A stretch of DNA of 64,000 bases. Source: Terriglobia bacterium (lineage in GTDB: Bacteria; Acidobacteriota; Terriglobia; Terriglobales; Acidobacteriaceae). Below are positions 1-64,000 of the stretch, in pieces. Where the stretch lies: assembly GCA_020073665.1 (NCBI GenBank), contig JAIQEU010000015.1, positions 62,001 through 126,000 of the forward strand. Reading direction: 5' to 3'. The translations under genes were made by a program, and so were the position numbers. Positions within the stretch are counted from its first letter, which is position 1, and the number at the start of each line of letters is the position of its first letter. The notes under the pieces are model-generated. The model was not told where the DNA came from. It did not search any database and worked only from the letters and a program-made list of their open reading frames with translations.

Positions 1-1589
1 TTGATCCAATCGTTGGCCTGTTGCTGGGCTGCCAGAACCTGAGCTCGGCTCATCCGCGAAGCCAGGACCGCGACCCGGTACTTGCTGGCTTGATCTCCAC
101 CCGCCTGGGCCAGGACCGACCAGAAGTAGGCTTTGCCCAAATCCTGCGGCACACCGCGTCCCGCCCAGTAGTACGCGCCCAAGGTGGCTTGCGAGATGAC
201 GTGTCCCTGCTCGGCGGCCATCGAAAACCAGCGGACGGCCTCGGCGTAGTCCTGCGCAACGTCTTCCCCGGTGGCGTATTTCGCACCCACCGCAAATTGT
301 GCGGCGGCGTCACCCTGCTCTGCCAGTTTGCGCAAGCCGTCCAGATCGGTGGGCGCATCCACTGCAGGCGGCGCCTTGGAGGCCACCTCCTGCGGCGCCG
401 GCGGCGACGCAGGTGGACTCGCGGCCGGCCGCACTCGCACACGCGGGATCAACACCCAAAGCAACGCGAACGCCAACGTGGCAGCGGCCACCACGAGGAT
501 AGCGCGGTGCACCCAAGCCCATGAGGATGGCGTGGCAAGGACCTCTTCGGAGTCATGGGAAGAGGCCACGCGGGGGGACGTCGCGGGAGCCTCCGCATGG
601 GTCGCCCGGTTTACCGCTGCCAGTACGGTTTCCGCCAGGCGTTGCAGTACGACGTCATCGCTGTGATTGAAAGCATTCGCTGCCGGTGAAAAAACCTCCA
701 GCAGGCCCAGCACGTGTTCGCCCATGCGGATCGGCACGGCAACCATCGACCGGATCCCCAAAGCGCTGCAGCTTTCCCGGTCCACTCGCGGATCGGTTTC
801 GCTGTCGTCGCAGCGCAGCAAGCGGCCGGTGCGGGCGCACTCCCCGGAAAAACCCTCTCCTACCTGCAGCCTGGTGCCGACGCCGGGAGCATCGGAGCCG
901 GCGCTGGCCACGCAGATCATCTCCGGCCCCTGCGACAACGCAATCGCCGCCCCGCTGGCATGGGTAAACGCCAGAGAACGTTCTGCAATCAGTTGCAGGG
1001 CGGTGTCCAGGTCGGGCCCCACGGCCGCTACTTCCCGCTTGACCGCGGCCAAGCCAGCCAGGACTGCGGTGTAATCCGAAGCAACCGGAGGCTCGCCCGC
1101 TGCCACAGCCGCAGGCACAGGACCACTAGGAAGTACCTCTTCGAAGGACGGCGGGACCGGAGCCTCGGCATCGGCCGGTGGCGGCAGTGCCGCGTGATTG
1201 GCGCTGGCAATCATTGCATTCAGGAAAAGCCATTCCTTGAGTTGCCGCCGCGACGATTCGGCCATCTCGGGGAACCGGATTCCCGTACGCCCCGACCGGT
1301 CTGACCACACGACATGTCCAGTGGTGTAGATGAAGCCCTTGGTCTCTGAAAGATCCAAGCACAAACTAATATCCTGCTGTAGGGCCGGTGGAGGCAAAGC
1401 TTGAATGGAGGCGCCGTCCTCGCTGATGTCTAGAATCTCGCTCAGGTCGAGCACCATCCCGGTCGAATTTCCGTTCAAGCTGGCGTAGGCAGGGGTATGC
1501 ACCTTATGTCGTACCCGCCGGCGACGCTCGCCCGTGGCGGGTTTCAGGTCCCGGTAGGTCTCATCCCGCTTGGTTCCAGGGGTCTCCAT
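1..1589 (-). CDS. PilZ-GAF-transmembrane-Sel1 repeat protein (C-terminus cut by window edge)
   Basis: 529 codons are visible and the frame is still open at base 1, so the C-terminus is missing. Domain order: PilZ at about residues 20-125, with an Arg-rich RRRRVR stretch (22-27) and the D-x-S-x-x-G signature (Asp54, Ser56, Gly59) that binds cyclic di-GMP in this family. GAF follows at about 190-330, then one transmembrane segment at about 360-381, a Pro/Ala linker, and Sel1-type TPR repeats from about 410, recognisable by AEQGDAAAQFAVG and WAGRGVPQD spacing. ATG at 1589 is the first possible start after an in-frame stop; a GGAG lies about 19 bases upstream. It sits 72 bases downstream of the zinc-ribbon GAF gene and is probably co-transcribed with it. 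A role in cyclic di-GMP sensing for the adjacent exopolysaccharide locus is inferred. Domain calls are confident; the ligand of the GAF domain is unknown. Confidence 0.85.
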   Translation of the reverse strand, partial: METPGTKRDETYRDLKPATGERRRRVRHKVHTPAYASLNGNSTGMVLDLSEILDISEDGASIQALPPPALQQDISLCLDLSETKGFIYTTGHVVWSDRSGRTGIRFPEMAESSRRQLKEWLFLNAMIASANHAALPPPADAEAPVPPSFEEVLPSGPVPAAVAAGEPPVASDYTAVLAGLAAVKREVAAVGPDLDTALQLIAERSLAFTHASGAAIALSQGPEMICVASAGSDAPGVGTRLQVGEGFSGECARTGRLLRCDDSETDPRVDRESCSALGIRSMVAVPIRMGEHVLGLLEVFSPAANAFNHSDDVVLQRLAETVLAAVNRATHAEAPATSPRVASSHDSEEVLATPSSWAWVHRAILVVAAATLAFALLWVLIPRVRVRPAASPPASPPAPQEVASKAPPAVDAPTDLDGLRKLAEQGDAAAQFAVGAKYATGEDVAQDYAEAVRWFSMAAEQGHVISQATLGAYYWAGRGVPQDLGKAYFWSVLAQAGGDQASKYRVAVLASRMSRAQVLAAQQQANDWI

Positions 1590-1661
1590 ACAGAAGCTGG
1601 GTACATATTACTCCAGTGGGCGCGGGAAGAAAGTGACCATTCGGAATCAGAAGGGCAAAGA

Positions 1662-2504
1662 TCAGGCCGATTGCCGCTGGCGGAGTAGTCCGAGATTGGA
1701 AAGGCGCGACATCGCGGCAACCATCATGCTGGAGAGGAGTTGCATGGTGGCCACGTCCCGGCCATCAAAGGCGTAAGGAGCCGCAGAGAGCACCTCAAAT
1801 ACCCCCAGGGTCCGGCGAAAATGGCGTAGAGGAGCCACCAGGATGGAACGCACACCCAAGCGGCGGCAACTGGCCAGATCGACCCGGGGATTTCGTTCGG
1901 CGTCGTTGCAAAGTACGACCTCGCCGGTGCGGACGCATTCCGCAGAAATCCCGGAATCGGTTTGCAGGCGGGCGCCGAGATCGGGCGCGGTGCGGCCGGT
2001 ACGCGCCCGGCAGATGATGTCGTCGCCGTGACGCAGGGCGATGGCCGAACCGGTGGCCCCGGTCAAAGCTTGGGCGCGCTCCGCAATCACGCTGATGGCC
2101 GGTTCCAGATCAATTTCACCGGGACAAATCTCAACACCAGACCCAGCCGCATGCAAGCTGTGACTCGCTGCCGGCACCGTGCTCATCGAACGTGCATGAT
2201 GGCGGCTGGGAGCCAGCGCCGCAAATGACACTGGGACGCGCGTCTCCGTGCTAGCGGCGGGCGCAGCCGGAACGGTGCGCAGCAGTTCGCGCACCAGGCG
2301 ATCCAACTCGGCATCGGCAATCACGTGTGCCGTCTGCTGGCCTTTTAATGACCCGCCCAGAAGGCGAGACAAGCTGAGCACCGCTTGGCTGCCGCAGGCA
2401 TAACAGAAGGGGCTGTTGTTCTCGCTGATCAGTTCGCACTCAACGCAAAACACAGCGGTCTGCAAACCCAGGAAATGAATGTCCCACGCATTGACCCAAC
2501 CCAT
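1662..2504 (-). CDS. Zinc-ribbon and GAF domain protein
   Basis: 280 residues. The N-terminus has two CxxC pairs (Cys20/Cys23 and Cys34/Cys37), a small zinc ribbon. A variable linker follows, then a GAF domain at about 130-270. The GAF closely resembles that of the downstream PilZ-GAF-Sel1 protein: both share GSAIAL or GAAIAL, an S-x-E-C-x-R-T-G stretch, a D-P-R-V-D or N-P-R-V-D stretch, and LG-x-RS. This points to duplication. The start at 2504 is preferred over an upstream ATG at 2567 because a GGAGG lies about 13 bases before it and the zinc ribbon begins shortly after. No output domain, transmembrane segment or catalytic domain is visible, so it probably senses a small molecule and acts through partners. 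Cytoplasmic location is inferred. Confidence 0.8.
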   Translation of the reverse strand: MGWVNAWDIHFLGLQTAVFCVECELISENNSPFCYACGSQAVLSLSRLLGGSLKGQQTAHVIADAELDRLVRELLRTVPAAPAASTETRVPVSFAALAPSRHHARSMSTVPAASHSLHAAGSGVEICPGEIDLEPAISVIAERAQALTGATGSAIALRHGDDIICRARTGRTAPDLGARLQTDSGISAECVRTGEVVLCNDAERNPRVDLASCRRLGVRSILVAPLRHFRRTLGVFEVLSAAPYAFDGRDVATMQLLSSMMVAAMSRLSNLGLLRQRQSA

Positions 2505-2660
2505 CTTGTCTGGAGACCCTCCGGCCAGTTTTGATGAAGAAGCAAGGTAAATGGCCCGCGCGCACATCAGTAGTGACAGCGCTGGTACGTGGCTGTGGAT
2601 AAGTAATTTTTCTTGCCGTGCTGATCATTGCGCACCGGCAGCGCAGGGAGTCGGTCCCGA

Positions 2661-3740
2661 TCATTGCCGCGCAATCACATCCGCTATGCGCTCGGCCGCT
2701 TTGCCGTCCCACAGAGGAATCGGCTGCGCCCGTTTGCTCTCGCCCGCCAGCACACGCCGAGCTTCGCTTTGCATGCGGGCGATGTCGCGCCCCACTAACT
2801 GGTTCGTGCCCAGGGTGACGGTAACCGGACGCTCGGTATTTTCGCGCATGGTAAGGCATGGCACGTCGAGGAAAGTGGTCTCTTCCTGGATTCCCCCGGA
2901 ATCCGTGATGACAAGCTGGGCCTGCTGCTGCAGCGCGAGGAAATTCAGGTAGGGCATCGGATCCATTAGCCGAAGATGCCCATTGGAGAGGGCGCTCAGG
3001 CCGAGATCAGCAATCCGCTGGCGGGTGCGCGGATGCACCGGGAAAACCACGGTGATTTCTTGGCTGAGCGCGGAAAGAGCCAGCAGCAGTTCCCCCAGCC
3101 AGGGAAGATCGTCTACATTCGCGGGGCGGTGCAGGGTGACCAGGACATAGCGGTTGGGCACGTCACCGGCGCGGTGTGCTTTGGCGCAAGGCAGCAACCG
3201 AACCAGGGTATCGATCATCACGTTGCCGACCCGGTGGATCTTGCTGGCGTCTACCCCTTCCCGAAACAGATTTTCGTCCGCGTCCGAGGAAGGAGTAAAC
3301 AGCAAGTCTGCAAGCTGGTCGGTAACGAGCCGGTTGATTTCTTCCGGCATGGTGCGGTCTCGAGAACGCAATCCCGCTTCGACATGACCGACGCGAACAC
3401 CAAGCTTCGAGCACACTAATGCGGCCGCCATGGTCGAATTGACATCGCCATAGACCAACACCAGGTCAGGCTTGCGTTCCAGCGCAACCGTTTCAAAGCG
3501 AGTCATGATTTCGGCGGTCTGGCGAGCGTGGCTGCCGGAGCCCACTTCAAGGTTCAGGTCCGGCGCCGGCATCCCCAGTTGCTGGAAGAACACATCCGAC
3601 ATGGCGGCGTCGTAGTGCTGGCCGGTGTGTAGCAGCGTCTGCCGCACCCCCGGCTTACCGGCCAAACTTACCAGCACCGGTGCGGCCTTCATGAAGTTTG
3701 GACGCGCTCCGACGACATGGAGAATGTGCATGACTGGCAC
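2661..3740 (-). CDS. wecB: UDP-N-acetylglucosamine 2-epimerase (non-hydrolysing)
   Basis: 359 residues, normal length for the family. It interconverts UDP-GlcNAc and UDP-ManNAc in the cytoplasm. Visible family motifs are GARPNFMK near the N-terminus, VYGDVNST, GHVEAGLRS followed by PEEINR, and the C-terminal DSGGIQEE and MRENTERP stretches around the UDP site. The reading frame begins with GTG at 3740 (GGAAA about 6 bases upstream); an ATG three codons later at 3731 is the alternative. It lies 105 bases downstream of the WecA-type transferase gene on the same strand. Its product could feed a ManNAc- or, with the dehydrogenase at 52385-53743, a ManNAcA-containing glycan; that coupling is inferred. 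Confidence 0.95.
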   Translation of the reverse strand: MPVMHILHVVGARPNFMKAAPVLVSLAGKPGVRQTLLHTGQHYDAAMSDVFFQQLGMPAPDLNLEVGSGSHARQTAEIMTRFETVALERKPDLVLVYGDVNSTMAAALVCSKLGVRVGHVEAGLRSRDRTMPEEINRLVTDQLADLLFTPSSDADENLFREGVDASKIHRVGNVMIDTLVRLLPCAKAHRAGDVPNRYVLVTLHRPANVDDLPWLGELLLALSALSQEITVVFPVHPRTRQRIADLGLSALSNGHLRLMDPMPYLNFLALQQQAQLVITDSGGIQEETTFLDVPCLTMRENTERPVTVTLGTNQLVGRDIARMQSEARRVLAGESKRAQPIPLWDGKAAERIADVIARQ

Positions 3741-3845
3741 GCAGGTTTCCGGAAAGATGGAATTGTAAACGGTTCACGCGCCGGACGCAGCCAGCGATAG
3801 ACGGCGCAGTTGCGTCCTGAGAGAGTTCACGCGGGCAGACCGGCG

Positions 3846-5417
3846 TCAGCCAGCCTGCGCAGCCAGCAGGTCGGTGTCGCCCTCGGCTTTGGGCACGACT
3901 TCCACGACGTGGCTCATGCCCCGGTCGAGAGCATCGGCGAGTGCAACCGGAAATACTGCGGTCAGCAAATTGATGTCGAGTTGCAGGTCACGACCGCTGT
4001 ACAGGCGATAGATGACCATCGACCCGCGGCGCCGGTTGTTCGCGGTCACCAGATCCAGATTCAGACTCCAGGCGCTCACCAGTTCATGGGCGAAACGGCT
4101 GCCCGGCTTCTTCCAGCGCAGGACGGGTTGCTCTCCGCGGCCGCTCACAATCTGCAGACCGTGCAGCGTCGGAAACTGGCCGGGAAGAAGGTTGAGCTCC
4201 AAGTCGAAGGCGTCAAAATCATTACTGCCAAACGCAGCCGTCAGGATACGGCAAAGCTGATCATAATCCTGAGTGACCTTCAACTCTTCTACCGCACGGC
4301 GAATGGCGAGGTTGTTGACAAAAATCTGCCGCTGTTCCATGGTGCGCTGGGCCACCCGCCGCAATTCGCCGAACTCCAAGTAGCCGAGATGCTGCACTCC
4401 CATCCAGATGCCCGTACCCAGCACCGCCAGCACCAGGCCCAGCGTGCTGCCCGTAGGCCAAAGCAGGAACAGGCTGAGCAGCGCAAATAAAGCCGACACC
4501 GCATAAAGGACGATCACGACTTGGCGGTGAGACAAGCCCCGCTGCAGCAGTTTGTGGTGGATATGTTCGCGGTCCGCGGTAAACACCGGCCGTCCGCCAA
4601 TCCACCGCCGCAAGACCGAGAGGGTAGTTTCCAGGATCGGCAGTCCGAACGAGACCACGGGAATGGCAACCGCGATGATGGTTGGCGCCTTCTGCGCACC
4701 GTGCAGCGCCAACGCGCTCAGCAGGAACCCGATGAACTGGCTGCCGCAGTCTCCCAAGAAGATGGTTGCCGGATTGAAGTTGTAACGGAGGAATCCAAGA
4801 GTGGCACCCGCCAGCGCCAGGGTCATGACCGAGACCAGGGCCGATTGGCTTAGCAAGGCCACAACAAACACTACCAGCGTGGAGAATAGCGCGGAACCGG
4901 CGGCCAATCCGTCCAAGCCATCAATCAGGTTGAATGCATTGGTAACAGCAAGCACCCACAGAATGGTCAACGGAAGGCCGACAAACCAGGAGAAATGGTG
5001 AGCACCGAACAGCACCGGCAAGTTCGAGATTCGAAGCCCGCCGGCGAACAGCATGGTGGCGGCCACGGCCTGGACCGCAAACTTGAAATAGGGGCCAACC
5101 GTACGCAGATCGTCGTAGACCCCCAGCAGGAAAATCAGCGATGCCGGCACCAGTATGGTGACCAGCGTCCCCGGCGAGAAGCCAAATCTCAGCCCAGGAT
5201 ATCTCCAACCAGCCAGCAGAGCGATTGCAACGGTCAGGAGGAAGGCAAGGAAAATAGCAACTCCGCCCAAGCGAGGAAGCGGGGTGCTGTGCAGATGCCG
5301 CTCCAGGGCGGGCGCAGCAACCCATCCCCGGGCCGCGGCCAAGTTACGCACGTACCTGGTGAGAATAAACGAAAGCAGCACTGAGGCTGCGAATATTCCC
5401 AGGTAGAAAAGCGTCAA
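3846..5417 (-). CDS. WecA/MraY-type undecaprenyl-phosphate sugar-1-phosphate transferase with C-terminal soluble domain
   Basis: 523 residues. The first 340 or so form the multi-helix polyprenyl-phosphate phosphoglycosyltransferase core. Signature elements: Asp-Asp at 102-103 (YDDLRTVG), NLIDGLDG at 163-170, GDCGSQFIG near 222, and the HIHH motif at 285-288. It should transfer a sugar phosphate (GlcNAc-1-P or similar) from a UDP-sugar to undecaprenyl phosphate at the inner membrane, starting repeat-unit synthesis. Residues 350-523 are an extra soluble region absent from a minimal WecA, of unknown function. The start codon is TTG at 5417, supported by a strong GAGGGGGAG Shine-Dalgarno 5 bases upstream. 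A candidate promoter lies at 5553-5581. Sugar specificity cannot be read from the sequence. Confidence 0.9.
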   Translation of the reverse strand: MTLFYLGIFAASVLLSFILTRYVRNLAAARGWVAAPALERHLHSTPLPRLGGVAIFLAFLLTVAIALLAGWRYPGLRFGFSPGTLVTILVPASLIFLLGVYDDLRTVGPYFKFAVQAVAATMLFAGGLRISNLPVLFGAHHFSWFVGLPLTILWVLAVTNAFNLIDGLDGLAAGSALFSTLVVFVVALLSQSALVSVMTLALAGATLGFLRYNFNPATIFLGDCGSQFIGFLLSALALHGAQKAPTIIAVAIPVVSFGLPILETTLSVLRRWIGGRPVFTADREHIHHKLLQRGLSHRQVVIVLYAVSALFALLSLFLLWPTGSTLGLVLAVLGTGIWMGVQHLGYLEFGELRRVAQRTMEQRQIFVNNLAIRRAVEELKVTQDYDQLCRILTAAFGSNDFDAFDLELNLLPGQFPTLHGLQIVSGRGEQPVLRWKKPGSRFAHELVSAWSLNLDLVTANNRRRGSMVIYRLYSGRDLQLDINLLTAVFPVALADALDRGMSHVVEVVPKAEGDTDLLAAQAG

Positions 5418-5552
5418 CTAACTCCCCCTCGGCCAGAAGCAGACGTACGATCCAGACGGTTTGTACTGCCGTCCGAGAGACTGTTTCCTCCGCAGTTCTC
5501 GGCCGAACAGCTTAGGAGATGAAGAAATTTTAGAGTTGATAACGTGAGAAAA

Positions 5553-5581
5553 AATATACAGATCACACCAGGATCGAGCAA
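5553..5581 (-). promoter_or_regulatory. Candidate promoter for the WecA-type gene
   Basis: Read on the minus strand, TTGCTC and TATATT are separated by exactly 17 bases, inside an A+T-rich patch about 135 bases upstream of the TTG start at 5417. The match to a housekeeping sigma-70 promoter is reasonable but has not been tested. Confidence 0.4.
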
Positions 5582-5677
5582 TTCTCTTTCTTGGTACTCC
5601 TGTGGAAAACTTTCGCTAGTTTTTTGGACACTGATGCGACATGCAAACGGTTGTGGGTCCGTTGAGTCGGCAAGCTG

Positions 5678-5686
5678 TGCTAGACT
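5678..5686 (+). promoter_or_regulatory. Extended -10 element (TGCTAGACT) upstream of the Wza-type gene
   Basis: A TG-n-TAGACT element ends 32 bases before the ATG at 5719. No good -35 is present at the usual distance, as expected of extended -10 promoters. Near-identical TGCTAGAAT elements lie upstream of the Wzc-type and dehydrogenase genes. Confidence 0.3.
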
Positions 5687-5718
5687 TTGGTTCTCGTCGC
5701 ATGTTGAGGGGTAGCGAA

Positions 5719-6747
5719 ATGCGGTCTTTCCGATGGAGTAGTGCGCGTGCTGTCTTTGTCCTCACTTTCCCATTGCTGATGGTGAGTTTCTCGGCCGGCG
5801 CGATGGCACAGGACGCCCCGCCCGCGCAGGAGAAGCCCAGCAGTACGGCTGCGGCACCGGCCCCGGCGGCGGATCCGTCCGCTTCACCGGCACCACAGGA
5901 TACTCTTGCCAGCGACGACAAAACCGACTCTTCCCTCCACTTGGGCGTTGGAGACCTGCTCGAGTTCAGCGTCTACAACGTACCGGATTTGGCGACCAAG
6001 ACTCGCGTCGGCAGCAATGGTGATATCTACTTGCCATTGATCGACTATGTACATGTTGCCGGGCTCACGCCGGAAGAAGCCCAGGCCTTGATCGAGAAAC
6101 GGTATTCAGACGGGGGATTCCTTAAGAATCCCCACGTCAGTCTGTTCATCAGCGAATATGCGTCCCAAGGCGCCAGCGTATTGGGAGAGGTGTCGAAGCC
6201 GGGCGTGTATCCCGTGCTAGGACGCCAGCGGCTGTTCGACCTGATCTCCGCGGCTGGAGGGCTTACCGAGAAAGCTGGACGAAGCATTACCGTCACCCAC
6301 CGCAACCAGCCGGATAAGCCCCTCACCGTGCCGCTCGCCCGCAACGTCACCGACAACCCCGACAGCAACATCGATGTGTTCCCAGGCGACACCGTAATCG
6401 TGCGAAAAGCCGACGTCGTGTACGTGGTCGGCGATGTAGGAAGGCCGAGTGGTTTTCTGATGGAGAGCGGGAATCTTACGGTTCTGCAGGCGATCGCCCT
6501 GGCCGGCGGAACCACTCGCACGGCCAAGCTGAGCGGCGCAAGAATTATTCGCAAGGGGCCAACGGGAATGACGGATACGCCGCTGCACCTGAAGCAGATG
6601 CTAGAAGCCAAGGCTCCAGACATGCAGATGGAAGCAGACGATATTCTCTTCGTTCCCAGCAGCGCGGGCAAGGTTGTTGCCAGCCGTACGCTTGAGGCCG
6701 CCTTGCAGGCTGCTACCGCCGTCAGCATTGTGGCCATCCGGCCATGA
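5719..6747 (+). CDS. Wza-type polysaccharide export protein (SLBB domains)
   Basis: 342 residues from the chosen ATG at 5719, which has GAGGGG about 7 bases upstream. Earlier in-frame ATGs at 5641 and 5701 lack ribosome binding sites and would push the signal peptide inward. The N-terminus is a classical signal peptide (basic residues, hydrophobic core, Ala-x-Ala before Gln-Asp) with no lipobox cysteine, unlike Wza proper. After a Pro/Ala linker comes the polysaccharide export domain (from GVGDLLEF), then two SLBB beta-grasp domains, the first around GEVSKPGVYP and the second around GDVGRPSGF. It should form or gate the periplasmic/outer-membrane export channel, working with the Wzc-type kinase at 44575. 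It converges on the GT4 gene, stop to stop within 14 bases. Confidence 0.92.
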   Translation: MRSFRWSSARAVFVLTFPLLMVSFSAGAMAQDAPPAQEKPSSTAAAPAPAADPSASPAPQDTLASDDKTDSSLHLGVGDLLEFSVYNVPDLATKTRVGSNGDIYLPLIDYVHVAGLTPEEAQALIEKRYSDGGFLKNPHVSLFISEYASQGASVLGEVSKPGVYPVLGRQRLFDLISAAGGLTEKAGRSITVTHRNQPDKPLTVPLARNVTDNPDSNIDVFPGDTVIVRKADVVYVVGDVGRPSGFLMESGNLTVLQAIALAGGTTRTAKLSGARIIRKGPTGMTDTPLHLKQMLEAKAPDMQMEADDILFVPSSAGKVVASRTLEAALQAATAVSIVAIRP

Positions 6748-6760
6748 CCGTGGTTCTCGG

Positions 6761-8029
6761 CTACGCCGCCACCGCTCCCGCATGGGGAGTTCTTTTCAGC
6801 AACGCATTCAGCACCGCGATGTAGGTTTCGGCGGTACGCTGGCGGGAGTATCGCAGCAAGATATGGCGACGAGCGCTGCGGCCCATCCCTTCCCGCAGGG
6901 CGGCATCCTGCGCCAGGCGGGTGACCGCAGCCACCAGGTCCGAGGCATTCTCCGGCTCGATAACGATTCCAGCCTGCGCTGCTTCGACAATCTCCTTAGC
7001 CTGGCCCTGGACGCCCAGAATGACGGGACGGGCGCAGGCCATGAATTCCAGCATCTTGGTGGGAATCACCGTCTTGAACAGATCGGTCTTTTTCAGCAGC
7101 ACCAGGCAGGCGTCTGAAGCGCAGATGTAGGCCGGAATTTTCTCTCGCGGCTGCTGATCGACGAAACGCATGTTCGTAAGCCCACGGGAGGCTGCCAGGG
7201 AGATGATGCGTTGCTTGTCGGCGCCTTCCCCCACCAGCAGGAACAGAACCTCGGGCGACGAATGCTGCAGGCGGTACGCAGCTTCCACCAGGGTTTCCAG
7301 GCCATGGGCCATGCCCAGGGTTCCGATGTAGGCGACTACGAATTTTCCCTCGGCGCCCAGCTCGCTTCGCAGATTCGGGTCGACGTTCTGCGGCGAGAAC
7401 AGGTCGGTCTCGACTCCATTCTCGACAACCGAAATCTTTTCCCGTGGCACTTTCCAGTTCTTGACCAGATATTCTTCAAACGCGGGAGTGACTACCACGA
7501 TCCGGTCGGAATGGCGGTAGAGGAAGCCGGCGATCTTTGCCAGGGAATGATGCAGGAGACCGTCTCCATTTCCCATGCCGACGGCGGCGAGTGATTCCGG
7601 CCACAAGTCGCGCACTTCGAAAACAAACGGCACGCGTTTGCACCGCGCCAGCCACCAACCCGACAATCCCACCAGCAATTGCGGCGAGGTGGCGATCACA
7701 ACATCGGGCGAGGAAGTCATCAGCCCCGTGCTCGCGGCTGACAGGCAGAACGAACTGTAGTTCAACATGCGCTCGTACGCCTTGCGATTGGGAAAAGGCA
7801 GGAGCCAAGTGCGGACGACGTGCACTCCATCCACAGTCTCGCGCATCACCAAGCGGCGGAACTTGCCACGATACTCCGGCGGAATCACACCCGTGGGGTG
7901 ATTGGGAAAACCCGTAAGCACGGTGACCTGGTGGCCATCTCGCGCCCAATGCCGGGACAACTCGGCAGCGCGGGCAGAGGGTGCGCCCATCTCCGGCGGA
8001 AAATATTGCGAGACGTAAAGGATTTTCAC
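6761..8029 (-). CDS. Glycosyltransferase family 4 (WbuB-like)
   Basis: 422 residues from the GTG at 8029. It begins KILYVSQYFPPE, typical of the WbuB group, and contains FEVRDLWPES near residue 140, ENGVETDLF near 210, and a C-terminal PTKMLEFMA donor-binding region. It should add a sugar (fucosamine-type donors are known for the group) to a lipid-linked glycan on the cytoplasmic face of the membrane. GTG 8029 is preferred to the ATG at 8116 because the latter would overlap the upstream gene by 82 bases. From 8029 there are only 5 bases between the upstream stop and this start, with AGGG just before it, suggesting translational coupling. It is the last gene of the modification operon. Confidence 0.9.
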   Translation of the reverse strand: MKILYVSQYFPPEMGAPSARAAELSRHWARDGHQVTVLTGFPNHPTGVIPPEYRGKFRRLVMRETVDGVHVVRTWLLPFPNRKAYERMLNYSSFCLSAASTGLMTSSPDVVIATSPQLLVGLSGWWLARCKRVPFVFEVRDLWPESLAAVGMGNGDGLLHHSLAKIAGFLYRHSDRIVVVTPAFEEYLVKNWKVPREKISVVENGVETDLFSPQNVDPNLRSELGAEGKFVVAYIGTLGMAHGLETLVEAAYRLQHSSPEVLFLLVGEGADKQRIISLAASRGLTNMRFVDQQPREKIPAYICASDACLVLLKKTDLFKTVIPTKMLEFMACARPVILGVQGQAKEIVEAAQAGIVIEPENASDLVAAVTRLAQDAALREGMGRSARRHILLRYSRQRTAETYIAVLNALLKRTPHAGAVAA

Positions 8030-8034
8030 GGTCC

Positions 8035-9015
8035 CTAGTAATAACAGAGCTTGAATGCACCTTTGTAGCACAGAGCGCGCGTGCGCTTGGCGCGGCTGTG
8101 CGCGTAGCCTTCCCAACGGTCGGCATAACGGGCGAAGGCGTCGTTCCCAGTAAGCCGGTGCATCACTCGCAACTGCACTATATGCAACTGGTGATAGAAC
8201 GGACTGGCCACCATGGGCAGGCGCGTCCCCGACTGCTCGTACAGCGACCAGAATCCCAAGTCGTAAGAATCAAGGTTATGAAGCAAAGTCTGCACTGCCT
8301 GATCGAAAAGCGCACGTACCGCATTGTCTGACGTCAGCAAAGAGTAATCGTAAACGCCCCACGCCGCCCACAGAAAGCCATTCAGGATGTGAGTTGGGGG
8401 CGAAACGATGTACTCCTCGATCCAGAGATCTCCGCGCTCGTCGGTGAACATTACGCCGCCGTTCGACGTGGGCGTGCGAAAGCTGGCGAAGGCCCGCTCC
8501 GCCGCCTGCAGAAAGCTGCGGTCCCCGGTTTCAACATGGGCGCGAACCAGCAGAGAAATTCCTTGCCCTTGCGCCAGGCCGGAGTACCAGGGCGCCCGCA
8601 AGGGCGTGCGGTACTCCCAATCGAAGTGGTGATTCCACACCCAAACACCAAACCCATTCTGCTCCAGGTGAGTGACCAGCCAGTTGGCTGCCAGCAAGAA
8701 CTTTTGCTTGCGATCGGGCTGAGCAGTGCGGCAAAACAGGTTAAAGTTGCCTAGCCCCCACTGCGCGATGGCGATCGGGTTGTACTGCAGTCCGATCTCA
8801 CCGTGGTAGTCAAGCATGGGGATGCCGGCGGAATCGTAGTGCCCGGTGTAATCTGCCTTCTCCAGAAAGCCCATGTAGTATTCGCCGAGTTTGCCGAAGG
8901 AGGCATTGGGGTTGGCTTGCGGCGTCTCGTGCCAGAACGTGAGCTGGCTGGTGCCAGGCACCAGGTAAGCCCCGAAAATACGCCGGTAGTACTGCAAGCG
9001 CTTGGAAAACGGCAT
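8035..9015 (-). CDS. D-glucuronyl C5-epimerase-like protein
   Basis: 326 residues, essentially the C-terminal catalytic domain of D-glucuronyl C5-epimerases (C5-epim_C family). Recognisable elements are WYSGLAQGQ followed by a helix (about 165-180), an ILNGFLWAAWGVYDY stretch (about 230-245), and YDLGFWSLYE (about 272-281). Family members flip the C5 configuration of glucuronic acid within a polymer, giving iduronic acid. No signal peptide is evident, so a cytoplasmic or lipid-linked substrate is implied. The operon also holds two amidotransferase-like AsnB proteins and a carbamoyltransferase, fitting tailoring of uronic-acid sugars. Substrate and activity are inferred; an (alpha/alpha) barrel with another carbohydrate activity is the main alternative. 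Confidence 0.8.
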   Translation of the reverse strand: MPFSKRLQYYRRIFGAYLVPGTSQLTFWHETPQANPNASFGKLGEYYMGFLEKADYTGHYDSAGIPMLDYHGEIGLQYNPIAIAQWGLGNFNLFCRTAQPDRKQKFLLAANWLVTHLEQNGFGVWVWNHHFDWEYRTPLRAPWYSGLAQGQGISLLVRAHVETGDRSFLQAAERAFASFRTPTSNGGVMFTDERGDLWIEEYIVSPPTHILNGFLWAAWGVYDYSLLTSDNAVRALFDQAVQTLLHNLDSYDLGFWSLYEQSGTRLPMVASPFYHQLHIVQLRVMHRLTGNDAFARYADRWEGYAHSRAKRTRALCYKGAFKLCYY

Positions 9016-9081
9016 GTGGGAATTGATCGAACTATAGCATGAGGACGGAACGCAGAGGCCGCTACTGACGAGACGCCGGCG

Positions 9082-10158
9082 CTACGGGCGCACCCGCCAC
9101 AGGCTGGTTTCGAGGTCGCCTTCTTCCACCGCTACCGTGGTGATGGCCAGAATGTTGGTTTGGTTTCGTCCATCGGGCAAGAACGCATTTCCGTACTGAA
9201 ACAACCCCATCGGCCAGCGGTCCTTCTTCCAGGAGAGCAACCGCTGCCAATCGTCTCCGTCGCGCGATCCATACAAGCCGACATCGAACACAGGATTCAC
9301 CACGCTGGGCTCGACCATGGTGGAGAAAAAGATGGACTCACCGACCCGACATCCATAGATCGAAGAGCTGCGGAGTTCAGCGACTTCGGCAAGGTTCATA
9401 CGGCGATCCAAGCGGTAGACATGGTTGGCTTCCAGCGGCGTGTCGGAGGAGAAATACAGAGCATCAACGGTGGGAACCAGCGCCACTGCCCGGGCCTGCT
9501 GGCTGCCGGAGAGTGCGACGTCCAGGGTACTGAGGTCGCAAGCGGCGCGCAAAATGCGGCATTCTGCTCCTTTGTCGCCGGTAAGCACCCACAGGCAATT
9601 TTCCCATTGGTCGTAAACGATGTTGTGTACGTGGCGGATTGCGCCCTTGGCGAACGTGTAAGCCACGCTCCAGGTCGCGCCCTGATCCGACGAGGCGTAC
9701 ACGTGCACTTCATCGCGGCCGGGATTATCGAAATACTCGCCCCAAAGGAGATGTCCCGACGGAGTGGCCGCAATATGCAGGGGCCGGGTGCCACGAAGCA
9801 CTCTGTGGCAAACGCGAAATTCGCTTTCCCCGGGCGCGAGGCGAATGATCGCACCCGGCACCGCGGCAACCATGTGCCCCGTTGGAAGTACCGCCAGCGC
9901 GTGAAACCCATCGCGAAAAAGCCGGGAACCAAGGCGGATCGACGAACTGAGACTCCTCCACCATGATGGCCGATATCGCCCGATCGGCTGCCACTCGACA
10001 CTGCCTGCTTTCATCTGCGCGCGAAGCAGTGTGTAGCCGCGCGAAGCGTACAGCACGTCGTCGCACCACGCCAGGGCGCGCATCCGCGGAAACGCAGCTA
10101 CACGCTCCAAGCCCCATGCTGCCGGTTCTTCCAGTGGAGAGGCTCGATGCGTCGCCAT
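9082..10158 (-). CDS. Predicted beta-propeller protein of unknown function
   Basis: 358 residues with no signal peptide or membrane segment. The sequence is built from repeated beta-strand blocks with WEN.LWV, SSDQGATW (a BNR/Asp-box-like turn near 155), and similar edges, suggesting a sialidase-like or WD-type propeller. I do not recognise a catalytic set. It starts 6 bases after the carbamoyltransferase stop and lies 66 bases before the C5-epimerase-like gene, so it belongs to the modification operon. It could be a carbohydrate-binding scaffold, a lyase or a glycan-modifying enzyme; the sequence alone does not decide. Confidence 0.7.
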   Translation of the reverse strand: MATHRASPLEEPAAWGLERVAAFPRMRALAWCDDVLYASRGYTLLRAQMKAGSVEWQPIGRYRPSWWRSLSSSIRLGSRLFRDGFHALAVLPTGHMVAAVPGAIIRLAPGESEFRVCHRVLRGTRPLHIAATPSGHLLWGEYFDNPGRDEVHVYASSDQGATWSVAYTFAKGAIRHVHNIVYDQWENCLWVLTGDKGAECRILRAACDLSTLDVALSGSQQARAVALVPTVDALYFSSDTPLEANHVYRLDRRMNLAEVAELRSSSIYGCRVGESIFFSTMVEPSVVNPVFDVGLYGSRDGDDWQRLLSWKKDRWPMGLFQYGNAFLPDGRNQTNILAITTVAVEEGDLETSLWRVRP

Positions 10159-10164
10159 GGCTGC

Positions 10165-11898
10165 TCAGTTCTCCGATTTCAGCGCCAGATACGGCCCGAT
10201 GGCCAGCACATCCATGCGCGTGCGCTTGAAGCAGTCGATGGCCTCATCGGGCGCACAGACGATGGGTTCATTCTCGTTGAAGCTGGTGTTCAGGATCACT
10301 GGGATTCCGGTCTTGCGACGGAACGCTTGAATTAGATCGTAGTACAGCGGATTCTCTTCCCGGCTCACAGTCTGCAGGCGGCCGGTATCGTCCGCGTGGT
10401 TGACCGCGCAAAGCTGGGCGCGCTTGTCGGGACGGATCTTGTAAACGTGCAGCATGAATGGCGAGGGATGGTCGTGCTCAAAATACTCGTGCTGATACTC
10501 GGCCAGAATCGACGGAGCAAACGGCCGAAACCATTCGCGGTGCTTGATGCGGGCGTTGAGGATGTCTTTCATGTCAGGGCGGCCGGGGTGGGCCACGATG
10601 GACCGGTTGCCCAGGGCACGCGGCCCCCATTCCATGCGTCCCTGGAACCAGCCGACCACGTTGCCGCCGGCGACCTGGTCGGCGACCGCTTCCAGCAACG
10701 GTTCGCGATCGAGCTTTCGGTAGTGCAGACCAGCTTTCTTTAGATCAGACTCGATTCGCGATTCTGCGAACTCGGGACCCAGGTAGGAATTCCTCATTAC
10801 GTAGTGACGCGGCTGCTTCAGCACGGAATGATAGGTATGCAGGGCTGCGCCAATGGCCAAACCTTCATCGCCCGCGGCTGGTTGGATCCACGTGCTCCGG
10901 AACGGCGTCCGGTCAAAAAGCTTTCCATTGGCCACGCTGTTGAGTGCGCATCCGCCGGCCATCGCCAGGTCCGGCAGGGGCACTCGCTGATGCAACTGGT
11001 TCAGCAGGTGGAAGAAGACCTCCTCGAAGCGATGCTGCATGGCATAGGCCAGGTCCATGTCACGCTGGGTGATTTCGGTGTGCGGCTCGCGGGGTTGGCC
11101 AAACAGCTTCACCATGCGATCCGAAAAATGGCGCGCCAGGCGAACCGTGCCATCCGGCAGAACCTGCATGCCCTGGTTGCTGCCGAGCGGCTTGAAATAA
11201 TTCAAGTCCAGCTGAAAATTTCCGTTCTTTAAGCCAACGATTTCGCCAATCTGTTCGCAGTAAGTTGGCCTGCCGTAGGGTGCGAGGCCCATGACCTTGC
11301 CTTCGTCGCCATACTTCTTGTAACCGATGAACTCGCAGATCATAGTGTAGAAACTGCCCAACGAATGCGGCAGGAAAACGCGATCGAGCACTTCGATCTC
11401 ATTGCCTTCACACCGGGCCATCATGGTGGAAACAAAATCGCCGGAGCCGTCATAGCTGAAGCCCGCAGCTTTTTCCAAGGGCGAGCAGTAGTAGGCACTG
11501 GCGATGTGCGCGATGTGGTGCTCGAGGTGATGTTCCTGAAAACGCAATTGCTTTGCATCAACCTCGAGCGCCCCGGCCAGCAGAGAACGCACGTCGCGCA
11601 TGGCTTCTTTGCGCTGGCGCAGACGGATGAAGTTTAGAATTTTCGCGGGATTGGCCAGGGCATACTGAAATTTCTTGGCCAGATTGGCGTCACTGTCCTG
11701 GCCGACGGCCACGTGGTCAACCTGGGTGATCTTCGCCCCGACTGCATCGAGGCAGGCTTTGACCGCCAGCGCGGGGAAACCTCCGTAGTGCTTGGCCCGG
11801 TTCAACCGCTCCTCGGCAATGGCAAATTTGACTTCGCCGTCCTCGACAATCGCGGCCGAGGCATCGGCGTGAAACATGTTCAGGCCCAGTATCAGCAT
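10165..11898 (-). CDS. NodU/CmcH-type carbamoyltransferase
   Basis: 577 residues, normal length. The N-terminal ASKHA-fold domain starts GLNMFHADASAAIV and includes the HHLEHHIAH cluster (about 122-130). The C-terminal YrdC-like carbamoyl-transfer domain contains WFQGRMEWGPRALGNRS and NTSFNENEP. Family members use carbamoyl phosphate and ATP to O-carbamoylate sugars, as NodU does on Nod factors. Here the target is likely a sugar of the glycan repeat unit in the cytoplasm. It lies 34 bases after the bidomain oxidoreductase gene and 6 bases before the propeller gene. Family assignment is secure; the acceptor is unknown. Confidence 0.93.
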   Translation of the reverse strand: MLILGLNMFHADASAAIVEDGEVKFAIAEERLNRAKHYGGFPALAVKACLDAVGAKITQVDHVAVGQDSDANLAKKFQYALANPAKILNFIRLRQRKEAMRDVRSLLAGALEVDAKQLRFQEHHLEHHIAHIASAYYCSPLEKAAGFSYDGSGDFVSTMMARCEGNEIEVLDRVFLPHSLGSFYTMICEFIGYKKYGDEGKVMGLAPYGRPTYCEQIGEIVGLKNGNFQLDLNYFKPLGSNQGMQVLPDGTVRLARHFSDRMVKLFGQPREPHTEITQRDMDLAYAMQHRFEEVFFHLLNQLHQRVPLPDLAMAGGCALNSVANGKLFDRTPFRSTWIQPAAGDEGLAIGAALHTYHSVLKQPRHYVMRNSYLGPEFAESRIESDLKKAGLHYRKLDREPLLEAVADQVAGGNVVGWFQGRMEWGPRALGNRSIVAHPGRPDMKDILNARIKHREWFRPFAPSILAEYQHEYFEHDHPSPFMLHVYKIRPDKRAQLCAVNHADDTGRLQTVSREENPLYYDLIQAFRRKTGIPVILNTSFNENEPIVCAPDEAIDCFKRTRMDVLAIGPYLALKSEN

Positions 11899-11932
11899 GG
11901 ACTGCAGGGTTGCCTTTCTGAAATTGGAATCA

Positions 11933-14149
11933 TCAATCGGCGCGTGAATGCGAGGCCAGGAACCCGGTCGCGGCTACTGCCAATGACCGGCCGGAAGAGC
12001 GCGAATCGAAGGCTCGCAAGGTGGCTAAGGTTGTGGCGATGATTTCCGCGAACGCGACGGGCGACTCGCCCCCGCTGAGAATTGCCTGCGCCATCGCTTC
12101 CCACTCGCCGCGGTGTCCTTTGTCCTGGCGCAGGGGTGAACGAAACACTCGTTTGCGCCCACGGCGCGCCAACTCCAGGCGGCGAAAGTCGTCCAGCACA
12201 GCCACCGAGCCGCCACCGAAGACTTCTACCCGTTCTTTCGAGTACGACCTGTCGCCATTGGCCAGATAACTGATCGTCCCTTGGGAGCCATTGGCAAATT
12301 CGAGTCCGATAATCACGTTGTCGTCCGCGTTTTGGCCGGCGTTGGCCAAACTACGAGTGTGTACCGAAATCACCGGGGCGCCGGCGAGGAACGTAAGCAG
12401 ATCCACGAAATGGCAGGCCTCGCCCAGGATGCGCCCGCCGCCCTGCTCCGGATCATTCACCCAGTGGTCGGCAGGAACAAATCCGGCATTGACCCGATAG
12501 TGCAGAACCAGCGGTTCGCGGATCTCTCCCACGAAAGACTTCATCCGCACCACCATGGGCGCAAACCGGCGATTAAACCCGACCATGAGAAGACATTTCT
12601 TGCTCACATTCGCCGCCGAATAGGCGCCGGCAATCTCGGTGAGTTCGTCTTCCGTCAGGCACAGCGGCTTCTCGCAAAAAACGTGTTTGCCGGCGTTCAG
12701 GGCAGCGCATACCTGTTTCGCATGCAGATGGTGACGGGTCGCGATGGCGACCGTGTTCACGCCTGGATCGCGCAGGATTTCTGCTTCGTCCGTTGAGCAG
12801 TAACGAAACCCGAACTTGTCCGCGGCATGACGGGCATGCGGGCCGCTCGCGGCACAAACGCCGGTGAGGTTCATGCCCGTGATTCCCTTCATCGCTGGGA
12901 GCAACGTGCTCACGGCAAAACTGCCGGCGCCAAGCAGTCCGACTGAAACCGTCTTCGGCCCCGCAGTCACGGCCGGCGTTCCCTTGTGGACCAACTCCAG
13001 GCGCGGTGTTGCCTCCGCCTCCCCGCTGTAGGTGATCAGCACGCCCATGTACGGCTCGCCCGCTCTGCCTGTGATGATGTCATACGCCTGGCGGGCGCGC
13101 TCGATGGGAATCCGGTGCGTGATCAACGATTGGACATCGACCTTTCCCTCCGCCAACAGCTGAAGGAAAGCGTCCATGTTGCGGGTCTCGGTCCAGCGTA
13201 CATAGCCGATAGGATAGTCGCGTCCCTTCTGCTCGTACGCGGCATCGTAGCGGCCGGGCCCGTACGATCGGGAGACGCGGAACTCCAATTCCTTTCCGTA
13301 ATAGAGCGGGCGCTGGATGTCCATGCCCACCGTACCCACTGCCACCACTGTGCCTCGATCACGCGCAACTTCTCCCGCGAGATTCACCGGGTCGCTGCTG
13401 GAAGTCTCGGCGGTGATCAAAACGGCATCGGCACCGTGGCCATTCGAGAGGCCAGAGCAAATATCTTTGAAATCGGGAACCGAGTCCGAAGCGTGATCGG
13501 CGCCAAGCCGCCTGGCGAGTTCGACCCGTTCATGAACGAGATCCATGCCAACCACGCGGCAGCCGGCAGCCTTCAGCATCTGCACCGTGAGTTGGCCCAC
13601 CAGTCCCAGCCCAATGACCGCGGCGACGTCACCCAATTTCACACCGGCGGTGCGGATCCCGTGCAGCGCAACGGCGCCAACGGTGGCAAAGGCAGCTTCG
13701 TCAAACGACACTGTGGACTCTGCCGGGATTCTCGAGACCAGCAATCGCGGCACGCAGGCACACTCAGCGTGGACCGCGTACCCCGCCCCGGCGCAAGCCA
13801 CGCTATCGCCAACCTTGATGTCGCTCACGTCATCGCCGACTGCGACCACGGTCCCCGCACTGCTGTAGCCGAGCGCGGTGGATTGGTCGAGACGACTGCG
13901 CACCGCTGAGACAGCGGAAAAAACACCGTCGCGCTGCACTTTGGCAAGGACTTCCCGCACCAAGTCAGGACGCGCCTTTGCCTTCTGCAGCAAATTCTTG
14001 CTGGCGAACTCGGAAGACGCCCGCTCGGTGCCGGCGGAAACCAGCGATGCTGCCACCCGAACCAGAACGCATCCGGCCAATAGCTTTGGCGATGGGACGT
14101 CGGCAACGGAGATCTCACCCGTGCGCGCGTGCTGTAGGACCTGCTTCAT
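11933..14149 (-). CDS. Bidomain oxidoreductase: zinc-type alcohol dehydrogenase fused to Gfo/Idh/MocA
   Basis: 738 residues. The N-terminal half is an MDR alcohol-dehydrogenase-like domain, with GroES-like fold to about 160 and Rossmann fingerprint GLGLVGQL near 190. The C-terminal half is a Gfo/Idh/MocA domain starting at GLLGAGSFAVS (about 395) with the CEKPL catalytic-lysine motif near 490. Such fusions are recurrent in exopolysaccharide clusters beside asnB or heparinase-like genes and are thought to oxidise or reduce sugar nucleotides or polymer sugars. The true start is ATG 14149: it overlaps the upstream asnB stop as ATGA, indicating coupling. An in-frame start further upstream at 14179 would overlap asnB more. 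The exact reaction is unknown; both NAD(P) sites look intact. Confidence 0.88.
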   Translation of the reverse strand: MKQVLQHARTGEISVADVPSPKLLAGCVLVRVAASLVSAGTERASSEFASKNLLQKAKARPDLVREVLAKVQRDGVFSAVSAVRSRLDQSTALGYSSAGTVVAVGDDVSDIKVGDSVACAGAGYAVHAECACVPRLLVSRIPAESTVSFDEAAFATVGAVALHGIRTAGVKLGDVAAVIGLGLVGQLTVQMLKAAGCRVVGMDLVHERVELARRLGADHASDSVPDFKDICSGLSNGHGADAVLITAETSSSDPVNLAGEVARDRGTVVAVGTVGMDIQRPLYYGKELEFRVSRSYGPGRYDAAYEQKGRDYPIGYVRWTETRNMDAFLQLLAEGKVDVQSLITHRIPIERARQAYDIITGRAGEPYMGVLITYSGEAEATPRLELVHKGTPAVTAGPKTVSVGLLGAGSFAVSTLLPAMKGITGMNLTGVCAASGPHARHAADKFGFRYCSTDEAEILRDPGVNTVAIATRHHLHAKQVCAALNAGKHVFCEKPLCLTEDELTEIAGAYSAANVSKKCLLMVGFNRRFAPMVVRMKSFVGEIREPLVLHYRVNAGFVPADHWVNDPEQGGGRILGEACHFVDLLTFLAGAPVISVHTRSLANAGQNADDNVIIGLEFANGSQGTISYLANGDRSYSKERVEVFGGGSVAVLDDFRRLELARRGRKRVFRSPLRQDKGHRGEWEAMAQAILSGGESPVAFAEIIATTLATLRAFDSRSSGRSLAVAATGFLASHSRAD

Positions 14150-16125
14150 GCGGAGGCCGCCTGTGGCGCATCCATCCACCGGTTCGCGCTGCTATCCAGG
14201 AAAGTTCGCATCCAGAGTTCCAAAGTGAGGAACTGCCATATCGGCATTGACCAATCTTGTACGCCGCGTCGGTGCTCATCCACAAATGCTCGGACGGCCT
14301 GCGGGCGGAACAAGCCGCGGTCGCGCAGTTGCGATGGGGAGAGCAGATCATCGACCATTTCTTTCAGATCATGCGCCAGCCAGTAGTCCACCGGCGCGGC
14401 AAAACCCGCCTTGGGCTGGTTCAAAACCTCGCGCGGCAGAACGTCCTGCATCGCCTTGCGCAAAATGTATTTCGTCGTAGGCCTGAAAGTCCCCTTCAGC
14501 TTCAGCGACGGAGGTACGTTCCAGGCAACGAATTCGGCGAGTTCGCGATCAAGGAATGGCACGCGCACTTCAACCGACGAGGCCATGCTCATCTTGTCGC
14601 TATAGGTGAGATTCAGGCTGGTCATGAAGATCTTGGTATCGAGGTAAAGCATCTGGTTCAGGAAATCAGCGTCCTCGACCTCGCCAAACGCAGCTCGATG
14701 CCGCGCGGAGGGATCGTACCCGCCAATCTCCTCTGTCAGCGCCGGTGTGTACAAAGAATCCTTTTGCGCCGCATCCAGGTAGGTAGAGTTCATCACGAAG
14801 CGGTCGATTGCCGGTAACGACGCACTACGCGCCATCTTCTTTGCCAGACGCACGCTGCCTTTCACCGAGGTTCCGCGCATCCCCGGCAGGCGAGCCAGCA
14901 CTGGCTCCAGCAGGCGACGCATCGCAGAAGGTACCCGCTGGTAGGCCTGTGCCCAATAGTGCGCAGCGTGTTTGCGATATCCCGCAAAGAGTTCGTCTCC
15001 TCCAACCCCAGAAAGCAACACCGTCGCCTGTTTGCGCGCCTCGCGACACACCAGGTACGCCGTGATGATCGCCGGGTCCGCCGTGGGTTCGTCCATGTGC
15101 CAAGTCAGGCGAGGCAGCAGGTCGGCAACGTCGGGCTCGACCACGATCTGCTGGTTCTCACATCCCAGTTTGCGGGCCAGGCGAGCCGGCACCGCGGGAT
15201 CGTCGAGCGTCGTTTCGCCGACCCGGTACTTGGGCGGAAACGTGATGGTGTAGGTACGGACCGGCTGCCGAGTGGCACGCGACATCATGGCGACGATGCT
15301 CGACGAATCCAGCCCCGCGCTGAGAAACGCCCCAATCGGGACGTCGCTGATCATCTGCGCTTCCACCGATTGGCGAAAACGCTCGCGAACCTCTTCAGCC
15401 AATTCTTTTTCCGGTCTCGGACTGATCGAATTCTCTGCTGGGAAAGTCAGGTCCCAGTACTGTTTGATTTCGAGCTTGCCGTCTCGAAAGGTCGCGGAAT
15501 GCCCTGCGGGAAGCTTTTGGATCCCCCTAAACATGGTTTTGGGATCCGGGACCCAGAGGAACGTCAGATACTGATGCAGCGATTGGGGATCGATTCCCGC
15601 TTCCATCCCAGGCACCTGCAGCAATGCTTTGACCTCGGAAGCGAATGCAAATCGCCGCCCGTTGTGCGCGTAGTAGAAGGGTTTCACCCCGAAATGATCA
15701 CGCGCCATGAACAGCGTGGGCGTGCCCGAACGAAGATCACAAATCGCAAAAGCGAACATGCCGTTCAACCGTTTGACGCACTCCGCTCCCTCTTCCTCAT
15801 ACAGGTGCACCACGACCTCGGTATCGGTGTTGGAAACGAAGCGATGCCCTTTGCTTAGCAGGCCACGACGCAACTCGGCGAAGTTGTAGATCTCTCCGTT
15901 GTAGGTAATCCAGACCGTGCGGTCCTCGTTGCACATCGGCATGTGACCACCAGGAGAAAGATCGATAATGGCCAGCCGTCGGCTGCCCAAGCCGAAGTAG
16001 GAACCATCCGGAAGACGCTGCTCCCATAGACCGGCGTCGTCCGGCCCGCGGTGGGCCTGTACCGACGTCATGCGCGCCAGCGTCTCGTGATCTCCGCAAT
16101 TAACCAGGCCGTTTATGCCGCACAT
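14146..16125 (-). CDS. asnB: Asparagine synthetase-type amidotransferase (copy 1)
   Basis: 659 residues from the ATG at 16125. This start places Cys2 next to the initiator Met (MCGING), as required for the N-terminal-nucleophile glutaminase; a longer reading to 16206 would bury it. Residues 2-200 or so are the class II glutaminase, with HRGPDD and RRLAIIDLSP. The synthetase domain follows, with an ATP-pyrophosphatase motif reading SAGLDSSS instead of the usual SGGxDSS. In surface-glycan clusters such paralogues can amidate sugar carboxylates (as proposed for WbpS) instead of making asparagine. The gene follows the GT2 gene by 10 bases and overlaps the bidomain oxidoreductase by 4. A housekeeping asparagine role is possible but less likely in this context. 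Confidence 0.9.
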   Translation of the reverse strand: MCGINGLVNCGDHETLARMTSVQAHRGPDDAGLWEQRLPDGSYFGLGSRRLAIIDLSPGGHMPMCNEDRTVWITYNGEIYNFAELRRGLLSKGHRFVSNTDTEVVVHLYEEEGAECVKRLNGMFAFAICDLRSGTPTLFMARDHFGVKPFYYAHNGRRFAFASEVKALLQVPGMEAGIDPQSLHQYLTFLWVPDPKTMFRGIQKLPAGHSATFRDGKLEIKQYWDLTFPAENSISPRPEKELAEEVRERFRQSVEAQMISDVPIGAFLSAGLDSSSIVAMMSRATRQPVRTYTITFPPKYRVGETTLDDPAVPARLARKLGCENQQIVVEPDVADLLPRLTWHMDEPTADPAIITAYLVCREARKQATVLLSGVGGDELFAGYRKHAAHYWAQAYQRVPSAMRRLLEPVLARLPGMRGTSVKGSVRLAKKMARSASLPAIDRFVMNSTYLDAAQKDSLYTPALTEEIGGYDPSARHRAAFGEVEDADFLNQMLYLDTKIFMTSLNLTYSDKMSMASSVEVRVPFLDRELAEFVAWNVPPSLKLKGTFRPTTKYILRKAMQDVLPREVLNQPKAGFAAPVDYWLAHDLKEMVDDLLSPSQLRDRGLFRPQAVRAFVDEHRRGVQDWSMPIWQFLTLELWMRTFLDSSANRWMDAPQAASA

Positions 16126-16135
16126 GCCGGTTGAC

Positions 16136-17032
16136 TCATGTCCTTTTGGTCCGCAATTCGTAGATCTTGGCTTTGGTGTGGAACATTTGCATTGCCTGGA
16201 AACCACAGTAAATCAGCCCAGGAACTCCGTCGAGCAATCCAAGGCGAAAAATGTACCGGTAAAGAAACAGCAGAAGGGGCGATCCCGGCAACCGGTAAAA
16301 GCGGGTCTTCAGCCAACGGCGCCGCTGCGCCTGCGAGCCGAAGAGCGTGGGCTGCAGGCCCCCAGGATTGGTCTCACCCTCGAGCAGCACACGGGCTTCC
16401 CAGTTGGAATACTCATCATGCTTCTGGATGTAGCGCGAAAGCGACTCCACGTTATGGTGAACCAGAGGATGGCGAAGCCTGCCGCTTTGGCCTTGAACCA
16501 CCACATGCTCGTGCACTTCCATATCGCACATGGAGGTGTCCTGGTCGCGTAAGCGACATTCGTAATGGCCTTTTCCGCGACGGAATAGCGACAGCTTGTA
16601 GAAGCTGGCGCCACAGTGGCGCAACCGGCGTCCCAGGAAATACATCTGTAACGCCACCGAGTAGCCGGCGATATGCGGGTTCTGGATGGCTTGCTTAATC
16701 TCCTCCGCCAATTCGGGAGTCAATGCCTCGTCGGCATCAACCAGGAAGACCCAGTCATAGGCGAGCGGAAGCGTGTCCATTGCCCACTGGCGCTTCTTCG
16801 GCCAGCCGCCCTGATAATGAAACTGCACCACCTTCGCTTGATACGAGCGCGCAATCTCGACCGTGGCATCAGTGCTACCTGAGTCGACTACATAGACCTC
16901 ACCCACGCTGCGGAGAGATTCCAAGCAGCGTGGCAGATTGCTGGCCTCGTTGCGTGCAGCCACAATCACGCTCACGGGCAGCAGCGTAGCCGGACTGGTG
17001 GCTTGTACCTCGATGAGTTGCTTCAGGGCCAT
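16136..17032 (-). CDS. Glycosyltransferase family 2 (WaaE/KdtX-like)
   Basis: 298 residues. The GT-A domain begins VSVIVAARNEASNLPRCLES at about 21, with VVDSGSTD near 50 and the metal-binding DADE near 97-100, a region characteristic of beta-1,4-glucosyltransferases of the WaaE/KdtX group. A basic hydrophobic C-terminal region (about 245-285) probably attaches it to the membrane. It lies between the two asnB genes, 100 bases after asnB copy 2 and 10 bases before copy 1. Donor sugar is not predictable with confidence. Confidence 0.88.
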   Translation of the reverse strand: MALKQLIEVQATSPATLLPVSVIVAARNEASNLPRCLESLRSVGEVYVVDSGSTDATVEIARSYQAKVVQFHYQGGWPKKRQWAMDTLPLAYDWVFLVDADEALTPELAEEIKQAIQNPHIAGYSVALQMYFLGRRLRHCGASFYKLSLFRRGKGHYECRLRDQDTSMCDMEVHEHVVVQGQSGRLRHPLVHHNVESLSRYIQKHDEYSNWEARVLLEGETNPGGLQPTLFGSQAQRRRWLKTRFYRLPGSPLLLFLYRYIFRLGLLDGVPGLIYCGFQAMQMFHTKAKIYELRTKRT

Positions 17033-17132
17033 GCGGTTGAAATCAGTCCCACCATATTACCCGAATGGAGAACCTTCCCAAGCCTGAAATCAAGGTGGAT
17101 AACATAAGGTCCCACCTCCCATGCGGCCATGC

Positions 17133-19052
17133 TCATGCCGTGACCTGATGCAATTCGCACCAGCGCTGCAGCACATATAGCGACCATGGTCGGGACCACG
17201 AGGTGGCGCCTCGCTGGAAGTCTTCCCAAACCTGGCTCACTGCCTGGGAGTTCAACACCGCTGACAGCGGGCCCAGCGCCGTCCGGTGCAGCGTTTCGTC
17301 CAAGCCTGCGCGCAGTTGGTCCCGCATCCAGTGCTCGAACGGGAGCGCGAATCCACGCTTGGGACGGTGCACAACTTCCGAGGGCAGCGCGTCACCCAAC
17401 GCACTCACGAGTAGAGGCTTTGGCTTATCTGCACTCAGTTTCCAGTCGCCGGGCAAAGCCAGCAACTTCTGCGCCAGGCTGTGATCAATCAGCGGGACTC
17501 TGACTTCCAAACCGTGGGCCATGCTCATGACATCAGAATCGCGGAGCAGCGTATTCAGCATGTAGCAGCGCGCTTCGAGATAGGAGACTCGGTTGGTGGG
17601 ATCGAGATGGCGAGCGCGTTCCAGACTGTCCTGCAAGGGAGCGCTGGCACGCTCAATCGCCCGCTGCTCCGAAGAAGCCAGCAGGCGCTCGCACTGCGCC
17701 CCGGTAAACACCGCGCGCGAGAGAAAGTACGGATGCAGCGCGTCGTTGGCCCGGGCCAGCGCTGCTAGTTTTCGATTCTGGTCCGTGTCTGAGGCGAACC
17801 AGGAGAACACCCCGGCGAGCGAACGCCGAGCGAAGCGGGGCACGTGTTGCCAGCGGCGTGAAAAACGCTCCATCGCGGGAACGGTGCGAAAGCTGGAGTA
17901 TCCGGCGAACAACTCGTCTCCGCCCAGCCCGGAGAGCGCCACCTTGATTCCCGCGGCTCGGGTCTGCCGCGACACCAGGTAAGTGTTCAGGCCATCGATG
18001 GTGGGCTGATCCATGGCCTGCAGCGCGCCCGGAATGGCTTCCAGCGCATCATTCTGCGAAACCAGTATCTCCTGATGATTCGTCGCAAACTGCCGCGCCA
18101 CCAGTCGGGAGAATTCCCCTTCGCTGTAGTCGGCTTCACGAAACACGATCGAGAAAGTATCCGGCCGGATTCCACTGCGTGCCAGCAGGCCCACGACGCT
18201 GCTGGAGTCGATGCCGCCCGACAGAAACACGCCCACCGGAACGTCACTGACCATCTGCATGCGGACGGACTCGTCCAGGATGGCGTGAATCTCGTCTTCA
18301 AGTTGCCTGCGATCCGGTGCCTGCTGCCCTCTCGCGAGGCCCCGCGATCCTTCGCCGTGAGACACCATGTCCCAATACATCACCTCGCGCACTCCGCCCT
18401 TCTCCCAGACCAGGTAGTGGCCAGGACGTAGCGCGCTCACACCTTCCACCAGCGTGATGGGGTCGTACACTGAACCGAAAGTCAGATAGCTCACCAACCC
18501 GGCGTGATCCAAACGGCGTGGCACCAGTCCCGTGCCAAGCAGGGTGCGAAGTTCGGAGGCGAAAAGAAAACATGAGCCGGAGGTGCAGTAGTACAGCGGT
18601 TTGATGCCCATCGGATCGCGCGCCACGAATAACCGGTGCCGCTTGGCGTCCCAGATGGCGAAGGCAAACATGCCACGCAGCTTCTCCAGACAGCCTTCGC
18701 CCCAGCGGTCGTATGCCTTGAGCAGGACTTCGGTGTCGGAGTGGCTGCGAAACTGTACTCCGTCGCTTTCCAGGGTTGCGCGGATTTCGCGAAAGTTGTA
18801 AATCTCGCCATTGTGGACGATCCAGTTCCCCGTCTCCGGGTCCGACATGGGCTGGTGTCCCAGCGGAGAAAGGTCGAGAATAGCCAGGCGCCGACTGCCC
18901 AAACCGACCTCCAACGGCTGTGGCTCGCTCTCCCGAACGATAACGGTGCCGGAGTCATCCGGGCCGCGGTGCGCCAGCGACTGGGTGGCACGATCGAGCA
19001 AGTCGGGCGCGACACGCGCATTACGCGCCAGAATTCCGACAATGCCGCACAC
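17133..19052 (-). CDS. asnB: Asparagine synthetase-type amidotransferase (copy 2)
   Basis: 639 residues, starting with GTG at 19052 so that Cys2 is the glutaminase nucleophile (M-C-G-I-V-G). A GGAG-rich Shine-Dalgarno (AGGAGAGGAG) lies about 6 bases upstream. The glutaminase domain shows HRGPDDSG and RRLAILDLSP; the synthetase domain carries a canonical SGGIDSSS pyrophosphatase loop near 263. It is clearly paralogous to copy 1 but divergent in the C-terminal third, so the two may amidate different acceptors. It is the first gene of the modification operon; a candidate promoter lies at 19108-19137. Confidence 0.9.
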   Translation of the reverse strand: MCGIVGILARNARVAPDLLDRATQSLAHRGPDDSGTVIVRESEPQPLEVGLGSRRLAILDLSPLGHQPMSDPETGNWIVHNGEIYNFREIRATLESDGVQFRSHSDTEVLLKAYDRWGEGCLEKLRGMFAFAIWDAKRHRLFVARDPMGIKPLYYCTSGSCFLFASELRTLLGTGLVPRRLDHAGLVSYLTFGSVYDPITLVEGVSALRPGHYLVWEKGGVREVMYWDMVSHGEGSRGLARGQQAPDRRQLEDEIHAILDESVRMQMVSDVPVGVFLSGGIDSSSVVGLLARSGIRPDTFSIVFREADYSEGEFSRLVARQFATNHQEILVSQNDALEAIPGALQAMDQPTIDGLNTYLVSRQTRAAGIKVALSGLGGDELFAGYSSFRTVPAMERFSRRWQHVPRFARRSLAGVFSWFASDTDQNRKLAALARANDALHPYFLSRAVFTGAQCERLLASSEQRAIERASAPLQDSLERARHLDPTNRVSYLEARCYMLNTLLRDSDVMSMAHGLEVRVPLIDHSLAQKLLALPGDWKLSADKPKPLLVSALGDALPSEVVHRPKRGFALPFEHWMRDQLRAGLDETLHRTALGPLSAVLNSQAVSQVWEDFQRGATSWSRPWSLYVLQRWCELHQVTA

Positions 19053-19107
19053 AGTTCACTCCTCTCCTAACGCAACGCGAAAAGATTGACTCTGGAATCT
19101 ATCAGCA

Positions 19108-19137
19108 ACTGTACTCAGTTCTCGTGGAAGCGTCCAA
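19108..19137 (-). promoter_or_regulatory. Candidate promoter for the modification operon
   Basis: On the minus strand TTGGAC and TACAGT are separated by 18 bases. The -10 is about 55 bases upstream of the GTG start of asnB copy 2. It lies in the 166-base divergent gap shared with the GT-C gene. Confidence 0.3.
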
Positions 19138-19170
19138 CTTGAGTTACGCTCTCCCTGGCAGGTAAACCGC

Positions 19171-19179
19171 TGTGATACT
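19171..19179 (+). promoter_or_regulatory. Possible extended -10 (TGTGATACT) for the GT-C gene
   Basis: A TG-n-GATACT element ends 39 bases before the ATG at 19219. There is no convincing -35. Low confidence. Confidence 0.2.
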
Positions 19180-19218
19180 ATCCGCTATCTACTCCTGAAT
19201 TTCCATGTTGAGTTCATT

Positions 19219-20376
19219 ATGACGGGACCCCACGTGCTTGAACTAAGCCCGGGGCGAAGTGTGCCACTCGAACAAACCAGCAAGTGGCGGGTTGAACCCT
19301 CAGCTGCGGAAGTCCTGATCGTTACGCTGGCCAGTTTCGCGGTCTTTGTGGTTGTGCTGAGCCTGCTAAAGGGTTTTTTCACCGCCGTGGATGGGTTTGG
19401 CGACAACCGCGGCTACATGGGAGTAGCAGCGGCCATTCGGCATTGGGATTTCCACGGATTGAATATCAAGCAGTTTTGGGGACTATCGTATCTGATGGCC
19501 CTGCTTTCCATGGTGACGCGAGTATCGGATCGTACGGCCCTGTTGCTGGCTTCCTGGTTGCCCTCGATCATCAGTGTTCTGTTCGCTCGCCGCCTGTGGA
19601 ATGGATGGGTAGCCTGCTTTTTTGCCGTCATTAATTTTTACTGGCTGCAACTTTCGCTGCTGGGTGGCTCAGAACCTCTGTTCGTGGCGCTTCTGTTTGC
19701 CGCTTTTCTGGCGATCCGGAGCAACCGCTGGCTGCTGGCGGTTCTGCTGGCGTCTCTGGCTACTACCGTCAGGCCGCTGGGATTTCTCTGCCTGGTGGCG
19801 CTGGGTGTGGCCTTGCTGTGGCGGAGAGAGTGGCGTCGATTTGCGCTCGCATTGCTGATCGGAGTCACGGTCGGCCTGTTGTACATCGCGCCACTGGCTC
19901 TCTATGTCGGAGACCCGCTGGCCACGGTCCACAGTTATGAGTACTCGGGCTCCCAAGGGCCCCCCCTGTTCGGCATACCGTTCTACGCCATCATCAAGGG
20001 AACGTTTCTTTATCCGTCACCATGGACCAACCTGGTGTGGACGTCGGCTTGGATTCTTCTCGTGCTGGCGGGAATTGTTGCCATGTTCGCCACGGCAAAG
20101 TTCCGGCAGTATGCAAGAGTACATCCGGTGGAGATAATCTTTACCAGCCTTTACCTGGTTTTCATTTTTTCGTACAACTTTCCTTATTGGGCGCGGGGCA
20201 ATTTCCCTCGCTTTGCGATTCCGGTAGTACCCCTGGTGCTGCTGGCCCTGCAGCGATGGCTTCCCAAGGACCGGCGTCTGGTTTGGGCGCTCGCTGCGCT
20301 TACCCCGGCGCTGGCTGCCGTTTCCGCGGTTGGCTTGAGTAACGTGATTGGCCGGCTTCACACGGTCATGCGCTGA
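19219..20376 (+). CDS. Polytopic membrane glycosyltransferase-like protein (GT-C fold)
   Basis: 385 residues with about ten hydrophobic segments. The first membrane segment (about 32-52) is followed by a polar loop containing FGDNRGY, in the place where GT-C enzymes (GT39, PIG-V-like) carry their catalytic acidic residues; later loops hold GGSEPLF and RPLGFL. GT-C enzymes use polyprenyl-phosphate sugars on the periplasmic side, so this protein may attach a side-branch sugar after export of the repeat unit. It is transcribed with the following acyltransferase gene (27-base gap), away from the two long minus-strand operons. Fold assignment is moderate; donor and acceptor are unknown. Confidence 0.7.
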   Translation: MTGPHVLELSPGRSVPLEQTSKWRVEPSAAEVLIVTLASFAVFVVVLSLLKGFFTAVDGFGDNRGYMGVAAAIRHWDFHGLNIKQFWGLSYLMALLSMVTRVSDRTALLLASWLPSIISVLFARRLWNGWVACFFAVINFYWLQLSLLGGSEPLFVALLFAAFLAIRSNRWLLAVLLASLATTVRPLGFLCLVALGVALLWRREWRRFALALLIGVTVGLLYIAPLALYVGDPLATVHSYEYSGSQGPPLFGIPFYAIIKGTFLYPSPWTNLVWTSAWILLVLAGIVAMFATAKFRQYARVHPVEIIFTSLYLVFIFSYNFPYWARGNFPRFAIPVVPLVLLALQRWLPKDRRLVWALAALTPALAAVSAVGLSNVIGRLHTVMR

Positions 20377-20403
20377 TCCAAGAGAGGGGCAAAGAGCCCG
20401 TTT

Positions 20404-21594
20404 ATGTCGCAAACCCGGTCCCCGAATTCGTTGCAGACGAACCTGATCCGCCCAGTCATGCCGGAACTGGATTCGGTGCGTGGAGTTGCGATCCTGGGGG
20501 TTTTGTTTCTCCATGGGTTCTACTGGCAGTACAGTTCGCTGCACTTCACCGGGCTGGCGAAAACATTTCTATTAGCGACTCAGCCCGGTTGGCTAGGCGT
20601 AAATCTGTTCTTTGTGTTGTCAGGGTTTCTGATTACGGGAATTCTGCTGGATTCGAAACACAAGCCGCAATACTACCGGCGTTTTTACACCCGGCGCGCG
20701 CTGCGCATTCTGCCCGCCTATTACTTGCTGCTGGTTCTGCTGGCCCTGCTGCACTCAGCGTCTGTGGGCTTCCTGGGACTGAGTTTTGTGTACCTGGCGA
20801 ATGTTACGAGTTTGTTCGGTATTCCGACGGACTACGGCCCACTTTGGTCGCTGGCGGTGGAAGAGCACTATTACATCTTTTGGCCGGCGGTAGTCCAGAA
20901 ACTCACCCCTAAGCGCCTGGCCATCTGTTCGATAGCTTTGTGCGTAGCGATACCGATCCTGCGGGCCGTATCGTTCCGCCTTGGATATACATTCGGGTTG
21001 GCCTCGTACACCTGGTTCGTGGCGGACGGACTCGCGGCCGGAAGCCTGCTAGCGATTGTTCTACGGACTTCCATCACCCGCCAGCAAGTGGTGTCACTAT
21101 GTACCACGTTGCTGGTCTCCGGCGTGATCCTCACGGTTGTCGGCCGGCCCTTCGGAATCACTACGCGTGAACGCCTGCTGGGCGCGGCCTTGCAACATAC
21201 CTTGATCGACATAGTGTTCGGAGGCATCCTGCTGTTCGTACTTCTGGTGGGCACCAGTTCACACAAACGTTACGTGAACAATTCCATGCTGCGCTTCCTG
21301 GGTTATCTGAGTTACGGACTTTATCTGATCCATCTTCTGGCATTTCGAATTTATGACAAGCTTTCGAGATACTACTGGCCGCAACTGCAACCGTCGGACG
21401 GGCATTTCGGACTGGTAGTACTCAGGTTTGTGGTTGCCGGCGGATTCGCGATTGGCCTCGCCTACCTCTCACGAAAATATTTTGAGGAAACATTTCTCCG
21501 TCTGAAGGATCGCCTGACGCAGGCGCCGGTGACTGAATTGCCTTCGCCTGCCGCGGTATCGAGCGGAAATCCTCCGGAAGAAATACCGGCTTGA
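20404..21594 (+). CDS. Acyltransferase family 3 (OafA/YrhL-type) membrane protein
   Basis: 396 residues with about ten transmembrane helices. Diagnostic motifs are RGVAILGVLFLHGF near residues 26-40, FFVLSGFLITGIL near 70-83, and LWSLAVEEHYYIFWP near 145-160. Family members O-acylate (usually O-acetylate) surface polysaccharides, transferring the acyl group across the inner membrane. It follows the GT-C gene by 27 bases, so the two may act on the same exported glycan. A short hydrophilic C-terminal tail replaces the SGNH domain seen in longer relatives. Confidence 0.93.
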   Translation: MSQTRSPNSLQTNLIRPVMPELDSVRGVAILGVLFLHGFYWQYSSLHFTGLAKTFLLATQPGWLGVNLFFVLSGFLITGILLDSKHKPQYYRRFYTRRALRILPAYYLLLVLLALLHSASVGFLGLSFVYLANVTSLFGIPTDYGPLWSLAVEEHYYIFWPAVVQKLTPKRLAICSIALCVAIPILRAVSFRLGYTFGLASYTWFVADGLAAGSLLAIVLRTSITRQQVVSLCTTLLVSGVILTVVGRPFGITTRERLLGAALQHTLIDIVFGGILLFVLLVGTSSHKRYVNNSMLRFLGYLSYGLYLIHLLAFRIYDKLSRYYWPQLQPSDGHFGLVVLRFVVAGGFAIGLAYLSRKYFEETFLRLKDRLTQAPVTELPSPAAVSSGNPPEEIPA

Positions 21595-21676
21595 ACACTG
21601 CTTGATTCGCCAGGGAGCGACTCCGCCAGTTGCAGGACCTCCCAACATGTTTACTCCAACTGAAGTCTTCCCAAGG

Positions 21677-22654
21677 TCATGGGCAAACCTGTGTCGCCAC
21701 GAGGCGGCCTGCCACGTCTAACACCACATCCGGCGGCGGCGACGACGCGAGACGACCGAGGTCGAAACTGAGATGCTGCGGTTGGTACATCGACAGCAGG
21801 ACCACGCCATCGGGATTGCTGGCTAGTGCGTAGTCGAGCAGGAACGCGGCAGCCGCCTCTCGGGGCGCAAGGCAGTAGCCGGCGGCCTCCAGAAGGCTCC
21901 GCTTGTCAGCTTCCTCCGCGATCATGGAAGCCAAGGTGTCCAAGGAGCCATTTTGGCCAAACACACTATGCGTGACAAAGCCCATGGGCTGCCCCGATGG
22001 CAGTTGTGGTTTGGCCAACGCTACATTAGGCCGGATGGGGTTGTTGGCAAGCTGAATGATGCGGATGCGCTGCGACATCGTCGCAGCCGCAAGGGCAACA
22101 TTTAGATCGCCGGCCACTGCAATGGTGCGGGCGTAACCTTTGCTGACGACCTTGTCAAGAGATCGCAATACATCGTCGCGCTGCACGTCGGCAAGGCGCG
22201 GTTCGTGGAGGGCGAGCACGTCAACAAAGTCCGTCCGCAACCGCCGCAGGCTGTCCACGACGCTGGACTCGATGAATGCACCGGTCAAATCCACGGCTCG
22301 CGCAGGTGATCGGAACTTGACCACATGTTTGCGCAGCCCAGGCAACCACGCGATCAAACCCTGCACCACCGGCTTGGCGATGCTCATGGGGAAGGACACG
22401 CGGCTAGGAAGGATGCCGACCTTGGTACACACCGCGACTTGCTGGCGTTTGCCCTCGAGAAAATCTCCCAGCAAGGCCTCGGCATGGCCGTCGCCGTAGG
22501 ACGGTGCCACGTCAAACCAGCAGACACCGGCATCATAGGCTCGGGCCAATGCCGCTATTCCACGCCGGGCATCGACACGGGAGCCAAGGGAGGCGCACCC
22601 GAAGCCAATCGCGGACACGTTGCGTGAAAGCGCGGCAAAGTTAACACGGCGCAT
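21677..22654 (-). CDS. Aldo/keto reductase
   Basis: 325 residues with a TIM-barrel aldo/keto reductase layout. The catalytic tetrad is visible: Asp48 and Tyr53 in FDVAPSYGDG, Lys in VCTKVG near 82, and His in LALHEP near 150. It overlaps the end of the GMC oxidoreductase gene by 14 bases, a tight pairing that suggests sequential redox steps on one sugar or sugar-derived intermediate. It is the last gene of the 23-kb assembly operon. NADPH dependence is expected from the family; the substrate is unknown. Confidence 0.9.
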   Translation of the reverse strand: MRRVNFAALSRNVSAIGFGCASLGSRVDARRGIAALARAYDAGVCWFDVAPSYGDGHAEALLGDFLEGKRQQVAVCTKVGILPSRVSFPMSIAKPVVQGLIAWLPGLRKHVVKFRSPARAVDLTGAFIESSVVDSLRRLRTDFVDVLALHEPRLADVQRDDVLRSLDKVVSKGYARTIAVAGDLNVALAAATMSQRIRIIQLANNPIRPNVALAKPQLPSGQPMGFVTHSVFGQNGSLDTLASMIAEEADKRSLLEAAGYCLAPREAAAAFLLDYALASNPDGVVLLSMYQPQHLSFDLGRLASSPPPDVVLDVAGRLVATQVCP

Positions 22655-24323
22655 GGTTGACGGTCCGCCCTTTTTGAATCTCTATACCAACGGCTTCTCG
22701 GTTCAGATGGTGGGCCAGCCGGATGGCAAGCGCGGTGGCGGGATAGGTTGAATTGGCCTGTCCAGTCGTGGGAAACACACTGGAGGAGGCCACGTAAAGG
22801 TTGGCAACACCGTGGACCTTCAAGTCGGTATCGACTACGCTGTTCCTTGCATCTTGTCCCATTCTCGTTGTGCCCACTTGATGGAGACCGTCAGACGCCT
22901 GCGCCAAGACGCGATCGGGCAACTGTTCTATCGGATACCAGTACTCCAGCCGCCCAATTCTATTCCCGCGTAAGGCCGCATCCAGAACCTGGTGGGAGTC
23001 TACGACGCTACGCGCGTCACGCTGGGTAAAGCGCAGGTCAATGGCGACGCGCGGGAGCCCGAATTGGTCCACCTCACCGGTCAGCACCACGCGGCTGTCG
23101 GGATTTGGTTCCTGCTCAGCATGGTAATGCAGGGCATACCTGCCGTCGCGATTTCGAACCAGGAAGGCGGGCTTGCGCGGTTCGGCCAGGAACCGACCGT
23201 GCACGATTTTGACCAAGTCTTGCACGCCACGGGGAGCGCCCAGCAACACGTTTCGCAGGTGCGCACCGAGATGGTACGGCTTGGAACCGACATGGGCAAT
23301 TCGGATCGCTTCCGAAACTAGCCGGCGGCCGATCGGCGGGATTGCCAGTGCTAGAAAGACCGCCGACAGCACACTGCTGCGATGTCGAGGATCATAAAAT
23401 GGCGGATTGTCGGGGAAGAAGGCCGTATTGAGCAGCCCATGAGTTTGTTGCGCCGCCGCACTGACAACAAAGCGCCGCCGCACGTAGGTGCCCGACCGGT
23501 CGAGTTCGAAATCGAAGTCGGCAATGTCTGCCGGATTGTCGAATACAATGCTCGCGATCTTGCCGGAGATGTGGCCCATGTAATAGCGACCCAACGGACC
23601 GTCTGTGCCGCCAAAATGGTCTGGCCAACGGCGCTGCACGGCCAGAAGCAGGCGCGTGGTCTCGACGCCTCCTGCGGCAAGGATCACGTCGCGCGCTTTC
23701 ACTCTCGACTTACCGTCGGAGCCTGCTACCAAGACGCTCTCGACTACCCGCCCGCCGCCACCGAAGTCGAGATCAGTGACGGTGCTGTTCAAAAAGAGAG
23801 TGATGCGTTGGGAGCGCTCGATCGGTCTGCGGTGAACCAGCGCGAGCCGGGGTTCAGCAGACCATCGTTCCAGGAATTCAGCGGAAACCTCGGCGCCGAG
23901 GCCGCCCAGGTGGCTAGGTTGAGAACGGAACGTGGCATCGCCGCACCGCAGGTACCCGGCGGCTTTCGCGTACCAGGGCTCGATGTCATCTTGGCCAATG
24001 GGCCAACCAGAATGCGGCACATAGGAGCGCGTTTCAAAATCCACGGAGTCGAGAGCCACGCAGCGGCCACCCCACGTCCACGATGTGCCGCCGAGAGCAC
24101 GACAGACGGCGATCTCCATCTGCGCATGGCGCTGGGGGTCGACGATGACAGCGCGGGACGCTTCGGAGCCTTCAGGATCGGCATTGGTCCCACCCGATTC
24201 GAGCACTACGACGTGGCGGCCGAGGCGCTCGAGTTCCAGAGCCAGTGCCATGCCCACGGGCCCCGAGCCCACGATACAGACATCGCACGTGTACTCCCGG
24301 GCCGGGAGGCGCTCAAGAATCAT
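22641..24323 (-). CDS. GMC-family FAD oxidoreductase
   Basis: 560 residues. The N-terminal FAD fingerprint is IVGSGPVGMALALE at about 17-30, followed by an Glu that would bind ribose (VLESGG). The C-terminal GMC domain contains HQVGTTRMG near 490 and FPTTGQANSTYPATALA near 520, which carries the conserved family region. There is no Tat or Sec signal, so it is cytoplasmic. GMC enzymes oxidise alcohols, often sugars; with the overlapping aldo/keto reductase gene this suggests an oxidation-reduction (epimerising) pair. It follows the GT4 gene after 42 bases. Confidence 0.9.
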   Translation of the reverse strand: MILERLPAREYTCDVCIVGSGPVGMALALELERLGRHVVVLESGGTNADPEGSEASRAVIVDPQRHAQMEIAVCRALGGTSWTWGGRCVALDSVDFETRSYVPHSGWPIGQDDIEPWYAKAAGYLRCGDATFRSQPSHLGGLGAEVSAEFLERWSAEPRLALVHRRPIERSQRITLFLNSTVTDLDFGGGGRVVESVLVAGSDGKSRVKARDVILAAGGVETTRLLLAVQRRWPDHFGGTDGPLGRYYMGHISGKIASIVFDNPADIADFDFELDRSGTYVRRRFVVSAAAQQTHGLLNTAFFPDNPPFYDPRHRSSVLSAVFLALAIPPIGRRLVSEAIRIAHVGSKPYHLGAHLRNVLLGAPRGVQDLVKIVHGRFLAEPRKPAFLVRNRDGRYALHYHAEQEPNPDSRVVLTGEVDQFGLPRVAIDLRFTQRDARSVVDSHQVLDAALRGNRIGRLEYWYPIEQLPDRVLAQASDGLHQVGTTRMGQDARNSVVDTDLKVHGVANLYVASSSVFPTTGQANSTYPATALAIRLAHHLNREAVGIEIQKGRTVNHAPC

Positions 24324-24365
24324 GGTAAGTGTCCATATCTCTGGCCTAAGAACGATCGAGCCCCA

Positions 24366-25529
24366 TCACCCCCCCAGCCCGATAAGCTGACCCGCGAGCG
24401 CCACGATTTGGCCGACATGTTTGCTCCAGCTAAAGCTCTGCGAGCGCCGCTTGCCTTCGTCCGCCAACCGCGCTGAGACCTCCGCAGAAGATACTACCTC
24501 CATGATCCTTTGTGCCAATTCATCCGGGGAGAAGCGCGGGAAATACAAAGCAGCGGACCCGCAGATTTCACGATGTACCGGCAAGTCTGAGGCCACGATC
24601 GGCAATCCGCTGGCCATCGCCTCCACCAGTGGGTGGGCGAAGGTTTCCGTATAGGCCGGCGTCACGTAGACATCGCAAGCCTGATACAAGTGACTCAGAG
24701 ATCGATACGGCACCGGCCCTAACTGGACGACATCGTTTGCCACATCCAACTGCCGGAGCAACGCAGCCGCTACATCAGTGCGGTAACCGTCCTTGGAATG
24801 AAACTCGCAGGTAAGGGTGAGGCGGAGCCTGCGGGGTGCAAGTAGCTTTTTCAGCAGTGGCAGAGCTCGGATCAGAGTCTCGAAGTTCCGATAGTAGGTG
24901 TAGTGGCTTACAAAGAGCAGCCGCAGCGACCCATCTGCGGGCCCCAGCTTCCTTTCCACTTCCTCCGATAAGGGCAGACTGTCCCCCAAAAAAAGATCGC
25001 GATCGAAGCCATGGTAAATGGGTACCACTGGCACGCCCGCCCAACGACGCAATTCATCGGCGAAGGCCTTGCTGGGAGCGATGGTGCGCTCCGCGTAATG
25101 AATGGAAAGCTTGGCCAGAGTCCCGCGAACCCGCGTGTCCAGCCACATGCGATATTCCCCGCGAGATCGCAAATCGCGATAGAAATCGCCGGAGGTGTAC
25201 AGCGAATTGCGGGAGAGGAGAATCTGCGGGACTGGAGACCTCCACAGGGCGAAATTGCCAGCAGAGATCAGGACCTGAGCTTGGCAGGAGCGTAGCAAGC
25301 TTGCAAGACGGGTTTGCTCTCTCCAGAAACGCTGCATCGCGCCACCCGATGTTTCCAGCGATACGAAGGACACCCGGGGCAACTCACCGAATTCCTCTCT
25401 CAGCGCTGGGTTTACTGCGACGCTGGTGTACACGTCGGTGCGCTCTGCCAGGTGCGGGATCACATTCCTCAGGTACGTGAGCCCGCCGCCGGCACTCGCC
25501 GCAATCCCGTTCACAAAAAGATGAATCAT
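24366..25529 (-). CDS. Glycosyltransferase family 4
   Basis: 387 residues with a GT-B layout. The N-terminal half starts IHLFVNGIAASAGGGLTYL, a glycine-rich acceptor-side motif. The C-terminal half has IYHGFDRDLF near 195 and TETFAHPLVEAMASGLPI near 305-325, the E-x7-E-type donor-binding stretch. Its start codon overlaps the stop of the Wzy-like gene as ATGA, indicating translational coupling. It should add one sugar to the growing lipid-linked unit on the cytoplasmic face. Specificity unknown. Confidence 0.9.
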   Translation of the reverse strand: MIHLFVNGIAASAGGGLTYLRNVIPHLAERTDVYTSVAVNPALREEFGELPRVSFVSLETSGGAMQRFWREQTRLASLLRSCQAQVLISAGNFALWRSPVPQILLSRNSLYTSGDFYRDLRSRGEYRMWLDTRVRGTLAKLSIHYAERTIAPSKAFADELRRWAGVPVVPIYHGFDRDLFLGDSLPLSEEVERKLGPADGSLRLLFVSHYTYYRNFETLIRALPLLKKLLAPRRLRLTLTCEFHSKDGYRTDVAAALLRQLDVANDVVQLGPVPYRSLSHLYQACDVYVTPAYTETFAHPLVEAMASGLPIVASDLPVHREICGSAALYFPRFSPDELAQRIMEVVSSAEVSARLADEGKRRSQSFSWSKHVGQIVALAGQLIGLGG

Positions 25530-26959
25530 CGGCCGGGATGGATCACGCCAAACCGGTCAGACCATGGAGTCGGGCCGCCGGCGACACTCAAGACCTCCGG
25601 TGCCGGAGCGGTAGCGGGAAGAAGATCGATGATCAGGAATGCGCTAATCCAGAAAAAAACGCACAGGTAGTAGCCCACCGCGAACAGCCAATCCTCGAAG
25701 CCCGCATGAATCAGGCCCGCGGCCAGAATGCCGGTCAGAGGAACAACGGGAGAGGTAACGTCGCCAGTACGGCGTATCCAAGCTGCCCCACGGGCCACAT
25801 TCCGGGCGGTCAACAAGACCAGCGTGAAGAACGGCAAAACTCCCAGCAAGCCGACCCATTCGGAGATCGCCAGGTAGCTGTTGCCATGTTCCCGCGTACT
25901 GCTGGCAGCGGACTGGAAACGCCCGCCGCTGTCCACTTGATTCTGATCGTAGTCGGTAGCGCTGGTGCCGAATCCGGTACCAAACCACGGGTGCTCCTGA
26001 ATGGAAGCGAAGGTCTGGTCCCAGACCGAGCGGCGAGATTCAAGAACGCCAGCCTCCCCCTTCCCCTTGTAGAGGAACGCCGAAACCACCGATCCAGGCT
26101 CGGCGGTCTCCAGTGGCACGAGGGTGACCACGGCCACCGCACACAGCAATGCAAACGCGAACCCTTTTATCAGTAAGCGGTACTGGCGCAAACCGGCGCA
26201 CACTAACACAAAAGCCACCGCGGCACCCACTATTCCCGCCCGCGCGTAACTGGACAGCAGCAGCACCACCGCCAGAAGCAGGGTAAACATCCTCCGCCTG
26301 CGGATCTGGACTTTATCGCTGATCAGCATGCCCCACAGCATCATTGGTACACCAAACACGCCCATAATCGCACCCAGGGAATTTGGGTTACCAAAGCACT
26401 GGAAGCGAAGGACGAAATAGGAAAGCGCACAGGCGTAAACCAGGAGTTCGCAACCAAACAATAGTCCGGAGAAGAATTTCGCCTCTCGGCCCATCACCGC
26501 CAGCCTGGCTCCCGAAGCCCCGTATAGGAATAAGAGGAACAAGCTGGACGTTTTCAGGAGTGCTACCGTCGGGTCGGAGGAAGCCATTGCCGAAACCAGG
26601 CCAGCGAAAACGCAGAAGCCTGCCACCAGGTGAAAGGCTCCCAGAGAGTGATGGCGGTTCTTCAGGTAGAGGATGCAACCGCTCACGGCACCGGCACCCA
26701 GGACAACCCACCGCGCAGAAGTCCAGACTCCGCTCAATGGCAGCACGCTTCCGGCCCAGAGAAAGATCAGCATGAGAAACGGAAAGAATCTCTGCTCGAA
26801 CTTCCACAGCACGGCTACCAGAACCTGGAGAAAGATCACTGCGGCGAGGAAATCCACTCGATTCACGTATCCGGGGCGGAATAGCGCCAGGTAGAGTCCG
26901 AAGGCTACGCAGGCCAGCAGCGCAACCGGCAGCCCGATCTTGTAAAAACGATTGTTCAT
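25526..26959 (-). CDS. Wzy-like O-antigen polymerase/ligase
   Basis: 477 residues, chiefly hydrophobic, with about 11-12 membrane segments. A large periplasmic loop towards the C-terminus contains QEHPWFGTGFGTS and REHGNSYLAISEWVG, the Wzy_C/O-antigen ligase signature. It should polymerise undecaprenyl-linked repeat units, or ligate glycan, on the periplasmic side. The start is ATG 26959, overlapping the preceding glycosyltransferase stop as ATGA; an in-frame reading 14 codons longer would overlap that gene further. A second protein of this type lies at 48225-49580. Confidence 0.87.
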   Translation of the reverse strand: MNNRFYKIGLPVALLACVAFGLYLALFRPGYVNRVDFLAAVIFLQVLVAVLWKFEQRFFPFLMLIFLWAGSVLPLSGVWTSARWVVLGAGAVSGCILYLKNRHHSLGAFHLVAGFCVFAGLVSAMASSDPTVALLKTSSLFLLFLYGASGARLAVMGREAKFFSGLLFGCELLVYACALSYFVLRFQCFGNPNSLGAIMGVFGVPMMLWGMLISDKVQIRRRRMFTLLLAVVLLLSSYARAGIVGAAVAFVLVCAGLRQYRLLIKGFAFALLCAVAVVTLVPLETAEPGSVVSAFLYKGKGEAGVLESRRSVWDQTFASIQEHPWFGTGFGTSATDYDQNQVDSGGRFQSAASSTREHGNSYLAISEWVGLLGVLPFFTLVLLTARNVARGAAWIRRTGDVTSPVVPLTGILAAGLIHAGFEDWLFAVGYYLCVFFWISAFLIIDLLPATAPAPEVLSVAGGPTPWSDRFGVIHPGR

Positions 26960-28104
26960 CGAGACAGTCCCAGAACCGCTTGCGCAATGCCCGAGGCGCA
27001 CGTCTCCGGCAGATATCCTAGGATGCGTTCCGCGCTGCGCTGCCCCATGAGTGTTCTAACCTCGGGCTGAGTTGCCATTTCCCTCATCGCCCGGGCCAGA
27101 TCGCCCACATCGCCTGCGCGAACCACCCGCCCATTCCAGCCATCTTGGACCAAGTCGGCCGTGCATCCGGCGGTGCTGGTGGTAATCACGGGCAAGCCAC
27201 AGGCCATCGCTTCGTTCACCACTAGCCCCCAGGTGTCGCTGTGCGTGGGAAACACCAGCATCTCTGCCAGTCCGTAGTAACTCGGCAACTGTTCGCGCTG
27301 CGTAAAGCCCGCAAAATGGACCGCCCCCGGCGTAATTCTCGCGGCGCGCCGCTCCAGTTCCGGCCGCGCCACGCCATCGCCGGCAAACACCAATCCTATT
27401 TCCGACCTCAACTCCGCACCCAGTGTGCCATAGGCATCGAGCAGATCAAACACTCCTTTTTCCCGCACCAGGCGCCCCACAAAGAGAAAAAAACGCGCAG
27501 GCAAAGATAAAGATAAGGTCCGCCTGTGAATCGACCCCTCCTTACGAACCTCGGCTGCGCGCCGCCCGAAAAACTCGACATCCACCGCGTTCGGTGCGGT
27601 GAAAATCTTTCCCTCGGGCACGCCGTAGTTTCTCACGTATTCCGTAGACGACTTGCCCGGAACCACGAAACCGTCACAGCGGCGCATGAAATTCCTCTTC
27701 AGCGATTCTACTAACGCGCGCCGGCGCCGCAAGTCCGCAGATGTGCTCTCCACCCAGGCCAAGAACGGGGCCCCATGTCTGCGGGCCCACGCCATGGCAT
27801 GCCAGGAGGCCAGATAGTTGTAGCCGCCGCACAGGATCACATTGGGGGATGCCCGCCGCAGCGCAGTCCCCAATCCCCAGTTCAGCATGGCATTGTACTT
27901 TCCCAGCCGCCGCCTCCAGGAAGAGAGCACCTCGTAACTAAACTCGATCTCCTCTTTGTACACCCGCCACTGGCGAAGGCTGGGGTCGGTCTCCGACAGA
28001 AACATCACGTGCAGATCGATCTCCGCCTGCCGCGCCAGCGCGTTGAATACTGGGATGCGGTAGGGCGCGATGATCTCGGTCAGGATCACCAGTTTTCTTC
28101 TCAT
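26956..28104 (-). CDS. Glycosyltransferase family 4
   Basis: 382 residues. It starts LVILTEIIAPYRIPVFNALA, typical of GT4 enzymes that act on lipid-linked saccharides. Donor-side elements are FVGRLVREKGVFDLLDA near 215-232 and FPTHSDTWGLVVNEAMACG near 290-308. Start and stop both overlap the neighbours by four bases (ATGA), placing it in the coupled run of glycosyltransferases at 24366-30376. One sugar transfer on the cytoplasmic face is predicted; the donor is unknown. Confidence 0.92.
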   Translation of the reverse strand: MRRKLVILTEIIAPYRIPVFNALARQAEIDLHVMFLSETDPSLRQWRVYKEEIEFSYEVLSSWRRRLGKYNAMLNWGLGTALRRASPNVILCGGYNYLASWHAMAWARRHGAPFLAWVESTSADLRRRRALVESLKRNFMRRCDGFVVPGKSSTEYVRNYGVPEGKIFTAPNAVDVEFFGRRAAEVRKEGSIHRRTLSLSLPARFFLFVGRLVREKGVFDLLDAYGTLGAELRSEIGLVFAGDGVARPELERRAARITPGAVHFAGFTQREQLPSYYGLAEMLVFPTHSDTWGLVVNEAMACGLPVITTSTAGCTADLVQDGWNGRVVRAGDVGDLARAMREMATQPEVRTLMGQRSAERILGYLPETCASGIAQAVLGLSR

Positions 28105-29294
28105 GCGCGGCTCTCCCGGTAGAGCCGGGCCAGGCGCTCAGCCTGGTGCGCAAGTGTCAAACCGTTCTGAATGGTACGGCGGGCCACTTCCCCCAGTTGG
28201 CGCCGCCTCTGCGGGTTCTGCAACAGCATCGCGAGTGACTCCGTCAATCCTGGCAAGTCTTCCGGATCAATCAGCCAACCGTTGACGCCGTGGTGCACAA
28301 CTTCTTCGATGCCCTGTCCTCGACACGCAATCACCGGCTTGGCCGCAGACATCGCTTCGAGATAAACGCATCCCAGCCCTTCGTAGCGGCTGGGCAAGGC
28401 AAACAGCGCACAGCTTCGCATTGCAGTGGCAACCCTGCTTCGGCTCTGCCGTCCAAGAAAATGGACCTTATCCGCAATCTTGAGTTCACCCGCCAGCGAA
28501 CCCAGCCGCGAAAGCTCTGGCCCGTCACCGATGATTGCGCAAGTGGTCGCGGGATAGCGACTCTCCACTGCGGCAAACGCACGCAGCAGCAACTCGTGGC
28601 CTTTGATGGCAATCAGATTACCGACGCTGAGGATGACATCCGCGCCTTCCGAACTCTCAGCCGGAGAAAACGTCTCGGGATCGACCCCGTTGTAGATCAC
28701 GGTGCTCTTCACCGAGGCCGCGCCTGCGATCACCTGCTCGCGGACCTTTTCGCTGATGCAAACCACCTGGCGAGCTGAGCGATATACCCATCGTGAAACG
28801 TGCTGGCACCACTGGGCGGCGCGGCCTGCCACCTGCTTGGTAGAGAATGCGTCAAGGCCATGCACCGTCACCACAAAGGGAATGCCTAATTCGCGGCTGA
28901 GTAACGCAGCCGCATGCCCGCAAGGCAAGGCCGCGTGAGCATGAATGACGTGCACCGGATGAGAACTATGAAGCTTCCGAACCTGCGCCAGAATGCTGGC
29001 GTACAAGAATGCTCCCGCGGTCGGCAAACCATACCCGCCGGGAAGGGCGAAGTGTCGGTTCCACCGGGCCGGCACCCCCGAGGTGGCGGCACGCGCACGC
29101 CGGCGATAGAAAGGCTGCACTGCGATGACCGTGTTCGCCACGCCGAACTTCTCCACCCAAAGCAGTGGCTCCGCGACAAAGCAACCCTGAGCGTCATCCG
29201 CAGCGGTGGGATAAAACGGGGTTAAAGTCAGCACGTGGAGCGCATCGCCCAACGAGGCGGGTACCTCAGGCGCAATTGGCTGATTGGCGATCAT
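28101..29294 (-). CDS. Glycosyltransferase family 4
   Basis: 397 residues from ATG 29294, which overlaps the upstream glycosyltransferase stop as ATGA; the longer in-frame reading to 29369 is disfavoured for that reason. The N-terminal domain has HVLTLTPFYPTAADD and a VHGLDAFST stretch. The C-terminal domain has VGNLIAIKGHELLLRAFA near 215-235 and SRYEGLGCVYLEAMSAAKP near 295-315, close to GT4 teichuronic/exopolysaccharide transferases. Cytoplasmic, membrane-associated action is expected. Confidence 0.92.
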   Translation of the reverse strand: MIANQPIAPEVPASLGDALHVLTLTPFYPTAADDAQGCFVAEPLLWVEKFGVANTVIAVQPFYRRRARAATSGVPARWNRHFALPGGYGLPTAGAFLYASILAQVRKLHSSHPVHVIHAHAALPCGHAAALLSRELGIPFVVTVHGLDAFSTKQVAGRAAQWCQHVSRWVYRSARQVVCISEKVREQVIAGAASVKSTVIYNGVDPETFSPAESSEGADVILSVGNLIAIKGHELLLRAFAAVESRYPATTCAIIGDGPELSRLGSLAGELKIADKVHFLGRQSRSRVATAMRSCALFALPSRYEGLGCVYLEAMSAAKPVIACRGQGIEEVVHHGVNGWLIDPEDLPGLTESLAMLLQNPQRRRQLGEVARRTIQNGLTLAHQAERLARLYRESRA

Positions 29295-30376
29295 AGGGTG
29301 CGGGCGCCTGCCTTCTGCGACACCAGGCGCTCGAAGATTTCTTCCCATTGCCGAGTGATCACGTCCCAATCGAAGCGCTCGCTGTGATTGCGTCCTGCCT
29401 CGCCCAGGGTACGGCGCAGGCTAGGGCGAGATAGCAGTTCCTCCAGGCGCGCAAACAGTTCTGCATCGGAATTCACAAGGTAGCCGGTCTGGCCATCGAC
29501 CACGGTTTCGGGCTGGTAGTTATTTCGCGCAATGACCGGCAGACCACAGGCCGCAGCTTCAAGAATTACTTTAGGTGACCCCTCCCATAAAGAAGGAAAC
29601 AGGAAGACATCTGCCTGTTGGCATTGTTCTCTTACTGTCTCCGCTCCAACTGCCCCAAGCAGCGTAACGTTCCCCAGTCGTTCGTTCTGAACGCGGACGA
29701 GCAGCTCCTGCGCCATGAGCCCGTCGCCCGCCAGGACGAAATCGGCCTGCGGAAATCGCGCCGCCGCATCGAGCAGGATCTGCGGCTGTTTGAACGGGCG
29801 TAACGATCCTACAAACAGAACTCGTGGCCGCGCATTCGGCGCGCGCTCCCACATCGGGGTGAAAAATTTTGTATCCACGCCAGTCGGCACTATCTCGCTG
29901 GCTAGTCCATATTCGGACTGCAGGCTTCGCCGGACGGCTGCGGAGTTGCTGAAGAGGTAGTCGCAACGCAGCACGGTCTGTTCCCAAAAGCGCACCCCTT
30001 CCGGCGCGATGGTGGGCTCGTTGCGCAAATCGGACTGTGACTCGATGGCCCCGACCACGATGCGGTGGTCTTTCCAGTAGCGCCGCAGGCGCAGGTACCA
30101 CTTACTGGCCGGCGAAGACTTCACGTAGAACAGGATCTGGTGGTTCCCGAAGATGAATTCCTGGAGAATCTTCACCGTCTGGCGGCGCTGGGGTAACGGA
30201 ATCAGTCGCGTATTGGGACGAGCCGCAACCCGCGGATCCGCTCGATTGACGTGGAAAATGCTTATGTGAAACCGCCTCGGATCCATGCGACGCACGATCT
30301 CGCGGGCATTGGTCATCTGCGCGTTGGGGAGTCCTTCATCAGCCAGGCTTTCCACGAGGATGCGAGCCGGGATCAT
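29291..30376 (-). CDS. Glycosyltransferase family 4
   Basis: 361 residues. GT-B donor-side features are FVGSLRPFKQPQILLDA near 195-212 and FPSLWEGSPKVILEAAACG near 270-288. The N-terminal half is shorter and more divergent than in its two operon neighbours. The ATG at 30376 overlaps the stop of a 16-codon mini-ORF lying between it and the sulfatase-like gene. Assigned to GT4; donor and acceptor unknown. Confidence 0.9.
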   Translation of the reverse strand: MIPARILVESLADEGLPNAQMTNAREIVRRMDPRRFHISIFHVNRADPRVAARPNTRLIPLPQRRQTVKILQEFIFGNHQILFYVKSSPASKWYLRLRRYWKDHRIVVGAIESQSDLRNEPTIAPEGVRFWEQTVLRCDYLFSNSAAVRRSLQSEYGLASEIVPTGVDTKFFTPMWERAPNARPRVLFVGSLRPFKQPQILLDAAARFPQADFVLAGDGLMAQELLVRVQNERLGNVTLLGAVGAETVREQCQQADVFLFPSLWEGSPKVILEAAACGLPVIARNNYQPETVVDGQTGYLVNSDAELFARLEELLSRPSLRRTLGEAGRNHSERFDWDVITRQWEEIFERLVSQKAGARTL

Positions 30377-30423
30377 GTGTACCGGGTTGCCTGGAAGCGT
30401 CCAAACGCGCGCAATTCGGCCAT
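30373..30423 (-). CDS. Possible 16-residue leader peptide
   Basis: An ATG one base after the sulfatase-like stop opens a 16-codon frame rich in Arg. Its stop overlaps the next glycosyltransferase start as ATGA. AGGA lies about 12 bases upstream. It might keep ribosomes moving across the 48-base gap. It is equally possible that it is chance. Confidence 0.2.
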   Translation of the reverse strand: MAELRAFGRFQATRYT

Positions 30424-30424
30424 G

Positions 30425-31906
30425 CTAAGCGGAAATCCTGTCGGCTGAGTTCGCCCATTCTAGCTGAATGTCGCGAAGGCGCGCACCGAGGCGATGGTTG
30501 AGGTCCCGTGACTGAAGAGATTCCGCAACATGCTGGCGGGCCCGTTCCAGCAGGCGCTTGCGGACGGGCCTCTCCACGTCTGCGGGAAGCGGACGGCGCT
30601 CGCCGGGATCGGCGTCCAGATCAAACAACTCTTCGGTGGATGACCCCAGGTCGAATACCAGTTTGTAGCGCGCTTCCCGCACGGCGAGAATGCGCTGGCC
30701 CATCCGGTCAGCCGCGCGGAAAGGGTTGGTGCATCCGGTAACGCATTCGACGATCGCGGTGCCGGCCCAACTCTGTCCGCTTGCGATCTTCTCCCAGTGA
30801 CTCACGCCCCGGAAGTCGCTGGGCGCCGGCAGGTTCACGGCTTCCAGCAAAGTGGGGGCAAGATGAAGCAGGCTGAACGGCGCTTCCGCCTGCTGTGCCG
30901 TACTCATGCCCGGAGCGTGCAGCAGCAGCGGCACTCGGACCAGTTCTTCATTCACTTTCGATGGAGGATGGTAGCGGCCGCCGTGGTCGAGGAATTCTTC
31001 TCCATGGTCAGCGGTAAGAGCCATCACGCAGTTGTTCCACTGGCGAAAATGGCGGAGGGTCTCCACCAGTCGCGCCACTTGCGCATCCACCCAGCGGATG
31101 CCCGCATCGTACAGGCCCATTACCTCGTCCAGATAATGTCTCAACCGGTCAGCACCCAGGTCGCCACGGTTCCAGTAAGAGTTGAGATATCTCGCCCGCG
31201 ACGGGCTCAGCTTGCTGTGTCCCATCCACTCCAGCGCCTGCTCGGGGGGATAATACGGAGAGTGTGGATCCATGAAGTGCAGCCACAAGAAAAACGGTGC
31301 ATCACCGACGCTCGCAAGCCAGGCGCGGGCCTGGTCCACGATCACATCCGCGGACGGAAAGCGGCACAACCGGTTCATGGGCTGAGCTGGCGGCGTGGCG
31401 ATGCGCTGGCAATATTGAAAATACACCTCATCGTAGAGCGCGCCCAGTGGACGGATTTTGCGACAAGCGGCATTCAGCGCGCGGTTCCATTGCGTACGCT
31501 TGCTGGTAGCGACCGCAGCGGCATCTGTAGCAGGACTAGTCTCAGCTTCGAGAAAATCTCTGAACATGTCAAAACCGGAGTCGTATCCGAAGCGAGGCGA
31601 AAGGTAGGGGTTCCCTGCGAGAAACGCTGCCGTGGTGTAACCGGCTTCTTTCAACACCGTCGCCAGCGTCGACTCATCCGGCGCCAGGCCCACCACGTCG
31701 CGTCCCAGAGCCAGCGGTTGACGGGATGCCATCAGCGCAGGGAAAGAATAGTAGGTCGGCGCTCCGGCGACGATTGCATTGGAAACTACCGCGCTCTCGG
31801 TCGCCAGCGAATCCAGAAAGGGCGTGGTCGGACGCTCGTAGCCCAGGAACCCAACATGGTCGGCGCGCAGGCAATCCACGGTGATCAACAGCAGTGAGCG
31901 CGGCAT
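30425..31906 (-). CDS. Sulfatase-like protein lacking the formylglycine motif
   Basis: 493 residues of the alkaline phosphatase/sulfatase superfamily. The metal-site start is DCLRADH at 11-17, where most sulfatases have Asp-Asp. The downstream metal motif TADHGEEFLDHGG (about 305-317) is intact, as is FMDPHSPYYPP near 215. At the nucleophile position the C/S-x-P-x-R signature reads S-F-P-A-L (54-58), so the Arg needed for formylglycine formation is missing. It may be a phosphatase or phosphotransferase, or use an unmodified Ser/Thr, rather than a sulfate ester hydrolase. No signal peptide is visible. It starts directly after the deacetylase-fold gene stop, with zero spacing. Confidence 0.85.
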   Translation of the reverse strand: MPRSLLLITVDCLRADHVGFLGYERPTTPFLDSLATESAVVSNAIVAGAPTYYSFPALMASRQPLALGRDVVGLAPDESTLATVLKEAGYTTAAFLAGNPYLSPRFGYDSGFDMFRDFLEAETSPATDAAAVATSKRTQWNRALNAACRKIRPLGALYDEVYFQYCQRIATPPAQPMNRLCRFPSADVIVDQARAWLASVGDAPFFLWLHFMDPHSPYYPPEQALEWMGHSKLSPSRARYLNSYWNRGDLGADRLRHYLDEVMGLYDAGIRWVDAQVARLVETLRHFRQWNNCVMALTADHGEEFLDHGGRYHPPSKVNEELVRVPLLLHAPGMSTAQQAEAPFSLLHLAPTLLEAVNLPAPSDFRGVSHWEKIASGQSWAGTAIVECVTGCTNPFRAADRMGQRILAVREARYKLVFDLGSSTEELFDLDADPGERRPLPADVERPVRKRLLERARQHVAESLQSRDLNHRLGARLRDIQLEWANSADRISA

Positions 31907-33079
31907 CTATTCTCCCCAACCCACCATGGAGCGGAGATCTTCCACCTCTTGCTGCTTGACTTTGACCGAAACTGGTCCGTGAGTAGCCTTGAACCTGCCC
32001 CGGGTCACGATGTCGTACAAATCACCGTCGTGCACATACAACAGATTGGGATACTTGCGTTCCAGCGCGGAGAGTATGCCATCCAGGGCGCGCAGGGTCG
32101 GCCCGCGAAAATCTTTCAAGGTGGAGTGGAAGTTGATGGAATGTACGGAAATTATCACCGGCACACCGCGCGCAAAGCAGGCATCCGCAAGCTGCAGATA
32201 CTTCTCGACCGGCAAATCGTGCTGCGTGGGTTCGAAATCAATGGTCCGGTAAAGATTCAGGATCTCGCAATCATTCATGTGGGGTGGCAGAGGCGCGCCA
32301 CTGCCGTTCTGCGCGACGCGAATACCACGCTCCGACCACGCGGCATGGGTATCGTGATTGGCGCGGTATCCCGGTGCGCAGGCCGACACAGGCGATGCGG
32401 AGAAAAACCGGGTGAAAGTTTTCACCGCTTCACCAATGAGCGCGCTCTGCGCTTCCGCAGAGAGGAAACCCGCGTGCGGCCTCTCCGGATTGCAGTATTC
32501 GTAGCCCACCCAGGGCATGCGCCAGTAGATGTAAGGTGTTTCCGCTTTCCACAGACTCTTCAGCAGAGCGCTGCGCTCACCACCTTTTGCCAGCGCATGT
32601 TCGACCGCGCGGCAGCAAAAATGGATCAGGCCGTGCAGAGCGGGATGGAAGACGCCATCGGCGGTTCCCTGCCGATAAGCCTCGAACAGCCCGGGACGCT
32701 TCCATTTCCCAGGCAGGCCGTCCGTAAGCAGACGCACATGGATCTCGTTCAGCCCGGCCTCCGCCATACGGGGGAAGTCCAAGTTGGCCAGCAGGAAGTT
32801 CATCACCAGGCTAGCCGATCGACCGGTCGAATCGCGATGACTCTTGAGCAAGTCGCGCAGGGCGATGACATCCTCGGCAGTTTCCAAGGTGTAGAAATCG
32901 TAAGGATGCTGGCCCAACCGCACACCGTCGGCCCGCAGCAATTCATAGCCTTCGCGGTCGCGAACGCCAACCCTGCCCCAGTCGTCACTCTGCAGCAGCA
33001 CCAGCGGCCGGTCGAAGCAGAAGCCGCGTACCGGGCCATTCCGGCTGCGGCCGAAAAGTTTACGGGCGAAATCTAGCAC
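31907..33079 (-). CDS. Polysaccharide-deacetylase-fold protein
   Basis: 390 residues. I read it as a divergent NodB/CE4-like (beta/alpha) barrel: an Asp-Asp pair at 32-33 (QSDDWG) at the end of the first strand, an H-P-A-L-H pair at 145-149 resembling the metal-binding HxxxH, an Arg-Ala-Asn turn near 245, and SVHSINFH near 320. No signal peptide is present, unlike most CE4 enzymes, so its substrate may be cytoplasmic. The start is GTG at 33079 (AGGTGG a few bases upstream), overlapping the methyltransferase stop by 7 bases. It precedes the sulfatase-like gene without a gap. Deacetylase activity is an inference from the metal-site pattern. Confidence 0.7.
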   Translation of the reverse strand: MLDFARKLFGRSRNGPVRGFCFDRPLVLLQSDDWGRVGVRDREGYELLRADGVRLGQHPYDFYTLETAEDVIALRDLLKSHRDSTGRSASLVMNFLLANLDFPRMAEAGLNEIHVRLLTDGLPGKWKRPGLFEAYRQGTADGVFHPALHGLIHFCCRAVEHALAKGGERSALLKSLWKAETPYIYWRMPWVGYEYCNPERPHAGFLSAEAQSALIGEAVKTFTRFFSASPVSACAPGYRANHDTHAAWSERGIRVAQNGSGAPLPPHMNDCEILNLYRTIDFEPTQHDLPVEKYLQLADACFARGVPVIISVHSINFHSTLKDFRGPTLRALDGILSALERKYPNLLYVHDGDLYDIVTRGRFKATHGPVSVKVKQQEVEDLRSMVGWGE

Positions 33080-33945
33080 AAGCCACCTGCGGCACTAGCC
33101 TTGCGCTGAACCAGCATCTCGCAACCGCCTTCAGTCACACGCAGGAACAGCAGAGCCGCACGACGTATCAGAGGTCCGAACACCGGCAAACGCGTGAGCC
33201 TGCCAATGGTTCGAGCTCGGCCGCTGGCAAAACTGCCGGCTGCGCACTTCTTCAAGAACTGGTGCTGGTGCGTGTCGATAAGAGCATACTCTTCGCCCAA
33301 TTCCTGCAGCAGCCGCCGCAGCCGGGAATTGGTGGTGTAAGTGAGCTGGTCTAGCAAAACCGGGTTTCGCCCCCGGCATCTCAAGTAAAGACGACCGAGT
33401 AGTTTTGGTAGTAGCGGCAACCAGAAGATCTTGTAATGCGGCTCATAGAACCGAAGGTAGTTCGGGCAGGCCACGTACAACGTGCCTCCATGCTTGAGCA
33501 CTCGGGCTGCTTCCCGCAGCACCGCACGCTGATTAGAAACATGCTCGATCACCTGGTTCAGAGTCACGAAGTCGAAACTCTGATCGGCGAAAGGCAGGCT
33601 CTCGCCCTCCGCCACCGCAAACACTCCCTCTGGCTGCCGCCGGCTGGCGATTTCAATCGCGCTGAGGCGGCCTCCCTGGCCAATCCGGTCAGGCTCGATG
33701 CCGAAGGCCTGCAGCCCCCGCCGGCGGGCGACGACAAAACTACCAACCCCGGAACCCACGTCCAGCAAACAGGCGCCCTCTGGTATCGGGCAAAACGCCG
33801 CCAGTTGCCGCAGTACGGCTTCACCATCATCGTGCAGAATGTCTTCTACGATTCGCTCTTGCCACGGCGGGGTCTGGATTCCCTCCCAGTTTTCCTTCCG
33901 GTATTGCAGCAGCAGAGCGCGAAGCTCGGACTGGCTCAGAGACGT
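33073..33945 (-). CDS. Class I SAM-dependent methyltransferase (non-canonical start)
   Basis: About 290 residues as drawn. Motif I is LDVGSGVGSF; acidic and post-motifs follow (FGIEPD, LPFADQSFDFVTLNQVIEHV, VLKHGGTLYV), typical of Methyltransf_11/23 enzymes that act on sugars or lipids. The first canonical start in frame is TTG 33768, which would begin the protein immediately before motif I. The frame is open and protein-like for another 59 codons upstream (for example KENWEGIQTPPW) but contains no ATG, GTG or TTG; an ACG at 33945 stands where Met-Thr-Ser would fit. An ACG/CTG start, a mutated start codon or a sequencing error are all possible. The 3' end overlaps the next gene by 7 bases. 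Confidence 0.75.
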   Translation of the reverse strand, partial: TSLSQSELRALLLQYRKENWEGIQTPPWQERIVEDILHDDGEAVLRQLAAFCPIPEGACLLDVGSGVGSFVVARRRGLQAFGIEPDRIGQGGRLSAIEIASRRQPEGVFAVAEGESLPFADQSFDFVTLNQVIEHVSNQRAVLREAARVLKHGGTLYVACPNYLRFYEPHYKIFWLPLLPKLLGRLYLRCRGRNPVLLDQLTYTTNSRLRRLLQELGEEYALIDTHQHQFLKKCAAGSFASGRARTIGRLTRLPVFGPLIRRAALLFLRVTEGGCEMLVQRKASAAGGLC

Positions 33946-34217
33946 TGCCCAAGAATGCAGGCTTGATGAAAGTCAGAAGACACACATTCACAGTTCGGAT
34001 GAAGCCAACGGCGCTGTTGCCTTCCGGCGCCAGGTCGACGGTGGAAAATGCTGGCAGCAGCGTTCTCCGCGTACACGGAAGGAAACGCCAGTATTCCATT
34101 TCCGAGTCCCGGGCAAACACAGCGGGGGCACTCAGCGAACTTTCTCTGCCTACCTTAGGGATCCGTTCCAGCGTTTCCGTCTGCGCCATGGATTTGAGGG
34201 ATTCCGGTAGGACGACT
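33946..34217 (-). other. Unexplained 272-base gap inside the assembly operon
   Basis: Every other junction nearby is a few bases or an overlap, so this gap stands out. One minus-strand frame stays open from ATG 34189 to 33827, but it has no ribosome binding site, overlaps the methyltransferase frame, and its product resembles nothing I recognise. It may be the remnant of a damaged methyltransferase 5' end or of a lost gene, or an internal promoter region. Confidence 0.35.
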
Positions 34218-34418
34218 TCAGATGTACCCAAGATCCTTCAACCGCTGCTCGATGAGTCGTTTTTCGGCTTCATCCATTTGCGCGGCGTTGTCGCGCAGGA
34301 GTTCCTCCATCACAAAGGTAAGGAATTGCTCCAGACCGTCGCTGTGCTTTCCAAAGCGCTGCTCGATGCTTTCGCACAGTGCAGCCGGCAATTTCACTTG
34401 ACGCATGCTGTCGGCCAT
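34218..34418 (-). CDS. Ribbon-helix-helix-like mini-protein
   Basis: 66 residues. The N-terminus (RQVKLPAALCESIEQRF, then a helix LEQFLTFVMEELL) has the strand-helix-helix pattern of CopG/Arc-type DNA-binding proteins. A charged linker leads to the tail EQRLKDLGYI, an ending that recurs in small proteins encoded beside sulfatase/phosphodiesterase and glycan genes. The ATG at 34418 shares its A with the flippase stop codon (TGATG), so it is translationally coupled to wzx; an in-frame reading to 34466 would start inside wzx without need. It could autoregulate the operon or act as an assembly adaptor. Coding status is well supported by position and composition; function is inferred. Confidence 0.7.
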   Translation of the reverse strand: MADSMRQVKLPAALCESIEQRFGKHSDGLEQFLTFVMEELLRDNAAQMDEAEKRLIEQRLKDLGYI

Positions 34419-36034
34419 CAGACTTGCGCCTCGGTTCGCGGAAATACACCCCGCAGCCGTGACCACACGGCCTCAGCGATGAGCCGGTCATCGGCATCCA
34501 GACCAAATGCCAGCGCCACTCCAATGAACGCGAGATACGCCAACGTCACCCCGGCTCCGATCACCAGCCATTCCGGACGAACCGCGCTCAACCCCAGCCG
34601 CAAGCTGAGCAACAACCCTATCGCCGCCGTCACCGGCAGCAACAGGCGAAGATAACTCCGGTTGTACGGAGACAGCCCCAACGCACGCCGCACCTGCCAA
34701 AGGTACACAAAATTGCTCACAGCGTTAGTGATGGCGGCGCCGGCCGCAGCTCCGATGATTCCCCAGCGAGGTATGAGCAGCAGGCTGAGCACCACCATGA
34801 CCACGGCCATGCATGCCTGCACCCGGACCAGGCGTTTCTGCTCGCCCGACATCAGCAACAGGTAACCGACCGAACCGACTGCGCAGTTTACCAGTTGCCC
34901 GGCGGTGCCAATTACCAGAATAGGCCATCCCGCTTCGAACTCATGTCCAAAGATGCGCATCAACCCGGGCGCAAAAATTATCATTACGCTGGCCAGTGGG
35001 ATGGTCAGGCCCAGGATCCACTTGGTCAGAGTTTGAAAAATCCGGCTCAGCAGTTCGCGCTCCCGGCGAGCGTGTAGTTCCGCAATCGTGGGCGAGAAGA
35101 TCTGGTTTACCGACTGCAGGATGATCGGCACAAATGCCACCAGGGTGGCGGAAACGGCATAAACCCCAACCTCACGCGCACTGAGGTAGAAGCCGATGAG
35201 AATCTTGTCTGCTTGCGCCATCAGAAATTCGAGGAAGCTCATGCCGAACACCGCGGCTGAAAATGAGATGACTTGCCGCTCCAGCGGCGGCCACCCAGCG
35301 GAGAACGAACGCGCTGCCGGGGGCGTCAGCTTCCAGACCATCGCCACCAGCAGGACCAGCATCACCACCGCGCTTGACACCTGCGCCCCCATGTACCCTC
35401 GCAATCCAAATCCCAGCCCTACCAGCCCTAGAGTGAAGATCATGGTCAGCGGAGTGCCAACGAAACTGGTAATGAGGGTTCGGCGTGCGACATCCTTGTA
35501 TCCTGCCAGCACCTGGCCAAAGAAAGTGTTGAACACCCCAAACAGCATGATGCACGTGAACAGCCCCAGGTACGCGCTTAACGCCGGCGTGTGATAAAAA
35601 TGCACCGCGATCCACGGTCCGGCAAGCAGTACGCCTGCACCCAGGAACAGGTTGGAGACCAGCAGGAGAACGCTGCTGCGGCCCAGAAATCCACGGAGCA
35701 GATCCAGTTTCCCCGTGCCGACATACGTGGCCACAAAGCGAACTGCGGCATGCGGGAGTCCCAAAGCATTGAACACACCGAGAAAGCCAACGATGGTCAT
35801 GCCCAGGGCATAAATGCCGAGAGCTTCCGCACCCAGCACCCGCGCCAGGTAAATCTTGAACAGGTAGCCGGTGCCGGCCGTAAAAATTGTGCCGGCAAAA
35901 AAAATGGAGGAATGCCGCGAGATGTGGCCCATCTGCTGGCGAAACTTCTGCCCCGCCGGGGTGCTGACCGTGGCCAGTCGCTTTTCCGCGGTATCAGCTG
36001 GCGCCATTTGTTTCGCAGTTGAGGGTCCGCTCAT
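34418..36034 (-). CDS. Wzx-type oligosaccharide flippase (PST/MATE superfamily)
   Basis: 538 residues with about 14 hydrophobic segments. A polar N-terminal tail of about 40 residues precedes the first membrane helix, and the family pattern is visible in LFKIYLARVLGAEALGIYALGM and in the helix containing QADKILIGFYLSAREVGVYAVS near 275-300. It should flip undecaprenyl-pyrophosphate-linked repeat units to the periplasm for the Wzy proteins. Its ATG overlaps the stop of the preceding gene (ATGA), and its stop overlaps the RHH-like mini-gene. Length is somewhat above typical Wzx because of the N-terminal tail. Confidence 0.9.
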   Translation of the reverse strand: MSGPSTAKQMAPADTAEKRLATVSTPAGQKFRQQMGHISRHSSIFFAGTIFTAGTGYLFKIYLARVLGAEALGIYALGMTIVGFLGVFNALGLPHAAVRFVATYVGTGKLDLLRGFLGRSSVLLLVSNLFLGAGVLLAGPWIAVHFYHTPALSAYLGLFTCIMLFGVFNTFFGQVLAGYKDVARRTLITSFVGTPLTMIFTLGLVGLGFGLRGYMGAQVSSAVVMLVLLVAMVWKLTPPAARSFSAGWPPLERQVISFSAAVFGMSFLEFLMAQADKILIGFYLSAREVGVYAVSATLVAFVPIILQSVNQIFSPTIAELHARRERELLSRIFQTLTKWILGLTIPLASVMIIFAPGLMRIFGHEFEAGWPILVIGTAGQLVNCAVGSVGYLLLMSGEQKRLVRVQACMAVVMVVLSLLLIPRWGIIGAAAGAAITNAVSNFVYLWQVRRALGLSPYNRSYLRLLLPVTAAIGLLLSLRLGLSAVRPEWLVIGAGVTLAYLAFIGVALAFGLDADDRLIAEAVWSRLRGVFPRTEAQV

Positions 36035-37794
36035 CGCTGGCCCACCGCCTCGCTCTTGATTGGGCTCTCAGCCACATATGTTCCAGACAACAGTGCTTGC
36101 AGCATTTCGGGTGTGATGGTCTGCCACAGGTTGTAAGCTGCTAACGGCCCTACCCCAGGCGTTTCTAGCATTCCCGGAACCTTGGCCATGTCCTCGGGGG
36201 AATACAACACCTGTCCGACACCAAACCGCGCAAATTGGTCTATGTATCCGAGGTATGGATCTCGTAGCCATGCACACAGAAACACGGGGATCCCCACCTG
36301 GGCACACTCCAGTGCAACCGTGGACTGCACCGTCATGGCAAACCGTATGTTCTGCCACACCGCTGCTGACAACGGCCCTCCGAGCACATCTACCTGACAC
36401 TCTTCCTCCTTCGTCAGGTATTGGCGCAACACGCGGCGGTGCCCTTTGACGCTTTCGAAGGGATGCAGCTTGAATACCAGTTTGAGCCCGCAGTTCCGTG
36501 CCAGGGACACAAGTCTCGGCAGCAGGTCGCGATAGACCTCCGAGGTTCGCCAGGCAGCAGTTTGGTACGGCTCGGTGAAAAAAACCAGCCACTGTCGCTT
36601 GCATGGGTCAGGCGGTTTTGGTCCGGAGAGGGCCTGCTTTGAAGTCGGCGCCCCGATCAGCACTTTTTCCGGCGCCACCCGGCAGAACCGCACCAGGTAA
36701 TCTCTTTCCATCTCGCTCTTGGCCAGATAGAAGTCGCCATGTTGCGTCTTCATCGCCATTCTGGCATCCATCGCGCCGTGATGGCAGGCCAGTGCCGGAA
36801 GCGCTCGCTGCTCGGCCAGAATCAACGGAATCCTCGTATAAGGGTTCGAGTCATCGGCGCAAAGACAGCCCACGAGGTTCTCGGCATCAAACAGCTTCGC
36901 CCAGGCATTACGCACCGCAACGCCCCAGCGGATCAGGCCGGGCATGCGCTCCAGAATGCCTGCCCTACTCGCAACCGAGAACTCCTCCGCCGCCCCAACC
37001 AGATGACCCTTCAGCTTTGCCCATGATTCGAGCAGCGAAGATATTTCTTCCCGGTTTGCCGGCGCGAAGTACGAATCCAAGGAACGGCTACTGACGTTAG
37101 GGGGCAAGTTTGTTAGCTTGCCGCTGTTTCTCGCCACCACCAGCAGAAACTGCTGCGTCGGCACCACCGACGCATAGGCAACCGCCGTTCGCGAAACGTT
37201 GATGTACGCCGAAGGCAGCAACACCACCGGCCGTTCTGACCGCTGAATGCGGCGGGCGAGGCGGCGGCGAATCGCGTGCTCCCGGTCAAACTTGTCCTGG
37301 AGAACCTGTGCGAGTTGCGTGCCCTCGAGTTGCCGCAGCGCATCACGATATCGTTGCAACCGGCGAAACACGGCACCTGCTCCGCTCTTCAGGCCGGTCA
37401 CCTTGCGGCCGATCAGAGCCTGCAGCGCGTCGACCAAGGGCCCGGGGCGGCTCGAAAACAGATCGCAATCAGGGGTCAGGCCTTTGGCCAGCCGGCGAAC
37501 TAGCATGACCCCTTGAAGATCCGCCACCAGCATCAGCGAAAGCACATCCCACCAATCGATACCAAACCGGTCGACTACTTGGTGCATGCCTGACTGCAGC
37601 AGTTCGCGCGTGTAGTGCAGGTCTTCTGTTTCCTCTTCGAACTGGTGGAGACTGATAACCGGACACCCGGCGGCACGGCTCCAGCGTTCATAACTGGATG
37701 ACGGCGACCGAGCAAGATCCACAATCAGGTCCCAACGCCATACGCCAGCGAAGTTTTCGAAATGGTCTTCGGGATGGAGTAGAAGGACCTTCAT
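36031..37794 (-). CDS. Putative glycosyltransferase/surface carbohydrate protein, possible pseudaminate transferase
   Basis: 587 residues, not assigned to a specific family. It begins MKVLLLHPEDHF, a GT-B-like first strand. The C-terminal half has features of capsule and CDP-glycerol-type transferases: HHGAMDARM near 345, a KVLIGAPTSK stretch near 382, KLVFKLHPFES near 445, and VQSTVALECAQVGIPV near 495, where a Ser/Thr-rich turn and Glu usually bind the donor phosphate. The ATG at 37794 shares one base with the pseI stop (TGATG). That adjacency to the last Pse gene makes a CMP-pseudaminate transferase an attractive, unproven role. No membrane segment is visible. Confidence 0.65.
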   Translation of the reverse strand: MKVLLLHPEDHFENFAGVWRWDLIVDLARSPSSSYERWSRAAGCPVISLHQFEEETEDLHYTRELLQSGMHQVVDRFGIDWWDVLSLMLVADLQGVMLVRRLAKGLTPDCDLFSSRPGPLVDALQALIGRKVTGLKSGAGAVFRRLQRYRDALRQLEGTQLAQVLQDKFDREHAIRRRLARRIQRSERPVVLLPSAYINVSRTAVAYASVVPTQQFLLVVARNSGKLTNLPPNVSSRSLDSYFAPANREEISSLLESWAKLKGHLVGAAEEFSVASRAGILERMPGLIRWGVAVRNAWAKLFDAENLVGCLCADDSNPYTRIPLILAEQRALPALACHHGAMDARMAMKTQHGDFYLAKSEMERDYLVRFCRVAPEKVLIGAPTSKQALSGPKPPDPCKRQWLVFFTEPYQTAAWRTSEVYRDLLPRLVSLARNCGLKLVFKLHPFESVKGHRRVLRQYLTKEEECQVDVLGGPLSAAVWQNIRFAMTVQSTVALECAQVGIPVFLCAWLRDPYLGYIDQFARFGVGQVLYSPEDMAKVPGMLETPGVGPLAAYNLWQTITPEMLQALLSGTYVAESPIKSEAVGQR

Positions 37795-38849
37795 CACTTT
37801 GCCACCAACTCCCAACTCAACGGTGTGCCCCGTTCAATGTCTCTCGCCGCGCGCTTGCCCAACACATCCGCCAGGTGACGCGTGTGCAGTCCGTGGCCGG
37901 GACGAATCGAGCGCACATTCTCGGCGGTGAGGATCTGCCCTTGGCGCACGTCCTGAACCACAAACAGCGACCGGCGGAATGCGCGGCTGCTGGCTTCGTG
38001 CGCGCTGCTCCCGAAATGCACCTGACCTAAAGCGCGCTCCGCCGCACGCACCGCATCCACCATGGCTTTGAACTCCTCGGGCTCCAGGGAAAAGGCGCTG
38101 TCGGGACCTTTCTGCGAACGCGACAGCGTAAAGTGCTTCTCCACCAGGCATGCTCCCAGGGCCACGGCCGCCACCGGAACCGCAATGCCCATCGTGTGAT
38201 CGGACAGTCCCACGGGGACTTCGAACCGCCGCGCCAGCTCCGGTATGCTCCGCAAGTTCATGTCATCGGGCGAGGCCGGATAAGCGCTGGTGCACTTGAG
38301 CAACGCAATTTGCGTGGCTCCCGCCTGCCGCGCGACACGGAGCGCTTCCTCGATCTCTTCTAGCGTCGCCATCCCGGTTGAAACGATCAGCGGCTTACCC
38401 GTCTGGGCCATTTTCTGAATGAGTGGAATGTCCACCAGTTCGAAAGAGGCCAGCTTGTGCGCCGGGACGCCCATCTGTTCCAGAAAATCGACCGCGCTTG
38501 CATCAAACGGGCTGGAAAACAAATCCAGGCCGAGATCGTTCGCCACCTGCTTCAGCTTCGGCTGCCATTCCCACGGAGTGTAGGCTTCGGCGTAAAGATC
38601 GTGGAGGGTGCGGCCGTCCCACAGCGTTCCGCCACCAATGCGAAAATACTCGCGATCGCTGGCGATCGTCATGGTGTCTGGCGTGTAGGTTTGCAGCTTG
38701 ACTGCGTCGGCGCCGGCTTCTTTGGCTGCATGGATCAGCTTCGCAGCCTGATCAAAGTCCTGGTGATGATTGGCGGAGATCTCCGCTACGATGTACACCA
38801 GAGCGCCTGCTCGAATCAGACGTCCGTTGATCCATACCTCGCCGGTCAC
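37794..38849 (-). CDS. pseI: Pseudaminic acid synthase
   Basis: 351 residues. The NeuB-type barrel opens with VYIVAEISANHHQDF and KLQTYTPDTMT. GGTLWDGRTLHDLY followed by YTPWEW is characteristic of PseI rather than NeuB. Then come FSSPFDASAVDFLE, SDHTMGI, and a C-terminal SAF (antifreeze-like) domain from about 290 (RSLFVVQDVRQGQ). It condenses the 2,4-diacetamido hexose with phosphoenolpyruvate to form pseudaminic acid. The start is GTG 38849, overlapping the PseG-PseH stop as GTGA; an open frame of 122 further codons upstream has no family similarity and lies wholly within the upstream gene. Confidence 0.93.
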   Translation of the reverse strand: MTGEVWINGRLIRAGALVYIVAEISANHHQDFDQAAKLIHAAKEAGADAVKLQTYTPDTMTIASDREYFRIGGGTLWDGRTLHDLYAEAYTPWEWQPKLKQVANDLGLDLFSSPFDASAVDFLEQMGVPAHKLASFELVDIPLIQKMAQTGKPLIVSTGMATLEEIEEALRVARQAGATQIALLKCTSAYPASPDDMNLRSIPELARRFEVPVGLSDHTMGIAVPVAAVALGACLVEKHFTLSRSQKGPDSAFSLEPEEFKAMVDAVRAAERALGQVHFGSSAHEASSRAFRRSLFVVQDVRQGQILTAENVRSIRPGHGLHTRHLADVLGKRAARDIERGTPLSWELVAK

Positions 38850-40357
38850 AGCACACCATTCCTTTCCAGCACGAAATGAATCGCCTGCTGGCCGTGGATG
38901 GTCTCGCAGCCACGCCGCAAGAAATTCGCGTTGCTGAATAGCCGCAGGGAACCGTGATTGTCCGGCTTTACGTACGCGTGGATGGTGTTCACTTCGCTCT
39001 TGCGGAATAACTCCTCCGTCGCCATCGCCAACACCATACCGCCAAACCCGCGCCCACGAAACCCGGCCGCCAAGTCGATGGAGACCACCGCTCCTGCCCC
39101 TTCGATTTGGTAACGGACATGTCCCAGCGGCACGCTTTCCGCGTCCGTCGCCAGATAGAGTATCGCATTGGGGTCCGCCAGTTTGGACGCGAACCATTCC
39201 ACGTGCTGTTCCCATGGGATGCTTTCACAGGAGAAAGACGCGGCCCGAACCTCCGGATCGTTGATCCACTCCCACAACAACCGGCAATCCTTCTCCTCGA
39301 CCCGGCGCAAATGCAGGCCAAAGATCTGCATGGCAGAAAACACCCTCCCCGCGCCTCGCCCGTCCACTAACCGAGCTGCCCTTTGCGACATGGAAGCCCG
39401 CTCCTCACGCGACGCCAGGAGCCACTGCAGTCTGTCCGCGATGGTCCGGGGCGCAGCATTGCCCACATTGCCGAGGTGTACAGCCGCACCCAGACGATCC
39501 AGTTCCTTCGCCACCGGCGTCTGATTGGGAGCAAAATCGATCAGAATGCTGGGGAGCCCAAGGAAGCACATCTCCCAGCAGGTGGACCCGGCGGCGGAAA
39601 CCGCGACATCCGCCCAGGCCATCATCTCCGGCATGTTGTCCGCATCGCTAACCACGCGGATCGCCTTCTCCGGCTTTCCCGCGGCTTCCCGAAGAGATTC
39701 GAGATGCGGATTGCTGCCGCCGACCACAACCGTCGCCTCCAGTTCCTTGTCATCGATCAGCGCGAGAGCCTGGATAGCTCGCAACGTCAGGTTCTCCGGA
39801 TCGCTCCCGCCCATGGTGACTAGTACCTTATGTCCAACCGGAGGGATTTTGCGCCGGAAATCTCGCCACGATGCGAACTCCCGGCGCAGCATTGCATAGC
39901 GGGAACCAAGCAGAAGCCGGGTGTTGCCTTCGCGTGACACATAGATCTCTGGGTGCGCGTGCGCGTTTTGGTTCAGCACCAAGTCGGCCGAGTAGTGTGC
40001 TGCATGTCCGGTATCGTCGAGGAACAAAACTCGCCGTCCCGCAGCCTTAAGCTGCTTCTGATACTCCCCGTTGAACTGGTAGCCGTCGACTACGATCCAG
40101 TCGGCGCCCTGAACGAGCGCCGCGTCGATGGTCTCTTGTGCATCTTGAGCGGTCCCCGAAGTCGCGCGGATGGCGATAACCTTGATCCGTTCCGATTGAA
40201 GTCGTTCGGCGATGGCCTGCCTGGATTCCGCCATGGCATAAGCCACGTCGCCACCCGCATCCTGCCAGGTCTGCGCCAGCGCCAGGCAGCGCATCACGTG
40301 GCCCGTGCCCATCGCGACGCTGGCATCCGCACGAATGATGAGGGTAGAGGCTACCAT
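38846..40357 (-). CDS. pseG: PseG-PseH fusion: UDP-sugar hydrolase plus GNAT N-acetyltransferase
   Basis: 503 residues combining two Pse-pathway steps usually made by separate proteins. Residues 1-335 are PseG: RADASVAMGTGHVMRC (catalytic His20 in the glycine-rich loop), FLDDTGHAA near 115, VTMGGSDPENLT near 195, and SAAGSTCWEM near 265. Residues 345-503 are a GNAT acetyltransferase of the PseH type: LLWEWINDPEVRA, LAAGFRGRGFGGMVL (acetyl-CoA loop) and FSNANFLRRG. PseH N-acetylates the 4-amino sugar; PseG then removes UDP. The ATG at 40357 overlaps the cytidylyltransferase stop (TAATG). Fusion is seen directly and the frame is continuous. Confidence 0.92.
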   Translation of the reverse strand: MVASTLIIRADASVAMGTGHVMRCLALAQTWQDAGGDVAYAMAESRQAIAERLQSERIKVIAIRATSGTAQDAQETIDAALVQGADWIVVDGYQFNGEYQKQLKAAGRRVLFLDDTGHAAHYSADLVLNQNAHAHPEIYVSREGNTRLLLGSRYAMLRREFASWRDFRRKIPPVGHKVLVTMGGSDPENLTLRAIQALALIDDKELEATVVVGGSNPHLESLREAAGKPEKAIRVVSDADNMPEMMAWADVAVSAAGSTCWEMCFLGLPSILIDFAPNQTPVAKELDRLGAAVHLGNVGNAAPRTIADRLQWLLASREERASMSQRAARLVDGRGAGRVFSAMQIFGLHLRRVEEKDCRLLWEWINDPEVRAASFSCESIPWEQHVEWFASKLADPNAILYLATDAESVPLGHVRYQIEGAGAVVSIDLAAGFRGRGFGGMVLAMATEELFRKSEVNTIHAYVKPDNHGSLRLFSNANFLRRGCETIHGQQAIHFVLERNGVL

Positions 40358-41088
40358 TAGCTCCCGCGGGATGATTTCTGCATCACGTGCGCGTTCAACT
40401 CGGCCAGTTCCGGCTCGCGTTCCATCAAGTCCAGGACTTCCCTCCAGCAGAAATCATCACGATTTCCCATGCGCGAGTAAATAGCGCGAATCAATTGAAG
40501 ATCCTCAGCAGTGTCGAGCGTCCACCTGTGCTTGCTGTAGTCGGCCGAGCCCCGGAGCGAGGCTTGCGGAAACCATTCAGGATGCTCGTAGAAGTAGGGC
40601 GTCACGTGCTCGCGCTCATGCGGACTGCGCGCTTCCCGCCAGGCGCGCATGAGAGCGCCCGAGCTAAAGACCTCCACATCCAATCCCCTCGGATAGGTTC
40701 GCGGGAAGACGTTGCTGGCGTACTCGCAATGCTGATCGATAAAAACTCGAATCGTGTCATCGGTCAGTTGTGGATCAATTAGCGGGCAATCGGAGGTGAT
40801 TCGAACCACCACATCAGCCTGCACCTCGCAAGCAGCTTGATAGTAACGCTCAAGCACATCCCGCTCACTGCCGCGAAAGACCCGGGTTTCCAGCCGCTGG
40901 CATTCTTTCAGGATGACATCGTTGGCCGGATCCCTTGATGTCGCCACCACCACTTCGTTCACAAGGCGGCACCGGCGCACGCGGGACACGACGCGCGCGA
41001 GCACGGTATCGCCCCCGAGATCCTTCAACACCTTGCCGGGGAGACGCGTGCTGCCCATGCGGGCCTGTATGATGGCGACCACCCTCAT
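40357..41088 (-). CDS. spsF: SpsF-type cytidylyltransferase (likely CMP-pseudaminate synthesis)
   Basis: 243 residues from ATG 41088, with GAAGAG about 7 bases upstream; an in-frame reading to 41187 would overlap the upstream glycosyltransferase and lacks similarity. The nucleotidyltransferase loop is IIQARMGSTRLPGKVL, with RGSERDVLERYY near 70 and RITSDCPLIDP near 93-103. It fills the place where a PseF (CMP-Pse synthetase) would be expected, but the N-terminal loop is of the SpsF type, not the PARGGSK loop of PseF/NeuA. The position between pseC and pseG supports activation of pseudaminic acid with CTP in the cytoplasm. Confidence 0.88.
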   Translation of the reverse strand: MRVVAIIQARMGSTRLPGKVLKDLGGDTVLARVVSRVRRCRLVNEVVVATSRDPANDVILKECQRLETRVFRGSERDVLERYYQAACEVQADVVVRITSDCPLIDPQLTDDTIRVFIDQHCEYASNVFPRTYPRGLDVEVFSSGALMRAWREARSPHEREHVTPYFYEHPEWFPQASLRGSADYSKHRWTLDTAEDLQLIRAIYSRMGNRDDFCWREVLDLMEREPELAELNAHVMQKSSRGS

Positions 41089-41131
41089 TGCAATCTCTTC
41101 TGTACGACAGCTTCTCCCAATCGTTGCGGCT

Positions 41132-42022
41132 TCACTTGGCTGCCAAGACCTTGGCCAGCGTCTTGGCGATTCCTCGCTCCTGCACAATCTCTTTCAATCG
41201 CTTTACCCGACGCAACAGCAGCGACCCGGGCAGTTCGGGAAAACTCCCAACCTCGTGCGCCTTCCGCCGGCTGACCAGCCTGCCCACAAGCTTCTGTTCG
41301 TAGACATGTCCGGCGATGTATACACGCGGCCGCTCGCTGGCGTTTAGGGTACGCATCGCTTGGCTCAACTGAGTGGGATCGAAGCGAAAATTGACGTGGC
41401 CATGAAGAATCTTGACCCTCCCGTTCAAATATCCTTGGCCCCGGAACTTGCAGTTGTATTCCCGCGGAAGGGTAGCGATGCGCGCCTCGTTATAGTAGAT
41501 CGCTGCCCGGAAGAAGGGCTGGTCATTGATCTTATGATCGGGTGTCTCGTCCAGGAACTTGCGATAAAGATCACACCAATTGTCCAGGACGCGATCCATC
41601 TGAATCGACCTCTTAAGCAGCAGGATCCCGGTGTTGAACTCGGGGAAGCTGACTGGTATGTCGGTCCGGGGGTACCTGTTGTGCCAATCAGTATTGACGT
41701 ATTCTTCGTGGGTGGCGGCGCAATCGAAGTGATCCAAAAGTGGGAACAGCTCTGGGAAAGGCTCGGTCACATAAATATCGGCGTCTACAAACAGAGTCCG
41801 GTCGTAAGGTGACTCCCGGATTAGTTTGGTCTTGTCGTAAAAACCGTCCTTGGAGGGCTGGACCCGAACGATTCGGTCGAAATGTGAACTGTCTACTGGA
41901 AACTGTGAAAACAGGGTGATTGGTAAGTCGGGCATCGCGCGCTTCAGGCTGGCCGCTGAGGTCAACAGCAAATCTACATACCGATGGTCCTGCGTGATAA
42001 TGTACACGGCACCGCTCGACAT
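41132..42022 (-). CDS. Putative GT-A glycosyltransferase (GT8-like)
   Basis: 296 residues from ATG 42022, preceded by GAGG; a TTG three codons earlier (42031) is less likely. The N-terminal strand GAVYIITQDHRYVDLLLTS and the metal-binding FVDADIYVTEPFPEL (DxD near 78-82) give a GT-A fold of the GT8/nucleotide-diphosphosugar-transferase type. A conserved FNTGILLLKRS near 128-138 and ILHGHVNFR near 205 also match that group. It lies 43 bases before spsF and 42 bases after pseC, inside the Pse gene block, and may act on the pseudaminate-containing unit. Donor unknown. Confidence 0.8.
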   Translation of the reverse strand: MSSGAVYIITQDHRYVDLLLTSAASLKRAMPDLPITLFSQFPVDSSHFDRIVRVQPSKDGFYDKTKLIRESPYDRTLFVDADIYVTEPFPELFPLLDHFDCAATHEEYVNTDWHNRYPRTDIPVSFPEFNTGILLLKRSIQMDRVLDNWCDLYRKFLDETPDHKINDQPFFRAAIYYNEARIATLPREYNCKFRGQGYLNGRVKILHGHVNFRFDPTQLSQAMRTLNASERPRVYIAGHVYEQKLVGRLVSRRKAHEVGSFPELPGSLLLRRVKRLKEIVQERGIAKTLAKVLAAK

Positions 42023-42063
42023 TTTTCTCAAATCCTCAGGACTGCGGCCTCGGCGCGCCCGCG

Positions 42064-43275
42064 TCAGTTCGCGTAGTGGTTCGTCACCTTGCTGACTGCT
42101 GCGATCACATCTTCCAGGTCATGATCGCTCATCCCATGAAATATCGGCAGGCTGATGAGTCGTTCATAGGCAGCTTCTGCGATTGGGAACTCTCCTCCCC
42201 TGTAGCCAAAGCGTTCGCGATAGTACGGATGGTAATGGACCGGGATGTAGTGAACGTTTACGCCGATATTTTCAGCGCGCAGAGCGCGAAATACCATGCC
42301 GCGGTCTCCCTTGAGCCGTGCGCGATCGACTTGAATCGGATACAGATGCCAGGCGGGATTCACGTCGGGGCGGACGGACGGCGGAATCACTCCGGGCACT
42401 TTGCGGAACTCGGTTGTGTAGCGCGCAGCAATTTCGCGGCGTCGAGCCAGGTTCCGATCAAGCTTCTTGAGTTGCTGAAGCCCCAGCGCGCAGCCGATGT
42501 CGGTCAGCCGGTAGTTGAAGCCCAGCAGCACCATCTCGTAATGCGACTGCCCGGCGGACTGCCGCTGGCGTGCCTCACTGCTGATGCCGTGATTCCGGAA
42601 GCGGCGCAAGACCTCGGCCAGACCCGCATCGTTGGTCGTGACCATCCCGCCTTCTCCGGTGGTCAGATGCTTTACGGGATGAAAACTAAACACGGTCATG
42701 TGGGCCAGGCTTCCCACCTTGCGTCCGCGGTATTCCGCCCCCAGCGCGTGGCAGGCGTCCTCGATGACTACCAACCCGTGGCGATCGGCCAGCTTCAGAA
42801 TCGCGTCCAGATCGGCGGGGTGGCCGGCGTAGTCCACCGGAAGGATGGCCTTGGTCCGCGCAGTAACGCGGGCCGCCGCCTGCTCGGGATCAAGGTTCAG
42901 CGTATCCGGCGAGAGGTCGGCAAATACTGGTGTCGCGCCCTGGTAGAGCACACAGTTTGCAGTGGCGGCAAAGGTCATGGGCGAAGTGATGGCCTCATCC
43001 CCCGGCTTCAGCCCCGCAGCGAACGCGGCCGCATGCAGTGCAGCTGTGCCCGAACTGAAGCTGACCGCATGTTTTGCTCCAACCCACGCCGCGAACGCTT
43101 CTTCGAACTCCCCCACCCTGGGGCCCGTCGTGAGCCAGTCGGAACGGAGAACGTCGACCACTGCCTGGATGTCCTGCTCGTCGATCAACTGGCGCCCGTA
43201 GGGCAGCAGAGTCTTTCGCACCGGCGTTCCGCCGTGGATCGCCAACTGTTCTTTGGTGACCGGAGCTGTCGTCAT
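42064..43275 (-). CDS. pseC: UDP-4-amino-4,6-dideoxy-N-acetyl-L-altrosamine transaminase
   Basis: 403 residues, DegT/DnrJ/EryC1 aminotransferase. The PLP lysine is Lys202 in FSFHPVKHLTTGEGG; SSGTAALHAA at 74-83 binds the cofactor phosphate; EDACHALGAEY at 172-182 contains the Asp that contacts the pyridine nitrogen. FHPVKHLTTGEGG and the C-terminal VHYIPVHYHPYY are typical of PseC. It aminates the 4-keto product of PseB using glutamate. It starts 8 bases after the pseB stop, with AAGG about 6 bases upstream of the ATG. Confidence 0.93.
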   Translation of the reverse strand: MTTAPVTKEQLAIHGGTPVRKTLLPYGRQLIDEQDIQAVVDVLRSDWLTTGPRVGEFEEAFAAWVGAKHAVSFSSGTAALHAAAFAAGLKPGDEAITSPMTFAATANCVLYQGATPVFADLSPDTLNLDPEQAAARVTARTKAILPVDYAGHPADLDAILKLADRHGLVVIEDACHALGAEYRGRKVGSLAHMTVFSFHPVKHLTTGEGGMVTTNDAGLAEVLRRFRNHGISSEARQRQSAGQSHYEMVLLGFNYRLTDIGCALGLQQLKKLDRNLARRREIAARYTTEFRKVPGVIPPSVRPDVNPAWHLYPIQVDRARLKGDRGMVFRALRAENIGVNVHYIPVHYHPYYRERFGYRGGEFPIAEAAYERLISLPIFHGMSDHDLEDVIAAVSKVTNHYAN

Positions 43276-43283
43276 CGTCTGCC

Positions 43284-44309
43284 TTAAGCGCTGGCGCGCT
43301 GCTTCTGGGGTGCGGGAGTCTCTACCGGCCTCGGAGAGCCAGCATCGATCAACTCATGCAATTCTTCTGGCGTAAGCCAGTGCGGGTTGGTATCGCTGGT
43401 GTAGCGGAAGCCGTCCGGCAGCGGCAGGGCCTCTTGCCAATTTTCTTTGCGCCACCAGTTGTGCGCCGGCTGAATCACGAACATATCCGGGAGTTCGAGC
43501 GTGTTGCGGGCTTCGTCCTCGGAAACCAGCACCTCATGCAACTTCTCGCCCGGACGGATGCCGATGAACTCCACCTCGCATCCCGGAGCCACCGCTTCCG
43601 CGATCTCCACCAGCTTCATGCTGGGGATTTTGGGTACGAAGATTTCGCCGCCGTGCATCTGCTCGATGCAGCGGACCACGAACCGCACGCCCCGTTCGAG
43701 GGTCAGCCAGAAACGCGTCATGCGCGGATCGGTGACCGTGATCTTGCCCTGTTTGCGCTGTTCGAGAAATACCGGGATCACGCTGCCCCGGCTGCCCACC
43801 ACGTTCCCGTAGCGCGCGCAACTGAAGCGGGTGTTCTGGGCTCCGGCGTAGGCATTGGCCTGCACGAACATCTTCTCCGCACACAGCTTGGTGGCCCCGT
43901 AGAGGTTGATGGGGTTCACTGCCTTGTCAGTGCTGAGCGCCAGGATGCGGCGCACTCCCATGTTAATGGCGGCGTCGATCACGTTGCGGCCGCCCATGAT
44001 ATTGGTCTGGATAGCCTCGAACGGGTTGTATTCGCAAGCCGGCACCTGTTTGAGCGCCGCCGCATGGATCACCACGGTGACGCCGCTCAGCGCCCGTTCC
44101 AGGCGCTGGGCATCGCGCACATCGCCGATGAAATAGCGCAGGCTGGGATGATCAAAACCCGCCGCTCGCATATCGTGCTGCTTGAGTTCGTCACGGCTGA
44201 AGATGATGAGCTTGTGCGGATGGTACTCGCGCAGCATCAGTTCGACGAATTTCTTCCCGAAAGACCCCGTCCCGCCTGTGACCAGCACCACCTGCTCGGA
44301 CCAGTTCAT
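43284..44309 (-). CDS. pseB: UDP-N-acetylglucosamine 4,6-dehydratase (inverting)
   Basis: 341 residues from ATG 44309, which has GAGG about 12 bases upstream and begins just before the Rossmann strand; a reading 25 codons longer would have an extension unrelated to the family. Short-chain dehydrogenase features: VLVTGGTGSFGKKF at 8-21, STDKAVNPINLYGATK near 125-140 with the catalytic Asp/Lys/Tyr set, and RYGNVVGSRGSVIP near 165-178. It makes the 4-keto, C5-inverted UDP sugar that starts the pseudaminic acid pathway. It is the first gene of the 23-kb assembly operon. Confidence 0.95.
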   Translation of the reverse strand: MNWSEQVVLVTGGTGSFGKKFVELMLREYHPHKLIIFSRDELKQHDMRAAGFDHPSLRYFIGDVRDAQRLERALSGVTVVIHAAALKQVPACEYNPFEAIQTNIMGGRNVIDAAINMGVRRILALSTDKAVNPINLYGATKLCAEKMFVQANAYAGAQNTRFSCARYGNVVGSRGSVIPVFLEQRKQGKITVTDPRMTRFWLTLERGVRFVVRCIEQMHGGEIFVPKIPSMKLVEIAEAVAPGCEVEFIGIRPGEKLHEVLVSEDEARNTLELPDMFVIQPAHNWWRKENWQEALPLPDGFRYTSDTNPHWLTPEELHELIDAGSPRPVETPAPQKQRASA

Positions 44310-44336
44310 CGCCACCGCCTCTTGGAATTGACCGAT

Positions 44337-44342
44337 AGTATA
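44337..44342 (-). promoter_or_regulatory. Possible -10 (TATACT) for the pse/assembly operon
   Basis: On the minus strand TATACT lies about 28 bases upstream of the pseB ATG. No clear -35 is visible. It is placed in the divergent 265-base gap shared with the Wzc-type gene. Confidence 0.25.
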
Positions 44343-44434
44343 GCGGAACTTGTTGGTCGGGAGCGCGTCCGGTTTTCCGCACACGTTAGCAGTTTGGAAC
44401 CAACGAAATTAAGCTCAGCACCATTCCACACCGA

Positions 44435-44443
44435 TGCTAGAAT
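44435..44443 (+). promoter_or_regulatory. Extended -10 element (TGCTAGAAT) upstream of the Wzc-type gene
   Basis: TG-n-TAGAAT lies 131 bases before the ATG at 44575, which would leave an untranslated leader of about 125 bases. The same element occurs before the dehydrogenase gene. Confidence 0.3.
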
Positions 44444-44574
44444 GTGCCTACTGATCAGTCACACTTGCGACGAAATACATTTGTGGGAGTGCGAGCTGGG
44501 TTGGCGAATCTTAGCTGACGCCGGCCGCTCGATTTTTTTGCCCACGCACAAACTCTGTATCTAGAGGAAGGTGG

Positions 44575-46929
44575 ATGGATTCGGGACCCTTGATTCCGAC
44601 AAACAACCCGACGCTGCGCGAGCTTCAGCCTGCCTACCCGATCGAGTTGAACCGGCCGCTGGCCCAAGCCTATCCGGTGCTCCCCTCGCAGCAGGATTCC
44701 GCGCTGCGGGAGTATTTCCGGGTATTGCTGAAGCGCAAGTGGCTGGTGATCTCCTGTGTAGCCGTGATCTTTTCGGTGGTGGCCATCGCCACCTTGCGCA
44801 GCACTCGTATCTACGATGCCAGCGGGAGTATCGCCATCAATCGGCTCGACCCGGTGATGTTGAGCCTGAAGGACTCGCAGAGCGCGGGCTCAGACTATTA
44901 CGATCCCACCGACCTGGACACGGAAGTCAGCATCTTGAGGAGCGATCTACTGGCACTGCAGGTCATCCAGCAGTTGAACCTGGACAGGCGTCCGGAGTTC
45001 GGCGGCAGCGGACAGCCTGCCACCTCCACCCTGCCGTCAACCGCGGATGCGTTACAGCCCGATTCAGCCAGGACCTCTGCCCTGCTCGGCGCCTTCAAGG
45101 GAAGCCTGCTGGTTTCGCTCCGGCCTAACACCCGCATCATCGACGTCCACTACCGCAGCGCCGACAAAGATCTGGCTGCGCGGGTGGTGAACACCCTGAT
45201 CAGCACCTATATCGAACAGAACTTCAAGACCCGGTTCGAATCGACCATGCAGACTTCGGACTGGCTGCAAAAACAGCTTACCGACCTGCAGATCAAAGTC
45301 GAGACCTCCCAGGAGAAGCTGGTCAAGTACCAGAAAGAGCATTCCATCCTTGGCATCGACGAAAAGCAGAACATCATTACCGCCAAGCTCGATGAGTTGA
45401 ACAAGGAACTGACCGCGGCCGAGTCGGAGCGCATGGAGAAACAATCCGCCTACAGCCTGGTACAGTCCGGCGATCCGGATACGGTGGCTGCCGCCGCCAG
45501 CAGCGGTGTGGGGGAGGCTACCGGAAACTCAGCCACCTCGAACCTGCTGGAGCGATTGCGCGAACAACAGGCTGAGTTGAAGATCCAGATAGCCGAATTG
45601 AGCACCCAGTTCGGCCCCTCCTATCCCAAGGTGGCGCAGCTCAACAATCAACTGAAGGAACTGGACACCCAGACCCAGCTCGAATTGAAGAAAGTGGTAT
45701 CGCGCCTGCGCGGCGATTACCTGACTTCTCTGCAACGCGAGAACATGCTGCGCGAAGCCATGGAGAACCAGAAGCAGGAGGCCAACCAACTCAACGAGAG
45801 CGCCATCGAATACAGCCTGCTGAAGCGGGATGTGGACACCAACCGGACACTCTACGAGGGCTTACTGGAAAAATTGAAGGAAGCCGGAGTGACCGCCGGG
45901 CTTCGCTCGAACAACTTTCGTATCGTCGACAGCGCACGCGCCCCGACCGCACCTACCGAGCCCAACGTGCCGCGGAATCTCGCCTTTGCCTTGGCCCTGG
46001 GCCTGTCCACCGGCATCGGACTGGCCTTCCTTCTGGAAGCGGTAGATAACACCGTGCGGACGCCCGAGCAGGCCCAGGTGATCTCTGGCCTGCCCTCGCT
46101 GGGCATGATTCCTCTGGGCTCCAAGAACAGTGCGGAAGCGGATGCTCGCCAGCGGCTGGCGGTGGCTTCGTCCAAGGAAGCCGTCGAACTGGTCACGCAA
46201 TCGCGTCCGCAGTCGCAAATGGCAGAGTCTTACCGCGCCTTGCGCACTTCCCTGCTGCTGACCTCGCTGGGAGCACCACCCAAAGTCATCCTGGTCACCA
46301 GCGCGCTTCCGCAGGAAGGCAAGACCACGACCAGCATCAACACCTCCATCGTGCTGGCGCAGAAAGGTACCCGCGTTCTGCTGATCGACGCCGACTTGCG
46401 CCGGCCCAGCATTCACAAGACTTTTGGGATGGGACCGCGAGCCGGCCTGAGTAACGTGCTGACCGGAAACGCCAGCTTGGCCCAGTGCACGGTCCGGTCC
46501 AGCATACTGCCGAACCTGTTCGTGCTTCCCTCAGGGACTCCTCCTCCCAATCCCGCGGAACTACTGGCGTCCACCAACATGCGCGACGTGCTGGCGGAGC
46601 TGCGCGAACAGTATGACCACATCGTGGTCGACACGCCGCCCACTCTCTCGGTTACTGACGCGGTCATCATGTCAACCCGGGCGGATGCCGTGGTTCTGGT
46701 CATTCGCTCTGGCCAGACCACCAAGCAGGCCCTGCGCCGCGCCCGTGATTTGCTGGCCCAGGTCAACGCGCGCGTGTCCGGAGTGCTGCTGAACGCCGTA
46801 GATCTCACTTCGCCCGACTATTACTACTACTACGAGTACCAGGGAAAATACGGGCATAGCTACTATCGTGAGGACGAACTACCCGGCGGAGATGAGTCCG
46901 CGCCCGAGGCAACCTCCACCAGCGCCTAG
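44575..46929 (+). CDS. Wzc-type polysaccharide co-polymerase and tyrosine autokinase
   Basis: 784 residues. The Wzz/PCP domain has a first membrane helix at about 53-75; a long periplasmic region with extended coiled coils (about 215-430) follows, then a second helix near 465-485. The cytoplasmic BY-kinase has Walker A ALPQEGKTTTSINTS near 577, Walker A' LLIDADLRRP near 603, and Walker B HIVVDTPP near 683. The C-terminal tail has nine tyrosines in 16 residues (749-764), the autophosphorylation cluster. It regulates chain length and works with the Wza-type protein at 5719 in export. ATG 44575 has AGAGGAAGG upstream. It heads the plus-strand export genes. Confidence 0.95.
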   Translation: MDSGPLIPTNNPTLRELQPAYPIELNRPLAQAYPVLPSQQDSALREYFRVLLKRKWLVISCVAVIFSVVAIATLRSTRIYDASGSIAINRLDPVMLSLKDSQSAGSDYYDPTDLDTEVSILRSDLLALQVIQQLNLDRRPEFGGSGQPATSTLPSTADALQPDSARTSALLGAFKGSLLVSLRPNTRIIDVHYRSADKDLAARVVNTLISTYIEQNFKTRFESTMQTSDWLQKQLTDLQIKVETSQEKLVKYQKEHSILGIDEKQNIITAKLDELNKELTAAESERMEKQSAYSLVQSGDPDTVAAAASSGVGEATGNSATSNLLERLREQQAELKIQIAELSTQFGPSYPKVAQLNNQLKELDTQTQLELKKVVSRLRGDYLTSLQRENMLREAMENQKQEANQLNESAIEYSLLKRDVDTNRTLYEGLLEKLKEAGVTAGLRSNNFRIVDSARAPTAPTEPNVPRNLAFALALGLSTGIGLAFLLEAVDNTVRTPEQAQVISGLPSLGMIPLGSKNSAEADARQRLAVASSKEAVELVTQSRPQSQMAESYRALRTSLLLTSLGAPPKVILVTSALPQEGKTTTSINTSIVLAQKGTRVLLIDADLRRPSIHKTFGMGPRAGLSNVLTGNASLAQCTVRSSILPNLFVLPSGTPPPNPAELLASTNMRDVLAELREQYDHIVVDTPPTLSVTDAVIMSTRADAVVLVIRSGQTTKQALRRARDLLAQVNARVSGVLLNAVDLTSPDYYYYYEYQGKYGHSYYREDELPGGDESAPEATSTSA

Positions 46930-46962
46930 TGTGATCATGGCCTCGGGTCCGGCAGGGTACAC

Positions 46963-48216
46963 ATGCAGATACCGCTCGACAGTCCCGGCAGGAAAGCATT
47001 GCTGCTCGCGGCTTGCCTGCTCCTGACGGCAGGTTATCTCGGATTCTCCCTGGCTGAGTTTGTAGCCTCCTACTATTCCAGCCGAAGCGACCTGGCGAGT
47101 CTTCACCGATCAATATGGCTGCAGCCCGGAAATGCGGAATATCGTTATCGCCTCGGGCGCTACTTCTCGCTGGTGGAGCAGGCTCCCCAGGCCGCCGTCG
47201 ATTCCTTCCGAAGCGCCGTCGCTCTCAATCCCCATGATGCGCGCTACTGGTTTGACCTTGCTTCCGAGTACCAGCTACTCGGCAATACCGACGCACAAAA
47301 GGACGCGCTGGAACATGCCATCGCTGCCAACCCCAGAACTCCCGACGCTGCCTGGGAAGCGGCGAATTTCTACCTCGTACAGGGCGAAACCGATAAAGCG
47401 CTGCACGAGTTCCGCGTGGTGCTGGAGAATAATCTCGGTATGGCTCCCGCCGCTCTGAAGCTGTGCTGGCGCATCAATCCCGACGTGGATGCCATCCTGC
47501 AAAGCGTGGTGCCTCCTGACCCACAAGTCTATTTCGCGTTTCTCGACATCCTGATGGCGAAGAAGGAGACCGCGGGTGCAGCCAAAGTCTGGGCCCAACT
47601 GGCGCAACTGCGCCAGCCCTTCGCCGCGCGCCACATTTTCGATTACTTCCGCTACCTGATCGCCATGCGCGAAGTGGACCAGGCCCGCACCGTCTGGCAA
47701 GAGGCGGCAACCCTGTGCGGCCTTTCGGCCTACCTGCCGTCCTCCCAGAACCTGATGGTCAACGGCGACTTCAGCCTCGATGTCCTCAACGGCGGGTTCG
47801 ACTGGTCTTATCTCACCTTGTCGGGCGTCTCCCTGGCATTCGATCCCAGCCAACCCCATCTCGGGCACCGTTCCCTGTCGATGGTGTTCGACAGCCGGGG
47901 TCTCGACGATGCAGGCATCCGCCAACTTGTCCCGGTCGAACCCAACACCGCCTATGAATTCTCTGCGTACTTCAAGGCGGAGAACATTCAAGGCGCTGGC
48001 GGACCGCGATTCACGGTCCAGGACGTCTACCACGAGAACATCTATTTTCAGAGCGATGACCTGAAGGATGCGGACTTCTGGAAGCCAGTGGGCGGGGCCT
48101 TCATTACCGGCCCGGATGCCAAGCTGCTGGTGGTACGGGTGCAGCGCGTGCCCGGGGGAAGCCCCATTAAGGGGAAGTTGTGGATAGGCAGCGTTCGTCT
48201 GGCTCGGAAACACTAA
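46963..48216 (+). CDS. Membrane-anchored TPR protein with C-terminal carbohydrate-binding-like domain
   Basis: 417 residues. An N-terminal hydrophobic segment (about 10-35) is a signal anchor. TPR-like helix pairs follow at about 40-150 (ALNPHDARYWFDLASEY and similar), continuing more loosely to about 255. The last 150 residues begin NLMVNGDFSLDVLNGGFDW and have a jelly-roll look like CBM4/9 modules. It starts 33 bases after the wzc stop with AGGG about 6 bases upstream, and is followed directly by the O-antigen ligase gene. A periplasmic scaffold linking export machinery to nascent glycan is plausible; no enzyme motif is seen. Confidence 0.78.
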   Translation: MQIPLDSPGRKALLLAACLLLTAGYLGFSLAEFVASYYSSRSDLASLHRSIWLQPGNAEYRYRLGRYFSLVEQAPQAAVDSFRSAVALNPHDARYWFDLASEYQLLGNTDAQKDALEHAIAANPRTPDAAWEAANFYLVQGETDKALHEFRVVLENNLGMAPAALKLCWRINPDVDAILQSVVPPDPQVYFAFLDILMAKKETAGAAKVWAQLAQLRQPFAARHIFDYFRYLIAMREVDQARTVWQEAATLCGLSAYLPSSQNLMVNGDFSLDVLNGGFDWSYLTLSGVSLAFDPSQPHLGHRSLSMVFDSRGLDDAGIRQLVPVEPNTAYEFSAYFKAENIQGAGGPRFTVQDVYHENIYFQSDDLKDADFWKPVGGAFITGPDAKLLVVRVQRVPGGSPIKGKLWIGSVRLARKH

Positions 48217-48224
48217 TTGCGACT

Positions 48225-49580
48225 ATGGCTACAGCCCCCAGCATCGACATCTCGGCAGTTCGCAAGACATCCACTTCTGCACTGGATTCTATTGTCTTCT
48301 ACGGTTCCTTCGGTCTGCTGTCGTTTGCTCCCCTGGCTTTTGGCGCAGTGGAGCCTTGGGCCATCTTCGTCATGGAAGCGACCGCGGCGCTGTTGTTCAC
48401 GCTCTGGGCAGTGCGGCAATTTCAAACCGGCGAGTTGCGAATCTCGGATAATCCCCTGTTTCGGCCGATGCTCGCCTTCGGCGTTCTGGTCGCACTGCAA
48501 CTCGCGACCGGCTCCACCGCCTACCGTTGGGCAACTTCCTCCAACGCGCTGTTGTATGGCGCTTATGGAATGCTCTGCTTCCTGGTGGTGCAGTCTCTGC
48601 GCCGCACCCGCCAGGTGAGAACACTGGCGTGGGCCTTCTCGATCTACGGTTTCGCAGTCGCGACCTTCGCGCTGATGCAGAGCATGAGCGCCAATGGCAA
48701 GCTCTACTGGCTCAGGACTCCCCGCTCGGGTGGTTGGATTTACGGGCCATACGTGAACCACAACCATTACGCTGGTCTGATGGAAATGCTGGTGCCGGTG
48801 CCCCTGGTCGTTGCGCTGTCCCGCCAGGTGCATGGGCCCCGCAAGCGACTGGCAATTGTGGCCGCGTCCGTCATGGCGAGCTCAATTTTTCTCTCTGGGT
48901 CGCGTGGAGGAATGACCGCGCTGGCGGTGCAACTGTCTTTGCTGGCCGCCTTCACTATCCGCAAGGACAAGGAAAAGGAAGAATCCCGCAAACCGGTGCT
49001 GGCCATCGCCGTTTTCCTGGTCATCCTGGTTGGCCTGCTGGCCTGGCTCGGTGGCGGTGAATTGACCCAGCGCCTGGCCAGCATTCACACCGAAGCACAG
49101 CAGGAGTTATCGGAAGGAACCCGGCTGGCCATGGATCGTGACGGGCTGAAGATGTTTGCCCGCAAACCTGTGCTGGGATGGGGCCTGGGAGTGTTCCCTG
49201 AGGTCTACCCCCAGTTCCGCAGTTTCTACACCAATTTCTTCGTGAACGCAGCCCACAACGACTACGTCCAGTTGCTGGTTGAGACCGGGCTACTGGGGTT
49301 CGCTGTCCTGCTTTGGTACGTGGTCGTCTTGTACCGCAGTGCGCTGAAGAAAACCAGGAATTGGACCACTGACACCAGCGGCGCGGTTGCATTGGCCGCC
49401 CTGCTGGGCTGCACCGGCATCCTGGTACACAGCTTCTTGGATTTCAACCTGCAGATTCCGGCCAACGCGGCGCTGTTCTACGTGCTCAGCGTGATAGCCG
49501 CCATGGAGCCGCGCTTCGGACTCACCCGTCACCGCTCTCTCAGCCGCAGCCGCGAGCTGATTTCCCAACTTTCAGCGTAA
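48225..49580 (+). CDS. O-antigen ligase/polymerase family protein (second copy)
   Basis: 451 residues with about 11-12 transmembrane helices. The Wzy_C region is recognisable in NHNHYAGLMEMLVP near 180, LSGSRGGM near 222, a long periplasmic stretch with ARKPVLGWGLGVFPEVYP near 315, and NAAHNDYVQLLVETGLLG near 340. ATG 48225 starts 9 bases after the TPR gene; an in-frame GTG at 48180 with a GGGGAA upstream is an alternative that would overlap the TPR gene. It could be the polymerase for the exported glycan, or ligate it to a carrier. It shares little beyond the family pattern with the protein at 25526-26959. Confidence 0.88.
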   Translation: MATAPSIDISAVRKTSTSALDSIVFYGSFGLLSFAPLAFGAVEPWAIFVMEATAALLFTLWAVRQFQTGELRISDNPLFRPMLAFGVLVALQLATGSTAYRWATSSNALLYGAYGMLCFLVVQSLRRTRQVRTLAWAFSIYGFAVATFALMQSMSANGKLYWLRTPRSGGWIYGPYVNHNHYAGLMEMLVPVPLVVALSRQVHGPRKRLAIVAASVMASSIFLSGSRGGMTALAVQLSLLAAFTIRKDKEKEESRKPVLAIAVFLVILVGLLAWLGGGELTQRLASIHTEAQQELSEGTRLAMDRDGLKMFARKPVLGWGLGVFPEVYPQFRSFYTNFFVNAAHNDYVQLLVETGLLGFAVLLWYVVVLYRSALKKTRNWTTDTSGAVALAALLGCTGILVHSFLDFNLQIPANAALFYVLSVIAAMEPRFGLTRHRSLSRSRELISQLSA

Positions 49581-51314
49581 CGGAACTCCAGCTTCGCGCG
49601 ACCTGCCCGCGGGACACGCTGCCGCAAAAGCACGGAAGCGGTTCACCAGCTTGATCTTTGTTTTCACTCCATCCAGTAGCAGAGGAAGCGACCCAGGCGT
49701 TTTCTCCTTATCCACAAAAAGAACGATTGCCGCCTCGCCAGGTGTGTCGCTCTCCCCTACTCCCACGCCAACCACCGCTGGGTCTGCCATCAGCGTGGTT
49801 GCATGATTCTCCTTAGCCGTTCTGGCGCGGGCAATCTCCTGGTCCGTCAAGCGAACTGCGTTCACAGCCACGGCGCCTGAGCGGGGGCCGGAGCACGTGG
49901 CCACGGCATACGTTCCTCCGCCCACAAAAGTAGGCAGCGCGTGAGGGGGCGTTGGGTCCGCCAACGCTGCCAGCACGTCCTGGATCGGATTGCCTATGGT
50001 GGACGTGGAATCCCCGGCGTAGAGCAGTGCCGTCGGTTGTGCGGTCTGGGAATCGACGATCAGTGATCCGGAATCTCCTGGAGCGCTGAAAGTCGTGCTG
50101 TCGATTTCCACCTGGTTGTCGTAATTCACCACGAACCCCGCGTTTGAGCCGCAGGTGTTGGTGTATTGCACCTGTACGGCTACATTCACGACGGCAATGG
50201 TGCCGCAAGTGATTCCCGATGTCCGCCCGCTCTTGGCGACTGGCATGCCGATGGCTGGCACAATTGTGGTGTTTGCGGGAGGGGCGGGCTGCGGAATTCC
50301 GCAGCTGATTGCTCCCAGGCCTAGGATTGCACCCGCTGGATCCACTTGGCCACTGATAACCTGGGCCAGAGCCGCATCGGCCGTCGCGATGTTATTGGGA
50401 TGGCCCTTCAGCTTCGCGAACTGCGACAATTTAGCGATTATGTTATCCACGCCACTCCCACATTGGCTGTCCACGAGACCCGGTTGTGTGATGGTCTCCC
50501 CGATCTTGCCTAGATCGCTGCGCGCCAGCACGTGGTTGTTGCTCAAGATGAAGTTGGTCCCGCTGCGCGTGACCAGTGCGCCTAGCGTCCCCGAACAACA
50601 GAAATTCCCTGAATTGTCGCTGGCGTTGCCGCCGGAAGTCCCTAACTGGACGGGCGTCAGCTGCAACCATTGGTCGACCAGCGGTCCCGAGGCGCCCAGG
50701 TAAGCCGTCGCACTTCCGGTCTGGGTCGCATCAGCCTGCGAAGCTGCGGTAACGTTCAGGCGTGGAGGAAAAGGAGCCGCGGCGGGCGGTGTGTACACGC
50801 CGGATGCATCGATCGCACCGTACGAAGGATCGGCCGGCGCACCATTCACTTTCAAAACCCAATCCAGCCCTGCGGCACCCTGACCAATAGCCGCGAACGC
50901 CTGTGTGCAAGTAGGGTCGTTAACCGGCAACCAGGCCGAAGAGGGCGCAACTGCGAGGGTAACGGTGAGCGTCGCGGATGCCGACTTCTTGCTATCCGCC
51001 TGGGACACGGCAGTGATGGTGAGCTGGGCGGGACTTGGCACCAGCATCGGCGCCGTGTACCGTCCCAAAGCATCTATCATCCCGACATTGGCATCTCCGC
51101 CGGTCGTGCCGTTCACTTTCCAGGTTACGGAATGATTCGAGGTTCCAGTTACGCTCGCGGCGAAAGATGCGGTGCCTCCTGCTGGTACGGAGGCCTGCGA
51201 GGACAAAATGGAAATAGAAACCACCGGAGGCGGTGGCGCCGCCGACCCACCCCCGCAGCCCGCCAATACCATCAACGGCAAAACGGCAACCAGCAGCCAA
51301 ATTCGACTTCGCAT
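49572..51314 (-). CDS. Secreted trypsin-like serine protease lipoprotein
   Basis: 580 residues from ATG 51314. A lipoprotein signal peptide ends LAGC (Cys20). Residues 30-120 and 125-205 are two Ig-like beta-sandwich repeats typical of acidobacterial surface proteins. The trypsin-fold domain holds a catalytic triad: His261 in SNNHVLA, Asp313 in TADAALAQ, Ser415 in APGDSGS. A C-terminal region of about 120 residues is unassigned. It should be anchored to the outer membrane or exposed in the periplasm. It converges with the O-antigen ligase gene (9-base overlap of 3' ends) and follows the FecR-like gene by 163 bases. Confidence 0.85.
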   Translation of the reverse strand: MRSRIWLLVAVLPLMVLAGCGGGSAAPPPPVVSISILSSQASVPAGGTASFAASVTGTSNHSVTWKVNGTTGGDANVGMIDALGRYTAPMLVPSPAQLTITAVSQADSKKSASATLTVTLAVAPSSAWLPVNDPTCTQAFAAIGQGAAGLDWVLKVNGAPADPSYGAIDASGVYTPPAAAPFPPRLNVTAASQADATQTGSATAYLGASGPLVDQWLQLTPVQLGTSGGNASDNSGNFCCSGTLGALVTRSGTNFILSNNHVLARSDLGKIGETITQPGLVDSQCGSGVDNIIAKLSQFAKLKGHPNNIATADAALAQVISGQVDPAGAILGLGAISCGIPQPAPPANTTIVPAIGMPVAKSGRTSGITCGTIAVVNVAVQVQYTNTCGSNAGFVVNYDNQVEIDSTTFSAPGDSGSLIVDSQTAQPTALLYAGDSTSTIGNPIQDVLAALADPTPPHALPTFVGGGTYAVATCSGPRSGAVAVNAVRLTDQEIARARTAKENHATTLMADPAVVGVGVGESDTPGEAAIVLFVDKEKTPGSLPLLLDGVKTKIKLVNRFRAFAAACPAGRSREAGVPLR

Positions 51315-51477
51315 GCAACCTCCACTGTTACCACACCCACAAAATTCTAGTCCGACCACGGACTAAATGCGGTGAGGGAGCAACGAAGAGGCTGACTAAT
51401 TTCCCGGAATGGGCAGGAACTGCGAAGTCAGGAACGGCCAGAAACACAAACCAACCCAACTACGACAGAAGGTCATC

Positions 51478-52122
51478 TTACGGTTTTGCCGGACTAAATG
51501 GCTGCTGATCCTCCAACAGTACCCAGAGCACAACACCTCCAACCGCTCCGGCCCCGATGCCGATCGCCCAGGGAGAATCCAGCCATCCACCCGCCCCGGC
51601 TGGGGCGGCGGCGCCTTGTCTCCTCTTTTCCTTCTTTCGGTCGTTCGACTCGTCCCGCGTCGCTTCTTGCCCTTGCGGTAGGGTAGTGCTTTGCCCGCCA
51701 TCGCTGATGCTTACGTCGCCTTTCCGGGCAACCACCTGCACTCTTCCATCCACATCAGTGACGTCAAATTCCGTCCAGTTACTCGAGGTCGGCGCAACCA
51801 TGACGTCGCCCGCGCGAGTCGCCATGCCTTTCGAGGTGGCCACGCTTACTCTTCCGTGCTCGACCGAAACCGCGTTCCCTTCGTACTTCACCAGGGAATC
51901 GGAAAGGACCATCACGTTTGACCCGGAGGAGTTGATATTGACTACGGAGTTGGCTTGAGTCTGCACCAGGTCGCCGGGAAAAATAGCCGAGGTGCGCGGC
52001 ACGGTGCTGCCGTTTAGCCACGCCGTCCCTCTGCTGTGCAGCATGGCCGCGCCGGAATCCGCCGCCATCAGCGCCGCCGGGAACACCGCGATCATCATCC
52101 AGCAAGTCAGCTTGCGGAGCAT
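51478..52122 (-). CDS. FecR-domain secreted/membrane-anchored protein
   Basis: 214 residues from ATG 52122. A signal peptide (MLRKLTCWMMIAVFPAAL, then Ala-Ala) is followed by a beta-rich FecR-like domain: FPGDLVQTQANSVVNIN near 49-65, VLSDSLVKYEGN near 70-81, and GRVQVVARKGDVSIS near 125-139. A lysine/arginine stretch, a Gly/Ala linker and a C-terminal hydrophobic helix (about 180-200) then follow. FecR domains outside iron transport often coat or sense periplasmic surfaces. It is divergently placed from the dehydrogenase gene and upstream of the serine-protease gene. Function unknown. Confidence 0.75.
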   Translation of the reverse strand: MLRKLTCWMMIAVFPAALMAADSGAAMLHSRGTAWLNGSTVPRTSAIFPGDLVQTQANSVVNINSSGSNVMVLSDSLVKYEGNAVSVEHGRVSVATSKGMATRAGDVMVAPTSSNWTEFDVTDVDGRVQVVARKGDVSISDGGQSTTLPQGQEATRDESNDRKKEKRRQGAAAPAGAGGWLDSPWAIGIGAGAVGGVVLWVLLEDQQPFSPAKP

Positions 52123-52351
52123 AAACGTCCCAACCTCTGTGCGTAGAAGCGGTTTTGCGTCATCGTAGCCTGTAGGCGGGTGGGAGTCAATTGTCTTTCT
52201 TGTGACCTCGATACCGGACACCAAAGGTAACCTTGCCAACCTGGCTGCGATCCTTGAAACTCTAGGCGGCTGTGCGCAGGCTCAGACACACTTCCCCAAG
52301 AAGGTGGGGATCGTGTGGTCTCTCCGGCGCAGGAAACTGCCAGTTTCAGCG

Positions 52352-52360
52352 TGCTAGAAT
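52352..52360 (+). promoter_or_regulatory. Extended -10 element (TGCTAGAAT) upstream of the dehydrogenase gene
   Basis: TG-n-TAGAAT ends 24 bases before the ATG at 52385, giving a predicted leader of only about 18 bases without a clear Shine-Dalgarno. No -35 match is visible. Confidence 0.35.
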
Positions 52361-52384
52361 TTGATCGCAACTACACTTTCCATC

Positions 52385-53743
52385 ATGAATACAAGTTCAG
52401 TCCCCACTACCCTTGCGTCTGAATTCAAGAACAAAATCGACGCCCACCAGGCACGAGTTGCAGTCATCGGACTCGGCTATGTCGGCTTGCCTTTGGCACT
52501 GCTCTACACCGAGCAGAAGTTTCCCGTGACCGGGTTCGATATCGATTCCCGCAAGGTCGCGACCCTTACTCAGGGCGGGTCGTACATCTATCGCATTCCG
52601 GCGACGGAGATCCAGGCAGCACGGGCACAGGGATTTGAAGCTACGTCGGATTATTCGCGGCTTACCGCCATGGATGCCATCATCATCTGCGTGCCCACGC
52701 CGCTCAACGAGTATCACGAACCCGACCTCAGCTACATCACAGACACCGGGAAGTCCATTGCTCCTTATTTGCGTGCCGGCCAGTTGGTGGTCTTGGAGAG
52801 CACCACCTATCCCGGCACCACCGAAGAAGTGCTGGTGCCGATCCTCGAGAAAGGCAACCCCAGCGGACTGAAGGCGGCGCGGGGTGGAGCTGCCAGCGGG
52901 AAGGAATTCTTCGTCGCCTTCTCTCCCGAGCGCGAGGACCCCGGCAACCAAACGGTAGCGCGAAGAGATATCCCCAAGGTGGTGGGTGGACTCGATCCCC
53001 AGGCTTCGAACCTGGCCGCAGCCCTCTACGGCGCCATATTCAACCGCACCGTGCGCGTGTCTTCCCCGGCCGCGGCTGAAATGACCAAGCTGCTGGAAAA
53101 CATTTATCGCTGCGTGAACATCGCCCTGGTAAACGAATTGAAGCTGCTCTCGCTGCGCATGGGCATCGATATCTGGGAAGTAATCGAAGCCGCGTCTACC
53201 AAGCCGTTCGGATTTCAGCCCTTCTACCCCGGCCCCGGACTCGGCGGACACTGCATCCCGGTCGATCCGTTTTATCTCTCCTGGAAAGCCAAAGAGTGGG
53301 ATTTCCGCACTCGTTTCATCGAACTCGCCGGCGAGATCAACATCTCCATGCCGTACCACGTGATCAGTTCCGTGGCCGGCGCTTTGAACCAGCGCAAGAA
53401 AGCCTTAAACGGCGCCCGCGTGCTGGTGCTGGGAGTGGCCTACAAGAAAGACATCGACGATCTCCGCGAGTCCCCCGCCCTGACAATTATCGAACTGCTC
53501 CAGAAAGAGGGTGCCCAGGTCAGTTATAACGATCCTTATTTCCCGATGGTCGGCAAGGGCCGCAAGTACGATCTGCAGATGAAGTGCGCACCGCTCGAAA
53601 ACCTTGGCCAGTACGATTGCGTGCTGATTGTGACTGACCACTCCGACTACGACTTTGCTCGGATCGTTCAGGAGTCCCAACTGGTCGTGGACACGCGCAA
53701 TGCCACGCGCGGCATCCAGAGCCCCAAGATCGTGCGCTGTTAG
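52385..53743 (+). CDS. UDP-sugar 6-dehydrogenase (UDP-GlcNAc/ManNAc-type)
   Basis: 452 residues from ATG 52385; an in-frame TTG at 52361 overlaps the predicted -10 and is rejected. The NAD site is VIGLGYVGLPLA near 28-39. The catalytic Cys is in PGPGLGGHCIPVDPFY near 287, and GVAYKKDIDDLRESPA near 360 is typical of WbpA/TviB-type enzymes that oxidise UDP-HexNAc. It produces UDP-uronic acids (UDP-GlcNAcA or, after WecB, UDP-ManNAcA) in the cytoplasm. These are natural substrates for the amidotransferase-like and C5-epimerase-like genes at 8035-19052. It stands alone with its own promoter. Confidence 0.93.
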   Translation: MNTSSVPTTLASEFKNKIDAHQARVAVIGLGYVGLPLALLYTEQKFPVTGFDIDSRKVATLTQGGSYIYRIPATEIQAARAQGFEATSDYSRLTAMDAIIICVPTPLNEYHEPDLSYITDTGKSIAPYLRAGQLVVLESTTYPGTTEEVLVPILEKGNPSGLKAARGGAASGKEFFVAFSPEREDPGNQTVARRDIPKVVGGLDPQASNLAAALYGAIFNRTVRVSSPAAAEMTKLLENIYRCVNIALVNELKLLSLRMGIDIWEVIEAASTKPFGFQPFYPGPGLGGHCIPVDPFYLSWKAKEWDFRTRFIELAGEINISMPYHVISSVAGALNQRKKALNGARVLVLGVAYKKDIDDLRESPALTIIELLQKEGAQVSYNDPYFPMVGKGRKYDLQMKCAPLENLGQYDCVLIVTDHSDYDFARIVQESQLVVDTRNATRGIQSPKIVRC

Positions 53744-53810
53744 GGGCCGTCCTGCCCGGGAAATCCGCTTCCTCCGTCGGGAATTTCTACCCTCCGGCAG
53801 TTGCAAATAT

Positions 53811-53839
53811 TTGCCTCCCACCGCCCGGCTTTTGATACC
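53811..53839 (+). promoter_or_regulatory. Candidate promoter for the TonB-C/M48 genes
   Basis: TTGCCT and GATACC are separated by 17 bases. The downstream sequence is a leader of about 220 bases to the ATG at 54063. Confidence 0.35.
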
Positions 53840-54026
53840 ATACGGACACCTAAAGCTAAGTAACTGAAAAACTACCGCTTACTTCCCCTGGCCTCTGGCA
53901 GAAGTGGTCTCATTCGTGCTCCAGCAGGAGTTGGCAGTGTTTTTTTGAGTCTCCCAGCCCTTTCCTAGTGTTCCTTGAAGGTTGGGATAAGTAGCCCTTC
54001 GTGGACCAAAATTTGCCCCGGGGGAG

Positions 54027-54049
54027 CACAGCTGTCCAGGTCAGCTGTG
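54027..54049 (+). repeat. Perfect 8-bp inverted repeat in the TonB-C leader
   Basis: CACAGCTG and CAGCTGTG are separated by TCCAGGT. The repeat ends 13 bases before the ATG at 54063, so as RNA it would fold next to the initiation site; as DNA it could be an operator for a dimeric regulator. No Shine-Dalgarno is visible between it and the start. Confidence 0.5.
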
Positions 54050-54062
54050 CATCACACCAGCT

Positions 54063-55124
54063 ATGATGTCGGAAGCGATTGAATACCGCCCATTTTCCCT
54101 CCTTCCCCAGAGGCGGGCGCCCTGGGCTCAGTTCGCGGTTAGCATGGGGACACAAGGTGTGGCCCTTTTGGCCCTGGTGTGGGTCGGAGTGCTACACCCG
54201 GAAGTGCTGGTTCCGCCCGCCCATGATTACCATTTCATCCAGTTGGTGGAAACCCCGCCGCCGGTTAACTACAAGCCGGCGCCCGTGCGCCTTATCCCAG
54301 CGCCGGTATCCGCTCATTTGGAAACCCCGTCGCCAAAAGCACTGCACGTCCCTGCCGATATCCGGCCCAAGCTAGTGCAGGATGCCCCGCCGGTAGTAGC
54401 GCCGAAAGTGAATGTCGCCGTAACCCAGCCACCACCGCTTCAGCCGGCTAACCCGGTAATTCCTCGGCAACTGGTGAAAACCAACGTTTTCTCCACCGGC
54501 AGCTCAGCGCCTCCCACCATCGCGCGCGCGCCCCAGCAGGTGCAGACGGGCGGCTTCGGCGATCCTAATGGCGTGCCCGCGCGGGAGAACAACGGTAGGC
54601 CGGTGACAATCGCCCGGCTAGGTTCGTATGACTTGCCGTCAGGACCTGGATATGGCAACGGCACGGGCGGATCGCGCGGCGTGGCTGGCGTGGTTGCCAG
54701 CGCAGGATTCGGCAGCGGCGTAGCCACCGGCGACGGCAGCGGACGGGTCAACACCTCACGCGGCAACACCATGGCGGTGCAAAAGGGCGTGTTCGGTGAT
54801 GCTCAACCTGCACCCACCCCAGTCCACTCCAAGCCGGCAGAGCCTGCGCCGGCCAGGACCGTGCCCGCGGAGATCCTGTCGAAGCCCACTCCTGCCTATA
54901 CCGAAGAGGCCAGGAAAATGCACATCGAGGGTGAGGTGCTGCTGGAAGTGGTATTCGAGTCTTCCGGCAAGCTCCGCGTGACCCGCGTAGTGCGCGGTCT
55001 GGGCCACGGGTTGGATGACTCGGCAGTGCGTGCCGCGGAACAGATTCGTTTTAAACCGGCGCTGCGGGATGGCCAGCCTGCGGATTCGACCGCCGTGCTT
55101 CATATCCTGTTTCAGATGGCCTGA
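54063..55124 (+). CDS. TonB C-terminal domain protein (energy transducer-like)
   Basis: 353 residues. One membrane helix lies at about 30-46. A long Pro/Ala/Val-rich periplasmic linker (about 50-265) includes a Gly-rich stretch near 195-235. A TonB_C domain occupies about 265-353, beginning PTPAYTEEARKMHIEGEV and ending AVLHILFQM. It would couple the proton-motive force to an outer-membrane transporter, though no TonB-dependent receptor or ExbBD is nearby; many acidobacterial TonB_C proteins have other, unclear roles. It is followed by the M48 protease gene after 17 bases, so co-expression is likely. Two consecutive ATGs (54063, 54066) could serve as start. Confidence 0.85.
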   Translation: MMSEAIEYRPFSLLPQRRAPWAQFAVSMGTQGVALLALVWVGVLHPEVLVPPAHDYHFIQLVETPPPVNYKPAPVRLIPAPVSAHLETPSPKALHVPADIRPKLVQDAPPVVAPKVNVAVTQPPPLQPANPVIPRQLVKTNVFSTGSSAPPTIARAPQQVQTGGFGDPNGVPARENNGRPVTIARLGSYDLPSGPGYGNGTGGSRGVAGVVASAGFGSGVATGDGSGRVNTSRGNTMAVQKGVFGDAQPAPTPVHSKPAEPAPARTVPAEILSKPTPAYTEEARKMHIEGEVLLEVVFESSGKLRVTRVVRGLGHGLDDSAVRAAEQIRFKPALRDGQPADSTAVLHILFQMA

Positions 55125-55141
55125 ATCTCACGAGGTTTCTT

Positions 55142-56863
55142 ATGGGTAGAGTTAAAGCTGCTTTCGTCATCGTCATCGCGCTTGTGATCTCCGGTGCGTT
55201 TGCCCCGGGCCAGGATAGCGCTCCTGCCGCATCGCTTTCGCCGAATCACGACGCCGCCTCAACGCAATTGAGTGTGCCGTCTGCCGGCCCTGGATCCTTC
55301 AGCGAGGTGGTTGACCGGATCGTGGAGCGTGAGCATTTGTTCACCGCGCAGATGCGCCATCTTCACCCCCTGGCTGAGACCTACATTCAGAACATGAAGG
55401 CCGATAAGGAACTGGGCGCGGTACCCGTCAGTGATCAATATTTCATGGGGCGGCTTGACCTGACCAATGGAACCGATGATCGGTCGTTCATGGGGCAGCC
55501 GGGGTTCGGCCACCGCGTCATCAACAAGCTCACCAGCCTCTATAGCCTGAAGTTCTTGCCTCTGGGGTTCGCCCAGATGGTGGTGCTCGATGACGACTTC
55601 CAGCGCAAGTACTACGACTTCAGCTTTGTCCGGCGCGAGTTTCTGGGCGAAGTGCGTTGCCTGGTGATTGATGTCCAACCCAAACTACATTCCGGCGAGG
55701 GACGTTTCATCGGGAGGATCTGGGTTGAAGATCAGGGTTACAACATCGTCCGCTTCAATGGAACCTACGGCCCGGCCCCACGCTACAGCTACTACTTGCA
55801 TTTTGATAGCTGGCGGCTGAACATGCGTCCCGGCCTGTGGTTGCCGGCGTACATCTACAGCGAAGAATCGGACATGCACTACCGCATGGCCCACACTCTC
55901 AAGTTCAAAGCCCAGACCCGGCTGTGGGGCTACGACCTTCCGCACCTGGGCCGCACCGAAGAATTTACCCAGATCCTGGTGGATTCTCCGCAATCGGTAA
56001 ACGATCAGAGCGATGCCGGCCAGGATGCCACGCCAGTCGAGGGCGAGCGCTTGTGGGAGCGGCAAGCCGAAGAGAACGCGGTCGACCGCTTGCAGAAGAT
56101 CGGCTTGCTTGCCCCTGAAGGCGACGTCGACAAAGTTCTGCAGACGGTGGTCAACAACCTCATCGTTACCAACAATCTTGACATCCAGCCCGATGTCCGG
56201 GTGCGGGTTCTGCTCACCTCCCCGCTGGAGTCGTTCACCATCGGACACACCATTGTCATTAGCCGCGGCTTGCTGGACGTGCTGCCCGACGAGGCTTCGC
56301 TGGCCATGATCCTGGCCCACGAACTCAGCCACATCGCGCTGGGCCACGCCCTGGATACCAAGCTGGCCTTCAACGACCGCATGTTCTTCCCCGACGAAGA
56401 CACCTTCGAGCGCCTGGATTTCTCCCGAAATTCCTCCGACGAAACCGCTGCCGACAAGAAAGCGCTGGAGCTGCTGACCAACTCGCCTTACAAAGACAAG
56501 TTGTCCAACGCTGGGTTGTTCCTGAAAGCCCTGCAGGCCCGCGCTCCCGAGCTCAAGAGCCTTATCCGGCCCCATCTCGGGAACAGCCTGGCCAATGGCA
56601 AGTCCACGCGCATGTCGACTTTGCTTACTTCTGCGCCGCAACTGGAAATGCGGCGTGCCGACCAAGTGGCGGCTCTGCCGCTGGGGGGACGCATCAAGCT
56701 CGATCCCTGGAGCAACCGGATTGAGTTGCTGAAAACCAAGCCAGTGGCGGTCACCTCGGCGCGCGAGAAAATGCCTTTCGAGGTGGCGCCGTTCTTCCCC
56801 TACCTCACCCGGCTATCCACAGGTGGCCCGGACAAGGTTGCTCTTACCGCTCCGCCGAAATAG
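55142..56863 (+). CDS. M48 family metalloprotease with N-terminal LolA-like domain
   Basis: 573 residues. A signal peptide (1-23) is followed by a region at about 55-285 with LolA/outer-membrane-sorting-like strands (GEVRCLVIDVQPKLHSGEG, GRIWVEDQGYNIVRFNG). The M48 zinc metalloprotease follows at about 330-530: HELSH at 393-397 with His402, and the third-ligand region SSDETAADKKA near 436-446. The enzyme is periplasmic. ATG 55142 has GAGG 6 bases upstream, 17 bases after the TonB_C gene. The combination resembles BepA-type envelope quality-control proteases, but the N-terminal domain differs from their TPRs. A terminator hairpin follows the stop. Confidence 0.87.
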   Translation: MGRVKAAFVIVIALVISGAFAPGQDSAPAASLSPNHDAASTQLSVPSAGPGSFSEVVDRIVEREHLFTAQMRHLHPLAETYIQNMKADKELGAVPVSDQYFMGRLDLTNGTDDRSFMGQPGFGHRVINKLTSLYSLKFLPLGFAQMVVLDDDFQRKYYDFSFVRREFLGEVRCLVIDVQPKLHSGEGRFIGRIWVEDQGYNIVRFNGTYGPAPRYSYYLHFDSWRLNMRPGLWLPAYIYSEESDMHYRMAHTLKFKAQTRLWGYDLPHLGRTEEFTQILVDSPQSVNDQSDAGQDATPVEGERLWERQAEENAVDRLQKIGLLAPEGDVDKVLQTVVNNLIVTNNLDIQPDVRVRVLLTSPLESFTIGHTIVISRGLLDVLPDEASLAMILAHELSHIALGHALDTKLAFNDRMFFPDEDTFERLDFSRNSSDETAADKKALELLTNSPYKDKLSNAGLFLKALQARAPELKSLIRPHLGNSLANGKSTRMSTLLTSAPQLEMRRADQVAALPLGGRIKLDPWSNRIELLKTKPVAVTSAREKMPFEVAPFFPYLTRLSTGGPDKVALTAPPK

Positions 56864-56877
56864 CACCTAAAACACAA

Positions 56878-56904
56878 ATGCGTGAGCCTCCGGGGCTCAC
56901 GCAT
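56878..56904 (-). terminator. Rho-independent terminator hairpin between convergent genes
   Basis: A perfect 11-bp inverted repeat (ATGCGTGAGCC / GGCTCACGCAT) encloses a 5-base loop. On the minus strand it is followed by TTTGTGTTTT, so it best terminates the Flp pilin gene; on the plus strand it lies 15 bases after the M48 stop and may also stop that transcript, though without a T-tract. Confidence 0.7.
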
Positions 56905-56966
56905 CATGTGATAGAAGGACAGAAGAGAAATACAAAAATAACTGACGCGAACCGGCGCCCGCCGGA

Positions 56967-57131
56967 TTACTGGATGGCGCTGCCTACCGACGAAAACACG
57001 TTATTCGCGTTGGTGCCGATCAACCGGATGGTGCCCACGACGATGACCAGTATCACGGCAAGCATGACCGCGTACTCGGCAATATCCTGACCGCGCTCTT
57101 CCGCCCAGAGTTGCTGCAAAAACCTTTTCAC
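56967..57131 (-). CDS. Flp/Fap-type pilin
   Basis: 54 residues from GTG 57131, which has AAGGGGGAG immediately upstream; a longer reading to 57191 is possible but lacks that site. The leader KRFLQQLWAEERGQ is followed by DIAEYAVMLAVILVIVV, the class IVb prepilin pattern: cleavage after Gly, conserved Glu5-type residue, hydrophobic helix. It would assemble into Flp pili in a Tad system, but no tadA, prepilin peptidase or other tad gene is nearby. Its own terminator lies at 56878-56904. Confidence 0.85.
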   Translation of the reverse strand: MKRFLQQLWAEERGQDIAEYAVMLAVILVIVVGTIRLIGTNANNVFSSVGSAIQ

Positions 57132-57302
57132 AGGCTCCCCCTTTTGCAGATCGGCACTCGTGCGCCTACCCTCGTCCGGCTGCGGTGCCATGCACGCAGA
57201 GACGCCCCCAAGTATTAGTTAGGTTACTCTTATCCTAGTTCCGCCGCTGGAATCGGCCAATAGCCCGGAGGTGGCTACTTATGGCACCAAAGTGCCATAC
57301 CG

Positions 57303-57992
57303 CTAAGCGATACTTTTTAGAGGCAATGACTGGTTTACGGCGAATAATGCCAGCTCCAGCCGGGTGGAGACCCCCAGCTTGTCGAAGATATTGCTGAGAT
57401 GGTGCTTCACCGTGTCTTCGCTGATCTTGAAGTATTCGGCGATCTCCTTGTTGGAGTAGCCGGCCACTACCGCCGAGACAATCTCCAGTTCCCGCGGCGT
57501 GAGCCCGAACTTCTTCTGCCGGGCCTCTTCTCCCGACGACTGCACCAGGGTACGGAGATACTGCACCAGGTTCGAAACGCTCTCCCGCCCCACCCAGTAT
57601 TCTCCCGACATCACGGTGTGGATGCTCTTTAGCAGCAGCTGGGTGGCGGAGTCCTTGAGTACCACCCCCCGGGCCCCGAGTTGCAATGCCTCCACAATCT
57701 GGTTCTTCTCGGCCGCGGCGGTCAGGAGGATGACGCGCACGGGATTCGGGCCATTCGCCAAACTCAGCTCGCGCAACGCTTCCAGTCCGGGGTGCCGGGG
57801 CATAGCCAGATCCAGCAGCAGGATGTCGGGCTTGAGCTGGTGCGCCATCTTGACCGCCTCGGCGCCATCCTGGGCCTCCCCAATCACCTTGAGATCGGGC
57901 TCAGCTTCCAGCAGGCGGCGCAAGCCGTCGCGGAAGATGGGATGATCATCCGCGATGACAATACGAATCGGCTGGGCGCGTCGGTTATCCAT
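57303..57992 (-). CDS. NarL/FixJ-type response regulator
   Basis: 229 residues. The receiver has the acidic pair Asp15-Asp16, phospho-acceptor Asp61 in ILLLDLAMP, and Lys near 110. A LuxR-type helix-turn-helix occupies about 165-225: LTPRELEIVSAVVAGYSNKE then TVKHHLSNIFDKLGV. It is the partner of the histidine kinase at 57985, whose stop it overlaps by 8 bases. Target genes are unknown; the Flp pilin gene lies next downstream, 171 bases away. Confidence 0.95.
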   Translation of the reverse strand: MDNRRAQPIRIVIADDHPIFRDGLRRLLEAEPDLKVIGEAQDGAEAVKMAHQLKPDILLLDLAMPRHPGLEALRELSLANGPNPVRVILLTAAAEKNQIVEALQLGARGVVLKDSATQLLLKSIHTVMSGEYWVGRESVSNLVQYLRTLVQSSGEEARQKKFGLTPRELEIVSAVVAGYSNKEIAEYFKISEDTVKHHLSNIFDKLGVSTRLELALFAVNQSLPLKSIA

Positions 57993-59817
57993 AGATAGGT
58001 GCCTGCTTTTGTGGAACCGTGATTTCCAGTCGCGAACCTCGACCGGGATTTGATTCTATCGTGAGTTCGCCTTCAATCAAACGTACCCGTTCCTGAATTA
58101 CCACTGGCCCCTTGCCTGAGCGCTCCAGTTCGTCCTGGGAAAGCCGGCCGGAGAAGGAAAACCCGCAGCCGTCGTCCTCAATGATCACCCTCCACTGCCC
58201 TCCGCCCGAGCCCAGCCGCACCAGCACCTGGTGGGCCTGGCTGTGCTTGCGCACGTTGACCAAACCCTCCTGTATGATGCGCGCCACTTCCCGGCACACC
58301 GCCTGCGGCATTTCGAGCTCTTCAATCTCGGAGAGAAAACGCGCGGAGATTCCGGTTTCCCGCTGGAATCGTTCCACCGTGTCGTTCAAGAACCCCAATA
58401 GCTTCCGGGAGTCCACGTCCATGGACTTCATCTGCTGCATGAGTTCTCGCAGTTTGAGCACCTCCTCACGCAGCAGGCCCTGGATGCGGCCCAATTCCCC
58501 AGTCACAGACGCGGGATTGCTGGTAGATTGGCGGCGCAGCACGTCCACTTGCATCTCTACGGCAATCAACGACTGCACCGCGCCATCGTGCAATTCCCGG
58601 GCCACGCGAGCTCGCTCCACCGCACCCGCTCTCAGCCGCAACCGGCGCAGCAAGTAGACGTTATAGACCGCGGGGCCAACCTGTCGCACCAGTTCATTCA
58701 GGAAGCGCAGTTCTTCTTCGGTATCGCCGGTCAAAGAAGGGTCGAGCAGAAAAATCCGTCCCCACCATTCCTGGGCAAAGAGGAACGCGACCGTCATCAG
58801 CGAGTGGAACTGGTGCTGCTGCGCGAAACGGTCCAGAAGCGCCGGAGGGATATTCCGCAACCGCGCTCCCTCTCGGTCCAAGCCCCTGAGCGAAAGCCGT
58901 CCCGCCGCATCGCCCTTGGCGCGAAAGGCATAGCAGGTCTCTGCCGGGCACTCGTAGAGGTATGTCTCCCGCTCGACGATCCCCGGGTCTTTCCAGAGGA
59001 ACGGCGAAGGCGTGCCGCCGGTCATCCGGATATCCCCCAGGAACATGCGGTGGCTGTTGGCTTCCTGCGCCGCGATCACGGCCTGCTTCGCGCCATACAT
59101 GGCCAGCATTTCTCCCACGATCTCCTGCAGGGTTCCGGTCAGACCGGTCTCGACCCTGGCCCGGCCCAGGATGCGCGCGATGACCGCCTTTTCCGCCCGC
59201 AGTTGCTTCTGCTGCTCGGCCAGATAACCCAGCAGCAGTCCCATGACCACCAGATAGATGGAGCGCATGAACAGGCGCTTGGGCTCGAAATCGCTAGTAT
59301 CAATCCGCAACAACGGCCAATGGTGAAACAGCAGAAAACGGTTTAGCCAGTCCACCACGCCCAGAGACAGGGCGATGCCGCCGGCCCAGAGCAGCAGCAC
59401 CTCGGCAACCGCCGTGCCCACGGTTTCCCACAGGCCCCAGCGGTAGGCTGCCGCCGCCAGAACAAAAACGAAGAACAGGAAAAACGGGTTGCTTTGCCCG
59501 GTGGTGAAAGTCGAAATAATCGCCGGCCATACGATGTCCGCACCGTGGACGAGGAAACGGAACGAGGCGGTCGACTCCTTTCGCCGCCGCAGCAGCATGA
59601 TGATGAACATGCCCTGGGCAATGTAAAACGCCAGCCACCCGTAGGCCCAAACCGAATAGCGCACCGTGCCCGGGTCCATCCAGATGGCGACCAGGGCCGA
59701 TAAGGCGAGGAATACCCGGGCAGTGGCTAGCCACCGTTCAATGCGGCGTACTTCCCCGGGGCTGGTGGGGGCCCGCAGTCTCCAGAGGAACCGGTGTCGA
59801 AGCGCTCGGAATGACAA
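57985..59817 (-). CDS. Membrane histidine kinase (HisKA_3/NarX-type) with GAF-like domain
   Basis: 610 residues. The N-terminal third has about six membrane helices (30-205) of a MASE-like sensor. A GAF-like region follows at about 225-385. HisKA_3 follows, with VARELHDGAVQSL (phospho-acceptor His near 410), and an HATPase domain to the end (DDGCGFSF near 560, GRGSRLEITVP near 595). It is the cognate kinase of the overlapping NarL-type regulator. The reading frame begins with TTG at 59817 without a clear Shine-Dalgarno, so the exact start is uncertain. The stimulus is unknown. Confidence 0.9.
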   Translation of the reverse strand: MSFRALRHRFLWRLRAPTSPGEVRRIERWLATARVFLALSALVAIWMDPGTVRYSVWAYGWLAFYIAQGMFIIMLLRRRKESTASFRFLVHGADIVWPAIISTFTTGQSNPFFLFFVFVLAAAAYRWGLWETVGTAVAEVLLLWAGGIALSLGVVDWLNRFLLFHHWPLLRIDTSDFEPKRLFMRSIYLVVMGLLLGYLAEQQKQLRAEKAVIARILGRARVETGLTGTLQEIVGEMLAMYGAKQAVIAAQEANSHRMFLGDIRMTGGTPSPFLWKDPGIVERETYLYECPAETCYAFRAKGDAAGRLSLRGLDREGARLRNIPPALLDRFAQQHQFHSLMTVAFLFAQEWWGRIFLLDPSLTGDTEEELRFLNELVRQVGPAVYNVYLLRRLRLRAGAVERARVARELHDGAVQSLIAVEMQVDVLRRQSTSNPASVTGELGRIQGLLREEVLKLRELMQQMKSMDVDSRKLLGFLNDTVERFQRETGISARFLSEIEELEMPQAVCREVARIIQEGLVNVRKHSQAHQVLVRLGSGGGQWRVIIEDDGCGFSFSGRLSQDELERSGKGPVVIQERVRLIEGELTIESNPGRGSRLEITVPQKQAPIYG

Positions 59818-59989
59818 TCTTGTAGGACCGCGTTTACAGCGTTGCTAACGCCACGGATATTATCATCGCCAGAGAAGCGCAGGCAAAAACTTGCCTCGCC
59901 GGGTTGGCTAAGGCCGCGCCGGCGCGTCCTGTGATTCTAGCGGGATCATGAATTACCGAAGTAACGTTTCGTCTAGCTACCTCGGGTTC

Positions 59990-59995
59990 TAGAAT
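59990..59995 (+). promoter_or_regulatory. Possible -10 (TAGAAT) for the HisKA kinase gene
   Basis: TAGAAT lies 17 bases before the ATG at 60012, in the divergent gap between two kinase genes. A TTCGTC 16 bases upstream is a poor -35. Confidence 0.2.
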
Positions 59996-60011
59996 TGCCC
60001 GACGGCTGTTT

Positions 60012-61817
60012 ATGTCTACCCGCTCCAGGGTCTGGATTCTCGGCGCCTGCGCCTTGGCGTTTGCCCAAACCATCGCATCGTTGTGCCTGCCCCAGAACTT
60101 CGCTTTGACCGCCGTCAGTGACATCGTGCAGGCCCTGCTTCTTTTCTCGGGCACCCTCTGCCTGTTGCCGAACGTTCTCGCCAATCGCGGGCGAACCCGA
60201 GGTTTCTGGGCCCTCATGACCCTGGGCGTGGGCCTCTGGTTCCTGTATCAGCTGCTGTGGACCTACTTTGAAGTCCTGCTGCGGCAAGATGTTCCTAACC
60301 CTTTTGTAGGCGACGTGGTGCTCTTCCTCCACATCGTCCCCATGATGGGGGCGCTGGCGCTTCAGCCCCATGCGGAACAGGACGACCGCACCAGTCGCCT
60401 GGGCTCTCTGGACTTCGCGCTGTTGCTGATGTGGTGGCTCTACCTTTATCTGTATTCCGTGATCCCGTGGCAATACGTGCATAACAACGAGACCGTCTAC
60501 GAGCACAGTCTCAACGTCCTGTATCTGACCGAAAAACTGGCATTCCTCGGCGGATTGGCACTGCTGTGGTTGCGCAGCCGTGGTTACTGGCGAAGCATCT
60601 ACGCCCACTGGTTTGGCGCCAGCCTCACCTACGCGCTCAGTTCTTATGTGGCCAACTGGGCCATTGAGAGAAACGTCTATTACAGCGGCAGTTTGTATGA
60701 CGTGCCCCTGGTCGCCTCCATGGCGTGGGTGACCGGAGTCGGCCTGCTGGCATTCCATCATTCGCCGGAACAGCGACCCGCTTACAAGTCCGGCGGCCAT
60801 GGCGTCTGGGTGGCTCGCTTGAGCATGATCGCCATCTTCTCTCTACCATTGTTTGCTGCCTGGTCCATGTTCGACCTGGGCACGCCTCCGCGGGTACGCA
60901 ACTTCCGCCTGGTGCTGACGCTTTGCGCCATGCTGGTAATGGGAGTCATGGTATTTCTCAAGCAGCATCTCCTCGACCGCGAACTGTTGCGACTGTTGCG
61001 TTCTTCGCAGAACTCGTTCGAGGACCTGCGCCGGCTGCAAGCCCAGCTGGTGCAATCCGAAAAACTGGCGTCCCTTGGCCAGTTGGTGGGAGGCGCCGCC
61101 CACGAATTGAATAACCCGCTCACCGCCATGCTGGGCTATACCGACCTGCTCGCCGCCACCGCACTCACTGGCGAACAAAGCCAGCTGGCTCAAAAAATCG
61201 GGCAACAGGTTCGACGTACCCAAACCTTGGTCTCCAGCCTGCTTAAGTTTGCCAAGCAAGCTCCCGCTGAGAAAACTCTCCTCGATGTGAACGCCCTGGC
61301 TCAGACGGGAGTCAAGCTGTGCCAGCCCCAGTTACGGGCGCACAACATCCAGATTCGCACCGATCTCACCCCGGATCTGCCGCCGATCTTCGGCGACTCC
61401 AACCAGTTGCTCCAGGTGTGCCTGCATATCAGCAACAATGCCTTGCAGGCGATGGCTGACCGCGGCGGGGTGTTGCAGGTCAGCACCCAACACCGCGACG
61501 GCTTTGTTCGCCTGGAGTTCTCCGACAACGGTCCGGGCGCCGAGGATCCTGATCGGGTTTTCGATCCCTTTTACTCTACCCGGCCAGTCGGCCAGGGTAC
61601 GGGGTTGGGCCTGAGTGCCTGTTACGGCATCGTTCAGGAACATAACGGAAAAATCATGTGTCAGAACCGGCCCGAAGGCGGTGCCAGCTTCCGCATCGAA
61701 CTACCAGTTGCGGGCAAACACGCCGCCGCGCTCTCTTTCAGACCCAAGCCCACCAGCGAACCCTCCAAGGATGAAGTCAAAACTGTTGCCTTGCTCACCC
61801 TTCCTCCAACGCCCTGA
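60012..61817 (+). CDS. Membrane sensor histidine kinase (HisKA/HATPase)
   Basis: 601 residues. The first 320 are an integral sensor with about nine to ten hydrophobic segments. A coiled linker (LLRLLRSSQNSFEDLRRL) leads to HisKA, with the H-box GAAHELNNPLTAML and phospho-acceptor His near 364. The HATPase has SDNGPGAEDPDRVFDPFYSTRPVGQGTGLGL elements near 505-535 (N, G1, F and G2 boxes). No receiver domain or adjacent regulator is fused; the nearest response regulators belong to other pairs. It may be an orphan kinase or talk to one of them. ATG 60012 has no strong ribosome binding site. Confidence 0.9.
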   Translation: MSTRSRVWILGACALAFAQTIASLCLPQNFALTAVSDIVQALLLFSGTLCLLPNVLANRGRTRGFWALMTLGVGLWFLYQLLWTYFEVLLRQDVPNPFVGDVVLFLHIVPMMGALALQPHAEQDDRTSRLGSLDFALLLMWWLYLYLYSVIPWQYVHNNETVYEHSLNVLYLTEKLAFLGGLALLWLRSRGYWRSIYAHWFGASLTYALSSYVANWAIERNVYYSGSLYDVPLVASMAWVTGVGLLAFHHSPEQRPAYKSGGHGVWVARLSMIAIFSLPLFAAWSMFDLGTPPRVRNFRLVLTLCAMLVMGVMVFLKQHLLDRELLRLLRSSQNSFEDLRRLQAQLVQSEKLASLGQLVGGAAHELNNPLTAMLGYTDLLAATALTGEQSQLAQKIGQQVRRTQTLVSSLLKFAKQAPAEKTLLDVNALAQTGVKLCQPQLRAHNIQIRTDLTPDLPPIFGDSNQLLQVCLHISNNALQAMADRGGVLQVSTQHRDGFVRLEFSDNGPGAEDPDRVFDPFYSTRPVGQGTGLGLSACYGIVQEHNGKIMCQNRPEGGASFRIELPVAGKHAAALSFRPKPTSEPSKDEVKTVALLTLPPTP

Positions 61818-61863
61818 ATTGGAATTGTTCACCGAAGCTCATCCCGGCCAAGCTGGACTCATT

Positions 61864-61893
61864 TGAATTTCATGGTCACTTTGTGACTAGAAT
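61864..61893 (+). promoter_or_regulatory. Candidate promoter for the LytS/LytTR pair
   Basis: TTGAAT and TAGAAT are separated by 18 bases. The -10 ends 44 bases before the chosen GTG at 61938. Confidence 0.4.
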
Positions 61894-61937
61894 GGCGTTC
61901 GCACTTGGGCGGCGATTCGCGTGCGCCTGGAGCACCA

Positions 61938-63068
61938 GTGGAAGCGCCTCAAACCAAAGACGACGGCATGACGATCCGAGGCTTCCCGTTCTTCTGGCTG
62001 CTGCAATGTGCCGGATGGCTCGCCTACGGCGTGGCCATGTTCGCCTGGGGGCTGGATTACTTCAATACCCTTGATGCCTTTGTGAATAAGGCGCTGCTCG
62101 CCGCCACCGGTTTCGCTCTCACGTTGCTTCTCCGAGTTTTGTACTGGCGAGCCCGGGCCAGGTCCATGCGTCCGTTGGCCTCAGCGCTGCTGGTGTTCGT
62201 CACCTCCTTCTCCGGCGCTGCCGTGTGGCGCGAGTGCCACACTCTGCTGTTTGAGCTCTATCGCAATGCTGGTCGCAGCGAGGGCCTCGCCATCACTCTG
62301 GTCAAGATTCCCCTCGGCACCTGGCTCTACGACGGCCTGGTTCTGCTGGCCTGGTCGCTGCTCTACTACGGTCTCAACGACTGGATCGAAATTGAGCGCC
62401 AGAAAGAGCGCGTCCTTCGAGCCGAGACCATGGCGCACCAGGCGCGGCTGCGCGCCTTGCAATCGCAGCTCGAGCCTCATTTCCTGTTCAATACGCTCAA
62501 CGCGATCTCCACGCTGGTAGCCGAGGGACATAACTCGGACGCCGTGCGCATGATCGCCCGGGTCAGCGATTTTCTTCGTCTTACCCTGGATGCGAACGAA
62601 ACTCCGGAGATTTCCGTCACCGAAGAACTGGAATTCGTGCGGCGTTATCTGGAAATCGAGCAGGTGCGCTTTGGCGACCGCCTGCGTGTCACCATTGATG
62701 CCCAGCCTGAGGCTATGCCGGCGCTGGTGCCCGCCCTGGTGCTTCAGCCACTGGTTGAGAACGCGGTCAAACACGGCATCCTGCCCCGCGAGCGCGGCGG
62801 CTCGGTCGCCGTCACCATCGCAATGCAGGACGGCACGCTTCGTATCTCGGTGGCAGACGATGGCCCCGGCCTGTCCCAAGACTCTGATCTGCAGCGCGGA
62901 GTCGGGCTGTCGAACACCGCCGCTCGTCTCAAGGAACTGTACGGCAACCAGTCGCGCTTCTCAGTCGTTCCATCTGCGGCGGGAGGAGTCACGGCAGTCA
63001 TCGAACTCCCCTTCCGCACGGCAAGGCCGCCCCTCGATGCCGTTGCCGTCCCGGGAGCCCGCGAATGA
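61938..63068 (+). CDS. LytS/YehU-family histidine kinase
   Basis: 376 residues from GTG 61938 (GGAG 5 bases upstream); ATG 61968 is the main alternative and leaves all domains intact. Four membrane helices lie at about 18-160. The His_kinase domain has LEPHFLFNTLNAIS (phospho-acceptor His near 180), and the HATPase has PLVENAVKHGI near 272 and ADDGPGLSQD near 311. This family pairs with LytTR regulators; here the regulator gene overlaps the stop as ATGA. The signal is unknown; relatives respond to pyruvate, membrane state or peptides. Confidence 0.92.
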   Translation: MEAPQTKDDGMTIRGFPFFWLLQCAGWLAYGVAMFAWGLDYFNTLDAFVNKALLAATGFALTLLLRVLYWRARARSMRPLASALLVFVTSFSGAAVWRECHTLLFELYRNAGRSEGLAITLVKIPLGTWLYDGLVLLAWSLLYYGLNDWIEIERQKERVLRAETMAHQARLRALQSQLEPHFLFNTLNAISTLVAEGHNSDAVRMIARVSDFLRLTLDANETPEISVTEELEFVRRYLEIEQVRFGDRLRVTIDAQPEAMPALVPALVLQPLVENAVKHGILPRERGGSVAVTIAMQDGTLRISVADDGPGLSQDSDLQRGVGLSNTAARLKELYGNQSRFSVVPSAAGGVTAVIELPFRTARPPLDAVAVPGARE

Positions 63069-63847
63069 CCATGCGCGTTGTCATCGTGGACGACGAAGAA
63101 CTGGCCCGCCGCGGCATCAAGACCCGCTTGTTGCGTGCCGGTGATGCTGAGATCGTAGCCGAGTGCAGCAACGCACGCGAGGCCATCGAAGCTATCCGCC
63201 GCACTTTGCCAGACCTGGTCTTTCTCGACGTGCAGATGCCCGGGAAAACCGGCTTCGATGTGCTCGAGGCCATTGGCGGGGACGCCTTTCCGCGCGTGAT
63301 CTTTGTCACCGCACATGACCGCTTCGCCATTCGCGCCTTCGAGGCGAACGCTCTCGATTATCTTCTCAAGCCAATCGACGACGAACGCTTCGAGATCGCC
63401 TGCCAGCGCGCCCGTGAGTCGCTTACCCGTGATCGGGACAGCGATTTCGGGCGCCGCCTTGCCTCGGTTCTGGGCACTCTCGCGCCTGGCAAGCCCAAGG
63501 GCCATTCGTCCGGCGCGGATCGACTCGTGGTGCGTTCCGCAGGCCGGGTGGTGTTCGTTAAGATCGCCGACCTCGACTGGGTCGAGGCCACCGGCGACTA
63601 CGTCACCCTCCATACCGGAAAGAAGACCTGGCTCCAGCGGGAAACCATCTCCGAGATGGAACGCAAGCTCGAGCCCAGCGGCTTCGTGCGTATCCACCGC
63701 TCTAGCCTGGTCAATCTCGATCGCATTGGCGAGATGCGTGCCCTGGACAACGGGGAATACCGCATTCTTCTCCGCGACGGCACTGAACTCAAACTAAGCC
63801 GCAACTACCGCCAAGCCCTCGAGCGCCTGCTCGACGGCCGTTCATAG
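63065..63847 (+). CDS. LytTR-family response regulator
   Basis: 260 residues. The receiver has Asp9-Asp10, phospho-acceptor Asp55 in FLDVQMPGK, and the Thr/Lys pair of the family. A linker of about 25 residues is followed by a LytTR DNA-binding domain at about 152-258: IADLDWVEATGDYV, a FVRIHRSSLVNLDRI stretch and ELKLSRNYR. LytTR regulators bind pairs of short direct repeats spaced two helical turns apart. One such pair lies just downstream at 63868-63900. The ATG overlaps the kinase stop (ATGA). Confidence 0.94.
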   Translation: MTMRVVIVDDEELARRGIKTRLLRAGDAEIVAECSNAREAIEAIRRTLPDLVFLDVQMPGKTGFDVLEAIGGDAFPRVIFVTAHDRFAIRAFEANALDYLLKPIDDERFEIACQRARESLTRDRDSDFGRRLASVLGTLAPGKPKGHSSGADRLVVRSAGRVVFVKIADLDWVEATGDYVTLHTGKKTWLQRETISEMERKLEPSGFVRIHRSSLVNLDRIGEMRALDNGEYRILLRDGTELKLSRNYRQALERLLDGRS

Positions 63848-63867
63848 GTCGCACGCCGACCTCGCTT

Positions 63868-63900
63868 CATCGCAAAACGGTGTCGTTCCGTCGCAAAGCG
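63868..63900 (+). promoter_or_regulatory. Direct repeats with 21-bp period, candidate LytTR operator
   Basis: CATCGCAAAACG at 63868 and CGTCGCAAAGCG at 63889 match at 10 of 12 positions and begin exactly 21 bases apart. They sit 20 bases after the LytTR gene stop and 36 bases before the next ATG. Two-turn direct repeats are the usual layout of LytTR targets, although these bases do not match the published AlgR/ComE consensus closely. Confidence 0.4.
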
Positions 63901-63936
63901 ATTGCAGCTTCCAAGCCTGTCTCCTAATTTCGCCCC

Positions 63937-64000
63937 ATGGTCGCAACCGGTCTCAAGGCGGCAGTGGCGCTCGCCCTCTCTACCACACTGATGCTCGCCA
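63937..64000 (+). CDS. Start of a secreted protein, cut by the window edge
   Basis: Only 21 codons are visible. They look like the beginning of a signal peptide: a short positively charged N-region (one Lys) and an Ala/Leu-rich hydrophobic core. No Shine-Dalgarno is obvious before the ATG. It lies 89 bases after the LytTR gene, directly after the direct repeats, and is a candidate target of that regulator. Function cannot be told. Confidence 0.45.
   Translation, partial: MVATGLKAAVALALSTTLMLA

Follow-up and report, generated by a model that had tools for sequence, protein, structure and literature searches.

Gene content and arrangement of the locus

The DNA analysed here, referred to as the window, is a stretch of 64,000 nt from a Terriglobia bacterium. 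At positions 6761-19052 it carries eight genes on the minus strand, all of which are open at the listed coordinates in an ORF check; the co-directional set with short gaps or overlaps, already described in an earlier note on this DNA, is real. In operon order, the genes encode an AsnB-type glutamine amidotransferase resembling the XrtA amidotransferases (Asn1; 17133..19052; TIGR01536, TIGR03108, Cys2 and an SGGIDS loop), a GT2 glycosyltransferase (16136..17032; PF00535, 63 bits), a second AsnB-type amidotransferase (Asn2; 14146..16125, listed to 16206; TIGR01536, 482.8 bits), a fusion of MDR and Gfo/Idh/MocA domains recognised by domain profiles (BiOx; 11933..14149, listed to 14179), a carbamoyltransferase of the NodU/TobZ superfamily (Carbam; 10165..11898; PF02543, 180.2 bits, and PF16861, 235.6 bits), a beta-propeller protein, assigned by its predicted fold, whose gene is paired with that of Carbam (9082..10158), a predicted minimal GlcE-type uronyl C5-epimerase (C5epi; 8035..9015), and a WcaI/WbuB-like GT4 glycosyltransferase assigned by family profile (GT4; approximately 6761..8029, listed to 8116). 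The beta-propeller gene had been overlooked in the earlier note. The listed starts of Asn2, BiOx and GT4 look too long, because the conserved domains place them at 16125, 14149 and about 8029, respectively; 16125 for Asn2, which makes the glutaminase Cys residue 2 of the protein, and a site near 8029 for GT4 are probably the true starts. With the revised starts, the intergenic gaps are about 100, 10, -4, 34, 6, 66 and 5 nt in operon order.

The neighbouring genes on the minus strand encode WecB, the UDP-GlcNAc 2-epimerase forming UDP-ManNAc (2661..3740; TIGR00236, 335 bits, cut-off 210), and a WecA-like initiating transferase (3846..5417; PF00953). A Wza-like export protein (5641..6747, plus strand; PF02563 and SLBB) is encoded immediately downstream of the operon, a position that its gene also occupies in relatives. 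A UDP-ManNAc(HexNAc)-type 6-dehydrogenase (52361..53743, plus strand) is encoded outside the operon, in the same polysaccharide locus.

Conservation of gene order in relatives

Eight close kin contigs were mapped for gene order. The order Asn2-BiOx-Carbam-propeller-C5epi-GT4 is kept in four of them (L018, L019, L020 and L022), and L024 retains the same six-gene order but with truncated Carbam and propeller genes; Carbam and the propeller gene are missing from L021, Asn2 and BiOx from L017, and L023 retains BiOx, C5epi and GT4. Among 25 loci chosen for an intact stretch from GT2 to the epimerase, all four middle genes are present in 15. C5epi and GT4 form a core that is also found in named genomes from many different phyla. 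The earlier note had made its reading depend on linkage among relatives; such linkage was found across the kin contigs and the 25 loci, and it is far beyond chance.

Tailoring enzymes encoded by the operon

Both Asn1 and Asn2 possess the glutaminase Cys2 and the ATP-pyrophosphatase domain, with the SGG/SAGxDS loop intact. Asn1 matches TIGR01536 with 454.7 bits (cut-off 267.1). For both proteins the best family match by bits is TIGR03108, which represents the AsnB-type amidotransferases of XrtA/PEP-CTERM exopolysaccharide loci; they resemble these enzymes, but with 455.9 bits for Asn1 and 545.9 bits for Asn2 neither reaches the curated cut-off of 816.9. In the 25 loci Asn2 never occurs without an adjoining BiOx (both in 18, BiOx only in 3, neither in 4). 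Carbam matches PF02543 and PF16861 over their full length and above cut-off, and lies below the cut-off of the NodU equivalog NF041651 (170.8 of 1000 bits). The amidating and carbamoylating enzymes named in the earlier note are thus borne out as predicted activities.

No Pfam or NCBIfam match was obtained for the propeller protein, for which AlphaFold2 predicted an all-beta structure (pLDDT 84.7). Foldseek returned 1125 PDB entries at E<=0.001 with none standing out; since these show many propellers and none specific, we assign it no function. The propeller and Carbam genes occur together in 22 of the 25 loci and are both absent from the other 3. They do not form a universal two-gene unit, as in 11 loci the propeller gene follows one for a DDAH-like protein.

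BiOx, a 'bi-domain-containing oxidoreductase', consists of an MDR domain (residues ~1-390) and a Gfo/Idh/MocA domain (~410-735), the C-terminal half matching PF01408 with 74.6 bits. An alignment of 111 rows shows E503-K504-P505 and H590/D593, which we take to be Gfo/Idh/MocA motifs, in 95% of them or more. The same holds for Tyr105, which presumably occupies the position of the usual zinc-ligand His (GHE), and in the window Ala49 stands where a ligand Cys is expected; the catalytic zinc ligands of alcohol dehydrogenase were not found in the N-terminal half. The literature searched names no function for BiOx; its family name turned up in one paper.

A GlcE-type epimerase and its partner glycosyltransferase

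C5epi matches PF06662 with 169.7 bits (cut-off 23.3), and it shows similarity to human GlcE. In the fold comparison it aligned with the animal heparan sulfate GlcE structure 6HZZ at Z 33.3 (275 residues, rmsd 2.8), the next unrelated entry having Z 17.1. Residues E201, Y202, N212, Y259 and Y274 correspond to the GlcE catalytic residues E499, Y500, N510, Y560 and Y578, whose roles are described in PMC13308652, and all five are also present in 9 aligned C5epi sequences. In an alignment of 94 C5epi rows, the equivalents of E499 and N510 are kept in 94 and 93 rows, respectively, and that of Y500 in 80, varying in 14; Y560 and Y578 are conserved in all rows with a letter at that position (91/91 and 90/90). 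These results support the C5-epimerising enzyme predicted in the earlier note.

C5epi thus shares family, catalytic helical fold and catalytic residues with animal GlcE (6HZZ, 6I01 and 4PXQ). Unlike GlcE, it is a single helical domain of 326 aa in which the beta-hairpin and beta-sandwich domains were not found, it is encoded in a Wzx/Wzy locus with WecB, and its substrate is probably N-acetylated. Because the three-domain architecture is missing, we do not class it as an animal-type GlcE. A crude hydropathy scan detected a signal-like N-terminus in 4 of 93 C5epi proteins, and C5epi is apparently a stripped-down, cytosolic GlcE-type enzyme. The bacterial enzyme RED65_08024 of Bermanella is, with GlcE, among the closest known counterparts of C5epi (PMC4432689; PMC13308652). 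The Halobacterium Agl32 is likewise a minimal single-domain C5-epimerase acting on a cytosolic lipid-linked oligosaccharide, but it lacks the GlcE catalytic residues that C5epi retains (PMC13308652).

GT4 is the constant partner of the epimerase slot. It is present in 78 of 80 C5epi loci and lies no more than 500 nt after C5epi in 62 of 77 named loci. At E<=1e-120 it was detected in 10 of 61 kin genomes, nine with a close C5epi and one (G006) with a heparinase-like protein. Since 13 of 46 well-flanked C5epi loci lack BiOx, C5epi does not depend on its presence.

Exchange of C5epi with heparinase-like proteins

We surveyed the slot beside BiOx in evenly sampled Acidobacteriota and in 8 plasmid records. 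What is new here is that this slot holds either C5epi or a cytosolic heparinase-III-like protein and almost never both (1 of 80 C5epi loci). In a syntenic operon of the window's own family (L146), the heparinase-like protein replaces C5epi, and 10 changes of state between the two are needed on the BiOx tree. Among 54 Acidobacteriota BiOx loci, 23 hold the heparinase-like protein, in 17 cases within 300 nt, and C5epi occurs in 2 of 53 Acidobacteriota BiOx genomes. Loci on plasmids of Sphingobium (pl3), Parabacteroides and Streptomyces have the same oxidoreductase with wecB/wecC or AsnB and GT4 neighbours, but with the heparinase-like protein instead of C5epi; wecB and wecC adjoin BiOx and the heparinase-like protein on the Sphingobium and Parabacteroides plasmids.

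At 30 of the 54 loci neither protein is present, and in some of these genomes (e.g. G112, G142 and G147) the heparinase-like protein is missing genome-wide; BiOx therefore has further partners or roles. Seven neighbours in such loci (DUF362, PMT-like, sugar transferase, pyruvyl transferase, Wzy, phosphodiesterase-like and alanine racemase) were scanned for a third type of epimerase, and none was found among them.

All three slot heparinase-like proteins scanned match the Hepar_II_III_N and _C profiles. From the slot exchange we infer that they and C5epi are both uronyl C5-epimerases, and comparison with relatives suggests that heparinase-labelled proteins perform the same C5 flipping in other bacteria. 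With rather less than even confidence, we propose that cytosolic heparinase-III-like proteins, which are frequent in polysaccharide loci of bacteria and carry lyase annotations, are C5-epimerases of lipid-linked N-acetyl-hexuronic acids, exchanged many times with the GlcE type beside BiOx, GT4 and WecB, and yielding L-GulNAcA, or L-GalNAcA if BiOx inverts C3. No such account of these proteins was found in the literature searched. They might instead be lyases clearing faulty chains, their alternation with C5epi being a by-product of a shared preference for uronate loci; the solved structures closest to them belong to heparinase III lyases, and the Asn/Tyr/His region is kept in the alignments. 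However, a signal-like N-terminus was detected in none of 31 slot or near-slot proteins by the crude hydropathy scan, and lyases would therefore cut chains in the cytosol. The near exclusion with C5epi, the exchange inside one syntenic operon and the repeated changes on the tree also argue against lyases, which we regard as unlikely.

Nature of the uronic acid and proposed pathway

The window dehydrogenase is nearest to the solved UDP-ManNAcA dehydrogenases (4r16, 210 bits; Cap5O, 185.8 bits), against a best score of 123.5 bits with UDP-glucose dehydrogenases, and its best equivalog is NF008286 (WecC), with 254 bits against a cut-off of 459. In loci that depart from the full operon type, C5epi has wecB as a neighbour more often than any other gene (20 of 32 loci, directly upstream in 12); wecB also adjoins C5epi directly in other phyla, and wecB-wecC lies between BiOx and C5epi in L096. 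Among the 46 well-flanked C5epi loci, wecB is present in 15 and wecC in only 4. The dehydrogenase type and the wecB linkage lead us to expect D-ManNAcA as the acid and L-GulNAcA as its C5 epimer, in place of GlcA and IdoA, and the iduronic-type residues foreseen in the earlier note are probably wrong.

The most likely role of this operon of a soil bacterium is to invert, amidate and carbamoylate a single acidic sugar in a surface polysaccharide. The target would be one uronic residue of a Wzx/Wzy-type polymer, modified in the cytosol on the lipid-linked repeat unit. D-ManNAcA would come from WecB and the UDP-ManNAc-type dehydrogenase; the WcaI-like GT4 and C5epi, as a pair, would add the D-N-acetyl-uronyl residue to the lipid-linked chain and invert C5 to L, most simply converting D-ManNAcA into L-GulNAcA. 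BiOx may act on the same residue, perhaps by paired oxidation and reduction at a ring carbon. Asn2 would then amidate its carboxylate, and Carbam with its propeller partner would carbamoylate a hydroxyl, chemistries that follow from the families, with the acceptors putative. In many other bacteria, a cytosolic heparinase-III-like protein may invert C5 instead. The full proposal, a ManNAcA residue tailored on the lipid carrier with C5 inverted by C5epi or elsewhere by the heparinase type, is evenly balanced in our judgement.

Starting from D-GlcA, the operon would instead yield L-iduronic acid. This reading, the one given in the earlier note, agrees with the characterised PF06662 enzymes, which act on GlcA to make IdoA (PMC13308652; PMC4432689). 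The genome has five UDP-sugar dehydrogenases, two of which outscore that of the window in PF03721, and GlcA stays possible because two UDP-glucose-dehydrogenase-like genes lie elsewhere, their type judged only from higher family scores. Nevertheless, the dehydrogenase and WecB of the locus belong to the ManNAcA route and wecB is linked to the epimerase, which lowers IdoA from first choice to a doubtful alternative. The residue could also be L-GalNAcA, the uronic counterpart of L-FucNAc, if WecB, BiOx and C5epi invert C2, C3 and C5 in turn; stereochemically, inverting D-GlcNAc at these three carbons leads to the L-galacto configuration. Oxidation at C3 of UDP-GlcNAcA is carried out by members of the Gfo/Idh/MocA family, WbpB among them. 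WbpB is among the distant matches of BiOx, and BiOx adjoins C5epi or the heparinase-like protein in most loci holding both. Yet the C3 action and the redox-neutral domain pair of BiOx are putative, and with BiOx missing from 13 of the 46 well-flanked C5epi loci we consider this outcome very unlikely.

The ManNAcA reading bears on the bacterial biosynthesis of L-configured amino-uronic acids: for GulNAcA of the Vibrio exopolysaccharide VPS, the C5-epimerase was called unknown in a 2015 review (PMC4432689). VPS differs in that its amide is to glycine, and the passages on it mention no carbamoyl group. If the slot exchange is as we propose, two enzyme classes would be named for the C5 step of L-amino-uronic acids, and annotation as a heparinase or alginate lyase may, for many proteins, hide a role in building polysaccharides rather than breaking them. 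The minimal C5epi would also make a handy biocatalyst for L-uronic residues.

Operon and surrounding locus

The earlier note described eight genes as a sugar-tailoring operon (window 6761-19052), and all of them were found as placed, on the minus strand and of the families given; the coordinates also held, except that three genes probably begin further in than listed. The host genome belongs to the Acidobacteriota; among named genomes, those closest to it are assemblies of Terriglobia, gp1 and Candidatus Sulfotelmatobacter. The operon is part of a larger Wzx/Wzy locus that also encodes WecA, WecB, Wza, Wzc, Wzx, two Wzy-like proteins and a UDP-sugar dehydrogenase. This polysaccharide locus also holds a GMC oxidoreductase gene adjoining one for an aldo/keto reductase (window 21677-24323) and a sulfatase-family gene (30425-31906). 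Genes for pseudaminic acid synthesis lie in it too, at window 37794-44384: PseB, PseC, PseI and a PseG with a fused GNAT domain all score above the NCBIfam cut-offs, and a cytidylyltransferase gene stands between them. The long open frames at 31907-33079, 36031-37815 and 51478-52239 of the window gave no Pfam match.

Linkage and modularity in relatives

Gene order in relatives bore out the proposed linkage, the operon being largely kept in 8 close-kin contigs, and we concluded that it is a real, conserved tailoring operon. The named loci of the epimerase-like gene C5epi that were compared are the 80 best among 94 relatives. All but two of the 80 have GT4, and in 62 of the 77 with room it begins no more than 500 nt from the epimerase gene. 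BiOx, the fused MDR and Gfo/Idh/MocA oxidoreductase, was found in 33 of the 46 loci whose sequence extends at least 8 kb upstream and 2.5 kb downstream (47/80 overall). Of the 32 loci that are not of the full operon type, 20 carry wecB, and in 12 it lies immediately upstream of the epimerase gene.

The central part of the operon varies in modules. Among 25 loci that keep GT2 at its position, 15 carry amidotransferase (Asn)-BiOx-carbamoyltransferase (Carbam)-propeller and one more the same with a split Asn; three are without a detected Asn, three have Carbam-propeller only, two Asn-BiOx only and one nothing. Carbam and propeller occur together in 22 of these loci and are both missing in 3. On the contig shared by L024 and L080 (L024:11046-11883), all that is left of Carbam is its first 80 residues, next to the final 195 residues of the propeller protein, as if a single deletion had taken the rest of both genes.

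The gene preceding the propeller gene is Carbam in 35 loci, on 30 distinct contigs, and, in Carbam's place, a DDAH-like (amidinotransferase-fold) gene in 11 (L031, L033, L035, L037, L038, L044, L045, L046, L050, L053 and L054), never both; four loci have neither, two of them for want of sequence. Carbamoyl and amidino groups are alike in appearance.

Both amidotransferases have Cys2 and the ATP loop intact. BiOx keeps the EKP motif of the Gfo/Idh/MocA family, with H590 and D593, and has Tyr at the position of the GHE histidine of zinc MDR enzymes; because of this replacement its first half probably lacks zinc. No function for BiOx was printed in the literature searched.

The epimerase-like protein

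C5epi matches PF06662 with 169.7 bits and shares 30% identity with the catalytic part of human GlcE. Its predicted structure is a single helical domain (pLDDT 94.4) that aligns with 6HZZ over 275 residues (Z 33.3; next unrelated entry, Z 17.1), whereas animal GlcE has beta-hairpin and beta-sandwich domains, both absent here. Among the catalytic residues that a passage of PMC13308652 gives for GlcE (E499, Y500, N510, Y560 and Y578), the equivalent of E499 is found in 94/94 alignment rows, N510 in 93/94, and Y560 and Y578 in 91/91 and 90/90 of the rows with a letter there; Y500 is kept in 80/94 and is otherwise T, A, I or M. A crude scan found no signal-like stretch in 89 of 93 N-termini, and two of the other four belong to distant homologues (L025, L026). 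The two terminal helices are positively charged (net +4 and +6), and this would fit a substrate that is bound to the membrane or to a lipid carrier. Another distant homologue, L010 (genome G023), has two internal stop codons.

Exchange of two enzymes in one slot

The main interest lies not in the gene list but in the repeated exchange, in a single slot, of two uronate enzymes that look unrelated; the slot is the place beside BiOx filled by C5epi or by a cytosolic heparinase-III-like protein (PF07940). BiOx occurs in 53 of 297 Acidobacteriota genomes, at 55 places. In the 54 loci inspected (all but the window's), a heparinase-like gene is present in 23, and in 17 of these it shares the strand and lies no more than 300 nt away; of the 72 PF07940 places across the 53 genomes, about 0.3 would be expected within that range of BiOx by chance (assuming about 4.7 Mb per genome). 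A further six PF07940 places were located 9-21 kb from BiOx. C5epi is present in one of the 54 loci, and neither gene in 30, partly short contigs. PF06662 was found in two of the 53 genomes, the window's and G013, and only one of the 80 C5epi loci (L064) carries both genes. In 14 control genomes PF06662 matched only Methanocaldococcus jannaschii and PF07940 only Caulobacter vibrioides.

In G006, a genome of the window's own family, the order is Asn-GT2-Asn-[GH127-like]-[formyltransferase-like]-heparinase-like-BiOx-GT4-Wza-WecA; the flanking genes are those of the window's operon, and C5epi, Carbam and propeller are gone. Of the 61 kin genomes, 10 have a match to the operon GT4 at E<=1e-120, exactly the 9 with a close C5epi plus G006. 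The GH127-like and formyltransferase-like genes (L146:3740-5820) stand at the expected place of Carbam and propeller.

On a BiOx tree of 105 proteins, the C5epi or heparinase state needs 10 changes, counting only the 73 single-state proteins on a quickly built tree with 32 weakly supported branches and with some loci labelled heparinase where that gene lies several kb off. Plasmid loci show the pairing as well: in Sphingobium, Parabacteroides and Streptomyces, the gene after BiOx is of the heparinase II/III or alginate-lyase family, and either wecB and wecC or asnB lie nearby. In two other plasmid loci of BiOx (Thalassospira and Streptomyces HUAS 15-9) no gene of this kind adjoins it, although wecB is near in both.

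The best PDB match of the slot heparinase-like proteins is heparinase III (8.5e-56), and the regions of its Asn, Tyr and His are kept in their alignment; in the crude scan a signal-like N-terminus is absent in 31/31. Dermatan sulfate epimerase is of the heparinase-like toroid type. Since GlcE and dermatan sulfate epimerase are described in PMC13308652 as having similar active sites without sequence likeness, a functional swap between C5epi and the heparinase-like protein would by analogy be chemically reasonable. The repeated exchange makes the role of the cytosolic heparinase-like proteins directly testable.

Likely substrate

WecB scores above its equivalog cut-off, and the solved proteins nearest to the window dehydrogenase are UDP-ManNAcA dehydrogenases; against the WecC equivalog it reaches 254 bits (cut-off 459). 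Inversion of D-ManNAcA at C5 gives L-GulNAcA. Against a ManNAcA route, the genome holds four further dehydrogenases of the same superfamily, and the characterised PF06662 enzymes use GlcA. A passage of PMC3901696 reports L-GulNAcA, as an amide, in a Vibrio exopolysaccharide, for which its authors proposed the inversion of D-ManNAcA to L-GulNAcA at C5.
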